Positions 1 through 44,723 of a stretch of DNA of 44,723 bases are shown here, one piece after another. The stretch spans positions 1 to 44,723 of IMG/VR virus record IMGVR_UViG_3300042938_001753. One strand, given 5' to 3'. Source of the stretch: a virus. Every line of letters starts with the position of its first letter. The stretch's first letter is position 1. The notes below the pieces were generated by a model. It saw only the letters and a list, made by a program, of their open reading frames with translations, was not told where the DNA came from and made no database searches. Position numbers and translations under genes: made by a program.

Positions 1-638
1 ACACCTTCATTTCTTAATCTTTGAACTACCCCCATATTTGGTAACAATAAAGGTAATCCATATTTTAAGAAAAGTCTATAGTAAAACTCAACATCATTTA
101 ACCAACATAGATTTTCATCGAAAAAATTATTATCATTTTTAAAAAACATTACACTAGGTCCACTTACAGTGTTAATCCCAGATAAAATACTAACAGCATC
201 ATTCCATGTTGGTGAGAAAGGTCTAATTAGATTATCAATGTCGTTTTCATTACAATGATAAGTACCAACAAATCCCCAGTCATTATTTTCTATATTATTA
301 AAAATATAACTCAAAGTATCTGGAGAATAGAAAAAATCATCTTGAAATATAGGTTTTATAAATTCACCAGTAGCTTTAGATATAGCAAAATTTAAATTTT
401 TAGCAGCACTACCAAACCCAGTATCATTTTTATAATATTTTATATTTAAATCTGACCATTTTTCACATTCTTCTTTAATGATATCACTTTTAGCTTGGTC
501 AGCTATAATAATTTCATAATCATTAAAAGTTTGTGATTTAATACTATTTAATAAATGATTTAACATATAAACACCCATAGACTCTCCATTTGAGTACATC
601 AATTCAGTAGTTGGTATGCATATTGAAACTTTAGTCAT
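1..638 (-). CDS. Family 2 glycosyltransferase, partial (runs off the left edge)
   Basis: The frame is open from an ATG at 638 to the window edge (212 codons read, no stop). The start MTKVSICIPTT and the following alternation of hydrophobic strands with an acidic QDD motif (in PIFQDDFF, about residue 100) are typical of the GT-A fold family 2 glycosyltransferases, which transfer a sugar from a nucleotide-sugar donor using a divalent metal held by the acidic motif. A WLNDVEFYYR stretch further on matches the acceptor-side acidic region of this family. It lies three bases downstream of the fucosyltransferase-like gene, so it is the last readable gene of that transcription unit. The acceptor cannot be told from sequence. 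The C-terminus is missing from this window. Confidence 0.85.
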   Translation of the reverse strand, partial: MTKVSICIPTTELMYSNGESMGVYMLNHLLNSIKSQTFNDYEIIIADQAKSDIIKEECEKWSDLNIKYYKNDTGFGSAAKNLNFAISKATGEFIKPIFQDDFFYSPDTLSYIFNNIENNDWGFVGTYHCNENDIDNLIRPFSPTWNDAVSILSGINTVSGPSVMFFKNDNNFFDENLCWLNDVEFYYRLFLKYGLPLLLPNMGVVQRLRNEG

Positions 639-641
639 ATC

Positions 642-1403
642 TTAAATTTTAGTCCATGTATCAGGTAAAATATCTTGATTACTATGCGAATGTAAAAACC
701 AAGTATTCGGGCCTATAACAATTTTATCTTTATTATTGTTTAAATAAGCTCCCCACCATGAAAATGTTGAGTTAGCTATAATATTATGTTTACATAATGA
801 CATTAAGTATAAATCAACATAATCAACTTCACCTTCAATAAATGTAGCATTGATATCATTAAAGTTATTTTTACACCATTGAATATCATTTGAGAAAATA
901 ATGAAATGTTTATCCCTACCTACTATATCAATAGCATTATTGTAATAACCATGGTCTAACTTATTAAATATATCGATATTTAAGTAGTCACCTCTTCTGA
1001 CGTGAATACTACATGTATTATCATCATTTAATATAGTATTATATTTATCAGTTAAATATTTTAAAGTATTTTCATCAATACTAAATAATTCCTTAACTTT
1101 ATCTTCTAAACCAGACCAGTACTTTTCAGATTGAAAGTATCCGTCTAGTAACATATTGTCACTATATCTAATATCTCTATAAGATAAAGAGTCATAATGA
1201 TAGTGATTATGTATGGGTAAATTATTACCTATCGGTACACTTCTAAACATGTTATTACGATACACATCAATATGTGAATGTATTTGCATAATTTTAGAAG
1301 TATCAATCGAATAATCAGCATTATATTTAAGTGCTGTAACATATCCAGCAGCAATCTGAAACAAATAATTGCCTAACCCACCTTTTAAATTAACTATTAC
1401 CAT
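642..1403 (-). CDS. GT11-type (alpha-1,2-fucosyltransferase-like) glycosyltransferase
   Basis: The 253-residue protein shows the signatures of family 11 glycosyltransferases, which move fucose from GDP-fucose. It has an N-terminal GGLGNYLFQ motif (residues 8-16), GYFQSEKYW (88-96), HVRRGDY (134-140, the GDP-fucose binding motif), FSND with WCKNNF (170-181), and a C-terminal IIANSTFSWWGAYL (208-221). Length is a little below the usual 270-300 residues, but every motif is present in order. It sits one base after the stop of the upstream GT2 gene (1405-2118) and three bases before the partial GT2, so the three are probably co-transcribed from the promoter at 2123-2154. Transfer of fucose specifically is an inference from the family; the acceptor is unknown. 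Confidence 0.85.
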   Translation of the reverse strand: MVIVNLKGGLGNYLFQIAAGYVTALKYNADYSIDTSKIMQIHSHIDVYRNNMFRSVPIGNNLPIHNHYHYDSLSYRDIRYSDNMLLDGYFQSEKYWSGLEDKVKELFSIDENTLKYLTDKYNTILNDDNTCSIHVRRGDYLNIDIFNKLDHGYYNNAIDIVGRDKHFIIFSNDIQWCKNNFNDINATFIEGEVDYVDLYLMSLCKHNIIANSTFSWWGAYLNNNKDKIVIGPNTWFLHSHSNQDILPDTWTKI

Positions 1404-1404
1404 T

Positions 1405-2118
1405 TTAATCTATTATATTTTTACTTATTGCTAACCAATCGTTAAATTGTTTATTAAGTACATCTGCGGTCCATTCTTGATAATTACCCCAACCCATTGC
1501 TTTCATTTCGTCACTTTGTCTATCAGCGTAGTGTTTATATTTATTAATTAACACTTCTCTATTAAGATATTTGTAATGTAATAATTTAATACCACTATCA
1601 TTAATATTAATCACATTACCAGTAGGTTGTGATGTATGACTTCCAGGTGCAAAGTTAGTTTCAGTTATTTCAGAAGGTTTGAACAAACATGGTTTTGAAT
1701 AATCTGGTTTAAAATAACCATTTTTAATTTCTTCATATATTTGACCTTCTGTTGTTGGTAATGCCTCAGTCATCATTTCATAACCTTCAGTTGTGATATG
1801 AGTCGCATTAGTATTACTTAAATAGTTAATTATATCTTCATGATATATTAATTCATCAGTATCACAAACAATTACCCAGTCAGCATCTGAATTTTTCCAA
1901 CAGTTATTTCTTATGTGCATTAATACAGATTCTTGGAACTTACCATTAGTATCAAACTGTATTACATTTGCACCATATTCATTTATAATATTAACTGAAT
2001 TATCAGTTGACATGTTATCGTATACTGTAATATTTCTTGCAAATTTCTTATAATGTTTTAAGAAATAAGGAAGTATTATTTGTTCATTATAACATGTTGT
2101 AAACACATCTATTTTCAT
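1405..2118 (-). CDS. GT2/GT92-like glycosyltransferase
   Basis: The 237-residue protein opens with MKIDVFTTCYNEQIILPYFL, the strand-loop-helix of GT-A glycosyltransferases. It has a YDNMSTDNS loop (residues 33-41) and a DTDE metal/nucleotide-sugar motif at 86-89. The later region with PGSHTSQPTG and LLHYKYLNRE is like the GT2_4 and GT92 groups, in which a His-containing C-terminal motif supports catalysis. It is the first gene of a unit: a host-like promoter ends only four bases before the ATG. That would give a very short or absent leader, unless transcription starts elsewhere. The ATG at 2118 is the only sensible start. Donor and acceptor are unknown. Confidence 0.8.
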   Translation of the reverse strand: MKIDVFTTCYNEQIILPYFLKHYKKFARNITVYDNMSTDNSVNIINEYGANVIQFDTNGKFQESVLMHIRNNCWKNSDADWVIVCDTDELIYHEDIINYLSNTNATHITTEGYEMMTEALPTTEGQIYEEIKNGYFKPDYSKPCLFKPSEITETNFAPGSHTSQPTGNVININDSGIKLLHYKYLNREVLINKYKHYADRQSDEMKAMGWGNYQEWTADVLNKQFNDWLAISKNIID

Positions 2119-2122
2119 TTTA

Positions 2123-2154
2123 CAAATATATTAAAATTTATTTAAAAAAACAAT
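2123..2154 (-). promoter_or_regulatory. Host-like (Bacteroidota sigma) promoter
   Basis: On the minus strand ATTG (2154-2151) is followed by exactly 20 bases and then TATATTTG (2130-2123), matching the Bacteroidota form TTTG/TTG, spacer, TAnnTTTG. The box ends four bases before the ATG of the gene at 1405-2118, so the transcript may be leaderless or nearly so. Confidence 0.6.
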
Positions 2155-2155
2155 A

Positions 2156-2872
2156 TTAAATACGACTATATGGTGATTTATTTCTTATTTTAACTACTAT
2201 CTCATTAACTGAATCCATATTTACTTTATGGTCATTTAATGGATTTATTTCATTGTAAATATAATTAACATCAGTCATGAAGCGATAATGTTCTTCTCCA
2301 GCCATTTCTAACATTGGGAACATAAACGCTAAATCACCAGCAGTTTTCCAATATACACCGTTTTCATCTTTTAAATCTTCTACTTTTATTTTTCTCCATA
2401 GGAAAGCTCTCCAAGTTCTTAAATGACTAGCAGCAAAAGTTTCTTGTCTAATAGTCGATATGTTATTAGGTGGTGCAGCAAAACCTATACCACCGTTAAC
2501 ATATCTAAATTTACCATTAGCAACCCATACTGAATTATCCGAATATAAATTAGCTACTCTATCAAATACTTTTGAGTCTGGTAACCAATCGTCACCATCT
2601 ACTTCAACAATAATATCATTATCATCGATTTCAGTATTATCTCTAATTATTTGGTCATAGTTACCTGGTTGGTACATTTTAGTTTTATTATCAATTAATA
2701 CAAATCTTTCATCGTCTTTAATCATATCTTTAACTATATTCAATGAATTATCAGTTGATAAATCATTTGTAATGTAACACTTAAAATTTTGGTAATTTTG
2801 ACCCATAATAGACCCAATACATCTTTCTACGTAGTCTTCAGCATTATATAATGTAGTAGCAACTATAATCAT
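2156..2872 (-). CDS. Family 2 glycosyltransferase
   Basis: This is a GT-A glycosyltransferase with MIIVATTLYNAEDYVERCI at its start, an ITNDLSTDNS loop near residue 35 and a DGDDW metal-binding motif at residues 92-96. I chose the ATG at 2872. The frame could extend to a TTG at 2881, but that would overlap the upstream gene's stop (2874-2876). The ATG gives the usual family N-terminus and sits one base after that stop, a pattern of translational coupling. The protein is then 238 residues. A WRAFLWRK segment and an acidic AGDLAFMFPMLE region in the C-terminal half fit the acceptor site of this family. It ends the unit that starts at about 7513. Confidence 0.85.
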   Translation of the reverse strand: MIIVATTLYNAEDYVERCIGSIMGQNYQNFKCYITNDLSTDNSLNIVKDMIKDDERFVLIDNKTKMYQPGNYDQIIRDNTEIDDNDIIVEVDGDDWLPDSKVFDRVANLYSDNSVWVANGKFRYVNGGIGFAAPPNNISTIRQETFAASHLRTWRAFLWRKIKVEDLKDENGVYWKTAGDLAFMFPMLEMAGEEHYRFMTDVNYIYNEINPLNDHKVNMDSVNEIVVKIRNKSPYSRI

Positions 2873-2873
2873 A

Positions 2874-4532
2874 TTATTCAATAATTTCTTTATATCTTTC
2901 GATTATTTCTTTAGCGACAATATCTGACCTAAATTTTTCAACATCTTCAGGTATTTCATTGAATGATTTAGATAAAATATTACCTTGTTTATCAACATCA
3001 TAAATCCATCCACCTTTACCACATAGCCAACCTTCAATAGTTGTTCTTCCTAAAAGGATACCAGCAGTCTCATCACATTGTTGAACTAACTTCTCAACAT
3101 TAGGTGTTGCTGGATGATAAGTAACATGATTAAATGTTCCACAATCTTCAACAATAAGGTCTTGCATAGTAACACCATTTTCTTTACCAACAATCCAAAG
3201 GTCATTACCTTCTTCTCGTGTTATTTTAATCAAATCTAAGAGAGTATTTCGTCTTAAGTAATCGATAGTACCAACAAAGATAATTCGTTTGTTATTTCGC
3301 TTAATATTATCTTTAGCTACTTTAAATCTAGTATAATCAATTGGATTGTATACGACATCGATTTTAGATTCTTCAATACCATGACTTTCAATTAAGAAAT
3401 TTTTAATCTCTGGTCTAATAGCAATATACTTTTTAATTTGCTCATTGATAACTGGAGCTTCCAAATCTAATACTTCTGAATGGATTGTACTAATAACTGG
3501 CGTATTAGGATAAAATCTTAATAAATGCTCAGTTACTGGTTTATGGTTCATATGAACGATATCGAAATCAACTTTCTCAACATTATACAATACATTCGGT
3601 TGTGATGGTACTAATCCTTCTGGCCCATTAACATGCCATTGACCATCACCTAGTTTAAACCCTGGTGGCTCTTGTATACTCGCTAATTTAATTCCTAATT
3701 TTTTAGCCATACCAGCTAATGGCATACCTATTGATGAACATACTGTTACATCACAATTTTGTTTAATTAATTCTTTTGCTAGTTCAAACGTATATAATTC
3801 TGAACCAGTTAAGTTAGCAAAACTTAAACAACCAATTAATACTTTAATTTTCTCATTTGGTCTAATAACTCTTTTAATACTTACTGGTAATTTATCCTTA
3901 AATTTATCAGCAAATTCAATTCTATTTTGTTCCCACTCATCATTGGTAATCCCAATAGACATATGATTAATTCTAACATTAGTATGAACACCAACTTTAA
4001 CACCGCTTAAATAACATCTAAATGAAAAGTCAACATCATAAAAATGGAAACCTTTTACATTAGTGTCAAAATCAACTTTAAGTCTTTTTTTATGAACCGA
4101 AAAGAATACTCCATCAACATTAACAACTTCTTCAACAGCATTACCTAAATCATCAGAATAAGCTGATAACCAAGTTTTACCTTCGTGAGTGTGCGATACT
4201 CTACCATACATTTTTTTAGGGTTCTCCCACCATTTACCAGTCTCGGCCATGTATTTAGAACCAGCAACTCCTAGAACACCATATTCAGGGTTGTTTTCAT
4301 ATAATTTAACTAATTTAGTAGCAACTTGTTTAGTTTCAATAATAATATCATCATGTAAAAATACAACAATATCATGCTTAGTTTCTTTTAAGGCTTTTTT
4401 GTAAAACTTAGTTAAACTTTCACCTTCATTAATGTATTCAATTACTTCAACTTTAGGGTGACCAAACATTTTATGAATATGCTTTATATGCTCTTCATTA
4501 TGTTCTCTTGTACAATATACAACACTTACCAT
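2874..4532 (-). CDS. Two-domain glycosyltransferase: N-terminal GT2, C-terminal GT4
   Basis: The 552-residue protein joins two glycosyltransferase folds. Residues 1-220 are GT-A: MVSVVYCTRE start, the HDD motif at 60-62, VDGVFFSVHKKR at 139-150 and the acidic FYDVDFSFRCYL at 164-175. Residues 228-552 are GT-B of the GT4 type: KVLIGCLSFANLTGSELYTF opening, STIHSEV, YNPIDYTRF, a RIIFVGTIDYLRR strand at the inter-domain boundary, and a C-terminal GRTTIEGWLCGKGG in place of the usual E-x7-E donor site. Such a fusion can add two sugars in succession to one glycan. It lies two bases after the stop of the 84-residue gene and one base before the next GT2 start. The acceptor is unknown; protein or lipid glycans of virion or host are both possible. 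Confidence 0.85.
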   Translation of the reverse strand: MVSVVYCTREHNEEHIKHIHKMFGHPKVEVIEYINEGESLTKFYKKALKETKHDIVVFLHDDIIIETKQVATKLVKLYENNPEYGVLGVAGSKYMAETGKWWENPKKMYGRVSHTHEGKTWLSAYSDDLGNAVEEVVNVDGVFFSVHKKRLKVDFDTNVKGFHFYDVDFSFRCYLSGVKVGVHTNVRINHMSIGITNDEWEQNRIEFADKFKDKLPVSIKRVIRPNEKIKVLIGCLSFANLTGSELYTFELAKELIKQNCDVTVCSSIGMPLAGMAKKLGIKLASIQEPPGFKLGDGQWHVNGPEGLVPSQPNVLYNVEKVDFDIVHMNHKPVTEHLLRFYPNTPVISTIHSEVLDLEAPVINEQIKKYIAIRPEIKNFLIESHGIEESKIDVVYNPIDYTRFKVAKDNIKRNNKRIIFVGTIDYLRRNTLLDLIKITREEGNDLWIVGKENGVTMQDLIVEDCGTFNHVTYHPATPNVEKLVQQCDETAGILLGRTTIEGWLCGKGGWIYDVDKQGNILSKSFNEIPEDVEKFRSDIVAKEIIERYKEIIE

Positions 4533-4534
4533 AT

Positions 4535-4789
4535 TTATTTTAATTTATATTTTGTTATGAAATCTTCATAACTTATTTCTTGAATAATATTATCACCAAA
4601 ACCTATATTTGGTGAATATAAAACAACACCATCATTAGATAAATCTATTGTGGGTTCTAATGCGTCTACAGCTGGTCTTTCATATCTCCAATGATTTTCA
4701 CCAATTGATATACATACAAATCTACCACCAAACACACCAGACCTTGACGCATGTTCTTTTAATATTTTTATAAAATCTTCTTTAATCAT
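4535..4789 (-). CDS. Small hypothetical protein (84 residues)
   Basis: I do not recognise this protein. It is 84 residues, with a helical acidic/basic start (MIKEDFIKILKEHASR), a glycine-rich GVFGGRFV strand, and a second half of short strands ending YEDFITKYKLK. No cysteine pair, signal peptide or membrane segment is visible. Its ATG overlaps the TGA of the upstream GMP reductase-like gene (ATGA at 4786-4789), so the two are translationally coupled. Its 3' end is two bases before the two-domain glycosyltransferase. The tight coupling and even codon use make it a real gene. Confidence 0.75.
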   Translation of the reverse strand: MIKEDFIKILKEHASRSGVFGGRFVCISIGENHWRYERPAVDALEPTIDLSNDGVVLYSPNIGFGDNIIQEISYEDFITKYKLK

Positions 4790-5835
4790 TTGTTAAATCG
4801 TTTATATGCGTTATCACTTATTTTTACAATTTCAGCTTCACCAATAAATTCATTTAATGTTCTAGCTCCAGAATAACTCATAGCAGAACGTAAATAAGAT
4901 TTAAAGTTATCAACCCAGCTATTTAATGTATATTCTACTTCTCTATATCTAACAACACCTTCAGAAGTCTTTAATTCGGTATTACCCCATTCTTTTTGAA
5001 CTTCTTTGGTACTCATACCTCTGAATTTCTTATTTATCTTAAAACCAAATTTATATGCTCGTTCAGCAAATTCACTACTAATAGGAATATATCTAAATAA
5101 GTAATTAGAACCAGATGATTCTAAACATTTATTCAATAAACTACCTACCATCACATAGTCAGCACCTAAAGCTAATGCTTTAATAATATCTGAATAAGTT
5201 TGCATACCACCATCAGCTACAATTTTAGCTGGGTTATTTAATCCTAATGACTCAATATAACATAAGTTAATTAATGATGCCATTGGAAAACCTACTCCAG
5301 TTTGTTGAGTAGTTAAACAACCACCACCGTTACCGATACCAACTCTAATATAGTCAGCACCAGCTTCGGATAGTTGAACATAAGTTTTTGGATTAGCAAT
5401 ATTACCAACCATTAAAGTTAATCTATCGCCATAAAGGTCTTTAGCTTTTTTAACAGTATCTAACATTTCTTCAATATGACCATTTGCGGTATCAATTAAT
5501 ACTTTTCGACCAATCGATTCCATTATTTCATTAATCATTTCTGGATTACCTAAAAAATGTGATTTAAACTCGTTTAATGAATATGATTTAAAAAACCCTC
5601 TATCTTCACTTTTTTCACCTCTAGGTAGACAAACATTAAGACCAACAGCACTAAATGAATGTGCGTTTTCATCATTAACTACTGTATCCATGGGAGCAGT
5701 AAATAAAGGTAATTTATAATTATCATAAAATGGATTAACCTCTGACCTACTAATAATATCAGTCATTACTTTTGGTTTTATTAATATATCATTAAAATCT
5801 AACATTGTGTTACTATTTAAACCATGTTTTCCCAT
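4786..5835 (-). CDS. guaC-like: GMP reductase / IMP dehydrogenase family enzyme
   Basis: The 349-residue TIM-barrel protein has the whole IMPDH/GMPR pattern. It starts with LDFNDILIKPK, then PLFTAPMDTV (residues 43-52), IDTANGH (114-120), the catalytic loop VGIGNGGGCLTT (165-176) with the expected nucleophile Cys173, TGVGFP (179-184), ADGGMQTYSDIIKALALGAD (207-226), a FRGMSTKEVQ flap (271-280), and a C-terminal SYSGARTLNEF. There is no CBS insert and the length matches GMP reductase (about 345 residues), so NADPH-dependent GMP to IMP is the likelier reaction. A minimal IMPDH cannot be excluded. The catalytic loop is unusual, with GNGGGC where the family has GPGSxC. It lies 11 bases after the dUTPase gene, forming a nucleotide-pool block. 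Confidence 0.85.
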   Translation of the reverse strand: MGKHGLNSNTMLDFNDILIKPKVMTDIISRSEVNPFYDNYKLPLFTAPMDTVVNDENAHSFSAVGLNVCLPRGEKSEDRGFFKSYSLNEFKSHFLGNPEMINEIMESIGRKVLIDTANGHIEEMLDTVKKAKDLYGDRLTLMVGNIANPKTYVQLSEAGADYIRVGIGNGGGCLTTQQTGVGFPMASLINLCYIESLGLNNPAKIVADGGMQTYSDIIKALALGADYVMVGSLLNKCLESSGSNYLFRYIPISSEFAERAYKFGFKINKKFRGMSTKEVQKEWGNTELKTSEGVVRYREVEYTLNSWVDNFKSYLRSAMSYSGARTLNEFIGEAEIVKISDNAYKRFNK

Positions 5836-5846
5836 GCTAATATAAT

Positions 5847-6440
5847 TTATTTAATTCCAGTACTACCAAATCCGCCAGTACCTCTATCAGTATCATTAGA
5901 AATAGAATTGACTCTATTTAAGTTAATAAAATTTTTAGCTAAAACATTTCCAATAACAGCTTGAGCTATTCTATCGCCTTTAGCAATATTGAAATCAACT
6001 TTACTATGGTTAATTAAAATCACTTTAACTTCACCTCGGTAATCAGAATCAACCGTACCTGGAGAGTTTAATACCGTAACACCATTTTTAAATGCTAAAC
6101 CACTTCTTGGTCTAACTTGAATCTCATACCCTAATGGTAATTCAAAAAATAATCCAGTTGAAATACCTTTGAACTCACCAGCTTTAAGTACTGTGTCTTC
6201 ATTTGCTCTTAAATCAAACCCAGATGCACCTAATGTTGCATATTCAGGGTCTTCATTATTAGATTCATTTACAAATTTAAGATTAAATTTCATAAAGTTA
6301 CTTGATGAAAACTCACTCTTTTCAACTAAATCAGAAAATTCCTTAGTGTAATCCTCAACAGTATAACTATCATCATCATTCATAGCTCTAATCAATTTTA
6401 ATTGCATTTCTTGTTGTAAATCTTCGTTAAAAAAACTCAT
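5847..6440 (-). CDS. dut: dUTP diphosphatase (dUTPase)
   Basis: All five motifs of trimeric dUTPases are present in order: GASGFDLRA (71-79), RPRSGLA (110-116), LNSPGTVDSDYRGE (124-137, with the catalytic Asp/Tyr region), GDRIAQAVI (155-163) and the C-terminal glycine-rich RGTGGFGSTG (186-195). The enzyme cuts dUTP to dUMP and pyrophosphate, keeping uracil out of DNA and feeding thymidylate synthesis. The protein is 197 residues against about 140-150 for a minimal enzyme. The excess is an N-terminal extension of about 50 residues, acidic and helical (MSFFNEDLQQEMQLKLIRAM), with no role that I can assign. It is co-directional with the GMPR-like gene and seven bases after the HD-like gene. Confidence 0.95.
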   Translation of the reverse strand: MSFFNEDLQQEMQLKLIRAMNDDDSYTVEDYTKEFSDLVEKSEFSSSNFMKFNLKFVNESNNEDPEYATLGASGFDLRANEDTVLKAGEFKGISTGLFFELPLGYEIQVRPRSGLAFKNGVTVLNSPGTVDSDYRGEVKVILINHSKVDFNIAKGDRIAQAVIGNVLAKNFINLNRVNSISNDTDRGTGGFGSTGIK

Positions 6441-6447
6441 AATAAAA

Positions 6448-7005
6448 TTATTTAGATTCGATTACTGCTATCATTGTAGCTACTCTTAATACTGCTGCTA
6501 ATTTTTCTCCATCAGTTTTTAATGGTCTAGCAGCGAAATCACTATTATAATTGAAAATAGCAAATACTTCATCTTCTGTTAATTTAATACCAGCTTGCAT
6601 AGCATAATAAATAGAACGTTCAGCAACTGTAAGACTCAATAATTTATCATTAAAGATATACATCTCACCTTTGTTCTCTCTATGCCATTTAGACGTTTGT
6701 TCAACAAACATTTTAGACTTACCAATCTGATGTAACATAGCAACCTTAATAAGTGATGCTGGATTAGCTTTTTTATCTTCTGGTAATGAATCATTAACTG
6801 ATACCGCATATTTCGTTACAGTTAAGATAAACTGAATTAAACCACCTTCATATGCATTATACAGATTAAGTGTGGAGCATGCTGGTGCAGTAATAAAATC
6901 TTCACCTAACAATGTCATTAATTCTTCATTAACGAAGTCATACTTAAGACCAGTGTCATTAAACTTTTTTGCATTCTTTGCAACTTTTTCTTTGTCAATA
7001 CTCAT
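6448..7005 (-). CDS. Degenerate HD-domain (phosphohydrolase-like) protein
   Basis: The pattern is that of small phage HD-superfamily hydrolases: an N-terminal helix, APACSTLNLYNAYEGGLIQF, then SLIKVAMLHQIGKSKMF, then KGEMYIFNDKLLSLTVAERS, a LTEDEVFAIFNYNSDF segment and a helical end. Key metal ligands appear to be missing. The usual AYEGGLLEH is YEGGLIQF here (His lost), and the HD doublet of LLHDIGK is HQ in MLHQIGK. It may therefore be an inactive relative. I chose the ATG at 7005 (185 residues), preceded by an A/T-rich leader and 22 bases after the upstream stop, instead of an earlier in-frame start at 7059 that would overlap the upstream gene by 32 bases. Confidence 0.6.
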   Translation of the reverse strand: MSIDKEKVAKNAKKFNDTGLKYDFVNEELMTLLGEDFITAPACSTLNLYNAYEGGLIQFILTVTKYAVSVNDSLPEDKKANPASLIKVAMLHQIGKSKMFVEQTSKWHRENKGEMYIFNDKLLSLTVAERSIYYAMQAGIKLTEDEVFAIFNYNSDFAARPLKTDGEKLAAVLRVATMIAVIESK

Positions 7006-7027
7006 TATATATTTATTTAATTGATTA

Positions 7028-7513
7028 CTATTTTTTACCTCTTTTTCTACTACTAACACCTATAATTGAACCTTCTAATACACTTTTAAGTTCTTTAGGT
7101 TGAATTTCAAGCATTGATTTAACACCTTCTTCACTAGAAAAACTAACTACCACTTTATTTTTAATCTCTTCCTTAAGTTCTTCTTTAACTTCTTCTTTTA
7201 AAGTTTCTTTAATTTCTTCTTCAGTAGCTATTTTGATATTAACCTCATGTTCTTTTTTAAGTCTATCCATTTCTTCTTTAATCGAATCAGTAGCTTTTTT
7301 AACTTCAGTAGTTACGATAGCATGTTGTTTATCTCGTTCATCAAGTTTCTTCATAAGAGTATATGCTCGTTTAAGTGAGTCATCACCTTTATTAGTTAAT
7401 TCCATCTCTTCAGCTTTAACCACTGGTTCAATAGTAACAACTTCTGGTTGAGTTTCAGAAAGGTATTCAGCTATAAAGTCGAATACCCTTATTAATTTTT
7501 CAGTCTTATTCAT
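7028..7513 (-). CDS. Lys/Glu-rich coiled-coil protein, unknown function
   Basis: The 161-residue protein is not recognised. Residues about 45-125 are a long run of Lys, Glu and hydrophobic residues in heptad-like order (for example LKKEHEVNIKIATEEEIKET and LKEEVKEELKEEIKNK), which predicts a coiled coil. The C-terminus is basic (SSRKRGKK). No signal peptide or membrane segment is seen. It is the first gene of the unit running through the HD-like, dUTPase, GMPR-like and glycosyltransferase genes, directly under the promoter at 7529-7560. A structural or scaffold-like role is possible, but nothing in the sequence proves it. Confidence 0.7.
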   Translation of the reverse strand: MNKTEKLIRVFDFIAEYLSETQPEVVTIEPVVKAEEMELTNKGDDSLKRAYTLMKKLDERDKQHAIVTTEVKKATDSIKEEMDRLKKEHEVNIKIATEEEIKETLKEEVKEELKEEIKNKVVVSFSSEEGVKSMLEIQPKELKSVLEGSIIGVSSRKRGKK

Positions 7514-7528
7514 TTTAATACTTTTTTA

Positions 7529-7560
7529 CAAATATACTAAACTTTTTCAGTTACGACAAC
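7529..7560 (-). promoter_or_regulatory. Host-like (Bacteroidota sigma) promoter
   Basis: On the minus strand GTTG (7560-7557) is followed by exactly 20 bases and TATATTTG (7536-7529), with 15 bases to the ATG at 7513. The distal element lies inside the last codons of the upstream glycosyltransferase gene. Box type, spacer and distance to the start codon equal those of the polymerase promoter at 29897-29928. Confidence 0.65.
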
Positions 7561-8829
7561 ATTTCTTCTTAAGTAATTAGAATTTTCAGCATTTTTTAAT
7601 AAATCTAAATATAATTCACGTCTTTTTTCAGTTACAGCAGTAATACTATAAGTATTTTTAACTGTATTATGTAAATTAGTAGCTAATATCTCAATTTGCT
7701 CTGGATTATTAATCAATTTTTTAATTGAATCATACCATTGTTTATGATTTTTAACAGAATCAACCAAATAAGCATTTGCTTCTGGATTGAATGTGGTAGG
7801 TTCATTTTTACTACCTTTAATATTAGCATCAACTAAATCAATTTTGTATGGACCAAAGTTTTGAGCAATAATAGCTTTTTTGTGGAAACCAGATTCAATT
7901 ACTTTTAATTGAGATTTAACTTTGTTGAAGATATTCTCTTCAAGTGGTGCTAATGAAATATCAAATAGATTGTAGTTAGTAGCGTATGTACTAATTGGTT
8001 TAGTCCATACTCTTCGGTAAGGTTCGTTTTCAACACCTTGGAAATCTTCTTGTTTGAATTTCAATAAGAAATCTCTATACTCTGGACTAACAGTTGAATA
8101 GTTATCTGTAAAGATTTTCTCATATTGATACCATACTGATTCTTCAGGTCTGATAGGTCTTTGTGTTTGTTGACCAGTATTTTGGTCAATCATTGTAATT
8201 GTACCTCTTAAATCATAACCACATAATACAAATTGTACTTTATCCAATAGACCAGCACTTTTTAATTTACCAACTAAACCGTTAAGTAATTTTAAATCTT
8301 CTAAGTGAGAAGAACCACCTAACCATCCAATTCTAATTCTATCAGATTTCTCTGGATTAGAAATATATTGTTTTGTAGTTGGGTCAATAGCATTTGGTAA
8401 TACAAATGTATTTTTATTATATTTTTTGATTTCATCAGCAAATAAATCAGTTGTTGTAGTTACGTTTTCAGCAACCTTGATATTACCTAAGATTTTCTCA
8501 TCTAATTTATTATTCTTAATGATTAAATATGCTGGGTGATGAGTACCTGGAGCCCAATAATCATCCAAATCCATAATAGTAACAATACCTAAACGTTTTG
8601 TTCTTTCTAAGATTTCTGGCATAGTTTCAAATGCTCCTAATGTTCTGTGATAATGAATAATATCATATTGTTTCAACCATTCATCATTACCTAATTGTGG
8701 TTCGTAATCAATATCAACACTAAATTCTTCAGCATACATGTCTTCTAATGCAATGTGTGGGTTTACCGAACGGAATGCTCCAACACCAGTGCGGTCAGAA
8801 GGAACAACTAATACTTTAATTTTACTCAT
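7537..8829 (-). CDS. GT-B (GT4-like) glycosyltransferase
   Basis: The 430-residue protein has a GT-B two-domain plan. The N-terminal domain opens with KIKVLVVPSDRTGVGAFRSV and contains YDIIHYHRTLG and a MDLDDYW motif. The second Rossmann-like domain begins about residue 165 with RIRIGWLGGSSHLEDL, then VQFVLCGYDLRG, and a donor-site region NLFDISLAPLEENIFNKVKS followed by KVIESGFHKKAIIAQNFGPY, where Glu is expected to bind the nucleotide-sugar ribose. This fits GT4-like transferases of phage and of surface-glycan loci. It appears to stand alone between the hairpin at 8894-8913 and the promoter at 7529-7560. Acceptor and sugar are unknown. No clear promoter is seen in the 64 bases between the hairpin and its start. 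Confidence 0.75.
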   Translation of the reverse strand: MSKIKVLVVPSDRTGVGAFRSVNPHIALEDMYAEEFSVDIDYEPQLGNDEWLKQYDIIHYHRTLGAFETMPEILERTKRLGIVTIMDLDDYWAPGTHHPAYLIIKNNKLDEKILGNIKVAENVTTTTDLFADEIKKYNKNTFVLPNAIDPTTKQYISNPEKSDRIRIGWLGGSSHLEDLKLLNGLVGKLKSAGLLDKVQFVLCGYDLRGTITMIDQNTGQQTQRPIRPEESVWYQYEKIFTDNYSTVSPEYRDFLLKFKQEDFQGVENEPYRRVWTKPISTYATNYNLFDISLAPLEENIFNKVKSQLKVIESGFHKKAIIAQNFGPYKIDLVDANIKGSKNEPTTFNPEANAYLVDSVKNHKQWYDSIKKLINNPEQIEILATNLHNTVKNTYSITAVTEKRRELYLDLLKNAENSNYLRRNVVVTEKV

Positions 8830-8893
8830 AAAATTTTTTATTTAAATAATTATAAGCAATGATAATTAGAGTTTAATCGAATGTAAATAATAA

Positions 8894-8913
8894 AGGCCCA
8901 CAAAAGTGAGCCT
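8894..8913 (-). terminator. Intrinsic terminator of the 8940-13819 operon
   Basis: Read on the minus strand, AGGCTCAC and GTGGGCCT pair over eight bases (one G-U) around a TTTT loop, and the hairpin is followed by the T-rich stretch TTATTATTT. It lies 26 bases past the stop of the gene at 8940. On the plus strand the hairpin is followed by A residues, so it works only for minus-strand transcription. Confidence 0.7.
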
Positions 8914-8939
8914 AAATTAAAAAAAAGTAAATATTAACC

Positions 8940-9545
8940 TTAAACGGTTTTTTTAGTACTAATCTTACCCTCTTTAATTAGGGTATTGATAGTTTTTTTA
9001 ATAGTATTTTCTGTTAGGGTTTTTGAATATTCATTTGCTAGATATTCAATCAACACATCTTTAACTACATCTTTTAATTGTGATTTACTAATTGTAATCA
9101 TATCACTATTATTTGAATAGTTATTATGGTTTTCACTTACTACTTGTCTAGTTCTAGGTGCAGATGGTGGTGGCATTGGTTTGTCTTCCATTAAATGAGC
9201 CACATCCTCTAAATTAAACGTATGTCCAATTGGATTGTTAGGTAGAGCAATTGGGTTTTCCAACATTGCTCTTTTAACTGATTCTGGTAATCCAGAATTC
9301 ATAATAGTTTGCTCATTATAAGCACCCATTGGTCTAGTTGGGTCACCATAACTAGTTTGTTGAGCAGCACCCTGAGGCGCATATGCTTCAGTAACATAAT
9401 TATCAGTATCTTGTACTAACATACTAGAATCTATATTACCAGTTCTATAATTACCACTTTCAGTAGCTTTCATAACGCTTTTAGCTTTACCTAATATACT
9501 TGCTAATCTAGCAACGTCTACTGGTTGGGGAGTCATATTATCCAT
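8940..9545 (-). CDS. Hypothetical protein, probable virion-operon member
   Basis: The 201-residue protein is not recognised. The first 130 residues are low in order and rich in Asn, Pro, Gln and Ser (for example MPPPSAPRTRQ), and the last 60 residues form a predicted helical, charged region (ITISKSQLKDVVKDVLIEYL, then a Lys-rich tail). The order resembles small phage head or scaffold-associated proteins, with a disordered linker and a C-terminal helix, but this is only a resemblance. It is the last gene of the seven-gene minus-strand unit that begins at 13819 with a late-type motif, one base after the upstream stop, and is followed by a terminator. Confidence 0.65.
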   Translation of the reverse strand: MDNMTPQPVDVARLASILGKAKSVMKATESGNYRTGNIDSSMLVQDTDNYVTEAYAPQGAAQQTSYGDPTRPMGAYNEQTIMNSGLPESVKRAMLENPIALPNNPIGHTFNLEDVAHLMEDKPMPPPSAPRTRQVVSENHNNYSNNSDMITISKSQLKDVVKDVLIEYLANEYSKTLTENTIKKTINTLIKEGKISTKKTV

Positions 9546-9546
9546 T

Positions 9547-10293
9547 TTATTTTTTTATTTTATTATTTAATAATTTATTAATTTTTTCTACTTCTGGTAC
9601 TTCCACTTCTGGTTCTTCTACCTCAGGTTCTTGTTGTTGAGTCGTTGTAACTTCTGGTTCTACAACTGGTTTATTTTGTTGCTGTGGAACTTGTGGTTCT
9701 ACAGTTTGTTGTTGAGTCGTTGTAACTTCTGGTTCAATAACTGGTTCATTAGTACCTTGTTGTTGAGGACCTTTTTGTTTCTCAAGTTCAGCAGCTTTAG
9801 CAGCAGCTCTTTCTTTTTGTTTCAATGTACTAGCAGCATATTGGTAAGAACCAAATTTAGCTGTTGCGTATATCACTTTAAATGGATTTTCAGCTGATGT
9901 ATCATTTGCAACATCACCATATAAAGCTTCAAATTCTTTCGGTACACTATAAACTGGTACTTTAGATATTGAAATTTTCTTAATTTTATTAATATCATAA
10001 GTTTTTGCTTTACCACTTTCACTACCACCAGTATTATTGACTTCTAGAACTCTAATGATAAAGTTATCTTTTTTACTTTTACCGTATTGTGTTATTATAA
10101 CCCATCTATCTGAATCACCACCTATATTTTCATCATTAGGATATGTCATACTAACGTAATAGTATTTACCACCAGCGTTATTTTGTAACATATCTTTAAT
10201 ATTTCTTGCAATATTAGCAGAGCCACTAATCCATGTTTTAAAATTACTAACTGCCTCTAATATAACTTCATTATATATATTGTAAAGTTTCAT
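9547..10293 (-). CDS. Hypothetical protein with Pro/Gln/Glu-rich repeat tail
   Basis: The 248-residue protein has two parts. Residues 1-155 look folded, with MKLYNIYNEVILEAVSNFKTW at the start, a common opening in T4-like phage proteins, and strands such as KYYYVSMTYPND and RWVIITQYGKSKKDNFIIRV. Residues 170-248 are a low-complexity tail with two near-exact copies of VEPEVTTTQQQ separated by QTVEPQVPQQQNKP, then alternating PEVE units. The tail is probably extended and flexible. I cannot assign a function; position in the unit suggests a virion or morphogenesis role. The DNA repeat behind the two EVTTTQQQ copies (about 9640 and 9720) could allow length change. Confidence 0.65.
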   Translation of the reverse strand: MKLYNIYNEVILEAVSNFKTWISGSANIARNIKDMLQNNAGGKYYYVSMTYPNDENIGGDSDRWVIITQYGKSKKDNFIIRVLEVNNTGGSESGKAKTYDINKIKKISISKVPVYSVPKEFEALYGDVANDTSAENPFKVIYATAKFGSYQYAASTLKQKERAAAKAAELEKQKGPQQQGTNEPVIEPEVTTTQQQTVEPQVPQQQNKPVVEPEVTTTQQQEPEVEEPEVEVPEVEKINKLLNNKIKK

Positions 10294-10311
10294 CTATATT
10301 TTTATTTTATT

Positions 10312-12555
10312 TTACCACTTTATTGACCCTACGTTTATTGTATTGCCAGCATTACTACATACTGGTTTATTTGTTTCATAATCCGCACTAGTAGTAAATC
10401 CGTAACCAAATGGTTTGTTACCAGTAACAGTTACTAACCCAGCAGTACTAACAGTTACCGTTGTTGGTACTGTTGCTTCGTTTGTTGAATTACTTTTTAT
10501 TCTACCTGAACCTGGATAAAGAGTTTGATTACCATTTCTATCTGTAATACTACCACCAGCATAATTCATATGCGCAGCATACGTACCATCGATATACATA
10601 CCATCACCAGTACCTTTACCTTTATCATCGGCACCAGCTAATGCGTTAGGGTTTGATGTGTTATATTCACTAGTACCTACCCAATATAAGTTACCAAAAG
10701 AATACATACTTCTCTCCCTACTGATAATATCATCCCAACTACCACCAGTATAATCAGTATGTGCTGGTAATGTACCATCCACACCAAGAGCACTACCACT
10801 ATTGGTACCTTTACCTTTATTATCTCCAGCGCCTAAAATATCAGAAGCTGATGGTATTAATGGTGGGCGTAAGGCATTACCATGTAATACATTATATTCA
10901 CTACTCAATGAACCAGATACATTACTTACCCAATATAAGTTACCGAAAGAATACATACTTCTTTTCCTAGAAATTATATCGTCATAACTACCACCAGCAT
11001 AATTAGTGTGTGCTGGTAATACAAATTCACTTGCAGCATTTACTGAATTTGGGTCACCAGTACCTTTACCTTTAGTATCACCACTTAATACCCCCTCCGA
11101 CACTAATAAATCACTAGCGTTAGGGATTGTAGTTGGCGCTTTCGCATTAGGGTGTAATGCGGTATATGCATAAGTAGTACCAAGAGGGTTGGCTATATCA
11201 ACCTTATAATAGTTAAATGGGTTTGTTATGTTAATATTTCTAGCTGCTATATCGTCAGAACTACCACCAGCATAATTAATATGCGCTGGTAATACAAATG
11301 AATTTGAAACATCTAATAAAACTGGGTCATTTGTACCTTTACCATGAACGTCTCCATCAGCTTGTGCATGTGGATGGTTCATATCATATTCAGAACCTGA
11401 TACCCAAAATACGTTACCGAAATTAAAAATGTTTCGTTGCCTACTTATGATGTCATCCCAGCTACCACCACCATAATTTGTGTGTGCAACTAATGTACCA
11501 TCAAGACCCATACCATCATTAGTACCTTTACCTTTAACATCACCAGCGCCTAAAATACTAGCTGCTGTTGGTAAAGGTGCTGGTGGTGCTAACGCATTTG
11601 CATGCGACATTGTATACCAGTTAGTTGTGTCAACTGGGTTAAGTACGTTTACCCAAAAGTAATTACCAAATAATTGAATATTTCTATCCCTAGAAATAAT
11701 ATCATCCCAGCTACCCCCAACATAATTGGTGTGAGCAACTAACGTACCATCAACCCCCATACCATCATTAGTACCCTTACCTAATACATCGCCAGCACCT
11801 AAAATACTAGCTGCGGTTGGTATTATTGATGGATACAATGCATGTGGGTGACTCATTGTGTAATTGTTACTTGGGCCAAATGTCCAAATAGCAAAATTAT
11901 AGTTCATTAATGGTACACGACCAGAACCAGGAAAATTTGTTTGATTACCATTAATATCGTAACTACCACCACCATTAGCAGTATCTAGGAATAACCCAGT
12001 ACCCTTACCATATATTGGTGTGGTTGCGTCTGATAACGCTCTAGTATTTATTACCGAATAAGGAGTTGTTGGTCCATAAGACCATTGCGCTGTGTTAATT
12101 CCTATCGCATTAAGACGACCTGAACCAATATAGTCAATATTACCATTAATATCATAACTACCACCACCATTTGCAGTATCTAGAAATAATCCAGTACCTT
12201 TACCATATATAGGTGTAGTTGTGTCTGATAACGCTCTAGTATTAATTACCGAATAAGGTGTTGCTGGTCCGTAAGACCAAGAAGCAGTATTTATTAAGAT
12301 TGCATTAAGTCTACCAGACCCAGCGTAATTAACACTACCGTTAATATCGTAATCTCCACCGCCATTACTTGTATCTAAGAATAATCCAGTACCCTTACCA
12401 TATATTGGTGTAGTTGTATCTGATAACGCTCTAGTATGTAACACACTATAGTTATCAGTAGTGTTATTAGGTGTAGTCCAATTTTGTTTGTACAAATTAG
12501 GAGTAACTAATCCACTTCGTTCGTTTATACCGATTATTTCTAAATTAGTAGGCAT
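10312..12555 (-). CDS. Giant modular repeat protein, unknown (virion-type)
   Basis: The 747-residue protein is made almost wholly of tandem modules. After 34 residues come three type A modules of 65-66 residues (35-231), each reading roughly YSVxxTRALSD, TTPIYGKGTGLFLDT, GGGxYDINGN, GSGR and WxxGP. Residues 232 to about 690 hold six longer type B modules with HAxA, GKGTND or GKGTGD, AHTNYAGGS, DDIISR and FGNLYWV. The shared core is an Asn/His-x-x-Ala start, GKGT, and a later D and R. The C-terminus (TTVTVSTAGLVTVTGNKP) is a different, beta-rich domain. The N-terminus resembles that of the 118-residue neighbour. I know no function for this module; Gly, Asn and aromatic content suggest a beta-rich surface or fibre-like structure. 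Confidence 0.7.
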   Translation of the reverse strand: MPTNLEIIGINERSGLVTPNLYKQNWTTPNNTTDNYSVLHTRALSDTTTPIYGKGTGLFLDTSNGGGDYDINGSVNYAGSGRLNAILINTASWSYGPATPYSVINTRALSDTTTPIYGKGTGLFLDTANGGGSYDINGNIDYIGSGRLNAIGINTAQWSYGPTTPYSVINTRALSDATTPIYGKGTGLFLDTANGGGSYDINGNQTNFPGSGRVPLMNYNFAIWTFGPSNNYTMSHPHALYPSIIPTAASILGAGDVLGKGTNDGMGVDGTLVAHTNYVGGSWDDIISRDRNIQLFGNYFWVNVLNPVDTTNWYTMSHANALAPPAPLPTAASILGAGDVKGKGTNDGMGLDGTLVAHTNYGGGSWDDIISRQRNIFNFGNVFWVSGSEYDMNHPHAQADGDVHGKGTNDPVLLDVSNSFVLPAHINYAGGSSDDIAARNINITNPFNYYKVDIANPLGTTYAYTALHPNAKAPTTIPNASDLLVSEGVLSGDTKGKGTGDPNSVNAASEFVLPAHTNYAGGSYDDIISRKRSMYSFGNLYWVSNVSGSLSSEYNVLHGNALRPPLIPSASDILGAGDNKGKGTNSGSALGVDGTLPAHTDYTGGSWDDIISRERSMYSFGNLYWVGTSEYNTSNPNALAGADDKGKGTGDGMYIDGTYAAHMNYAGGSITDRNGNQTLYPGSGRIKSNSTNEATVPTTVTVSTAGLVTVTGNKPFGYGFTTSADYETNKPVCSNAGNTINVGSIKW
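10490..12453 (-). repeat. Tandem GKGT modules within the 747-residue protein
   Basis: About nine in-frame modules occur. Three near-identical ones of 195-198 bp lie at about 11863-12453, and six longer, more divergent ones lie below them to about 10490. Adjacent modules share long DNA stretches, such as those coding for TTPIYGKGTGLFLDT and GGSWDDIISR. They probably arose by repeated duplication of a unit like the one still single in the gene at 12578-12934. Confidence 0.8.
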
Positions 12556-12577
12556 CTCTTACAATTAGTTTTTATTA

Positions 12578-12934
12578 TTATGGGAATTGGTATTGTCCAG
12601 CGTTACCACTAGTATTTGGAATACTGTAAACTTGTGTTGGTCCATAACCCCATTGAGCTTGGTTTTGAATAATTGCATTATTCCTACCAGAACCTAATAT
12701 ATTTGGATTACCATTTCTATCAAATTCAGCACCAGCGTTATAGTTACCAGTATCTAAGAATCCTCCAGTTCCTTTACCATATTCAGGTGTAGTATTATCA
12801 GATAATGCTCTAGTATGAGTTGGTGAATACTGGTTGTTAACATTAGATGGTGTATTCCAATCTTGACTATAAGGATTTGGTGTAGTAAGAATTGCTCTTT
12901 GCGCAATAGCTGCTAATTCTAATTGAGTTGCCAT
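12578..12934 (-). CDS. Single-module paralogue of the 747-residue repeat protein
   Basis: The 118-residue protein starts MATQLELAAIAQRAILTTP, and continues with TRALSDNTTPEYGKGTGGF, LDTGN, DRNGN, LGSGRNNAI and WGYGPTQVYS. This is one copy of the type A module found three times in the next gene, plus the same N-terminal lead (compare LVTPNLYKQNWTTPNN with LTTPNPYSQDWNTPSN). It therefore looks like the ancestral or minimal form from which the 747-residue protein expanded. It ends 22 bases before that gene and starts two bases after the stop of the 131-residue gene. Function unknown. Confidence 0.7.
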   Translation of the reverse strand: MATQLELAAIAQRAILTTPNPYSQDWNTPSNVNNQYSPTHTRALSDNTTPEYGKGTGGFLDTGNYNAGAEFDRNGNPNILGSGRNNAIIQNQAQWGYGPTQVYSIPNTSGNAGQYQFP

Positions 12935-12936
12935 AA

Positions 12937-13332
12937 TTATATTAATTTATTTTTGTTGTTATTATCCATATACTCCATTAAGTATTTAATGGATTCAATT
13001 TCTTTATCTAAACCTTCAGCATACATTGAACGAGTATCTTGAGGTTTATTTTTTGTTTCTCTAAAAGCATTTCGACCACCATCTTTACTAGGTCTATCAC
13101 CAGTACCAGTAGCTTGTTGTAATTCTTTACGGTGATTAACTTTATTAGTTGCTTGTTTTAATGTAACATTAATCCAATTCAATATAAAGATTTCATCTTC
13201 CATAAGTTGACCTTTCTTTTCTAAACGCTCCTTAGTGGTATATAGATTGGTTTCAGATACAGTGTCACCAAACCTTTCTTTAACTACGTCATGATTACAT
13301 TTATAATAATTTGGTGTATCTTGATTAGCCAT
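12937..13332 (-). CDS. Hypothetical protein (131 residues)
   Basis: I do not recognise this protein. It is hydrophilic and mostly helical, with a tyrosine/cysteine-containing N-terminus (NYYKCNHDVVKERFGDTV), a central helix (MEDEIFILNWINVTL), a disordered charged linker with GTGDRPSKDGGRNAFRETKN, and a final helix ending in an Asn/Lys run. No membrane segment or signal peptide is seen. Its start overlaps the upstream gene by eight bases, which suggests coupled translation in the 13819-8940 unit. A small morphogenesis protein is possible. Confidence 0.65.
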   Translation of the reverse strand: MANQDTPNYYKCNHDVVKERFGDTVSETNLYTTKERLEKKGQLMEDEIFILNWINVTLKQATNKVNHRKELQQATGTGDRPSKDGGRNAFRETKNKPQDTRSMYAEGLDKEIESIKYLMEYMDNNNKNKLI

Positions 13333-13819
13333 TTTTATTAAGTTTTTTTCTAATTAGGTTTTCTAATTCTTCTAAATCAGATTCAGTAAATTTATTACGT
13401 CTAATTTCTTTTTTAATTTTTTTAACTTTTTGCTCACGTTCATCTTTTGGTAAGATATCATCGTCTTCATCTTTACTATCTAATAACTCTTTAATAATAT
13501 CTTTAAAGTCGTTTTCAAATAAACTATAAGTTCTAATAAGTGGATAACCTCTTAAATATAATTGCCACCAATTTCTAGGATTAGCATACATTGCTAATTT
13601 ATCTGTAATTGTTGGTATACTTTGTTCAAATTCTGATTCATCACCAGCACTTTTAGGAACATTTGAAAATATTTCAGTGTTATTACTGACAGTTATATTA
13701 TTATCGTCTAAATCGTAAAATTCGTCAATTTCTTCTTTTTTATCAATTTTAGCCTTTTTTTTAGTAAAAGGTTTTGTTTCATCGAACGCTTTCTTTGTGA
13801 ATATCCTATTTGATTTCAT
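13325..13819 (-). CDS. Hypothetical charged protein, first gene of the minus-strand virion unit
   Basis: The 164-residue protein is not recognised. Its first 60 residues are strongly charged and probably disordered (Lys-rich TKKKAKIDKKEEIDEF, then Asp/Asn-rich). Residues 70-105 contain aromatic-rich ANPRNWWQLYLRGYPLIRT, and the last 55 residues are a charged helix (QKVKKIKKEIRRNK, then LEELENLIRKKLNKNG). It opens the minus-strand unit, 15 bases below the ATATTTATA motif at 13835-13843, back-to-back with the plus-strand fibre unit. The aromatic segment may be the functional core; nothing more can be said. Confidence 0.65.
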   Translation of the reverse strand: MKSNRIFTKKAFDETKPFTKKKAKIDKKEEIDEFYDLDDNNITVSNNTEIFSNVPKSAGDESEFEQSIPTITDKLAMYANPRNWWQLYLRGYPLIRTYSLFENDFKDIIKELLDSKDEDDDILPKDEREQKVKKIKKEIRRNKFTESDLEELENLIRKKLNKNG

Positions 13820-13834
13820 AAATATTTCTTTTAA

Positions 13835-13843
13835 TATAAATAT
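13835..13843 (-). promoter_or_regulatory. Putative late promoter element ATATTTATA (minus)
   Basis: ATATTTATA on the minus strand, 15 bases before the ATG at 13819. It is paired with an identical element on the plus strand at 13858-13866, forming a compact divergent promoter region of only 63 bases. Confidence 0.5.
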
Positions 13844-13857
13844 ATTGCAAATGACTA

Positions 13858-13866
13858 ATATTTATA
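13858..13866 (+). promoter_or_regulatory. Putative late promoter element ATATTTATA (plus)
   Basis: ATATTTATA, 16 bases before the ATG at 13883. It is the same nine bases as the element at 13835-13843 on the other strand. Confidence 0.5.
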
Positions 13867-13882
13867 ATAAAAGATAAAAAAT

Positions 13883-16800
13883 ATGGGATATAGAACAAAA
13901 TTAGATTATTCTAGTAATAGGCAAATAAGCCAAAGAGAAAAAACTGATACAATATTATCTGGTTCAACAGTGTTTGGATTACCTTTTAGTGGGTTAACAG
14001 TAGGTCCTGATTTAAACACTAGTGGTATTACTAATAGTTATGGTGGTGTGATTAGTACATTTTCTGGTAACTCATCAACAACCGTATATAATTGGTTTGA
14101 CCCAAGAATGCAATTAGCTGTTGGTTATTTGTCAGCTATAACACCTACTACTAGTGCTATAACTCAAGAAACTGGTTTTATTTATACTGGTGATACAACT
14201 ATAACAGTTGATGGTAATACATCCTATTTAAATTATACTGGTACATATTTTACAATGTTTGCAAATTATGTTGTTGATTTAGGTGGTGGTTCTTATTCAG
14301 GTACAGTTGAACATGAAACAGTATATTTCTTATCTGCAAGTTCTGTAGATTATAGTGGTAGAACAATATGGATTGATAATCCAGAAATAACAAGAACTGA
14401 TAGACTTATTATAAGTAGAAACCCACAAGTCGGATATGTATGGACTTGTGTTGATAATGAAGGAATGGGTGAATGGGTTTTTAACTCAAGTGCTACAACA
14501 GCGTCAATATGGATAACTGGTACTGGTGTTAATTCAGCAGTATTAGGTGGGTCTGGCGGAATTGCGACTGGTTCAACATCAGTATCTGAAGGTGTTAATA
14601 CACGAGCTTATGGTATAGCATCACATGCTGAAGGTGGTGGGTCAATTGCTTCTGGCGATTTATCACATGCTGAAGGTGAAGATACTATAGCAAGTAATAC
14701 CGCATCACATGCTGAAGGAACTAATACAACTGCAAGTGGCGTTTATTCACACGCTGAAGGTTCAAATACTATAGCTGCTGGTACTAGAAGTCACGCTGAA
14801 GGATATTTAACAGTAGCATCTGGAGTTACATCACATGCTGAAGGTGATTCTACAACTGCACATGGTGGTAATTCACATGCTGAAGGTCTTAGCACAGTCG
14901 CATGGGGACCTAATTCACATGCTGAAGGTAACCAAACAATTGCAAGTGGTGATTCAGCACATGCTGAAGGTGTTAGTACAACAGCTACTGGTAACCAATC
15001 ACATGCTGAAGGTGATTCTACAACTGCATGGGGTAATTCATCACATGCTGAAGGTAATGGTACAATAGCTAGTGGTAGTTCATCGCACGCTGAAGGAGCA
15101 GCTACAACAGCTATTGGTAATAGTTCACATGCTGAAGGTGATAGTACAATAGCTAGTGGTGATACATCACACGCTGAAGGTAATGGTACAACAGCTAGTG
15201 GTTATATTGCACATGCTGAAGGTAATGGTACAACAGCTACTGGTACAGCATCACATGCTGAAGGTAGTGCTACATGGGCTTATGGTACTTATTCACATGC
15301 TGAAGGTGTTGGTTCAACTGCATGGGGTAATTATTCTCATGCTGAAGGGTCTGGTTCAATATCAAGTGGTGATTTTTCACATGCTGAGGGTCTTCAAACA
15401 ATAGCTACTGGTAATTTTGGTTCACATGCTGAAGGTCATTATACAACAGCTACTGGTATTAATGGAGCACATGCTGAAGGTAGTACTACAATAGCTTCTG
15501 GCGCTAGTTCACATGCTGAGGGTGCATTAACAACTGCTAGTGGTGATGGTTCGCATGCTGAAGGTTATTATACAAGAGCTTATGGTCTTTATTCACATGC
15601 TGAAGGTAGTCAGACAACTTCAAGTTCTGATTATTCACATGCTGAAGGTAATGGTACAATAGCTAGTGGTAGTTCAGCACACGCTGAAGGATATTTAACA
15701 CATGCTTTAGGTGGTGCATCACACGCTGAAGGTTATCTTTCAAAAGCTGTTGGTGAAGGCTCACATGCCGAAGGGGGTTCATACACTCTTGGTATTACTG
15801 GTAGCACTGCAATTGGTATTGCGTCTCATGCTGAAGGTGCTGGTACAACATCTTATGGTGATTATTCACATGCAGAAGGTCGTAATACAAAAGCATCTGG
15901 ACTTACTTCACATGCTGAAGGTTCTAATACAACTGCTGGTGGATTATATACACATTCTGAAGGTGTTAACACAACCGCAATTGGTAATTTTTCACATGCT
16001 CAAAATAATACTACAAGAGCATTAGGTAGTTCGTCACATGCTGAAGGTAGTGCTACAACAGCTGGTGGTTATGGTTCACATGCTGAAGGTAGTGATACAA
16101 AATCACTTGGTCAATCGACACATTCTGAAGGGTCAAATACAACTGCAACTGGTCAATCAGCACATTCTGAGGGTATGTTTACAACTGCATTTGGTGATTA
16201 TACACACACTGAAGGTTATGGTACATCAGCTTATGGTTCTGCGTCACATAGTGAAGGTCTTCAAACATCAGCTACTGGCGCTAATTCACATGCTGAAGGT
16301 AGCCAAACAAAAGCTACTGGTGATACATCACATGCTGAGGGTATTCAAACAAGAGCTTTTGGTGATTATTCTCATGCTGAAGGTGGTCAAACAACTGCAT
16401 CTGGTCTTTATTCACATACTGAGGGTCAAGGTACAAAAGCTACTGGTAGTACAACTCACGCTGAAGGTAGTACTACTGTAGCTGGTGGTAATGCGTCACA
16501 TAGTGAAGGTAGTCAAACAACTGCATTTGGTGATAACTCACATTCTGAAGGTCGACTTACAACAGCATCTGGTGAAAGTTCACATGCTGAAGGTAGTGGT
16601 ACAACAACAACTGGTCTTTATTCACATACTGAAGGTCAAGGTTCTATTGCTGGTGGTACAGCATCACATGCTGAAGGTTACTTTTCATTAGCTAGTGGTT
16701 TTGGGTCACATGCTGAAGGTGGTTCACCTACATTTTCTGTAAGTGGTGGTACTGCTTCTGGTACTGGGTCACATGCTGAAGGGTTTAGAACAACTGCTAT

Positions 16801-18568
16801 CGGTAGTGCAGCACATTCTGAAGGTGGGTTTACAACAGCTGAAGCTCCTTATTCACATGCTGAGGGTAGTAATAGTATAGCATCTGGAACTACATCACAT
16901 GCTGAAGGATTTACAACAAGAGCATATGGTAATTATTCACATGCTGAAGGTGAAAGTACTAGAACATATGGTCAAAGTTCACATGCTGAGGGATATTATT
17001 CATTTGCTATTGGAGAAGGTTCACATGCTGAAGGTGGTGCATTTGGTTATAGTTTAACTGGTAGTACTGCAATTGGTAAAGCATCACATGCTGAAGGTGT
17101 TGGTACAACATCTTATGGTGATTATTCTCATGCTGAGGGGTTTGGTTCAATTGCTACTGGTACTACGTCACATGCTGAGGGTTATCAAACGAGTGCTTTA
17201 GGTCAATCGACACATTCTGAAGGTCAAAGTACAACAGCTTTAGGTAATTTTTCACACGCTGAAGGTTTATCAAATACCGCTATTGGTGGTTCATCACATG
17301 TTGAAGGTAACGGAACAACCGCAACTGGTTCCACAGCACATGCTGAAGGTAGTTCTACTAGAGCTTTTGGTGACCAATCACATGCTGAAGGGCTACAAAG
17401 TACCGCTAGTGGTACTGGGTCACATGCTGAAGGGTCAAATACAACAGCTAGTGGTACTTTTTCACATGCTGAAGGATTTTATGCACAAGCAACTGGACCT
17501 TCATCACATGCAGAAGGAGCTCAAACAAGAGCATGGGATTTTTACGCACATGCTGAAGGTGTTAGTACAACTGCTAGTGGAATTGGTTCACATGCTGAAG
17601 GTGGTGAAACAACTGCTAGTGTCACATATGCACATGCTCAAGGATATCAAACTGTATCTTCTGGTTGGGCATCACACGCTGAAGGTCAAGGTACAAAAGC
17701 TACTGATATGTATGCACACGCTGAAGGTAATGGTACAACAGCTAGTGGTCAAGGGTCGCATGCTGGTGGCGGTAATTCAATTGCTAGTGGTCAATATTCA
17801 TTTGTACATGGTCAGAATTCAAAAGCTGATAACTCAACTACAGTAGTTTTTGGCTCTAATATAACTGGTACTTCATCAAATACTGTATATGTCCCTGATT
17901 TAGTTATTGATGGTTTAACATCAACTGACCCAATTGCAACTAACGCTGCTGGGTTAATCGTTGCTGGTACTTCTGATGCTAGACTTAAACAAAATATTAA
18001 TGAACTAACTAATTCTTTAGATGTAATTAAAAATCTTAGAGGAGTATCATTTGAATATACACCTGAATCTGAAATGGGTAGTGGTGTTAGATATGGATTC
18101 ATTGCTCAAGAGGTTCAAGAGTTTGTACCTGATATTGTTAGAGCTAGAGCTAAAGGTGATGGTATGTTATCATTAAATTATAATGAGATTGTTCCTATTT
18201 TAGTTGAAGCAGTTAAAGAATTATCAACTGATATAACTAATAATACATATTTAGAGACACAAACAATATTAGCTGAAGATAATAATATAGAATTAAATTA
18301 TAATGGGACTCATCAATCTGCATTGGATGGTGGTATAACTATAAAACATGGTATTGACACTGATACTGATACTCACTTCAAATTAAATTCTGATGGTGAT
18401 TTCATTACAAATGTTAATTTAATACCTAAAGGAATTGTGATACCAGAGTATACACCAACATCAAGTTCAGATACTTATGGGATTATAGGTAACTTTACTA
18501 AAGATGAAAACTATTTATATATAAAAGGAAATAACGGTTGGAAACGAGCTAATTTAGAAAACTTTTAA
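13883..18568 (+). CDS. Giant SHAEG-repeat tail fibre with C-terminal S74 chaperone domain
   Basis: The 1561-residue protein is a probable trimeric tail fibre. Residues 1-230 form a beta-rich N-terminal region that likely anchors to the virion. Residues about 235-1310 hold about 75 tandem 14-residue units of the form SHAEGxxTxASGxx, like the left-handed beta-roll of YadA-type adhesin heads. Three units have 21 residues. An exit module (VVFGSNITGT, TVYVPDLVIDGL) follows. Then comes a Peptidase_S74 intramolecular chaperone: SDARLKQNI with the expected catalytic Ser1364 and Lys1369, LRGVSFEYTPE, YGFIAQEVQE and LNYNEIVPILVEAVKEL. Unusually, about 110 residues continue past the S74 core, ending YLYIKGNNGWKRANL. 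S74 domains trimerise the fibre and cut themselves off; the extension would leave with the chaperone. Confidence 0.88.
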   Translation: MGYRTKLDYSSNRQISQREKTDTILSGSTVFGLPFSGLTVGPDLNTSGITNSYGGVISTFSGNSSTTVYNWFDPRMQLAVGYLSAITPTTSAITQETGFIYTGDTTITVDGNTSYLNYTGTYFTMFANYVVDLGGGSYSGTVEHETVYFLSASSVDYSGRTIWIDNPEITRTDRLIISRNPQVGYVWTCVDNEGMGEWVFNSSATTASIWITGTGVNSAVLGGSGGIATGSTSVSEGVNTRAYGIASHAEGGGSIASGDLSHAEGEDTIASNTASHAEGTNTTASGVYSHAEGSNTIAAGTRSHAEGYLTVASGVTSHAEGDSTTAHGGNSHAEGLSTVAWGPNSHAEGNQTIASGDSAHAEGVSTTATGNQSHAEGDSTTAWGNSSHAEGNGTIASGSSSHAEGAATTAIGNSSHAEGDSTIASGDTSHAEGNGTTASGYIAHAEGNGTTATGTASHAEGSATWAYGTYSHAEGVGSTAWGNYSHAEGSGSISSGDFSHAEGLQTIATGNFGSHAEGHYTTATGINGAHAEGSTTIASGASSHAEGALTTASGDGSHAEGYYTRAYGLYSHAEGSQTTSSSDYSHAEGNGTIASGSSAHAEGYLTHALGGASHAEGYLSKAVGEGSHAEGGSYTLGITGSTAIGIASHAEGAGTTSYGDYSHAEGRNTKASGLTSHAEGSNTTAGGLYTHSEGVNTTAIGNFSHAQNNTTRALGSSSHAEGSATTAGGYGSHAEGSDTKSLGQSTHSEGSNTTATGQSAHSEGMFTTAFGDYTHTEGYGTSAYGSASHSEGLQTSATGANSHAEGSQTKATGDTSHAEGIQTRAFGDYSHAEGGQTTASGLYSHTEGQGTKATGSTTHAEGSTTVAGGNASHSEGSQTTAFGDNSHSEGRLTTASGESSHAEGSGTTTTGLYSHTEGQGSIAGGTASHAEGYFSLASGFGSHAEGGSPTFSVSGGTASGTGSHAEGFRTTAIGSAAHSEGGFTTAEAPYSHAEGSNSIASGTTSHAEGFTTRAYGNYSHAEGESTRTYGQSSHAEGYYSFAIGEGSHAEGGAFGYSLTGSTAIGKASHAEGVGTTSYGDYSHAEGFGSIATGTTSHAEGYQTSALGQSTHSEGQSTTALGNFSHAEGLSNTAIGGSSHVEGNGTTATGSTAHAEGSSTRAFGDQSHAEGLQSTASGTGSHAEGSNTTASGTFSHAEGFYAQATGPSSHAEGAQTRAWDFYAHAEGVSTTASGIGSHAEGGETTASVTYAHAQGYQTVSSGWASHAEGQGTKATDMYAHAEGNGTTASGQGSHAGGGNSIASGQYSFVHGQNSKADNSTTVVFGSNITGTSSNTVYVPDLVIDGLTSTDPIATNAAGLIVAGTSDARLKQNINELTNSLDVIKNLRGVSFEYTPESEMGSGVRYGFIAQEVQEFVPDIVRARAKGDGMLSLNYNEIVPILVEAVKELSTDITNNTYLETQTILAEDNNIELNYNGTHQSALDGGITIKHGIDTDTDTHFKLNSDGDFITNVNLIPKGIVIPEYTPTSSSDTYGIIGNFTKDENYLYIKGNNGWKRANLENF
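14585..17830 (+). repeat. Coding 42-bp repeat array (SHAEG units, about 75 copies)
   Basis: Units of 42 bp, with a conserved core TCACATGCTGAAGGT and a variable rest, run in frame without break. A few units are one residue longer and three are 21 residues (at about 15760, 16715 and 17025). The unit length is a multiple of three, so loss or gain of units keeps the frame. It also opens long shadow reading frames. Confidence 0.95.
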
Positions 18569-18570
18569 TA

Positions 18571-20367
18571 ATGAGTAACTTAAACAATTTTAATTTTAAT
18601 AAATTAGATTTAAGGTTATCCAATAGCGATTATTGGGATTTCTTTATAGCTAATGATTATAACTTTGGTGCTGGTGGTGCTGGTGGAATGGGCGAAGGTA
18701 ATTGTTTTGTTGTTCATTATGATTTTGATGATATAGCTACATTCAATAGTGCTACCACTATCGATACAATTTATTCATTGGTTACGTGGGATAACGCAGT
18801 TAATACTGGTTATACTTTAGATAATATAGGATTTACTGGTTTAGATAATGGTTTATTAACATATGTTAAACAAACTGGTGATACATTTAATACTGGATTA
18901 ACTCAAGTATTAACTGGTTCTACAGTTATAATCCCATCTGGAGACACTAGATTAATATTAAATAGAGTTACTGGTTCAACTGGTAATTATGTTTATCCGA
19001 TTCAAAAAATAATTAACCCTACATCAATAGGGAATAATATTAAATTTTGTGGTGGGTTTTATCAAGGTTATTTTAAATTAGATAATTATAACTATCAAGT
19101 ATTACCAACTAGGGTTAATAAAGCTTGGGTTGCTGATTTTTGGTTGAATAAAACATCTGGGTGTACAGCCACAACTGGAACGACATTAAATGACATTTAT
19201 CCAAATAATAAAGGATTTTTCTTTTATATGGGTACTAGAGCTGAAAATAAATATTGGAATGTATTTGAAGGTTTAAATACTGGATGTACACTTCAAACTT
19301 CAGCATGTACTGGAACAACAACATTCTTTACTTTAGAGAAGGAAACTGATATTAGTATTATTGGTGATTATGATATAGTATATCCATTAAGTCCACCATC
19401 AATAGACGTTAAATTTATTGAAAATCAATTCCTTATTTATGGTAGAGCAAATGGTAAAGGAGTTTGTAATACTTGTGGTAAAAGTGATGGTTTAGGTAGT
19501 GAAACAATATGTACATATACTGGCGGAACTTATATAAATGTATCAAAACATAGAATTACAAGTAAAAATAGAACTAATCCGTTCTTAGTATATGGTAGAG
19601 CAAATGGTAAAGGTATTTGTAATACATGTGCTAAAAGTGATGGATATGGTAGAGAAACAATTTGTAGTTTTTCTGGTAATTCATATGAGGAATTTGAATT
19701 AGATAGAGATGCGGATATTATCGATAACGCATTAGGATTCAGAATTAAAGATGATGGAAGTATTGGTTATCGATTATTGAAAGTATTAAGTGGTTGTACT
19801 GGTAACACGTATTTTACTGGTGTTACAGTTGAAGAACAATATTCAGAATCTGGAATAATCACTGAAGATGAATGGACTAGAGTTACAATTAGATATGTTG
19901 CAAATGAATATTATTCTGATGCTGATTTAAAATGTAAACCTAAACGTAAAGGTAGACTTATGTTCTATGTTAATTGTAGACTTAAAACTGCGTTTAATGA
20001 TGTTGATGAATTTGTTGGTAGAAGATTAAATGAATATAAAGATAAACAAATTGGAGTACCATTTAATTTTAGTTTAGGTGGTGGTTCTCAAGGATTGATT
20101 GAATCAATGACATTCGATGGTCAAGATTCTGCTGATTTAAGTCTTAAAATTGAAGAGAATTTTGCTGGTTCATTTATTGGTCAAATATCTCAATTTAAAT
20201 TCTATATATGTGATTTGAATTGGGTTGACATAAATAATGGCTGCTTATCTGATGGTCCTAGATACGGTTTACCAAATACACAACCAATTGAAGAATTTTT
20301 ATTAATAGATGAATTTGGAAATTATATAGTAAGTGAGGATGGATATGGTATTAATATAAATAACTAA
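18571..20367 (+). CDS. Virion protein with duplicated Cys motif and lectin-like C-terminal half
   Basis: The 598-residue protein starts two bases after the giant fibre's stop and is probably its partner. The N-terminal part has a glycine patch (GAGGAGGMGEGN) and a beta-rich region. Two copies of a 30-residue Cys motif follow, at about 286-315 and 336-365: FLIYGRANGKGVCNTCGKSD and FLVYGRANGKGICNTCAKSD, each then with ETIC. The Cys-x2-Cys plus Cys could bind metal. The C-terminal half (DNALGFRIKDDGSIGYRLL, then IEENFAGSFIGQISQFKFYI near residue 545) is like the LamG/concanavalin A fold, suggesting glycan binding. The end (FLLIDEFGNYIVSEDGYG) is a short motif type common at phage protein C-termini. 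Glycan binding is inferred from fold pattern only. Confidence 0.7.
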   Translation: MSNLNNFNFNKLDLRLSNSDYWDFFIANDYNFGAGGAGGMGEGNCFVVHYDFDDIATFNSATTIDTIYSLVTWDNAVNTGYTLDNIGFTGLDNGLLTYVKQTGDTFNTGLTQVLTGSTVIIPSGDTRLILNRVTGSTGNYVYPIQKIINPTSIGNNIKFCGGFYQGYFKLDNYNYQVLPTRVNKAWVADFWLNKTSGCTATTGTTLNDIYPNNKGFFFYMGTRAENKYWNVFEGLNTGCTLQTSACTGTTTFFTLEKETDISIIGDYDIVYPLSPPSIDVKFIENQFLIYGRANGKGVCNTCGKSDGLGSETICTYTGGTYINVSKHRITSKNRTNPFLVYGRANGKGICNTCAKSDGYGRETICSFSGNSYEEFELDRDADIIDNALGFRIKDDGSIGYRLLKVLSGCTGNTYFTGVTVEEQYSESGIITEDEWTRVTIRYVANEYYSDADLKCKPKRKGRLMFYVNCRLKTAFNDVDEFVGRRLNEYKDKQIGVPFNFSLGGGSQGLIESMTFDGQDSADLSLKIEENFAGSFIGQISQFKFYICDLNWVDINNGCLSDGPRYGLPNTQPIEEFLLIDEFGNYIVSEDGYGININN

Positions 20368-20376
20368 GTATTTATA
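20368..20376 (+). promoter_or_regulatory. Putative late promoter element GTATTTATA
   Basis: One-base variant of the ATATTTATA motif, in the 20-base gap between two fibre genes, 11 bases before the ATG at 20388. Confidence 0.4.
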
Positions 20377-20387
20377 AATAAAATAGA

Positions 20388-22574
20388 ATGGCAAATAAAG
20401 AAATTAGAGAATTTAATCCGTTAACAGCTGCAACTGGTAATGAGTTATTATTATTTATGCTTAGCGGTGTAACTAAAAATATGACACTTGATGTAGCTAA
20501 AGACTATATTTTTGATGGTGCTGGTGGTAATTTATCTTATTTAGGATTTAATATTATCCCAGATGAAATTAATCAAGATATTACTTTACCAGATAATAGT
20601 ACAGTATATTATAATGGTAGTCTAAATATGGGTTCTGGATATACATTAACAATACCTTCTGGAACAACATTAGAATTTATAGATGTAGATAATAGTTTTA
20701 TTACTGGTGACTCTACTAATAATTCAGTATTAATTGGTGGTACTGGAAATACAATTGATTCATTAGGTACTAATAGTGTTGTGATTGGTGGTATGGATAT
20801 TACTGGTACAACAGCTAATACAGTTTATGTACCTAATTTAAATATTAATAATTTATCAGCTGGAACAAGTGTAAATAATTTAGGAATTGATGCTAGTGGT
20901 AATGTAATTATAGGTACTACTGCTGGTGGTAGTGGTAGTAGTGGTGATACATATTGGATATCTGGTACAACTGGATTATATTCTATTAACGCTAATAATG
21001 ATAGTGGTTTAGTCGCATCTGGTGATTATTCACTTGCTGAAGGTAATGGTACTTATGCTAGTGGTAATAGTTCACATGCTGAAGGGTATTATACAACTGC
21101 TCAAGGTCTTTATTCACATGCTCAAGGTAATAGTACAATAGCTGAAGGTGAAGCGTCACATGCTGAAGGTTATGTTACATGGGCTTTTGGTGAAGCGTCA
21201 CGTGCTGAAGGACAATATACTTATGCTAGTGGTAATACGTCACATGCTGAAGGTAATAGTACAACAGCTAGTGGTAATTATTCACATTCTGAGGGTTTGT
21301 CAACAACTGCTCAAGGTGAAGCGTCACATGCTGAGGGTACTTTAACAACTGCTATTGGTGATTATTCTCATGCTGAAGGTTATAGTGCAACAGCTTTTGG
21401 TGGCATTTCACACGCTGAAGGTAATAATACCACAGCGTCTGGTTCTTATAGTCATGCTGAAGGATATAGAACAACAGCTAGTGGGAATACATCACATGCT
21501 GAAGGTTTTACAACATCTGCGTTTGGTACTTATTCACATAGTGAAGGTTATTTTACAATTGCTACTGGTACATCAGCACACGCTGAAGGACATCAAACTA
21601 CTGCTAATGGTCTTTATTCACATACTGAAGGTAGATTGACAACAGCAACTGGTAGTACGTCACATGCTGAAGGTAGAAGTACAAGAGCTTTTGGCACTTA
21701 TTCACATAGTGAAGGTTATTTTACTACAGCATTTGGTCAATCATCACATTCTGAAGGTGAAGGTACGTCTGCGTTTGGTGCTTATTCACATAGTGAAGGA
21801 TATCTAACAAAAGCTACTGGTACTACGTCACATGCTGAGGGTGAAAGGTCAACAGCCGCTGGTAGTGTGTCACATGCTGAGGGTTATTCTACAACCGCTA
21901 GTGGTGGTTATTCACATACTGAAGGTAATCGAACAACTTCAAGTTCTGATAATTCACATGCTGAAGGTTATTATTCAATAGCTAATGGTTATACCTCACA
22001 TGCTGAAGGTTATCAAACAACAGCTAGTGGTTATATTGCACATGCTGAAGGTTATGGTGCTGTAGCTAGTGGTAGTTCTGCACATGCTGAGGGTGGGTTT
22101 ACATTAGCTGGTGGTAGTGCATCACATGCTGAAGGTAATAATACAAGGGCTCTTGGTTACACATCACATGCTGAAGGTGATAGTACAACTGCTCAAGGTG
22201 ATTATAGTCACGCACAAAATTTTAATACAAAAGCTCTTGGTGATAGTTCAACTTCTATAGGTGATGAGACAATAGCTAATAATTATCTATCATTTGCTGG
22301 TGGTTATGCTTCTGTAGCTAATGGTTTAATATCATTTGTATTTGGTAATACATCTCAAGCAGATGGTGACACTACAATAGTATTTGGTGATAACATTACT
22401 GGTACAACTAATAATACAGTTTATGTACCAGATTTAGTAATTAAAAAATTAGCATCAACACCAGCAAACAGTGCTGATGTTATTGGTGAAAATGGTTCGG
22501 TAACATGGGATAATAATTATTTCTATTGGAAAGCAAATAACCAATGGTTAAGACTTAGTGGATTAACATTCTAA
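20388..22574 (+). CDS. SHAEG-repeat tail fibre protein without S74 domain
   Basis: The 728-residue protein starts NKEIREFNPLTAATGNELLL, a typical fibre N-terminal anchor. It continues with a beta-rich segment, a first exit-type module (TVYVPNLNINNL, NNLGIDASGN), an entry module (YWISGTTGLYSINANNDSGL, about residue 190), and about 32 SHAEG-type 14-residue units. It closes with VFGDNITGTTNNTVYVPDL and a short C-terminus (YFYWKANNQWLRLSGLTF) resembling the extension after the S74 domain of the giant fibre. With no S74 domain of its own, it may fold with another chaperone or with its neighbour. The fibre role is inferred from composition and location. Confidence 0.82.
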   Translation: MANKEIREFNPLTAATGNELLLFMLSGVTKNMTLDVAKDYIFDGAGGNLSYLGFNIIPDEINQDITLPDNSTVYYNGSLNMGSGYTLTIPSGTTLEFIDVDNSFITGDSTNNSVLIGGTGNTIDSLGTNSVVIGGMDITGTTANTVYVPNLNINNLSAGTSVNNLGIDASGNVIIGTTAGGSGSSGDTYWISGTTGLYSINANNDSGLVASGDYSLAEGNGTYASGNSSHAEGYYTTAQGLYSHAQGNSTIAEGEASHAEGYVTWAFGEASRAEGQYTYASGNTSHAEGNSTTASGNYSHSEGLSTTAQGEASHAEGTLTTAIGDYSHAEGYSATAFGGISHAEGNNTTASGSYSHAEGYRTTASGNTSHAEGFTTSAFGTYSHSEGYFTIATGTSAHAEGHQTTANGLYSHTEGRLTTATGSTSHAEGRSTRAFGTYSHSEGYFTTAFGQSSHSEGEGTSAFGAYSHSEGYLTKATGTTSHAEGERSTAAGSVSHAEGYSTTASGGYSHTEGNRTTSSSDNSHAEGYYSIANGYTSHAEGYQTTASGYIAHAEGYGAVASGSSAHAEGGFTLAGGSASHAEGNNTRALGYTSHAEGDSTTAQGDYSHAQNFNTKALGDSSTSIGDETIANNYLSFAGGYASVANGLISFVFGNTSQADGDTTIVFGDNITGTTNNTVYVPDLVIKKLASTPANSADVIGENGSVTWDNNYFYWKANNQWLRLSGLTF
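21020..22390 (+). repeat. Coding 42-bp repeat array (SHAEG units, about 32 copies)
   Basis: In-frame 42-bp units with the same TCACATGCTGAAGGT core as the array in the preceding fibre gene. The last few units lose the His (STSIG, SFAGG, SFVFG) as the array passes into the exit module. Confidence 0.93.
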
Positions 22575-22614
22575 CAAATAATAATAATAATAACTAAAAA
22601 TAAAACAAAAAAAA

Positions 22615-25227
22615 ATGGCAATTAGAAATGATTTGTATCTACCATCAAAAGGACTTACTGAGGGTAATTTTAACGGTGTAAAAATAAAAAACAGTTTAAG
22701 TGGGTTTATACCAGTTTATATTGACTCTAAAAATAAAGCAAGTGGAGCATTTAGTTTTGCTGAAGGTTATCAAACAACATCGTCTGGTAATTATTCACAT
22801 GCTGGTGGTTATAATTGTGTTTCGGTTGGCACTAATTCATTTGTTTATGGTGAAAATTCTAGAGCTGAAGGTAATACTACTATTGTGTTGGGTAGTGGAT
22901 TAACTGGCGCTACAGCTAATACAGTATATGTTAATAAATTAAATATAAAAACAATAACTGGAAATACTAGTGTTAATAATTTAGGTATAGATGCTAGTGG
23001 AAATATCGTTATTGGTAGTACTGGTGCTACAAGTAGTACTGAAGTGTTTGTTACTGGTGGTACTTACTCAAACGGAACAACTACATTTACTAACAATACT
23101 GGTGGTACATTTACAGTTACTGGATTTAAAACTAGTGATTTGGTAGTTACTGGAGGTACTTATTCAAATGGAACAGCTACTTTTACTAATAACACTGGAG
23201 GAACATTTACAGTTACTGGATTCAGTACTGGTGGTGGTACAGATAATTATTGGGTATCTGGTTCAACTGGTAATTATTCAATTAAAGCAATTAACAATAG
23301 TGGATTAGATGCTACTGGTAACTATTCACATGCTGAAGGTTATACTACAACAGCTAATGGTGTTGCATCACATGCTGAAGGTTATTTAACAAAAGCCATT
23401 GGTAATTATGGTTCACATGCTGAAGGTTATCAAACAACAGCAAGTGGTTCTAATTCACATGCTGAAGGTGTTAGTACAACTGCAATTGGTAATAATTCAC
23501 ATGCTGAAGGTATTGCAGCAATAGCGTCTGGTGATACATCTCATGCTGAAGGTAGTAGTACAAAAGCATTGGGGTCATCGTCACATGCTGAAGGTGAGGG
23601 GACAACTGCATTTGGTGATTATACACACTCTGAAGGTAACGCTACAATAGCTAGTGGTTATACATCACATGCTGAAGGTCTTGCTACAACAGCTATTGGT
23701 CAAGCGTCACATGCTGAAGGATATTACACAAAAGCTATTGGTGAAGATTCACATGCTGAGGGATATTATACAAGAGCTAGTGGTAATTATGGTTCACATG
23801 CTGAAGGTAGTTCTACAACAGCTAGTGGTAATTTTGGTTCACATGCTGAAGGTTCTTATACGATAGCTAGTGGCGAAGCATCACATGCTGAAGGTTCTTA
23901 TACAACAGCTATTGGTGATTATTCTCATGCTGGTGGTTATTATGCAAAAGCTAGTGGATTATATTCATTTGTACATGGTTCTACAAGTTTTGCAAATGGT
24001 TCAAGTGTTATTGTTTTAGGTGATAATATTACTGGTGCAACAGCAAATACAGTTTATGTAAATAAATTAAATATAAAATCAGTACCAGCTGGTACTAGTG
24101 TTAATAATTTAGGTATCGATGCTAGTGGTAATATTATCATTGGGTCAGGTGGTGGTGCTGATGTATTTGTTACTGGTGGTACTTATTCAAATGGAACAAC
24201 TACATTTAGAAATAATACTGGTGGTACATTTACTGTCACTGGTACAGATAATTCTTGGATATCTGGTGCTACTGGATTATATTCTATTAAGGCTAATAAT
24301 GATAGTGGTTTAGTCGCATCTGGTGATTATTCACTTGCTATGGGTTATAATACAAGAGCTACTGGTTGGATATCATATTCTGAAGGCTATGCTACAACTG
24401 CTAGTGGTGGTTATGGTTCACATGCTGAAGGTTGGTTGTCAACAGCTAGTGGTCATACATCACATGCTGAAGGATACAATACAACAGCTACTGGTATTAC
24501 ATCACATGCTGAAGGTCAATCTACAAAAGCTCTTGGTCAAGCGTCACATGCTGAAGGTGATAATACTCAAGCATTTGGTTATGGTTCACATGCTGAAGGT
24601 CAATTTACATTTGCAAATGGTCAAGGTGCACATGCTGAAGGTTATTATACAATAGCTCAAGGTTCTGGTTCACATAGTGAAGGTATATTTACAACAGCTA
24701 TTGGTGATTATTCTCATGCTGGTGGTTCAACTAATATAGCTAGTGGTAACTATTCATTTGTACATGGGTATAATTCAGTAGCAAGCGGTGCAACAACAAT
24801 TGTATTTGGTGATTATATTACTGGTACTGTTGCTAATACAGTTTATGTACCAGATTTAATTATTGATAATCTTAAAAATGCTGCTAGTTTATCAACAAAT
24901 GCTAGTGGTAAAGTTATAGTAACACCATCTGATGAAAGACTTAAACATAATATAACTGATTTATCTGATTCATTAACAAAAGTAAATAACCTTAGAGGTG
25001 TTTCATTTGAATTCAATGAAGAAGTTGAGATAGAAGGAACTAAATTAGGTTTTATAGCTCAAGAAGTTAATAATGTAATCCCAGAATTAGTTAATTTATT
25101 ACCTAATACTGAAGATATGTTAACAGTTGATTATGTAGGTATGATTCCAGTATTGGTTGAGGCTATTAAAGAATTGACTAAACAAAATTTAGAATTGAAG
25201 ACTAGATTAGATAACGCTAACCTATAA
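22615..25227 (+). CDS. Modular SHAEG tail fibre with C-terminal S74 chaperone domain
   Basis: The 870-residue protein contains three SHAEG arrays of different length: about 2-3 units near residue 45, about 16 units near 235-455 and about 11 units near 565-725. Each is followed by a VLG or VFG exit module with NTVYV, and two are preceded by a 26-residue TGGTYSNGTTTFxNNTGG module and a W(V/I)SG entry module. The C-terminus is a Peptidase_S74 domain: SDERLKHNI with Ser772 and Lys777, LRGVSFEFNEE, LGFIAQEVNN and VDYVGMIPVLVEAIKEL, ending in a short helix as in standard S74 proteins. It lies 40 bases after the previous fibre gene, with no late motif between them, and is followed by a strong terminator. 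A trimeric receptor-binding fibre is likely. Confidence 0.86.
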   Translation: MAIRNDLYLPSKGLTEGNFNGVKIKNSLSGFIPVYIDSKNKASGAFSFAEGYQTTSSGNYSHAGGYNCVSVGTNSFVYGENSRAEGNTTIVLGSGLTGATANTVYVNKLNIKTITGNTSVNNLGIDASGNIVIGSTGATSSTEVFVTGGTYSNGTTTFTNNTGGTFTVTGFKTSDLVVTGGTYSNGTATFTNNTGGTFTVTGFSTGGGTDNYWVSGSTGNYSIKAINNSGLDATGNYSHAEGYTTTANGVASHAEGYLTKAIGNYGSHAEGYQTTASGSNSHAEGVSTTAIGNNSHAEGIAAIASGDTSHAEGSSTKALGSSSHAEGEGTTAFGDYTHSEGNATIASGYTSHAEGLATTAIGQASHAEGYYTKAIGEDSHAEGYYTRASGNYGSHAEGSSTTASGNFGSHAEGSYTIASGEASHAEGSYTTAIGDYSHAGGYYAKASGLYSFVHGSTSFANGSSVIVLGDNITGATANTVYVNKLNIKSVPAGTSVNNLGIDASGNIIIGSGGGADVFVTGGTYSNGTTTFRNNTGGTFTVTGTDNSWISGATGLYSIKANNDSGLVASGDYSLAMGYNTRATGWISYSEGYATTASGGYGSHAEGWLSTASGHTSHAEGYNTTATGITSHAEGQSTKALGQASHAEGDNTQAFGYGSHAEGQFTFANGQGAHAEGYYTIAQGSGSHSEGIFTTAIGDYSHAGGSTNIASGNYSFVHGYNSVASGATTIVFGDYITGTVANTVYVPDLIIDNLKNAASLSTNASGKVIVTPSDERLKHNITDLSDSLTKVNNLRGVSFEFNEEVEIEGTKLGFIAQEVNNVIPELVNLLPNTEDMLTVDYVGMIPVLVEAIKELTKQNLELKTRLDNANL
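23305..24800 (+). repeat. Two SHAEG arrays split by an exit/entry module pair
   Basis: About 16 units at 23305-23970 and about 11 units at 24310-24770, separated by exit, TGGTYSNG and entry modules. The same order of modules occurs in the neighbouring fibre genes. A very short array lies earlier at about 22738-22860. Confidence 0.9.
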
Positions 25228-25245
25228 AAACAAATTAAAATAAAT

Positions 25246-25276
25246 AAAGCTGGGGTAAGTCTCCAGCTTTTTTGTT
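25246..25276 (+). terminator. Intrinsic terminator after the S74 fibre gene
   Basis: AAAGCTGG pairs with CCAGCTTT around a short loop (GGTAAGTCT), immediately followed by TTTTG and more T residues. It lies 18 bases after the stop at 25227 and closes the unit that begins at 20388. Confidence 0.85.
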
Positions 25277-25283
25277 TTTATAG

Positions 25284-25292
25284 ATATTTATT
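25284..25292 (+). promoter_or_regulatory. Putative late promoter element ATATTTATT
   Basis: Directly follows the terminator at 25246-25276 and lies 15 bases before the ATG at 25308, so a new transcription unit starts here. Confidence 0.5.
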
Positions 25293-25307
25293 TAATAAAA
25301 CAAACCA

Positions 25308-28300
25308 ATGAGCGATAGATTAATACTTAGGACTGTAACTAGTCCATTTTTAATACCTTATAACGATAATACAAAAGGAAATGTATTATCCCATACAGAA
25401 TTAGATAATAACTTTCTTTATTTAAAAGGTAATGTAATTTATACTGCTGAAACTTCTGGTAGTTTTGTTACATTAAAAAAATTAAATGGAGAAGATTTCA
25501 CATTTGAAGTTGGTTCAGGTGGTGGTGGAGGTGCTGGTGGTGATTTCTATTGGACATCTGGGTCTACTGGTACTAAATCAATAAAAGTAAATAACGGAAC
25601 TGGTTTAGATGCAACTGGTAACTATTCAGTAGCTGAAGGTTATGATACAACTGCTGGTGGTGATTATTCACATGCTGAAGGTTATAATGCACATGCTCTT
25701 AATAGTGCGTCACATGCTGAAGGTACTTTCACAATAGCTAGTGGTGTCGCGTCACATGCTGAAGGTGAGTTTACAACAGCTAGTGGTGATTATTCTCATG
25801 CTGAAGGTTCTGAAACTACTGCACAAGGTGATTATTCACATGCTGAAGGTTCTGAAACTACTGCACAAGGTGATTATTCACATGCTGAAGGTATTGTCAC
25901 AAAGGCTATTGGTAATTATTCACATGCTGAAGGATATGGGTCACAAGCTAAAGGTAACTCTTCACATGCTGAAGGTGAGTATACAATAGCATCTGGTACA
26001 ACAAGTCATTCTGAAGGTTCTGATACACAAGCGTTAGGTACGGATAGTCATTCTGAAGGTGCTAAAACAATAGCTATTGGTCGTCAATCACATGCTGAAG
26101 GTAAGGGTACCACTGCTAATGGGTTTGCTAGTCACTCTGAAGGTGAAGGTACAAAGGCTATTGGTAATTATAGTCATGCTGAAGGATATTTTACAACAGC
26201 AAGTGGTATTACATCACACGCTGAAGGTAATAATACAATTGCAAGTGGTGAAGGGTCACATGCTGGTGGTTATGGTACTTCTGGTTATGTAGTTGCTAGT
26301 GGTAATACGTCATTTGTTCACCAATACGTTAGTGGTAGTGGTCAATTTGGTGCTGGAAATTATGGTTCTTATGGTTCGTACTCAGCCATTTTAGGTGGTC
26401 AAGACCATTATATCCAATCTGGTTCAGAGTCTGGTTCTATAGTGGGTGGTAATTCACATTTATTATATGGTGCTAGTGTTAATTCTGGTATTTTTGGTGG
26501 TAATGCTAACTTATTAATTGATACGTACTATGGTGTTGTGTTAGGTGGTGATGCTAATGGTACAATACAAGCAGATAGTTCTGCCATAGTTGGTGGTTAT
26601 AATAACGTTATTGATACATTTAATTTTAATTTACCAACATATTCATTTATTGGTGCTGGTTCTAATAATAAAATAGAAAATAATTCTGGTAGTGGTGACG
26701 CAGTTGGTGATGTTATCATGGGTGGTGATAGTAATCTTATAGATGGGAATAATTCATTTAATGGTATTTACAACTCAAGTAACTCATATTTAACATCTCA
26801 ATCAACATCAGTCATCATAAATTCTGAAGGTAGCCATATAGAAGATGGTGGTGGTTTTGGTTCATCTAATAATACAATTATTGGTACTTACAATTCAACT
26901 ATTGAAGCTAATGGTGTAACTTATGCGTCAATATTTGGTGGTGCTAATAACAATATTTTTCAAGAAAATTCACTTGCTGGTATTATACCAAATTATTCGG
27001 TAATAATTGGTGGTGATGCTAATAGAATAGATAATTCTGATACTGCTACTATATTAAATGGTTTTACTAACACTATAGATACTAATAGTAAACAATCAAG
27101 TATTTTAAATGGTCAATACCACACAATTATTTCATCTAAATTCTCATCCATTATTGGTGGTAATTCAAATGAGATGACTGATAGTAATGGTTCTACTATT
27201 ATTGGTGGTTCGGATAACGGTATTTTATCAGATGGTAACCCAGCATTCACAAGATATTACAATGCTATCTTAGGTGGTACTGGTAATACAATTAGTAATA
27301 GTGAATTATCTTTCATTATGGGTGGTTATCAAAATGTTATACCATATGGTAAAGTAGGTGTGGTTATATTGGGTGGTGACAGTATTACTGGTTCGTCAAA
27401 TAATACTGTTTATGTTCAAAAATTAAATATAAAAACAGTTACTAATGATAACACAACAATTAGATTTTTAACATTAGACGCTAATAATAATGTTGCTTTT
27501 AGAAATTTAAGTAGTATTAGTGGTGGTACTGGTGGTGGTACTGGTGGTGATAGCTATTGGGTATCTGGTACAACTGGAACTTATTCGCTTAAAGCTTTAA
27601 ATGATAGTGGTTTAGATGCTGTAGCAAATTATTCTTTTGCAGTAAATAACGCTACAATGGCTGATGGTATTAATTCATTTGCTGCTGGACATTCAACATG
27701 GGCTAGAGGTTTAACATCCACTTCAATTGGTGAAAATACTGAAGCATTTGGTGATTATACATTTGCTGGTGGTCATAATACAAAAGCATCTGGTACAACA
27801 TCATTTATTTGGTCAACTGAATCAACAGCATTTGGTAATAGAAGTGCTGTATTAGGTGGTACTGGTATTGCTGGTAGTAATGATGATACTGTTTATGTAC
27901 CTTATTTAAATATACAGTCAGCTACAACTGATAACACATTAACTCAATTCTTAGTTAAAAGTACTGATGGTACAATAAAAACTAGAACATTACCTACCGA
28001 TGTAAGAGTTACTGGTGGTACTTATACTGATGGTAATGCTACATTTACAAATAATACTGGCGGTACTTTTACAGTAACTGGATTTAAAACTAGTGATACA
28101 TTTGTAACTGGTGGAACTTATAACAACTCCACTGGAACAGCTATATTTACTAATAATAGTGGTAGCACATTTAATGTAACTGGATTTAGTACTGGTTCAA
28201 CATCTGTAACTGGATTTACATATTCAAATAATAATTTAACTGTTAAACAATCTAGTGGTGATTTAACTGTTAATATTAATACAATGACTGGTTTAACGAT

Positions 28301-28649
28301 AAATGGTAATTTAACATTTACTGGTCAAACAAATAACCCAGTTTATACTGCTGGTACATTAACTTCATCATTTATACCAAACTGGGATAATAGTAATTTA
28401 CAACACGTTATATTATCTGCTGCAACTACTAGTATAAGTGGTGGTACGAATATTAAGAATGGTGCAGTTTATACTATGATTGTTAAACAAAATGCTACTG
28501 GTTCTAGATTGATAACATGGGCTACACAATATAAATGGCAATCAGGTATTGCACCAGTATTAAGCTCAACATCCAATTCAGTGGATATATTCACATTCAT
28601 AAGTGACGGTACAAACTTGTATGGTCTAATAGCAAAAGATTTTAGATAA
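25308..28649 (+). CDS. SHAEG plus GGN-repeat tail fibre protein
   Basis: The 1113-residue protein starts with a region containing LSHTELDNNFLYLKG (about residues 27-41), a motif seen in many phage fibre N-termini. It then has a glycine run, an entry module (YWTSGSTGTKSI), about 16 SHAEG units (to about residue 330) and about 340 residues of GGN or GGDxN repeats of another type (IIGGDANRI, IFGGANNNI, ILGGTGNTI), which probably form a further beta-helix. An exit module, a second entry module with a short array, and three TGGTY-type modules (about 905-965) follow. The end (ISGGTNIKNGAVYTMIVKQN, then WQSGIAP) resembles a fibre tip domain. No S74 domain is present. One 42-bp unit is exactly duplicated at 25797-25880. 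Its stop overlaps the next start. Confidence 0.84.
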   Translation: MSDRLILRTVTSPFLIPYNDNTKGNVLSHTELDNNFLYLKGNVIYTAETSGSFVTLKKLNGEDFTFEVGSGGGGGAGGDFYWTSGSTGTKSIKVNNGTGLDATGNYSVAEGYDTTAGGDYSHAEGYNAHALNSASHAEGTFTIASGVASHAEGEFTTASGDYSHAEGSETTAQGDYSHAEGSETTAQGDYSHAEGIVTKAIGNYSHAEGYGSQAKGNSSHAEGEYTIASGTTSHSEGSDTQALGTDSHSEGAKTIAIGRQSHAEGKGTTANGFASHSEGEGTKAIGNYSHAEGYFTTASGITSHAEGNNTIASGEGSHAGGYGTSGYVVASGNTSFVHQYVSGSGQFGAGNYGSYGSYSAILGGQDHYIQSGSESGSIVGGNSHLLYGASVNSGIFGGNANLLIDTYYGVVLGGDANGTIQADSSAIVGGYNNVIDTFNFNLPTYSFIGAGSNNKIENNSGSGDAVGDVIMGGDSNLIDGNNSFNGIYNSSNSYLTSQSTSVIINSEGSHIEDGGGFGSSNNTIIGTYNSTIEANGVTYASIFGGANNNIFQENSLAGIIPNYSVIIGGDANRIDNSDTATILNGFTNTIDTNSKQSSILNGQYHTIISSKFSSIIGGNSNEMTDSNGSTIIGGSDNGILSDGNPAFTRYYNAILGGTGNTISNSELSFIMGGYQNVIPYGKVGVVILGGDSITGSSNNTVYVQKLNIKTVTNDNTTIRFLTLDANNNVAFRNLSSISGGTGGGTGGDSYWVSGTTGTYSLKALNDSGLDAVANYSFAVNNATMADGINSFAAGHSTWARGLTSTSIGENTEAFGDYTFAGGHNTKASGTTSFIWSTESTAFGNRSAVLGGTGIAGSNDDTVYVPYLNIQSATTDNTLTQFLVKSTDGTIKTRTLPTDVRVTGGTYTDGNATFTNNTGGTFTVTGFKTSDTFVTGGTYNNSTGTAIFTNNSGSTFNVTGFSTGSTSVTGFTYSNNNLTVKQSSGDLTVNINTMTGLTINGNLTFTGQTNNPVYTAGTLTSSFIPNWDNSNLQHVILSAATTSISGGTNIKNGAVYTMIVKQNATGSRLITWATQYKWQSGIAPVLSSTSNSVDIFTFISDGTNLYGLIAKDFR
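25797..25880 (+). repeat. Exact tandem duplication of one 42-bp SHAEG unit
   Basis: The 42 bases at 25797-25838 and 25839-25880 are identical, coding twice for HAEGSETTAQGDYS. The neighbouring units that I compared differ at several bases, so this copy is recent. Confidence 0.95.
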
Positions 28650-29494
28650 TGTTTAACGTACCATTTAATTTTAGAGAAGGATATAGTTCAGGTGACCCTA
28701 TACCAGTATTTGGGACAGCTAAGGCTGTATTTTGGGTTGATGCTTTAAAGGGAGTTTATAATGGATTACCTTATGTCCCAGCAGCACTTAATAACACAGA
28801 TATTAGATTTTGGCAAGACCAAACTATATATGGTAATCATTTAACTGCTACGACAATTACTTCACCTTCATATTCTGCCACTACATTTGCGCCTTATGGT
28901 TCATCATCTTCATACCCATTTGTACAATTTAATGACGTTAATACAGAACATATGGCAGCTACTAATTCAGCTAGTTTACAAGTTATATCAACTGGATTCA
29001 CAGTATTCTTTGTTATAAGAAAAAATCCATTAAGAACTTGGAGTTCTGGTAACCCAATAATTGAATATAATGCTGCTTGGGGTTCTGAATCTGAAGGATT
29101 TGGTATTGATGGTGACGCTGGACCTAATTTTATAGATATGTGGTATTTTAACCAAGCATTTAATCCAACTAAAATTAGTGTACCATGGGGTTCTGGTGGT
29201 ATTGATGATGAAAAATTCTTTTATTATACATATAGAATGAGTGGTGGCACATGTACTGGTTATGCTGGTGCTACACTTAAAAGCACAGCTATTGCTGGTG
29301 GTGGGAATAAAAAAATGATGCCAGTATCCTCAACTGCTAAATTATATATTGCTGGTGGTTATAACGGTTCAACATACGCACAAGCAAGTGCAATAGATGT
29401 TGCAGAAGTATTAATTTATGATGGTGCTGTACCAAATGCTGGTTTGATTACAGTATGGAATTATTTTAAATCTAAATATGGATTTACAACTTAA
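28649..29494 (+). CDS. LamG/concanavalin-like lectin-fold virion protein
   Basis: The 281-residue protein is a likely glycan-binding or adhesin-type virion protein. It has the order of concanavalin A-like jelly rolls: AVFWVDALKGV (about 29-39), RFWQDQTIYGNHL, a YPFVQFND strand, FTVFFVIRKN, FFYYTYRMSGGTC, AKLYIAGGYNG, and the closing IDVAEVLIYDGAVPNAGLIT followed by VWNYFKSKYGF. The last helix-like motif is typical of LamG-like domains in phage and secreted bacterial proteins. Its ATG overlaps the TAA of the fibre gene by one base, so the two are translationally coupled and may act in the same fibre assembly. Ligand unknown. Confidence 0.72.
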   Translation: MFNVPFNFREGYSSGDPIPVFGTAKAVFWVDALKGVYNGLPYVPAALNNTDIRFWQDQTIYGNHLTATTITSPSYSATTFAPYGSSSSYPFVQFNDVNTEHMAATNSASLQVISTGFTVFFVIRKNPLRTWSSGNPIIEYNAAWGSESEGFGIDGDAGPNFIDMWYFNQAFNPTKISVPWGSGGIDDEKFFYYTYRMSGGTCTGYAGATLKSTAIAGGGNKKMMPVSSTAKLYIAGGYNGSTYAQASAIDVAEVLIYDGAVPNAGLITVWNYFKSKYGFTT

Positions 29495-29499
29495 CATAA

Positions 29500-29508
29500 A
29501 TATTTATA
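29500..29508 (+). promoter_or_regulatory. Putative late promoter element ATATTTATA
   Basis: Exact copy of the motif, but only three bases before the ATG at 29512. A functional promoter here would give a leaderless transcript, so confidence is lower. Confidence 0.3.
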
Positions 29509-29511
29509 TAT

Positions 29512-29886
29512 ATGGATTTTTACATTAATAAGAACGCAACATTACCAGTATTAAAACTTGAATTAATTCAAGATGGTATAAACAATTATACCCACTTTTT
29601 TGATTTAGTTCAAAACGCTAATATATACTTCAGTATGACTGACATTAAAACTGGTATTAAACATATTTCTAGAAAACTAACTGGACTATCACCTAAGACT
29701 GAATACGTAGGTTGTAGTATCGAAGAATATTATTTAGTATATCAATTTACAACTAGAGATACCTCAAAACCAGGTACTTATCTTGGACAATTCACAATTG
29801 AGTTTTTAGATGGTACTGGAACACTTGTTGTTCCTATCAGAGAAGAGCTTTATATTCAAGTTCTAGATGGTAGTATAAAAAAATAA
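29512..29886 (+). CDS. Small beta-rich virion protein (baseplate/fibre-associated?)
   Basis: The 124-residue protein starts MDFYINKNATLPVLKLELIQ and has alternating strands throughout: ANIYFSMTDIKTGIKHISRK, EYYLVYQFTTRDTSKPG, YLGQFTIEFLDGTGTLVVP and IREELYIQVLDGSI. The order, with an N-terminal 'LPxLxLEL' strand and later 'tGxYxGqFxIxF', is like the immunoglobulin-type N-terminal domains of baseplate/fibre attachment proteins in other phages. This is a pattern resemblance, not a firm family call. It is the last gene of the fibre region, followed by the polymerase promoter. Confidence 0.6.
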   Translation: MDFYINKNATLPVLKLELIQDGINNYTHFFDLVQNANIYFSMTDIKTGIKHISRKLTGLSPKTEYVGCSIEEYYLVYQFTTRDTSKPGTYLGQFTIEFLDGTGTLVVPIREELYIQVLDGSIKK

Positions 29887-29896
29887 ATACCATTCT

Positions 29897-29928
29897 ATTG
29901 TTTATTAGATTTTTTTAGTATACATTTG
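29897..29928 (+). promoter_or_regulatory. Host-like (Bacteroidota sigma) promoter of the DNA polymerase
   Basis: ATTG (29897-29900), exactly 20 bases, then TACATTTG (29921-29928), matching TTG-N20-TAnnTTTG. Fifteen bases separate the box from the ATG at 29944, the same as for the promoter at 7529-7560. Confidence 0.7.
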
Positions 29929-29943
29929 TAAAAAATTGTATAT

Positions 29944-32900
29944 ATGGAGAAAGTGAGCTTTGAACAGATTGAACAGTTTCTCGAAGGAAGTGACCCACAA
30001 CAATACATTGTTGGGATTGAATCTTCTTATTCAGAGAATCTCGTTTATCTAATTATTAATGACCCAGAAACTGGGAAAAGGATTGAACCACATAAATTTA
30101 AACCATTCGTTTGGGTTAAAGAAGAAGTGGTTAAAAGACTTTATGGTGGTAATCGTAGAAAAATACAAGAAGTTGCCAAGAAAAATAATATCCGTTTCAA
30201 AAAATTAAGAACATTAACTGAAGATGGTGAAGAACCAGAACGTATGGCTAATGGTTATAAATACCTTGTAACTATAACTGGTCATGGTTATTCTAAATTA
30301 CAAGACTTTTTTAGAAATGGTGGTGTTGATGCAAGACATGAAGATAATAAGAAATTATTCACTTCATTCTCCCCTGATGAACAATTCCTTATTCAAACTG
30401 GTAAACGTTTATTTAAAGGTATGGATGATTATAATGATGTCCATAGACTTCAATTTGACCTTGAGACCGAAGGATTAGACCCAGTAATTAATGGTATATT
30501 CCAAATCGGTATTAAAGATAATAAAGGTTATGAAAGAATCTTAGAAACAAAAGGTGAAAATGGAAAAGAACGTAGGGAATCTGAAAGAGCTAATATTAAA
30601 GAGTTCTTTCAAATAGTATATGATATATGTCCAGATATTATCACAGCGTATAACTCCGAGAACTTTGACTGGCCATTCATTGAAAAACGTTGTGAACGTT
30701 TAGGGATAGATTTCTATGATATTGTTAAAACATTAAATCCTAATGTACCAGTTAAGAGAAAAGATGCAATGCTTAAGCTTGGTGGTGAACAAGAGGCTTA
30801 TAAACAGACTTATATATGGGGTACCAGTGTTTTAGATATCTCACACTCCGTTCGTAGAGCACAAGCGATTAATTCAAGTATTAAGAAATGGTCATTAAAA
30901 TATATTACTCAATATTCTGGAGTAGCTAAACCTAATAGGGTTTATGTTGATGGTGATGTTATCAATAAAACTTGGGCTGATGCTAGAGACCATTGGTTTA
31001 ATGAATCAAATGGTAAATGGGGATTGTTAGAGAATTCTGAATATATAGATGAATTACCAGAAGGAGTTAAAATAGTTAAGGGTGATTATATTGTTCAACG
31101 ATACTTATTAGATGACCTTTGGGAAACTGAGCAAGTTGATGGAATTTATAATCAGGCCGCTTATTTGATTGCTAAGATATTACCAACATCATATATGCGA
31201 AGCTCAACAATGGGTACCGCTGGTCAATGGAAGTTGATTATGGCTGCATGGTCCTATCAGAATAATTTAGGTGTTCCAGATTTACAAAAGAAAAGAGAAT
31301 TTACTGGTGGTCTTTCAAGATTACTTGAGGTAGGTTTTGCTAAGAACGTTGTGAAGGCCGATTTCGCTGCGTTATATCCAAAAACAGAGTTAACACATGG
31401 TATATTCCCATCGTTAGATATATCTGGCGTTATGGAGGGTTTATTGACATATGTTGTTGATAAACGTGATGAGTTTAAATTCTTAACTAGTGAACATAAA
31501 GATAAAGCAAAAGAATTAGCTACTAAGTTAGAAGAAAGAAGAGATACTTTAACTCCAGAAGAGATTGAAAAAGTAGAGAAAGCAATTAAGAAACATAAGA
31601 AATTAGCTTCTAATTACGATAAGAAACAGTTACCACTTAAAATATTAGCTAACTCATTCTTTGGTGCGTATGGTGCTCCTTATATCTTTAACTGGGGTGA
31701 TTCAGATTGTGCTGAGGAAACTACATGTAGAGGTAGACAATACTTAAGATTAATGGTTCGTTTCTTTACTGAGAAATACGGATTTAGAGCATTAGTATTA
31801 GATACGGATGGTTGTAACTTTGCAATCCCTGATAATGTAGATGAAATTAAATATATTACTCAAGCTAGTCACTGGAAAACTAATCATTATGAAGTAGGGC
31901 AAGAATTAACTGGTCTTGATGCTGTATTAGCTGAATTCAATGAAACTTACATGTTAGGTAGAATGGGATTAGATATCGATGATATTTGTGATGCTACAAT
32001 CAACTTTGCTAGAAAGAATTATGCGAATGATATAGATGGTAAAGTTAAATTAGTTGGTAACAGTATTAAATCTAAAGCAATGCCAGAATATATCGAAGAA
32101 TTTATCGATAAAGGTGTTAGAATGTTATTAGATGATAAAGGTTATGATTTCATAGAGTATTATTACGAACATGTAAATAAAATCTATAGTTACCAAATGC
32201 CAGTACTTAAAATGGCTTCTAAGTCTAGAGTTAAAATGACACCTAAGAATTATGTAGATGTTTATTGTAAAGGTACCAATAAAGCTGGTGCAGCAAAAGC
32301 TAGACAAGCATATATGGAATTAATATTAGTTAATAACTTAGATGTTAATTTAGGTGATACAATTTACTATATCAATACTGGTGAAGCTAAATCACATAGT
32401 GATATTAAAGCGGTTAAAGATAAAGCTACTGGTCAAACTCATGTTGAATTTAATTGTAAATTGATTCCTCAAGAGCAAATTGACATGGACCCTAACTTAA
32501 TTAATACTGAATATAACATTCCTAAGTATCTAGATGCATTTAACAAGCGAATTAAGCCACTATTAGTATGTTTTGATACTGACATTAGACATAACATAAT
32601 TATCAACGTTGTAAAGGATAAAAAGACTAAGTTATTTATGTTAGAGGAAAGAGGTGTATTTACTGAGAAACAATGTAAATTGATTGCTGGTAAACCATTT
32701 GAAGAATCTGACCAAGATAGTTATGAAGCTCTTATGACAATGGAAGATAAAGAGATTAGATTCTGGGATTCAGTTAATAAACTTCCAAATAATATGGAAG
32801 AAGAGGAATGGGAAAGAGTTAGAACTGATTACCATGAAAGATTAGCTAAAATGAAAGCTGATAGTATTGCTAAAGAGAAAGAAACTTTTGATATTATCTG

Positions 32901-33435
32901 TAAGAATTTAAAACAAAATGATTTCCAAGGTATGTCTGAAACTGGTATGTTAGTTAAAGAGTTGCAAGAGTTATTCTCTATTGATGAAGAAACTGGTTAC
33001 ATAGTATCTAATAAATGGGAAGTTATCATAAGTACTATCGATAAATTATTTGATTATTTAGAGGTAGTTAAAGAACGTGAAATATTCATGAATGCAGTTG
33101 AAGGTGATTTTAGTTATACTGAGAAATTCAATATGTGGTTAGACACACATAATTCAGACGATGAGCTTGAAGATGATGAAGTTATTGAGGATGAAACAAT
33201 CGGTATAATGAAAGGTTTCTTAACTGAGAATCAATGGATAGAAGTAATGGATGGTTACTGGTGTACAATGGAACTTTATAATTCTGGTTCAGATTATTAT
33301 AGAAGTGCTAGAACTTTAGAAGAAGCATACCAAGCTGAGTTAGGTATTCAGAAATCATTAGAAAGAGCTAAGTCACAAGAAAAGAATGGTGGTTTAGTAA
33401 TTACTAAGGATGAAGATGATGAATGGAATTTTTAG
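29944..33435 (+). CDS. 43-like: Family B DNA polymerase, T4 gp43-like
   Basis: The 1163-residue replicative polymerase has an N-terminal domain, a 3'-5' exonuclease and a polymerase domain. Exonuclease motifs are FDLETEGLD (171-179, Asp172 and Glu174), TAYNSENFDWPFI (234-246) and Tyr387-x3-Asp391. Polymerase motifs are TGGLSRLLEVGF (454-465), motif A DFAALYPK (473-480), motif B KILANSFFGAYGAPY (566-580) and motif C LDTDGCNF (619-626) with the two metal-binding aspartates 620 and 622. Motifs A and C differ from the common DxxSLYPS and DTDS forms. Length exceeds T4 gp43 (898) by about 265 residues, with charged helical additions, one near 510-560 and an acidic C-terminal part. The gene is intact, with no intein or intron seen, and is followed by a terminator. 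Confidence 0.95.
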   Translation: MEKVSFEQIEQFLEGSDPQQYIVGIESSYSENLVYLIINDPETGKRIEPHKFKPFVWVKEEVVKRLYGGNRRKIQEVAKKNNIRFKKLRTLTEDGEEPERMANGYKYLVTITGHGYSKLQDFFRNGGVDARHEDNKKLFTSFSPDEQFLIQTGKRLFKGMDDYNDVHRLQFDLETEGLDPVINGIFQIGIKDNKGYERILETKGENGKERRESERANIKEFFQIVYDICPDIITAYNSENFDWPFIEKRCERLGIDFYDIVKTLNPNVPVKRKDAMLKLGGEQEAYKQTYIWGTSVLDISHSVRRAQAINSSIKKWSLKYITQYSGVAKPNRVYVDGDVINKTWADARDHWFNESNGKWGLLENSEYIDELPEGVKIVKGDYIVQRYLLDDLWETEQVDGIYNQAAYLIAKILPTSYMRSSTMGTAGQWKLIMAAWSYQNNLGVPDLQKKREFTGGLSRLLEVGFAKNVVKADFAALYPKTELTHGIFPSLDISGVMEGLLTYVVDKRDEFKFLTSEHKDKAKELATKLEERRDTLTPEEIEKVEKAIKKHKKLASNYDKKQLPLKILANSFFGAYGAPYIFNWGDSDCAEETTCRGRQYLRLMVRFFTEKYGFRALVLDTDGCNFAIPDNVDEIKYITQASHWKTNHYEVGQELTGLDAVLAEFNETYMLGRMGLDIDDICDATINFARKNYANDIDGKVKLVGNSIKSKAMPEYIEEFIDKGVRMLLDDKGYDFIEYYYEHVNKIYSYQMPVLKMASKSRVKMTPKNYVDVYCKGTNKAGAAKARQAYMELILVNNLDVNLGDTIYYINTGEAKSHSDIKAVKDKATGQTHVEFNCKLIPQEQIDMDPNLINTEYNIPKYLDAFNKRIKPLLVCFDTDIRHNIIINVVKDKKTKLFMLEERGVFTEKQCKLIAGKPFEESDQDSYEALMTMEDKEIRFWDSVNKLPNNMEEEEWERVRTDYHERLAKMKADSIAKEKETFDIICKNLKQNDFQGMSETGMLVKELQELFSIDEETGYIVSNKWEVIISTIDKLFDYLEVVKEREIFMNAVEGDFSYTEKFNMWLDTHNSDDELEDDEVIEDETIGIMKGFLTENQWIEVMDGYWCTMELYNSGSDYYRSARTLEEAYQAELGIQKSLERAKSQEKNGGLVITKDEDDEWNF

Positions 33436-33444
33436 TATAAAAAG

Positions 33445-33468
33445 AAAGGGACTTATTACAGTCCCTTT
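33445..33468. terminator. Bidirectional intrinsic terminator
   Basis: AAAGGGACT (33445-33453), loop TATTAC, then AGTCCCTTT (33460-33468) form a perfect nine-base-pair stem. T-rich sequence follows on the plus strand (TTTTTATTTG) and on the minus strand (CTTTTTATA). It sits between the polymerase stop and the stop of the convergent neck gene at 33471. Confidence 0.85.
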
Positions 33469-33470
33469 TT

Positions 33471-34622
33471 TTATTTGATATAAAAACCTAACGGTCTAAA
33501 TTTGATTGATTTGTTTAAATTTTCAGCTTCATTAGCGCTTCTTTCAAGTTGTTTAGTTGATGATAATCTATCTAACCTTACGTCTAAACGTTCTAATATT
33601 GCTTTTCTTTCTTCATTTCCTTCAGATAGTAATGAATCGTAATCCATTGTTCTTTCAGCTTCTGGCGGTCCAACTACCCCTAAGAATTTTCCTCTAGTTC
33701 TACCTAATGCTCTTTTTGCTTCAGCAATAAATAATTGACGAATTAATACTTTAGTTGGTTCATTGAATTTAGAATAATCTAATTTTGCTAATGGAACTTC
33801 ATTTGGTAATGTAATAATATCTGAATTAGCTGCTCTACATTCATCTACGTTATCATTAGTAGTATCATAATAGTGATACCATACTTGACATCCAGTTAAG
33901 TTCATTCCACCACCAACACCAGTTTGATTAATTGCACCACCAAAAGATATTTTAGAACCTGGAGTACTCAACAAATGTAATAACCTAGTTCCATCAGGAC
34001 CAGCAGTAATTTTATAAACCAAATCTGATTTAAGAATTCTATCTTTAAGATTCATATCACCAGCGGTAAGTAAAATATCATAAGCTGGTGCGATATAATA
34101 ACCACCATAACCAGCTCCAGCCATTCCAGCACCACCAGCTCCAGTACCCATTTGAGCAAATCCACCACCTAAACCATAGTTAATACCACCGTAGTTAGCA
34201 AATAATGCTTTATCAGTTGTTGGTGGTGTGATATATAATACTTGATTTATTTCTCTACCAGCTGGTATTTGATATACTTGTCTACCAGATTCAATATTAA
34301 TATAATCTTTCTTTAATTCCCAAGGACCTCTTGTTTGTAGACCAACTTGTTTTGAATAAGCGTAACTATATTGTGTTGATAAGTCTAAACCTCTAACACT
34401 CAAAGCAAATGCCATATCAGTTGTATCTACATTCTGACCTAACAGTGATTGCCATTGATGTTCCACTAACCATTCTTGAACATATTGAGCATAATCCTCA
34501 ATAGCTATTTCTAATAGTGTACATAATTGGTCATCATCTAATTCCACCTTTCTGTAAGGCGCACCCATAGAAACTCGAAATTGTTCGAACATTCTATTTC
34601 TATCGTCATTACTAACTCCCAT
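33471..34622 (-). CDS. 13-like: Neck / head-tail connector protein, T4 gp13-like
   Basis: The 383-residue protein begins MGVSNDDRNRMFEQFRVSMG, followed by APYRKVELDDDQL and CTLLEIAIEDYAQYVQEWLV. The order 'RxxxGAPxxxVELxxxQL....AIxDY' near the N-terminus, then strands with YINIESGRQVYQIPAGREIN and VLYITPP, is that of gp13-type neck proteins of T4-like phages. A glycine/alanine/tyrosine-rich loop (about 145-175: GLGGGFAQMGTGAGGAGMAG) has no counterpart that I know. The C-terminal half has NLTGCQVWYHYYDTT and RQLFIAEAKRALGRTRGKF, as expected for a connector core. It has its own late-type motif at 34641-34649. A gp13-like call is supported by gp14-like and gp15-like genes nearby. Confidence 0.55.
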   Translation of the reverse strand: MGVSNDDRNRMFEQFRVSMGAPYRKVELDDDQLCTLLEIAIEDYAQYVQEWLVEHQWQSLLGQNVDTTDMAFALSVRGLDLSTQYSYAYSKQVGLQTRGPWELKKDYINIESGRQVYQIPAGREINQVLYITPPTTDKALFANYGGINYGLGGGFAQMGTGAGGAGMAGAGYGGYYIAPAYDILLTAGDMNLKDRILKSDLVYKITAGPDGTRLLHLLSTPGSKISFGGAINQTGVGGGMNLTGCQVWYHYYDTTNDNVDECRAANSDIITLPNEVPLAKLDYSKFNEPTKVLIRQLFIAEAKRALGRTRGKFLGVVGPPEAERTMDYDSLLSEGNEERKAILERLDVRLDRLSSTKQLERSANEAENLNKSIKFRPLGFYIK

Positions 34623-34640
34623 ATTTAATTATTATTTAAT

Positions 34641-34649
34641 AATAAATAT
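34641..34649 (-). promoter_or_regulatory. Putative late promoter element ATATTTATT (minus)
   Basis: ATATTTATT on the minus strand, 18 bases before the ATG at 34622 of the neck protein gene, in the gap after the glutaredoxin gene. Confidence 0.5.
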
Positions 34650-34673
34650 CTAGGAAATCAAACAATACTAATA

Positions 34674-34937
34674 TTAACCAATAAATCTTTTAATCATTTC
34701 GTAAGCCTCGTCAATTGTATCAAATGATTTCTCTGGTACTAGTATAGTACCACCAACTACAATGACTGGAACTCTTTCTGATTGTGCAACATTAAATACC
34801 TCTTCAGTTTCTTGTTCATTCTCTGGTGAGTCAATATCAATATATCGATATTCGATATTACCTTCACTTAATTTTGTTTTAATTTCTTCACAGTATGAAC
34901 ACCCTTCAATACCGAAAACTCTTACATTTCTTTTCAT
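34674..34937 (-). CDS. grx: Glutaredoxin
   Basis: The protein has the thioredoxin fold of glutaredoxins: a first strand RNVRVFG, the redox motif CSYC (Cys13 and Cys16 from the chosen start), a YRYIDIDSP strand, the cis-proline segment RVPVIVVGG, and a C-terminal helix after the GTILVPEKSFDTIDE segment. Phage glutaredoxins reduce ribonucleotide reductase and other disulphides. I chose the ATG at 34937, one base after the helicase stop, because the fold begins at once after it. An ATG six codons earlier (34955) would overlap the helicase by 17 bases. It is co-directional with, and probably co-transcribed with, the helicase gene. Confidence 0.85.
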   Translation of the reverse strand: MKRNVRVFGIEGCSYCEEIKTKLSEGNIEYRYIDIDSPENEQETEEVFNVAQSERVPVIVVGGTILVPEKSFDTIDEAYEMIKRFIG

Positions 34938-34938
34938 C

Positions 34939-36786
34939 TTATTCCAATATTTCATTAATTATTATATCTACAATTTCATTGTCTGATAAACTATCACCAC
35001 CAATGATTTTGCTTATTACTTCTTTTTTATAATTCAATGTATACCACATCTTATTAATCACGGTATCATTAAATAGATTATAGTATATTTTTACATTGTT
35101 TTTTTGACCAATTCTAAAACATCTAAATTCAGCTTGTTCAGAATTACCTGGAACCCAATCAAACGAATTAAATACAACATAATGTGCTCTAGTTAATGTA
35201 ATACCTACTCCAGCAGAAACAATATTACCAATAAATACCATTGGTCCATCTTCTCTATTTTGGAATTCATCTACTGAACGTTGCTTTTCCTTTTCATTCA
35301 TTTGACCATAATGTACAACACACTTATTACCGTAGTGATTAGCTAATGCTAATAATTCTTCAGTAAAACATGTGAAGATAACTACTTTATTTCCTTGTTC
35401 AACAATCTCATCGACTAATTCAATTGTATGTGGTATAGTTTCCATGGCCATATACTTTCTCAATAAACCTAACTCAACTAAATCTCTTTGAATATTAACA
35501 TTCTTTTTATTATTTTCTCTTTCAACCAAATAATCTTCCCATAACTGGTCATATTGCTTTTTCTGCTCTTTGGTTAAATCATTCATTAATGGTGTAACTG
35601 TTTTATCTGGCATATCGGCAAAATCCTCAGTTAATCGTCTTAAAAATATATTTCTAGTTTTAATCGATAACTCTTCAAGATTAGAAGCTCCATTCGTTAA
35701 CCATACTTTCTTTTTAAAGCCATTTCTTACTGTAGTAGTAATTTGTCTACCATCACAGTATCTAGTAGCGAAATACTTCCAATTTTCAGTCAATGGTGAC
35801 TTAATCAATTTCAATAAATTAAAATAGTCCATTGGTCTATTTGCAACTGGTGTACCACTCAATAACCATACTTTATCAATAGTTTTACATATGTCACTCA
35901 TGATAGCTCCACGCTTACTATCTTTATTCTTTAAGTTATGTGCTTCATCGATAATACATAAATCAAATTTAGAGTCTAATAGATGTTGGTTCTCAATTAA
36001 ATGATAATTATCCTTATTAGCCTCAGTTTTAATAGTGTGAAAGTTTTTAAGAATATCATAATTGATAATAGTAAATTTAGCGTTATCCCATTTTCTATTA
36101 TTAATAATAGCTATGTCAAATTCTTGGTAGTAGTTTATTTCTCTTTGCCAGTTTATCTTAACTGATGATGGACAAACTATTAATATCTTTTTAGCACCAG
36201 ACTCTAATGCAGCGACAGTTGCTTGTAATGTTTTACCACTACCCATCTGGTCAGCTAGGATGGCCCCATTCTTACTTAGAAGGAATTTAATACCCTCTTT
36301 TTGTAAATCTAGAATCTTTCTACCATTACTTCCATCCATACCTTTAAAAGTATCAAGTTTTTCATATTTTTCAAAATCAACTTCAATGTCAATCTCATCA
36401 AAATAGGGGTCATCTAATACTTGAGTTTTAGGGATGAAATACATATCAGATTTTTCTTGATTTCTTTTCAACTTACCATATATATGGAATGTCTTATTGG
36501 AATCAGCTAACATGTACTCAATTAAAATCTTTTGAGGTACAAATGTAAGGTTATGTTGTTTTTTTAATTCTTCACCAATATATTCAGTTATGCTAACAAT
36601 TTTATTTATTAACATAGGGTCTTTTTTATGATTATCAACTATATATTCACTTTGGAATGTTGTTAAAGTAATTTTACCGAACTTAATTAATTTCTTCTTA
36701 AGTTTTTTAATATAAGGATTTTTACCATCATATTCTTTAAGAATATTGACAGCTGAGTACCCTTTTATATCATCTAAATTTATCAA
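34939..36786 (-). CDS. SNF2-like DNA helicase/translocase (UvsW-type role possible)
   Basis: The 615-residue superfamily 2 ATPase shows the Walker A motif ADQMGSGKT (178-186), ILIVCPSSVKINW (motif Ia), DEAH (280-283), WLLSGTPVANRP (motif III), and in the second RecA-like domain VVIFTCFTEELL, VSAGVGITLTRAHYVVF and EFRCFRIGQKNNVK (motif VI with arginine fingers). This is the SNF2/HARP-type order, as in annealing helicases and branch-migration enzymes; in T4-like phages UvsW has a comparable role in recombination-driven replication. Residues 1-150 are a separate N-terminal domain. The start codon appears to be TTG (36786): the frame has no ATG before residue 58, and an in-frame TAA lies 15 bases upstream. 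Confidence 0.85.
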   Translation of the reverse strand: MINLDDIKGYSAVNILKEYDGKNPYIKKLKKKLIKFGKITLTTFQSEYIVDNHKKDPMLINKIVSITEYIGEELKKQHNLTFVPQKILIEYMLADSNKTFHIYGKLKRNQEKSDMYFIPKTQVLDDPYFDEIDIEVDFEKYEKLDTFKGMDGSNGRKILDLQKEGIKFLLSKNGAILADQMGSGKTLQATVAALESGAKKILIVCPSSVKINWQREINYYQEFDIAIINNRKWDNAKFTIINYDILKNFHTIKTEANKDNYHLIENQHLLDSKFDLCIIDEAHNLKNKDSKRGAIMSDICKTIDKVWLLSGTPVANRPMDYFNLLKLIKSPLTENWKYFATRYCDGRQITTTVRNGFKKKVWLTNGASNLEELSIKTRNIFLRRLTEDFADMPDKTVTPLMNDLTKEQKKQYDQLWEDYLVERENNKKNVNIQRDLVELGLLRKYMAMETIPHTIELVDEIVEQGNKVVIFTCFTEELLALANHYGNKCVVHYGQMNEKEKQRSVDEFQNREDGPMVFIGNIVSAGVGITLTRAHYVVFNSFDWVPGNSEQAEFRCFRIGQKNNVKIYYNLFNDTVINKMWYTLNYKKEVISKIIGGDSLSDNEIVDIIINEILE

Positions 36787-36825
36787 AATTACATATTTTT
36801 ATTTTTTTACGTTATACATTTAAAG

Positions 36826-36834
36826 CATAAATAT
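36826..36834 (-). promoter_or_regulatory. Late-type element ATATTTATG (minus), weak candidate
   Basis: ATATTTATG on the minus strand, 39 bases before the TTG start of the helicase. The distance is greater than at the other sites, so this may not be the helicase promoter. Confidence 0.3.
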
Positions 36835-36869
36835 AACCATATTTTAAAATAAAATCAATAGTTAAAGAC

Positions 36870-36896
36870 ATATTTATATTATCGTTAATATTTATG
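36870..36896 (+). promoter_or_regulatory. Two putative late promoter elements before the gp14-like gene
   Basis: ATATTTATA at 36870-36878 and ATATTTATG at 36888-36896, the second 11 bases before the ATG at 36908. The 121-base gap 36787-36907 is a divergent control region and otherwise holds no recognisable feature. Confidence 0.5.
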
Positions 36897-36907
36897 AATA
36901 AAAACAT

Positions 36908-37432
36908 ATGTCAACACCAAGAAAAATTCCGATTACTCGTTCAAATAAATTCTTTTCAGATAAGGAATTTGAGTTAGAAATAGGCTTCGGTAGAGAAGCA
37001 ATTGAAGGTGATAATAACTTTACAATTATTCTTTATCGAGTAGATAGAGTTAATACAGCATCTGATAGTGTTTATGGTGAAGCAGCCATGGATGAAATTA
37101 AATATTTACCACCTATTGAATTAAAAGTTATGCCGATACTTAATGAAGCTGAAAATAAAGCTTACAATAGTGGGGCTGGTAGTCTTAGATATTTACAAGA
37201 TGGTCAATTTACATTTGGTATTTATTCGTCTCAATTAACACATTTAGATGTGGATATTTCATATGGTGATTACATAGGTTACCCAGTAACTGAAGATGAA
37301 GTAAGGTTCTTCTCAGTTGTTAATGATGGTAGAAAAAATTACGATAACAAACATACCATATTAGGGTATAAGGGTGCGTTCAGAACTGTTGTATGTACAG
37401 CAGTAGACGATAATGAGTTTAGAGCGCTTTAA
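36908..37432 (+). CDS. 14-like: Neck protein, T4 gp14-like (tentative)
   Basis: The 174-residue protein is beta-rich and hydrophilic. Its C-terminal order, with FGIYSSQLTHLDVDISYGDY followed by IGYPVTEDEVRFFSVV, DNKHTILGYKGAF and a final DDNEF, can be laid alongside T4 gp14. In gp14, GDLIYFPxDxxLFEI and the following Phe/Tyr-rich segment have the same spacing, and a YGE-type motif (VYGEAA here) comes earlier. The likeness is by eye and weak at residue level. T4 gp14 is longer (256 residues). The next gene looks gp15-like and a gp13-like gene lies 2.3 kb away, which supports a head-tail joining role. It starts a plus-strand unit. Confidence 0.45.
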   Translation: MSTPRKIPITRSNKFFSDKEFELEIGFGREAIEGDNNFTIILYRVDRVNTASDSVYGEAAMDEIKYLPPIELKVMPILNEAENKAYNSGAGSLRYLQDGQFTFGIYSSQLTHLDVDISYGDYIGYPVTEDEVRFFSVVNDGRKNYDNKHTILGYKGAFRTVVCTAVDDNEFRAL

Positions 37433-37444
37433 TAAGTAAATAAA

Positions 37445-38500
37445 ATGGGAGTTCCAAAGGGATTTAGAAAAAATATTGATTTCATAAACCAACATATTGG
37501 TTATGAGAGAAGACAAGATATACTTCATGATATCGCTGATAAAGGTACATTTTTACCTAGAGGTATTAGTTATGAAGATGTTGACCAAACTTTTGTTGAG
37601 TTTGTTGATAAGGATTTGGAGATAGTAATTGATGGTGAGAAGGTTCCAGTAATATTTTTAACGTTACAGAGATGGTCTGAGTTTAGTAAAACTTGGCAAT
37701 TTTCTGATAAGTTTAAAAATATTAAGATGCCTTTCATTACGGTAGTTAGACAACCTAATCCACAAGTTGGTACAAACCAAGCTGGATTATATAACATACC
37801 TGGTCGTCAGAACTATACATATATGAAAGTACCCACCTTTATTGATGGTAGACGTGGCGTTGACACTTATAAGATTCCTCAACCAGTATCGGTTGATTTC
37901 TTATATGAGGTACGTTTATTCTGTAACAAGATGAGAGATTTAAATAAATTAAATTTTAAAGTTCAACAAGCGTTTCAATCAATACAATTTTATGTAAGGG
38001 TTAATGGTCATCCAATGCCAATTATATTGGAAAATATTGGTGACGAGAGTAATATCGATGATTTTGAAAACAGAAGATTTTATGTTCAACCATTTGATAT
38101 GAAGTTGATTGGGTATGTTCAAGACGAAGATAATTTTGAGGTTATACCATCAATTAATAGAGCGATGGTTATGTTAGAGGTTAATGATAAGATTGTACCT
38201 AAAATGAATTTTGAAGTGGTTAAACAAAGTACTTCATTATTTTACAATTTTGTATTTAAACCTAAAGCAGATACTAGTTTCAGATTTGTTGCTGATTATA
38301 AAATACAATTAATAACTATTGATAATGTTGAATTAATAACAAATATTCAAATAATTGTTGATGGTATCGAAGTTTTCAATGGATTACAATTACCGATTGG
38401 TAGCCCGATAATAATAAACGCTGGTTCAACAGTTTATGTTAGTATTAATAAAAACTTCTTTGATACTAGTAAATTTATGTTAACTGCAAATATAATATAA
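37445..38500 (+). CDS. 15-like: Tail completion / sheath terminator, T4 gp15-like (tentative)
   Basis: The 351-residue protein contains, at about residues 95-225, an order like T4 gp15. There is an LPxxxx-type strand region (MPFITVVRQPNP), then YKIPQPVSVDFLYEVRLFCN (gp15 has a Pro-x-Pro plus IYELSIF segment), an amphipathic segment AFQSIQFYVRVNGHPMPIIL, and FENRRFYVQPFDMKLIGYV (gp15 has the RRRIxWxxxFxxxGxx pattern). gp15 caps the tail tube and sheath. About 120 residues continue past this, with a beta-rich C-terminal domain (MVMLEVNDKIVPKMNFEVVK, INAGSTVYVSINKN) that T4 gp15 lacks. The protein lies 12 bases after the gp14-like gene. The call is by motif order and context only. Confidence 0.5.
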   Translation: MGVPKGFRKNIDFINQHIGYERRQDILHDIADKGTFLPRGISYEDVDQTFVEFVDKDLEIVIDGEKVPVIFLTLQRWSEFSKTWQFSDKFKNIKMPFITVVRQPNPQVGTNQAGLYNIPGRQNYTYMKVPTFIDGRRGVDTYKIPQPVSVDFLYEVRLFCNKMRDLNKLNFKVQQAFQSIQFYVRVNGHPMPIILENIGDESNIDDFENRRFYVQPFDMKLIGYVQDEDNFEVIPSINRAMVMLEVNDKIVPKMNFEVVKQSTSLFYNFVFKPKADTSFRFVADYKIQLITIDNVELITNIQIIVDGIEVFNGLQLPIGSPIIINAGSTVYVSINKNFFDTSKFMLTANII

Positions 38501-38501
38501 T

Positions 38502-39068
38502 ATGAGTCAGAATAGAAATACAAACGTTACTCAAACTTTTATCGTTGATACTATAGGTGATAATACATTTAGTGCGTGTACTGGTGTTTATACTAATTAT
38601 ATTGCTTCATGTTTTAATGATTTAATTTATATCGATAGTAATATATCAGTTCTTGGTGATTACAGTGGTACTTCTATTTATGCTACTGCATTCTATGGCG
38701 ATGGTTCTGGTTTAACTAACATTATAAAGCGAACTGAAGCGACTAAAACAACTAATGACGATGGTTTATATACTATTGATAGTATAACTGGTATCACAAG
38801 TGGTACAACTAGATTTATTGAGGTGTATGTTACAGCACATTTAGATATTAATAATTATGGATTTTGGAAAAGAACTATAGGTGTTATGAATATTGGTGGT
38901 GTATCCACTGTGATGATTGAGAATTACGATACTGATAAACAATCTAATGGACTTAACCCTACTGATGTATCTTTTAGTGGTTCTGGTTCTAATATATTAA
39001 TACAAATATCTGGTGAGTTGAGTAAAACTTACAATTGGACATCGGATTGGGAAATTATCAAACGTTAA
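38502..39068 (+). CDS. Small fibre-like virion protein
   Basis: The 188-residue protein has IYATAFYGDGSGLTNI at about residues 60-75, the element that in phage fibre proteins marks the end of a beta-helix or collar and leads into a tip domain. The N-terminal 55 residues are short strands (TFSACTGVYTNYIASCFNDL). The C-terminal 100 residues are a compact beta domain (TRFIEVYVTAHLDINNYGFW, STVMIENYDTD, ISGELSKTYNWTSDWEI). It lies one base after the gp15-like gene and ends its unit. A short tail fibre or fibre tip is likely; the exact role is unknown. Confidence 0.65.
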   Translation: MSQNRNTNVTQTFIVDTIGDNTFSACTGVYTNYIASCFNDLIYIDSNISVLGDYSGTSIYATAFYGDGSGLTNIIKRTEATKTTNDDGLYTIDSITGITSGTTRFIEVYVTAHLDINNYGFWKRTIGVMNIGGVSTVMIENYDTDKQSNGLNPTDVSFSGSGSNILIQISGELSKTYNWTSDWEIIKR

Positions 39069-39080
39069 ACTAATTTAGCG

Positions 39081-39089
39081 ATATTTATT
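39081..39089 (+). promoter_or_regulatory. Putative late promoter element ATATTTATT
   Basis: ATATTTATT in the 43-base gap between fibre genes, 22 bases before the ATG at 39112. Confidence 0.45.
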
Positions 39090-39111
39090 AAATATAAAGA
39101 AAAATATTATA

Positions 39112-39846
39112 ATGGCTACACAAATAACAACATTAACTGCTGGTTACATATTAATACAAGCTGGTCATGGAGTACCTAATCATGCTGCACCTAAGGGTTC
39201 ACAATTTACTGACGTTGATACAGCTACCCTTTATTTTAATAAGGATGGTTTAAGTGATTGGGAAGTAAATATTGATGTTACTAATACTGGTTCGACAATT
39301 GGTATTAATACGTTTAGTTCATTTAGCTCATCAACTATTGGTCAAGGTAGTGTTATAGCAACTACTTCAAGTGATAATTTAATATTTAGTGGTATAAACC
39401 TTTCTATATTAGTTGACAATACTAACCAAATATTAACACTTAGTGCAGCAACGCCAAGTGATTATACTTTTACTGGTGGTACTGTAAATGGTTTAACTAA
39501 CTTTACTAGTGGTTTATCAGCTACGACAATAAGTGCTTGCACATCAATCCAAACAAATAAAATTGTAAGTTGTAGTGGTGATACTCAAATTAATTTAACT
39601 AGTGGTCAGACAATATTTAATACTACTTTAATTCCTAATTTAGATGGGATGATAGATGTTGGTAGCACATCTAAAAGATTTAGAGATATAAATACGGTTA
39701 GTGGTACATCAACAGTTTGGACATCATCAATAAAAGTTAATACACCCACATTGGATTTGGGTAACGATTATCAAGGTAACCTTAGACAAATAACTGCTGA
39801 TAACTCAATAATTCAAAACGATACACTTTTAGGCGGAACTTATTAA
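39112..39846 (+). CDS. Tail fibre-like protein (244 residues)
   Basis: The protein opens with HGVPNHAAPKGSQFTDVDTA and TLYFNKDGLSDWE, a segment type seen at the start of phage fibre proteins (pattern G-x-P-x-H-x-A-P-x-GS). It continues with Ser/Thr/Gly-rich strands, an FTGGTVNGLTNFTSGL module (also in the large fibre at 41512-44712), and a C-terminal region with DGMIDVGSTSKRFRDINT, a common motif in fibre shaft-to-tip regions. Its last residues LLGGTY resemble LDGGQY at the end of the next protein. It forms part of a second fibre cluster with the next two genes. No S74 domain is present. Confidence 0.7.
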   Translation: MATQITTLTAGYILIQAGHGVPNHAAPKGSQFTDVDTATLYFNKDGLSDWEVNIDVTNTGSTIGINTFSSFSSSTIGQGSVIATTSSDNLIFSGINLSILVDNTNQILTLSAATPSDYTFTGGTVNGLTNFTSGLSATTISACTSIQTNKIVSCSGDTQINLTSGQTIFNTTLIPNLDGMIDVGSTSKRFRDINTVSGTSTVWTSSIKVNTPTLDLGNDYQGNLRQITADNSIIQNDTLLGGTY

Positions 39847-39855
39847 TAATAAAAT

Positions 39856-39902
39856 ATATTTATATAAAAAGTAAAAGTAATTAATAAAATAATATATTTA
39901 TA
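39856..39902 (+). promoter_or_regulatory. Two copies of late-type element TATATTTATA
   Basis: ATATTTATA occurs at 39856-39864 and 39894-39902, each within a longer direct repeat, TATATTTATATAAAAA. The second copy is 15 bases before the ATG at 39918. It is the only gap with two identical extended copies. Confidence 0.5.
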
Positions 39903-39917
39903 TAAAAACAATAAAAA

Positions 39918-41360
39918 ATGGCAAATAGAAGTACTAGATTTATTCTAAAAAATAATGCAAATTCAGCAGCACCTTTTTCTGGTGCTACATTATATGCTGG
40001 TGAACCGATAGTTAACACAGCTGCTGGTATAATGATGTTCTCTGGTGTTACCAGTGGAACAAATGATTGGGTACCAGCTGGTGCTGGTGCTAACGGTAAT
40101 TTCTTTGAAGTTGGTTCTAATCTTTATAACTTAAAAATTAGAAATCAAATAACAACATATGCTGGTTTAACAAATTTAGCTGGTAAATTCTTATCTGGTA
40201 CAACTAATGGTTTTGTATTGGCAGATATTGCAACAATATCTGGTGTTGATACATATGTAACTGGATTTACGTATTCAGACAACGTATTTACAATAAAACA
40301 AAATGTTGGTCAAGCTGATTTAACAGTTTTAATAAATACAATGACTGGTTTAACTGTTAATGGTACTTTATCAGCAACAACATATGTAGGTAATGGTTCT
40401 GGTCTTACTGGTCTTTCTACAGTTACTGGTGGTACACCAAACAATACAACAAGAGTATATACATTCACAAATAGTACTGGTGGTACATTCAATGTTGATT
40501 CGTTGCTTGATATTGTTGTAACTGGTGGTACGGTTTCTTATGTTGATGCAGCTGGAACTGCTACGTTTACAAATAGTACTGGCGGAACATTTAGTGTAAC
40601 TGGATTTAGAGATATATACACAACTGGTGCTACTTACAATGCTGGTACTGCTACGTTCACCAATAATACTGGTGGTACGTATACGTTGACTGGTATTAAT
40701 TCAACAGATACATATGTAACTGGTTTGACATACAATTCAGCAAGTAATTTGATTACTTTATCACAAAACCAAGGGCAAGTAGATAAAACAATAAACATTA
40801 CAGCAATGTCTGGTTTAACGTTATCTAACTTGACAGCTGGTAGAGTTCCTTATGTTGGTACTGGTGGTTTGTTGACTGATGAAGCTGGATTTACATATAA
40901 TGCTAGTACTAATGTATTTAGTGTTCCTTCTGATGGTACTATAAATGTTGGTACTGGTGGTTTAAATGTTGCTGGTGATGCAATAATTCAAGGTTCATTG
41001 ACAGTATTTGGTCCAGCTGTTTCTGCATTTACTACTGAATTATATGTAGAAGACCCTAATGTCACGCTTAACTATAATCCAACTGGAAATACAACAGTAA
41101 CTTCTGTTGGTGCTGGTTGGACAATTCAAGATGGTTCTGGTATTGCAAATACTGCAACAACATTAAGTATTGGTGTATCTTACTTAAACTCTAATTTTTC
41201 ACCTAATACTGAATATACTGCTTCAACTGGTAATCAAAATAGAAACTTTTATTCTCCAATTGGTGATATTGTAATTAGAAATACAAATGGTGATTCAAAT
41301 GCACCGAATGGGGTTAGAGTTCTTGCTGAGGGAGATATATTAGATGGGGGACAATATTGA
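39918..41360 (+). CDS. Tail fibre protein with TGGT modules (480 residues)
   Basis: The N-terminus ANRSTRFILKNNANSAAPFS with LYAGEPIVNTAAGIMMFSG is a divergent form of the phage fibre anchor 'LkxS...vPxxxxLxxGElalNtxDGxly' seen clearly in the next gene. The shaft has VTGFTYSDNVFTIKQ and TMTGLTVNGTLSATTYVGNG segments and three modules of the kind TGGTxxNGTATFTNSTGGTF (about 180-260). The C-terminal third (FSVPSDGTINVGTGGLNVAG, LYVEDPNVTLNYN) resembles a fibre-tip region. The same TGGT modules, almost identical in DNA, occur in genes 22615-25227, 25308-28649 and 41512-44712. No S74 domain is seen. Confidence 0.75.
   Translation: MANRSTRFILKNNANSAAPFSGATLYAGEPIVNTAAGIMMFSGVTSGTNDWVPAGAGANGNFFEVGSNLYNLKIRNQITTYAGLTNLAGKFLSGTTNGFVLADIATISGVDTYVTGFTYSDNVFTIKQNVGQADLTVLINTMTGLTVNGTLSATTYVGNGSGLTGLSTVTGGTPNNTTRVYTFTNSTGGTFNVDSLLDIVVTGGTVSYVDAAGTATFTNSTGGTFSVTGFRDIYTTGATYNAGTATFTNNTGGTYTLTGINSTDTYVTGLTYNSASNLITLSQNQGQVDKTINITAMSGLTLSNLTAGRVPYVGTGGLLTDEAGFTYNASTNVFSVPSDGTINVGTGGLNVAGDAIIQGSLTVFGPAVSAFTTELYVEDPNVTLNYNPTGNTTVTSVGAGWTIQDGSGIANTATTLSIGVSYLNSNFSPNTEYTASTGNQNRNFYSPIGDIVIRNTNGDSNAPNGVRVLAEGDILDGGQY
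40450..40690 (+). repeat. TGGT(Y)-NG-FTNNTGGTF modules in a fibre gene
   Basis: Three neighbouring modules of about 26 residues, each ending in the TGGTF or TGGTY strand. Related copies lie at about 23050-23228, 24170-24242, 28009-28190, 43375-43445 and 44030-44110. Confidence 0.85.
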
Positions 41361-41374
41361 TTATCAAAAGTTAA

Positions 41375-41383
41375 ATATTTATA
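41375..41383 (+). promoter_or_regulatory. Late-type element ATATTTATA, orphan position
   Basis: Exact copy of the motif 15 bases after the stop at 41360, but upstream of the palindrome at 41411-41440 and 128 bases before the next start. If active, its transcript would cross the palindrome. Confidence 0.35.
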
Positions 41384-41410
41384 CATTTACTTTAAAAATA
41401 TAATAATTAT

Positions 41411-41440
41411 AATATGCACAATTCATGAATTGTGCATATT
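41411..41440. terminator. Perfect 30-bp palindrome, terminator or operator
   Basis: The 30 bases AATATGCACAATTCA plus its exact reverse complement have no mismatch and no central spacer. As RNA the sequence could form a stem of 13 pairs with a CATG loop, followed by TATTTTATAG, so it can act as a terminator on both strands. A dimeric protein binding site is equally possible. It lies in the 151-base gap 41361-41511, which otherwise holds two late-type motifs and two small inverted repeats (AGGTTACATAACCT at 41451, CTCTTTATAGAG at 41475). Confidence 0.5.
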
Positions 41441-41444
41441 TATT
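41436..41444 (+). promoter_or_regulatory. Late-type element ATATTTATT overlapping the palindrome
   Basis: The motif begins inside the right arm of the palindrome and ends four bases after it, 67 bases before the ATG at 41512. The longer leader would contain the two small inverted repeats. Confidence 0.35.
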
Positions 41445-41511
41445 TTATAGAGGTTACATAACCTATACACATAACTCTTTATAGAGATTTTTAAGACATA
41501 CCATTATATAC

Positions 41512-44500
41512 ATGGCAAATAGAAATAATACGTTTTTACTTAAACGTTCAAATGTTGCTGGAAAAGTACCAGCAGCTGGTGATTTAAGACTTGGTGAGTT
41601 AGCTATAAACACAGCTGACGGAATATTATACGCATCTGGAACCACAGCAAACTCAATACTTCCAATAGGTTGGGATAGAGTTGCTAGAACTGGTGATACA
41701 ATGACTGGTGGTTTATTTTCACCTTCTATTTCTGCCAATACGATATCTGCAACAACATATCTTAATTTACCTTCTTTTGCTGACGATTATTTACCATTAT
41801 CTGGTGGTACAGTTTATGGTCCAACTATTTATACTGGTGGTTTAACTGCTGATACATTGAATGTTACTGGGTTAACACAAACTAGTGGTGTAACATCTAC
41901 TGGTGGTATCATATTTCCACAAAAAAATGTAACTGGTTCTTATACAGCAACTACTGCTGATTATTTTTTAACTGTTACTGGTGGTACTTTGGATATAACT
42001 TTGATGTCCGCAGTTGGTGTTCAAGGTAAGCTATTGGTGATTAAGAATGAAGATGATGGTATTGTGAATGTTATTTCACAATTTGGTGAATTTATTGATG
42101 ATAGAAATGATGTTTTATTAACCAAAGGTAATTCAGTTCAATTGATTAGTGATGGTGTTAATTGGGTTATAATAGGTTATAATATTGGTTCAACACAAGC
42201 TAACACTGGTGTTATTGAATTTAGTGGGTTATCAAAGGTTACTAGTTCTACTTTTAGTGTTTCACGAGTGAAAGGGTTTATTGTTGATGATGCAACAAAT
42301 CCAACAATACCATTTTTAACATATGTAGAATATACTGGTGGTACGCATACTGCTTTATATGTTTCATCTAGTACTGAAACATATGTTTATATTACTAGTG
42401 GTGGTACAATACAACAAACAGTCACACCTTTAACAGAAAAAGAAAGAAGACAAAATATTTTCTTAGGTAAATTAGGTCACGCTGATAAAACAAGTATTAT
42501 TAACGCATTTAGTCAACCAGACTTTGTATTAACACCCTTGTCTCAGTTAAGAGATATGTTCCAACCAATTGGTTTTGTGAATGGTGGTATTGTTCCATAT
42601 GCAAATGCTGCTAATCTAACATTTGCAACAACTGCTAATTATCTATATGGGTTAGGTATTAATTTTTCTACTGACATTTTAAACCCTAATCAACTTTATG
42701 TTTCTGGAAATACAACAACAACATTCCAATATAGAACACAAACTGGTGGTACTTCAACAAATATTACAAATATTGACCCATTAAACTATGATTTGAATGG
42801 TGTTATAACACCATTAAGTGGTACCAAAGCAACAAACCAAAGAATTTATTTAGTTCAAAATGGTATATTTAGAATTCAGTATGGACAAACTAGTTATTCT
42901 AATTTTGCAGCAGCGGTTGCTGGTATTTCAACAGAAACGTTTAACACTTTTTCTAATTTTAGAGATAATGCTATCCTAATCGGTATATTAACTGTTTTAT
43001 CAACAGCATCAGATTTAACTGATACATCTAAAGCACAATTCTTTTTGGCATCTAAATTTGGTGAGACTATCGGTACTGCTGGTGGTGTATCAACTACTAA
43101 CCTTCAACAAGCATATAATAATTCAACAAACCCAGAAATTGTTATAAATGCAACACTTGATGGTTTGACTATTAAAAATGGTACTGGAAATGCTGATAAC
43201 ATAACTAGATTAATAGAAGGTCAGACAGCAGCAAATGGTGTTACATCATTTATAAGAGCTGATGGTTATATTTCTGGTACTACTTTCCAATCAAACGGTT
43301 TCATTGCAAATACTGATGGTCTTACAGCAACAACAGTTTCTGCGACAACATATTATAACCTACCAACTGATGTAAGTGTAACTGGTGTTACTTATTCTAG
43401 TAATACATTTACATACACAAATAATACTGGTGGTACATTTAATGTATTATTTAATACTCTAACTGGTTTAACTGTAAATGGTGATATAATAGTTACTGGA
43501 AATACAAATATAAGTGGGACTACAACTGTTAGTGGTGATGTGAATGCTTTAGGTTATTTAAGGTCATATAATTCAACTGGTGATGAAGGTGGTGAAATAT
43601 TCCTTAACAAAGCTGTTACCAATACTACACTAATTGGTGGAGTTACTATTGATGTATATCAAAATAAACTTAGGTTTTTTGAACAAGGTGGAACAGCTAG
43701 AGGTGCTTATATTGATTTGACTGCTGCTGGTGCTGGTGTATCTACAAACTTATTATCTGGTGGTGGTGGTGAAATAAACACTGCATCAAACTTAGGTTCT
43801 GGTACTGGTTTATTTGCACAGAAAGTCGCTGCTGATTTACAATTCAAATCTTTAACTTCTACTGGTGGTACCGTTACATTAACTAATAACGCTACAACTG
43901 TTAATTTAGAAGTTGTTCCAGCATCTAACTTTACTGGTGGTACAGTTAATGGTGCAACTAGATTTACTAATGGTTTAACTGCTAATACATTTAGTGCGAC
44001 TACATATTTAAATTTACCTATTGATGTTAGAGTAACTGGGGGTACATTATCATCAGGTACTGCTACGTTTACAAATAACACTGGAGGAACATTTACAGTT
44101 ACTGGATTCAGTACTGGTGGGGGTTCATTTACTGGTGGTACAGTGTCTGGTGCAACTTATTTTACTGGTGGTGTGAGTGCGAATACTCTAACAGCATCTG
44201 GTACTGGTCAAAATATACTTACAGTAATAGGTTCTGGAAATAGTACAACTTCACCAATATTTAGTGTTGTTGGTTCTCAAGGTGAGTTATTTAGTGTTAC
44301 CGATTCATTAACTGGTTCATTATTTAGCGTCAACGATATATCTGGTTTACCAATTGTCGAGGTGTTCTCTGATAATACTATTTTAATGGGTAGTTATCAA
44401 GCTCCTTCATTAAATACAACAGTAAGATTAACACTTACAGCTGGTACGAATACAGTTTATTCTATACCAACAAGTGGTTATACTGGAGCATTCTTTGATT

Positions 44501-44712
44501 ACACAGTGATAAGTTCAACTGGTGCTAGAGCTGGAACAATTATGTCTATATGGAGTGGTACAACAGCACAATCTACTGATGTGTCAACAAACGATATAGG
44601 AACAACAGCTGGTATTTCATTCTCAGTTGCAGTAGTTGGTAGTAATGCAGTATTAAGTAGTTCAGCAACAACAACTGGATGGACATTAAAAACAATTGTA
44701 AGAAGCATATAA
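41512..44712 (+). CDS. Large tail fibre protein (1066 residues)
   Basis: The N-terminus is a clear phage fibre anchor: ANRNNTFLLKRSNVAGKVPA, then AGDLRLGELAINTADGILYA, a pattern by which many fibres attach to the baseplate. Residues 60-250 hold FSPSISANTISATTYLNLPS and a further beta domain (YFLTVTGGTLDITLMSAVGV). A central region (about 250-560) has an unusual, possibly enzymatic or receptor-contacting block (ERRQNIFLGKLGHADKTSII, LYVSGNTTTTFQYRT). The C-terminal third alternates FTGGTVNGATRFTNGLTANT and TGGTLSSGTATFTNNTGGTF modules, and closes with a compact domain (FFDYTVISSTGARAGTIMSI, WTLKTIVRSI). There is no S74 domain. It is the longest gene of the second fibre cluster. Confidence 0.8.
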   Translation: MANRNNTFLLKRSNVAGKVPAAGDLRLGELAINTADGILYASGTTANSILPIGWDRVARTGDTMTGGLFSPSISANTISATTYLNLPSFADDYLPLSGGTVYGPTIYTGGLTADTLNVTGLTQTSGVTSTGGIIFPQKNVTGSYTATTADYFLTVTGGTLDITLMSAVGVQGKLLVIKNEDDGIVNVISQFGEFIDDRNDVLLTKGNSVQLISDGVNWVIIGYNIGSTQANTGVIEFSGLSKVTSSTFSVSRVKGFIVDDATNPTIPFLTYVEYTGGTHTALYVSSSTETYVYITSGGTIQQTVTPLTEKERRQNIFLGKLGHADKTSIINAFSQPDFVLTPLSQLRDMFQPIGFVNGGIVPYANAANLTFATTANYLYGLGINFSTDILNPNQLYVSGNTTTTFQYRTQTGGTSTNITNIDPLNYDLNGVITPLSGTKATNQRIYLVQNGIFRIQYGQTSYSNFAAAVAGISTETFNTFSNFRDNAILIGILTVLSTASDLTDTSKAQFFLASKFGETIGTAGGVSTTNLQQAYNNSTNPEIVINATLDGLTIKNGTGNADNITRLIEGQTAANGVTSFIRADGYISGTTFQSNGFIANTDGLTATTVSATTYYNLPTDVSVTGVTYSSNTFTYTNNTGGTFNVLFNTLTGLTVNGDIIVTGNTNISGTTTVSGDVNALGYLRSYNSTGDEGGEIFLNKAVTNTTLIGGVTIDVYQNKLRFFEQGGTARGAYIDLTAAGAGVSTNLLSGGGGEINTASNLGSGTGLFAQKVAADLQFKSLTSTGGTVTLTNNATTVNLEVVPASNFTGGTVNGATRFTNGLTANTFSATTYLNLPIDVRVTGGTLSSGTATFTNNTGGTFTVTGFSTGGGSFTGGTVSGATYFTGGVSANTLTASGTGQNILTVIGSGNSTTSPIFSVVGSQGELFSVTDSLTGSLFSVNDISGLPIVEVFSDNTILMGSYQAPSLNTTVRLTLTAGTNTVYSIPTSGYTGAFFDYTVISSTGARAGTIMSIWSGTTAQSTDVSTNDIGTTAGISFSVAVVGSNAVLSSSATTTGWTLKTIVRSI
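44030..44122 (+). repeat. TGGT module sharing 47 identical bases with gene 22615-25227
   Basis: The 47 bases at 44074-44120 equal those at 23188-23234 exactly, although the genes are 21 kb apart. The flanking bases differ at both ends. Confidence 0.9.
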
Positions 44713-44713
44713 T

Positions 44714-44723
44714 ATGGCATTTA
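44714..44723 (+). CDS. Start of a further gene, cut by the window edge
   Basis: An ATG one base after the stop at 44712 begins Met-Ala-Phe before the window ends. The spacing equals that of coupled genes elsewhere in the window. Nothing about the product can be said. Confidence 0.35.

Follow-up and report, generated by a model that had tools for sequence, protein, structure and literature searches.

The window analysed here is the whole of a linear, AT-rich virus record from IMG/VR, 44.7 kb in length. Four fibre genes (13883, 20388, 22615 and 25308) lie in it among genes for a family-B DNA polymerase, a SNF2-type helicase, a dUTPase, glycosyltransferases and an IMPDH/GMP reductase-like protein. 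The fibre genes contain arrays of a SHAEG repeat, and two conserved modules, an entry before the array and an exit after it, recur within and between them (Table 1). All module strings quoted in a preliminary description of this DNA are present in the sequence, as five canonical entries (one in 20388, two each in 22615 and 25308) and eight exits (one in 13883, two in 20388, three in 22615 and two in 25308). The giant fibre 13883 had been described as having only the exit part in the same form; it does have an entry, a divergent one, in front of its array. FVHG had been given as the start of the exit; it is part of the exit, but the exit begins one coil earlier, with SHAGG or SFAGG. The coil preceding FVHG carries xxxGG in 29 of 34 exits, whereas overall SHAxG has E as its fourth residue 1,701 times and G only 83 times. 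A family search of the four fibre genes found an S74 chaperone domain at the C-terminus of 13883 and 22615 and not in 20388 or 25308. No match to the C-terminal YadA membrane anchor family of trimeric autotransporters was found in the fibre genes, and these genes sit in a phage contig.

Table 1. Entry modules, arrays and exit cores of the four fibre genes, in window coordinates.
Feature	Position	Strand	Basis or remark
13883 divergent entry, form A2, IWITGTGVNSAVLGGSGGIATGSTSVSEG	14507..14593	+	same form in locus L048
13883 giant SHAEG beta-roll array, 70 units counted, including SHAGG and SFVHG coils	14594..17836	+	PF05658 YadA_head E 3.3e-22
13883 exit core TTVVFGSNITGTSSNTVYVPDLVID, then S74 chaperone domain	17837..17917	+	string and profile match
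20388 exit core 1, end of short IGG-type roll, then NNLGIDASGN linker	20775..20855	+	string and profile match
20388 entry YWISGTTGLYSINANNDSGLV	20952..21014	+	92% DNA identity over 93 nt with entry at 24253
20388 SHAEG array including SFAGG and SFVFG pre-exit coils	21015..22370	+	42-nt period
20388 exit core 2, then C-terminal GSVTWDN tip	22371..22451	+	string and profile match
22615 exit core 1, then DASGN linker and two VTGGTYSNG spacers	22876..22956	+	string and profile match
22615 entry 1 YWVSGSTGNYSIKAINNSGLD	23248..23310	+	string and profile match
22615 SHAEG array 1 including SHAGG and SFVHG coils	23311..24003	+	
22615 exit core 2	24004..24084	+	with its linker, query of array-free exit search
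22615 entry 2 SWISGATGLYSIKANNDSGLV	24253..24315	+	string and profile match, model
22615 SHAEG array 2 including SHAGG and SFVHG coils	24316..24792	+	
22615 exit core 3, then S74	24793..24873	+	AF2 pLDDT 95-98 to about NTVYV strand
25308 entry 1 YWTSGSTGTKSIKVNNGTGLD	25548..25610	+	string and profile match
25308 SHAEG array running via SFVHQ into long IGG-type roll	25611..27362	+	
25308 exit core 1, after IGG roll	27363..27440	+	string and profile match
25308 entry 2 YWVSGTTGTYSLKALNDSGLD	27555..27617	+	string and profile match
25308 short degenerate array	27618..27842	+	
25308 exit core 2, variant SAVLGGTGIAGSNDDTVYVPYLNIQ	27843..27920	+	string and profile match

Profile searches with both modules, as had been proposed, recovered the entry and the exit in many other uncultured viral contigs. 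In related loci the HMM hits had i-Evalues between about 1e-8 and 1e-15, and across the window and about 80 related loci 51 exits and 32 entries were found at an i-Evalue below 0.001. Reversed-sequence controls gave best hits of 4.0 (exit) and 0.017 (entry). A tblastn search of the entry and exit strings against 50,697 sequenced phages returned no real match at E values up to 10. The full cassette is also present in one Bacteroidetes MAG (L083), near a gene that was read, without a family search, as a phage baseplate or tail-type protein. This is a single locus from a scan of bacterial genomes, found via one peptide pattern only, and it gauges the rarity of the cassette in bacteria poorly. Searches of the open-access literature turned up no description of these modules or of SHAEG repeats in the fibres of phages.

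Both modules are confined to the borders of arrays. In the first set of loci, 36 of 36 distinct entries (forms A and A2) directly precede a roll, and the exits directly follow a SHAEG or IGG roll; one weak case, L083, has few coils upstream. Because these loci had been fetched partly with array peptides, the search was repeated with the exit core and its linker only as the query. This yielded 34 new distinct exits, all of them after rolls and none elsewhere: 19 follow SHAEG arrays, 13 follow IGG arrays and 2 follow short roll-like stretches. All 11 entries of the new set precede rolls. In locus L108 an entry-like stretch is followed almost directly by an exit. The exit had been described as the end of SHAEG arrays, but the N-terminal exit of 20388 and the 25308 exit at about residue 689 terminate IGG-type rolls, and the exit is thus not specific to SHAEG.

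Other SHAEG arrays, in Flavobacterium phage immuto (gp101) and in many viral contigs, are bounded by a second dialect (B), whose entry (ITGSLxQG...ATG) and exit (QHVQGQYN...AFIVGNG...RSNLIFASGSxVQVTG) differ in sequence from those of the window's dialect (A). Where both ends of an array could be classified, 31 were A-A, 19 were B-B and none was mixed (Fisher P 3e-14, a value inflated by relatedness). Similarly, none of 51 ORFs of the new set carries the exits of both dialects. Since the Bacteroidetes MAG has the cassette and the dialect B relative is a Flavobacterium phage, the host of the virus is likely a member of the Bacteroidota.

The arrays match Pfam YadA_head repeats (PF05658) with E values of 1e-13 to 1e-24 and are YadA-type left-handed parallel beta-rolls. 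The repeat period is 14 residues, with G at position 8 in a fraction of 0.99 and A at position 6 in 0.79 of the layers. Two cassettes were modelled as single chains with AlphaFold2, and both models show a continuous left-handed roll whose coils have two strands each and whose strands recur every 14 residues. In the case of the 22615 cassette, modelled with a 58-row alignment, the exit has a pLDDT of 95-98. Its inner strands (HAGG, FVHG, IVFG) lie exactly 14 residues apart and a last short strand lies at VY. The region of the entry Trp reaches a pLDDT of only 64-67, and the middle part is poor because the alignment lacks coverage there. A minimal cassette of 121 aa from L069 was modelled with a mean pLDDT of 84.9. 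In this model the roll is continuous from the entry Trp to NTVYA, mostly at a pLDDT above 90, and confidence drops beyond. For the minimal cassette Foldseek returned YadA-like heads, among them BoaA and BpaC. BpaC is the closest solved structure (7O23) both by sequence (E 5.6e-26) and, locally, by fold, as the minimal cassette superimposes on it with an rmsd of 0.6 A over 57 columns at 40% identity.

The exit had been suggested to be a cap that ends the roll, and the entry to start a new one. Neither model contains a separate cap structure; the exit forms the last coils of one 14-residue roll in both (pLDDT above 90), and the entry forms its first coil, although only the minimal model shows this with good confidence. 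Placement inside a continuous roll had itself been named as evidence against caps, and the separate-cap half of the proposal is not supported. Since both models put the exit in the roll and the minimal model also the entry, the modules are terminal layers rather than separate domains. What survives of the cap idea is the chemistry, which is cap-like in entry and exit alike. From the models and the sequences together, the modules are best read as hydrophobic end layers that would close a polar-core shaft. The rolls, modelled as single chains, are presumably trimeric, for which the presence of S74 offers indirect support. Outside the repeats, few parts of these fibres are as conserved as the modules, as might be expected of receptor-binding or enzymatic elements. 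However, many fibres carry several of them, in mid-fibre and without exception where a roll ends, and the models make them coils of the roll; it is highly improbable that they are receptor-binding or enzymatic elements rather than structural end layers, and a receptor-binding role was rejected on their position at roll ends.

In BpaC the layer is numbered GxNSVAIGAxSxAx, with positions 5 and 7 forming the core, and these two positions are hydrophobic in the last layers only (PMC9543794). SHAEG aligns on STANG/STASG of BpaC, so that core position 5 is occupied by His and core position 7 by Glu; the fractions of array layers with these residues are 0.92 and 0.90, respectively. By homology to BpaC and YadA, both side chains would be buried. 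The V/I found at positions 5 and 7 of canonical YadA is absent from the arrays, while exit layers are hydrophobic at both positions and entry layers mainly at position 5. Because V/I at these positions does not define BpaC either, the assignment of the arrays to this fold stands. At the level of sequence, the polar position 7 and the hydrophobic C-terminal layers are both BpaC-like.

The change of core residues at the array ends is stepwise. Successive exit layers carry His/Glu, His/Gly, Phe/His, Ile/Leu and Val/Val at positions 5/7, and mean hydropathy at these positions runs through -2.2, -2.1, -1.1, +0.5, +3.3 and +3.2 (n=34). Entry layers carry Ile/Ala, Val/Glu and His/Glu, with I/L/V at position 5 in coil 0, V/L/Y in coil 1 and His in coils 2-3 (n=26). 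The last coils of dialect B (QHVQG, AFIVG, LIFAS, VQVTG) also turn hydrophobic. This stepwise replacement of His5 and Glu7 by Ile, Val, Leu or Phe suggests that a polar core is closed by hydrophobic layers at both ends.

Within the arrays, a Glu7 nearly always has a His5, and in rare cases an Arg5, in the layer after it. The coupling is stronger for Glu7(n)-His5(n+1) than for the pair within one layer or for the reverse neighbour, with odds ratios of 195, 53 and 11, respectively, in the first set; loci fetched separately gave 230, 55 and 11. Interior layers alone gave 356, 119 and 14 (P 1.7e-13; the sequences are related and P values overstate their independence). The coupling stems partly from array ends, and interior deviations are few (8/10 informative cases). 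In L015, L022 and L035, where the array departs from the His/Glu pattern, Glu is gone one layer before His. Several exceptions to the coupling have Arg at position 5, and most of those listed look like register errors at inserts. A salt bridge between Glu7(n) and His5(n+1) would be the natural reading. Glu comes without His in the entry and His without Glu in the exit, so that the ladder closes with no Glu unpaired. Against this, a trimer would bring three Glu side chains close to the threefold axis in every layer, an uncommon arrangement that might depend on ions, water or protonation.

These observations bear on the possibility that the modules are simply lineage-specific variants of the terminal repeats, with no special closing role, that duplication and recombination between fibre genes have maintained. 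Recent copying is indeed seen, as the entries at 20952 and 24253 share 92% DNA identity, and exits partly retain the class of their downstream neighbour (0.60 against 0.29 expected). However, dialect B makes the same hydrophobic change with other sequences, the residues that change are those of core positions 5 and 7, in keeping with the Glu7-His5 ladder, and exit DNA is diverse (41-72%), yet the pattern is kept. We regard this explanation as unlikely.

A second possibility, that the exit is a divergent neck of trimeric autotransporters, the known connector after YadA-like heads, is less probable still. Its TIVLG...NTVYV lies at the site of the last head coil, where the profile aligns with SNSVALG...DNTVSVG of BpaC and CbpF, and the late hydrophobic turn of BpaC is similar. 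Like the neck (DAVNxxQL), the exit is a conserved connector after the last roll layer that hands over to another fold. However, the YadA_stalk/neck family (PF05662) had no match among 18 exits at E values up to 10, a search in which HMMER filters drop most weak hits, and no DAVN..QL motif was found in the exit. The match to PDB profiles ends with the roll, the linker IKxLxAGTSVNNLGIDxxG being unaligned to the neck. The exit leads to beta spacers, S74 or tips and not to a coiled coil, and on the flanks of the phage rolls lie the two modules and spacers, where autotransporter heads have neck and coiled coil.

The further suggestion that the modules are interchangeable units can be retained in part. 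At least four kinds of segment follow exits (NNLGIDxNG linker, LVRDTDG linker, S74 and GSITWDD tip) and at least four precede entries (TNNTGGTF spacer, ISATTY spacer, N-terminal arm and direct linker). The entry and exit of a cassette do not seem to be inherited together, as the distances of the one do not track those of the other (Mantel r -0.05, n=19, at low power with such short sequences). When recent exchange of cassettes was looked for in the DNA, only short high-identity stretches came up. The modules have many neighbours and behave as mobile units in evolution, but some linkage is kept, as in the neighbour classes of the exits.

Taken as a whole, the cassettes are probably YadA-type beta-rolls in the shafts of trimeric phage fibres, with a Glu7-His5 polar core and hydrophobic end layers that seal both ends. 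Every SHAEG layer would put His5 and Glu7 inward, and the Glu7 of layer n would find its partner in layer n+1, as His5 or Arg5. The entry would be the first coil, with Trp in its first outer strand and Ile5/Ala7 in its first inner strand, followed by a layer with Val, Leu or Tyr at position 5 and Glu7. The exit would be the last four coils: SHAGG (His5 without Glu7), SFVHG, TIVLG and NTVYV. An array would thereby start on a Glu whose His lies in the next layer and end on a His whose Glu lies in the preceding one. The hydrophobic layers would then seal the ends and pass the chain on to the next spacer, chaperone or tip, and the modules may initiate and end folding. With both ends sealed, array length (0 to 78 units here) would be free to vary, and many different neighbours could adjoin a cassette.

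The closest named kind is the YadA-like head and neck of trimeric autotransporters, of which the SHAEG cassettes would be a new form of head. They share with the BpaC head its 14-residue layers, G at position 8, A at positions 6 and 13 and a polar core with hydrophobic last layers, but their core is His5/Glu7 whereas that of BpaC is Thr5 with Asn, Ser or Thr at position 7. The Trp-ring of BadA and Hia likewise has a conserved Trp close to the N-terminus of a trimeric head unit, but it is a separate beta-prism domain (PMC2483945), whereas the phage Trp lies in the first roll coil. With other phage long tail fibres that bear S74, two of the four fibres share this intramolecular chaperone, but the shaft is here a YadA-type roll with end modules. 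It is possible, although we propose it only tentatively, that the Glu7(n)-His5(n+1) ladder is a new beta-roll core chemistry, running over tens of trimeric layers, opened and closed by the modules and perhaps ion- or water-holding and pH-responsive.

The 2022 BpaC paper described just one beta-roll with a polar position 7 (PMC9543794), and the present arrays point to a large natural set of beta-rolls with a charged core. Judged from sequence comparison, the end layers would work like the autotransporter neck but do not match it. They suggest a simple, testable rule for how polar-core repeat fibres start and stop, one that accounts for variable array length. Naming the end modules would aid the annotation of fibre genes of uncultured Bacteroidota phages, which are now marked as unknown.

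Within the fibre locus, the protein encoded at window positions 18571-20367 carries two near-identical cysteine motifs, YGRANGKGVCNTCGKSDG.G.ETIC and a near copy. Zero family matches were obtained for this protein above the cut-off, and Zn_Ribbon_Prim appeared as a weak Pfam match (E 0.0019). Judged from its sequence, the duplicated cysteine motif is reminiscent of a zinc ribbon.

Features of the window and of related locus L083
Location	Feature	Setting
window 642-8829	glycosyltransferase block, IMPDH/GMP reductase-like gene and dUTPase	strand opposite to nearby fibre genes
window 25611-27362	SHAEG array, then SFVHQ, then long IGG-type roll, then exit	gene 25308
L083 2612-5055	complete dialect-A cassette and second exit, close to baseplate-like gene	Bacteroidetes MAG

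The rolls of the IGG type, the second roll type ended by exits, look like canonical rolls with a hydrophobic core. In the arrays of three related loci (L015, L022 and L035), a few hydrophobic layers replace the His/Glu core before His/Glu resumes, as if an exit were followed by immediate re-entry. SHAEG arrays are also split by insert domains of ~90-110 residues in L012, L014, L044, L050 and L055; the arrays then restart, for example after NTQTGKYGAYLSGPITSGTITLNSSYG.

A contig from a different metagenome (L004) corresponds to window positions 23476-30990 over 7,515 bases with 99.99% identity and no indel, and the arrays within this stretch were therefore stable between the two samples. The cassette-bearing region of the Bacteroidetes MAG is probably a prophage.
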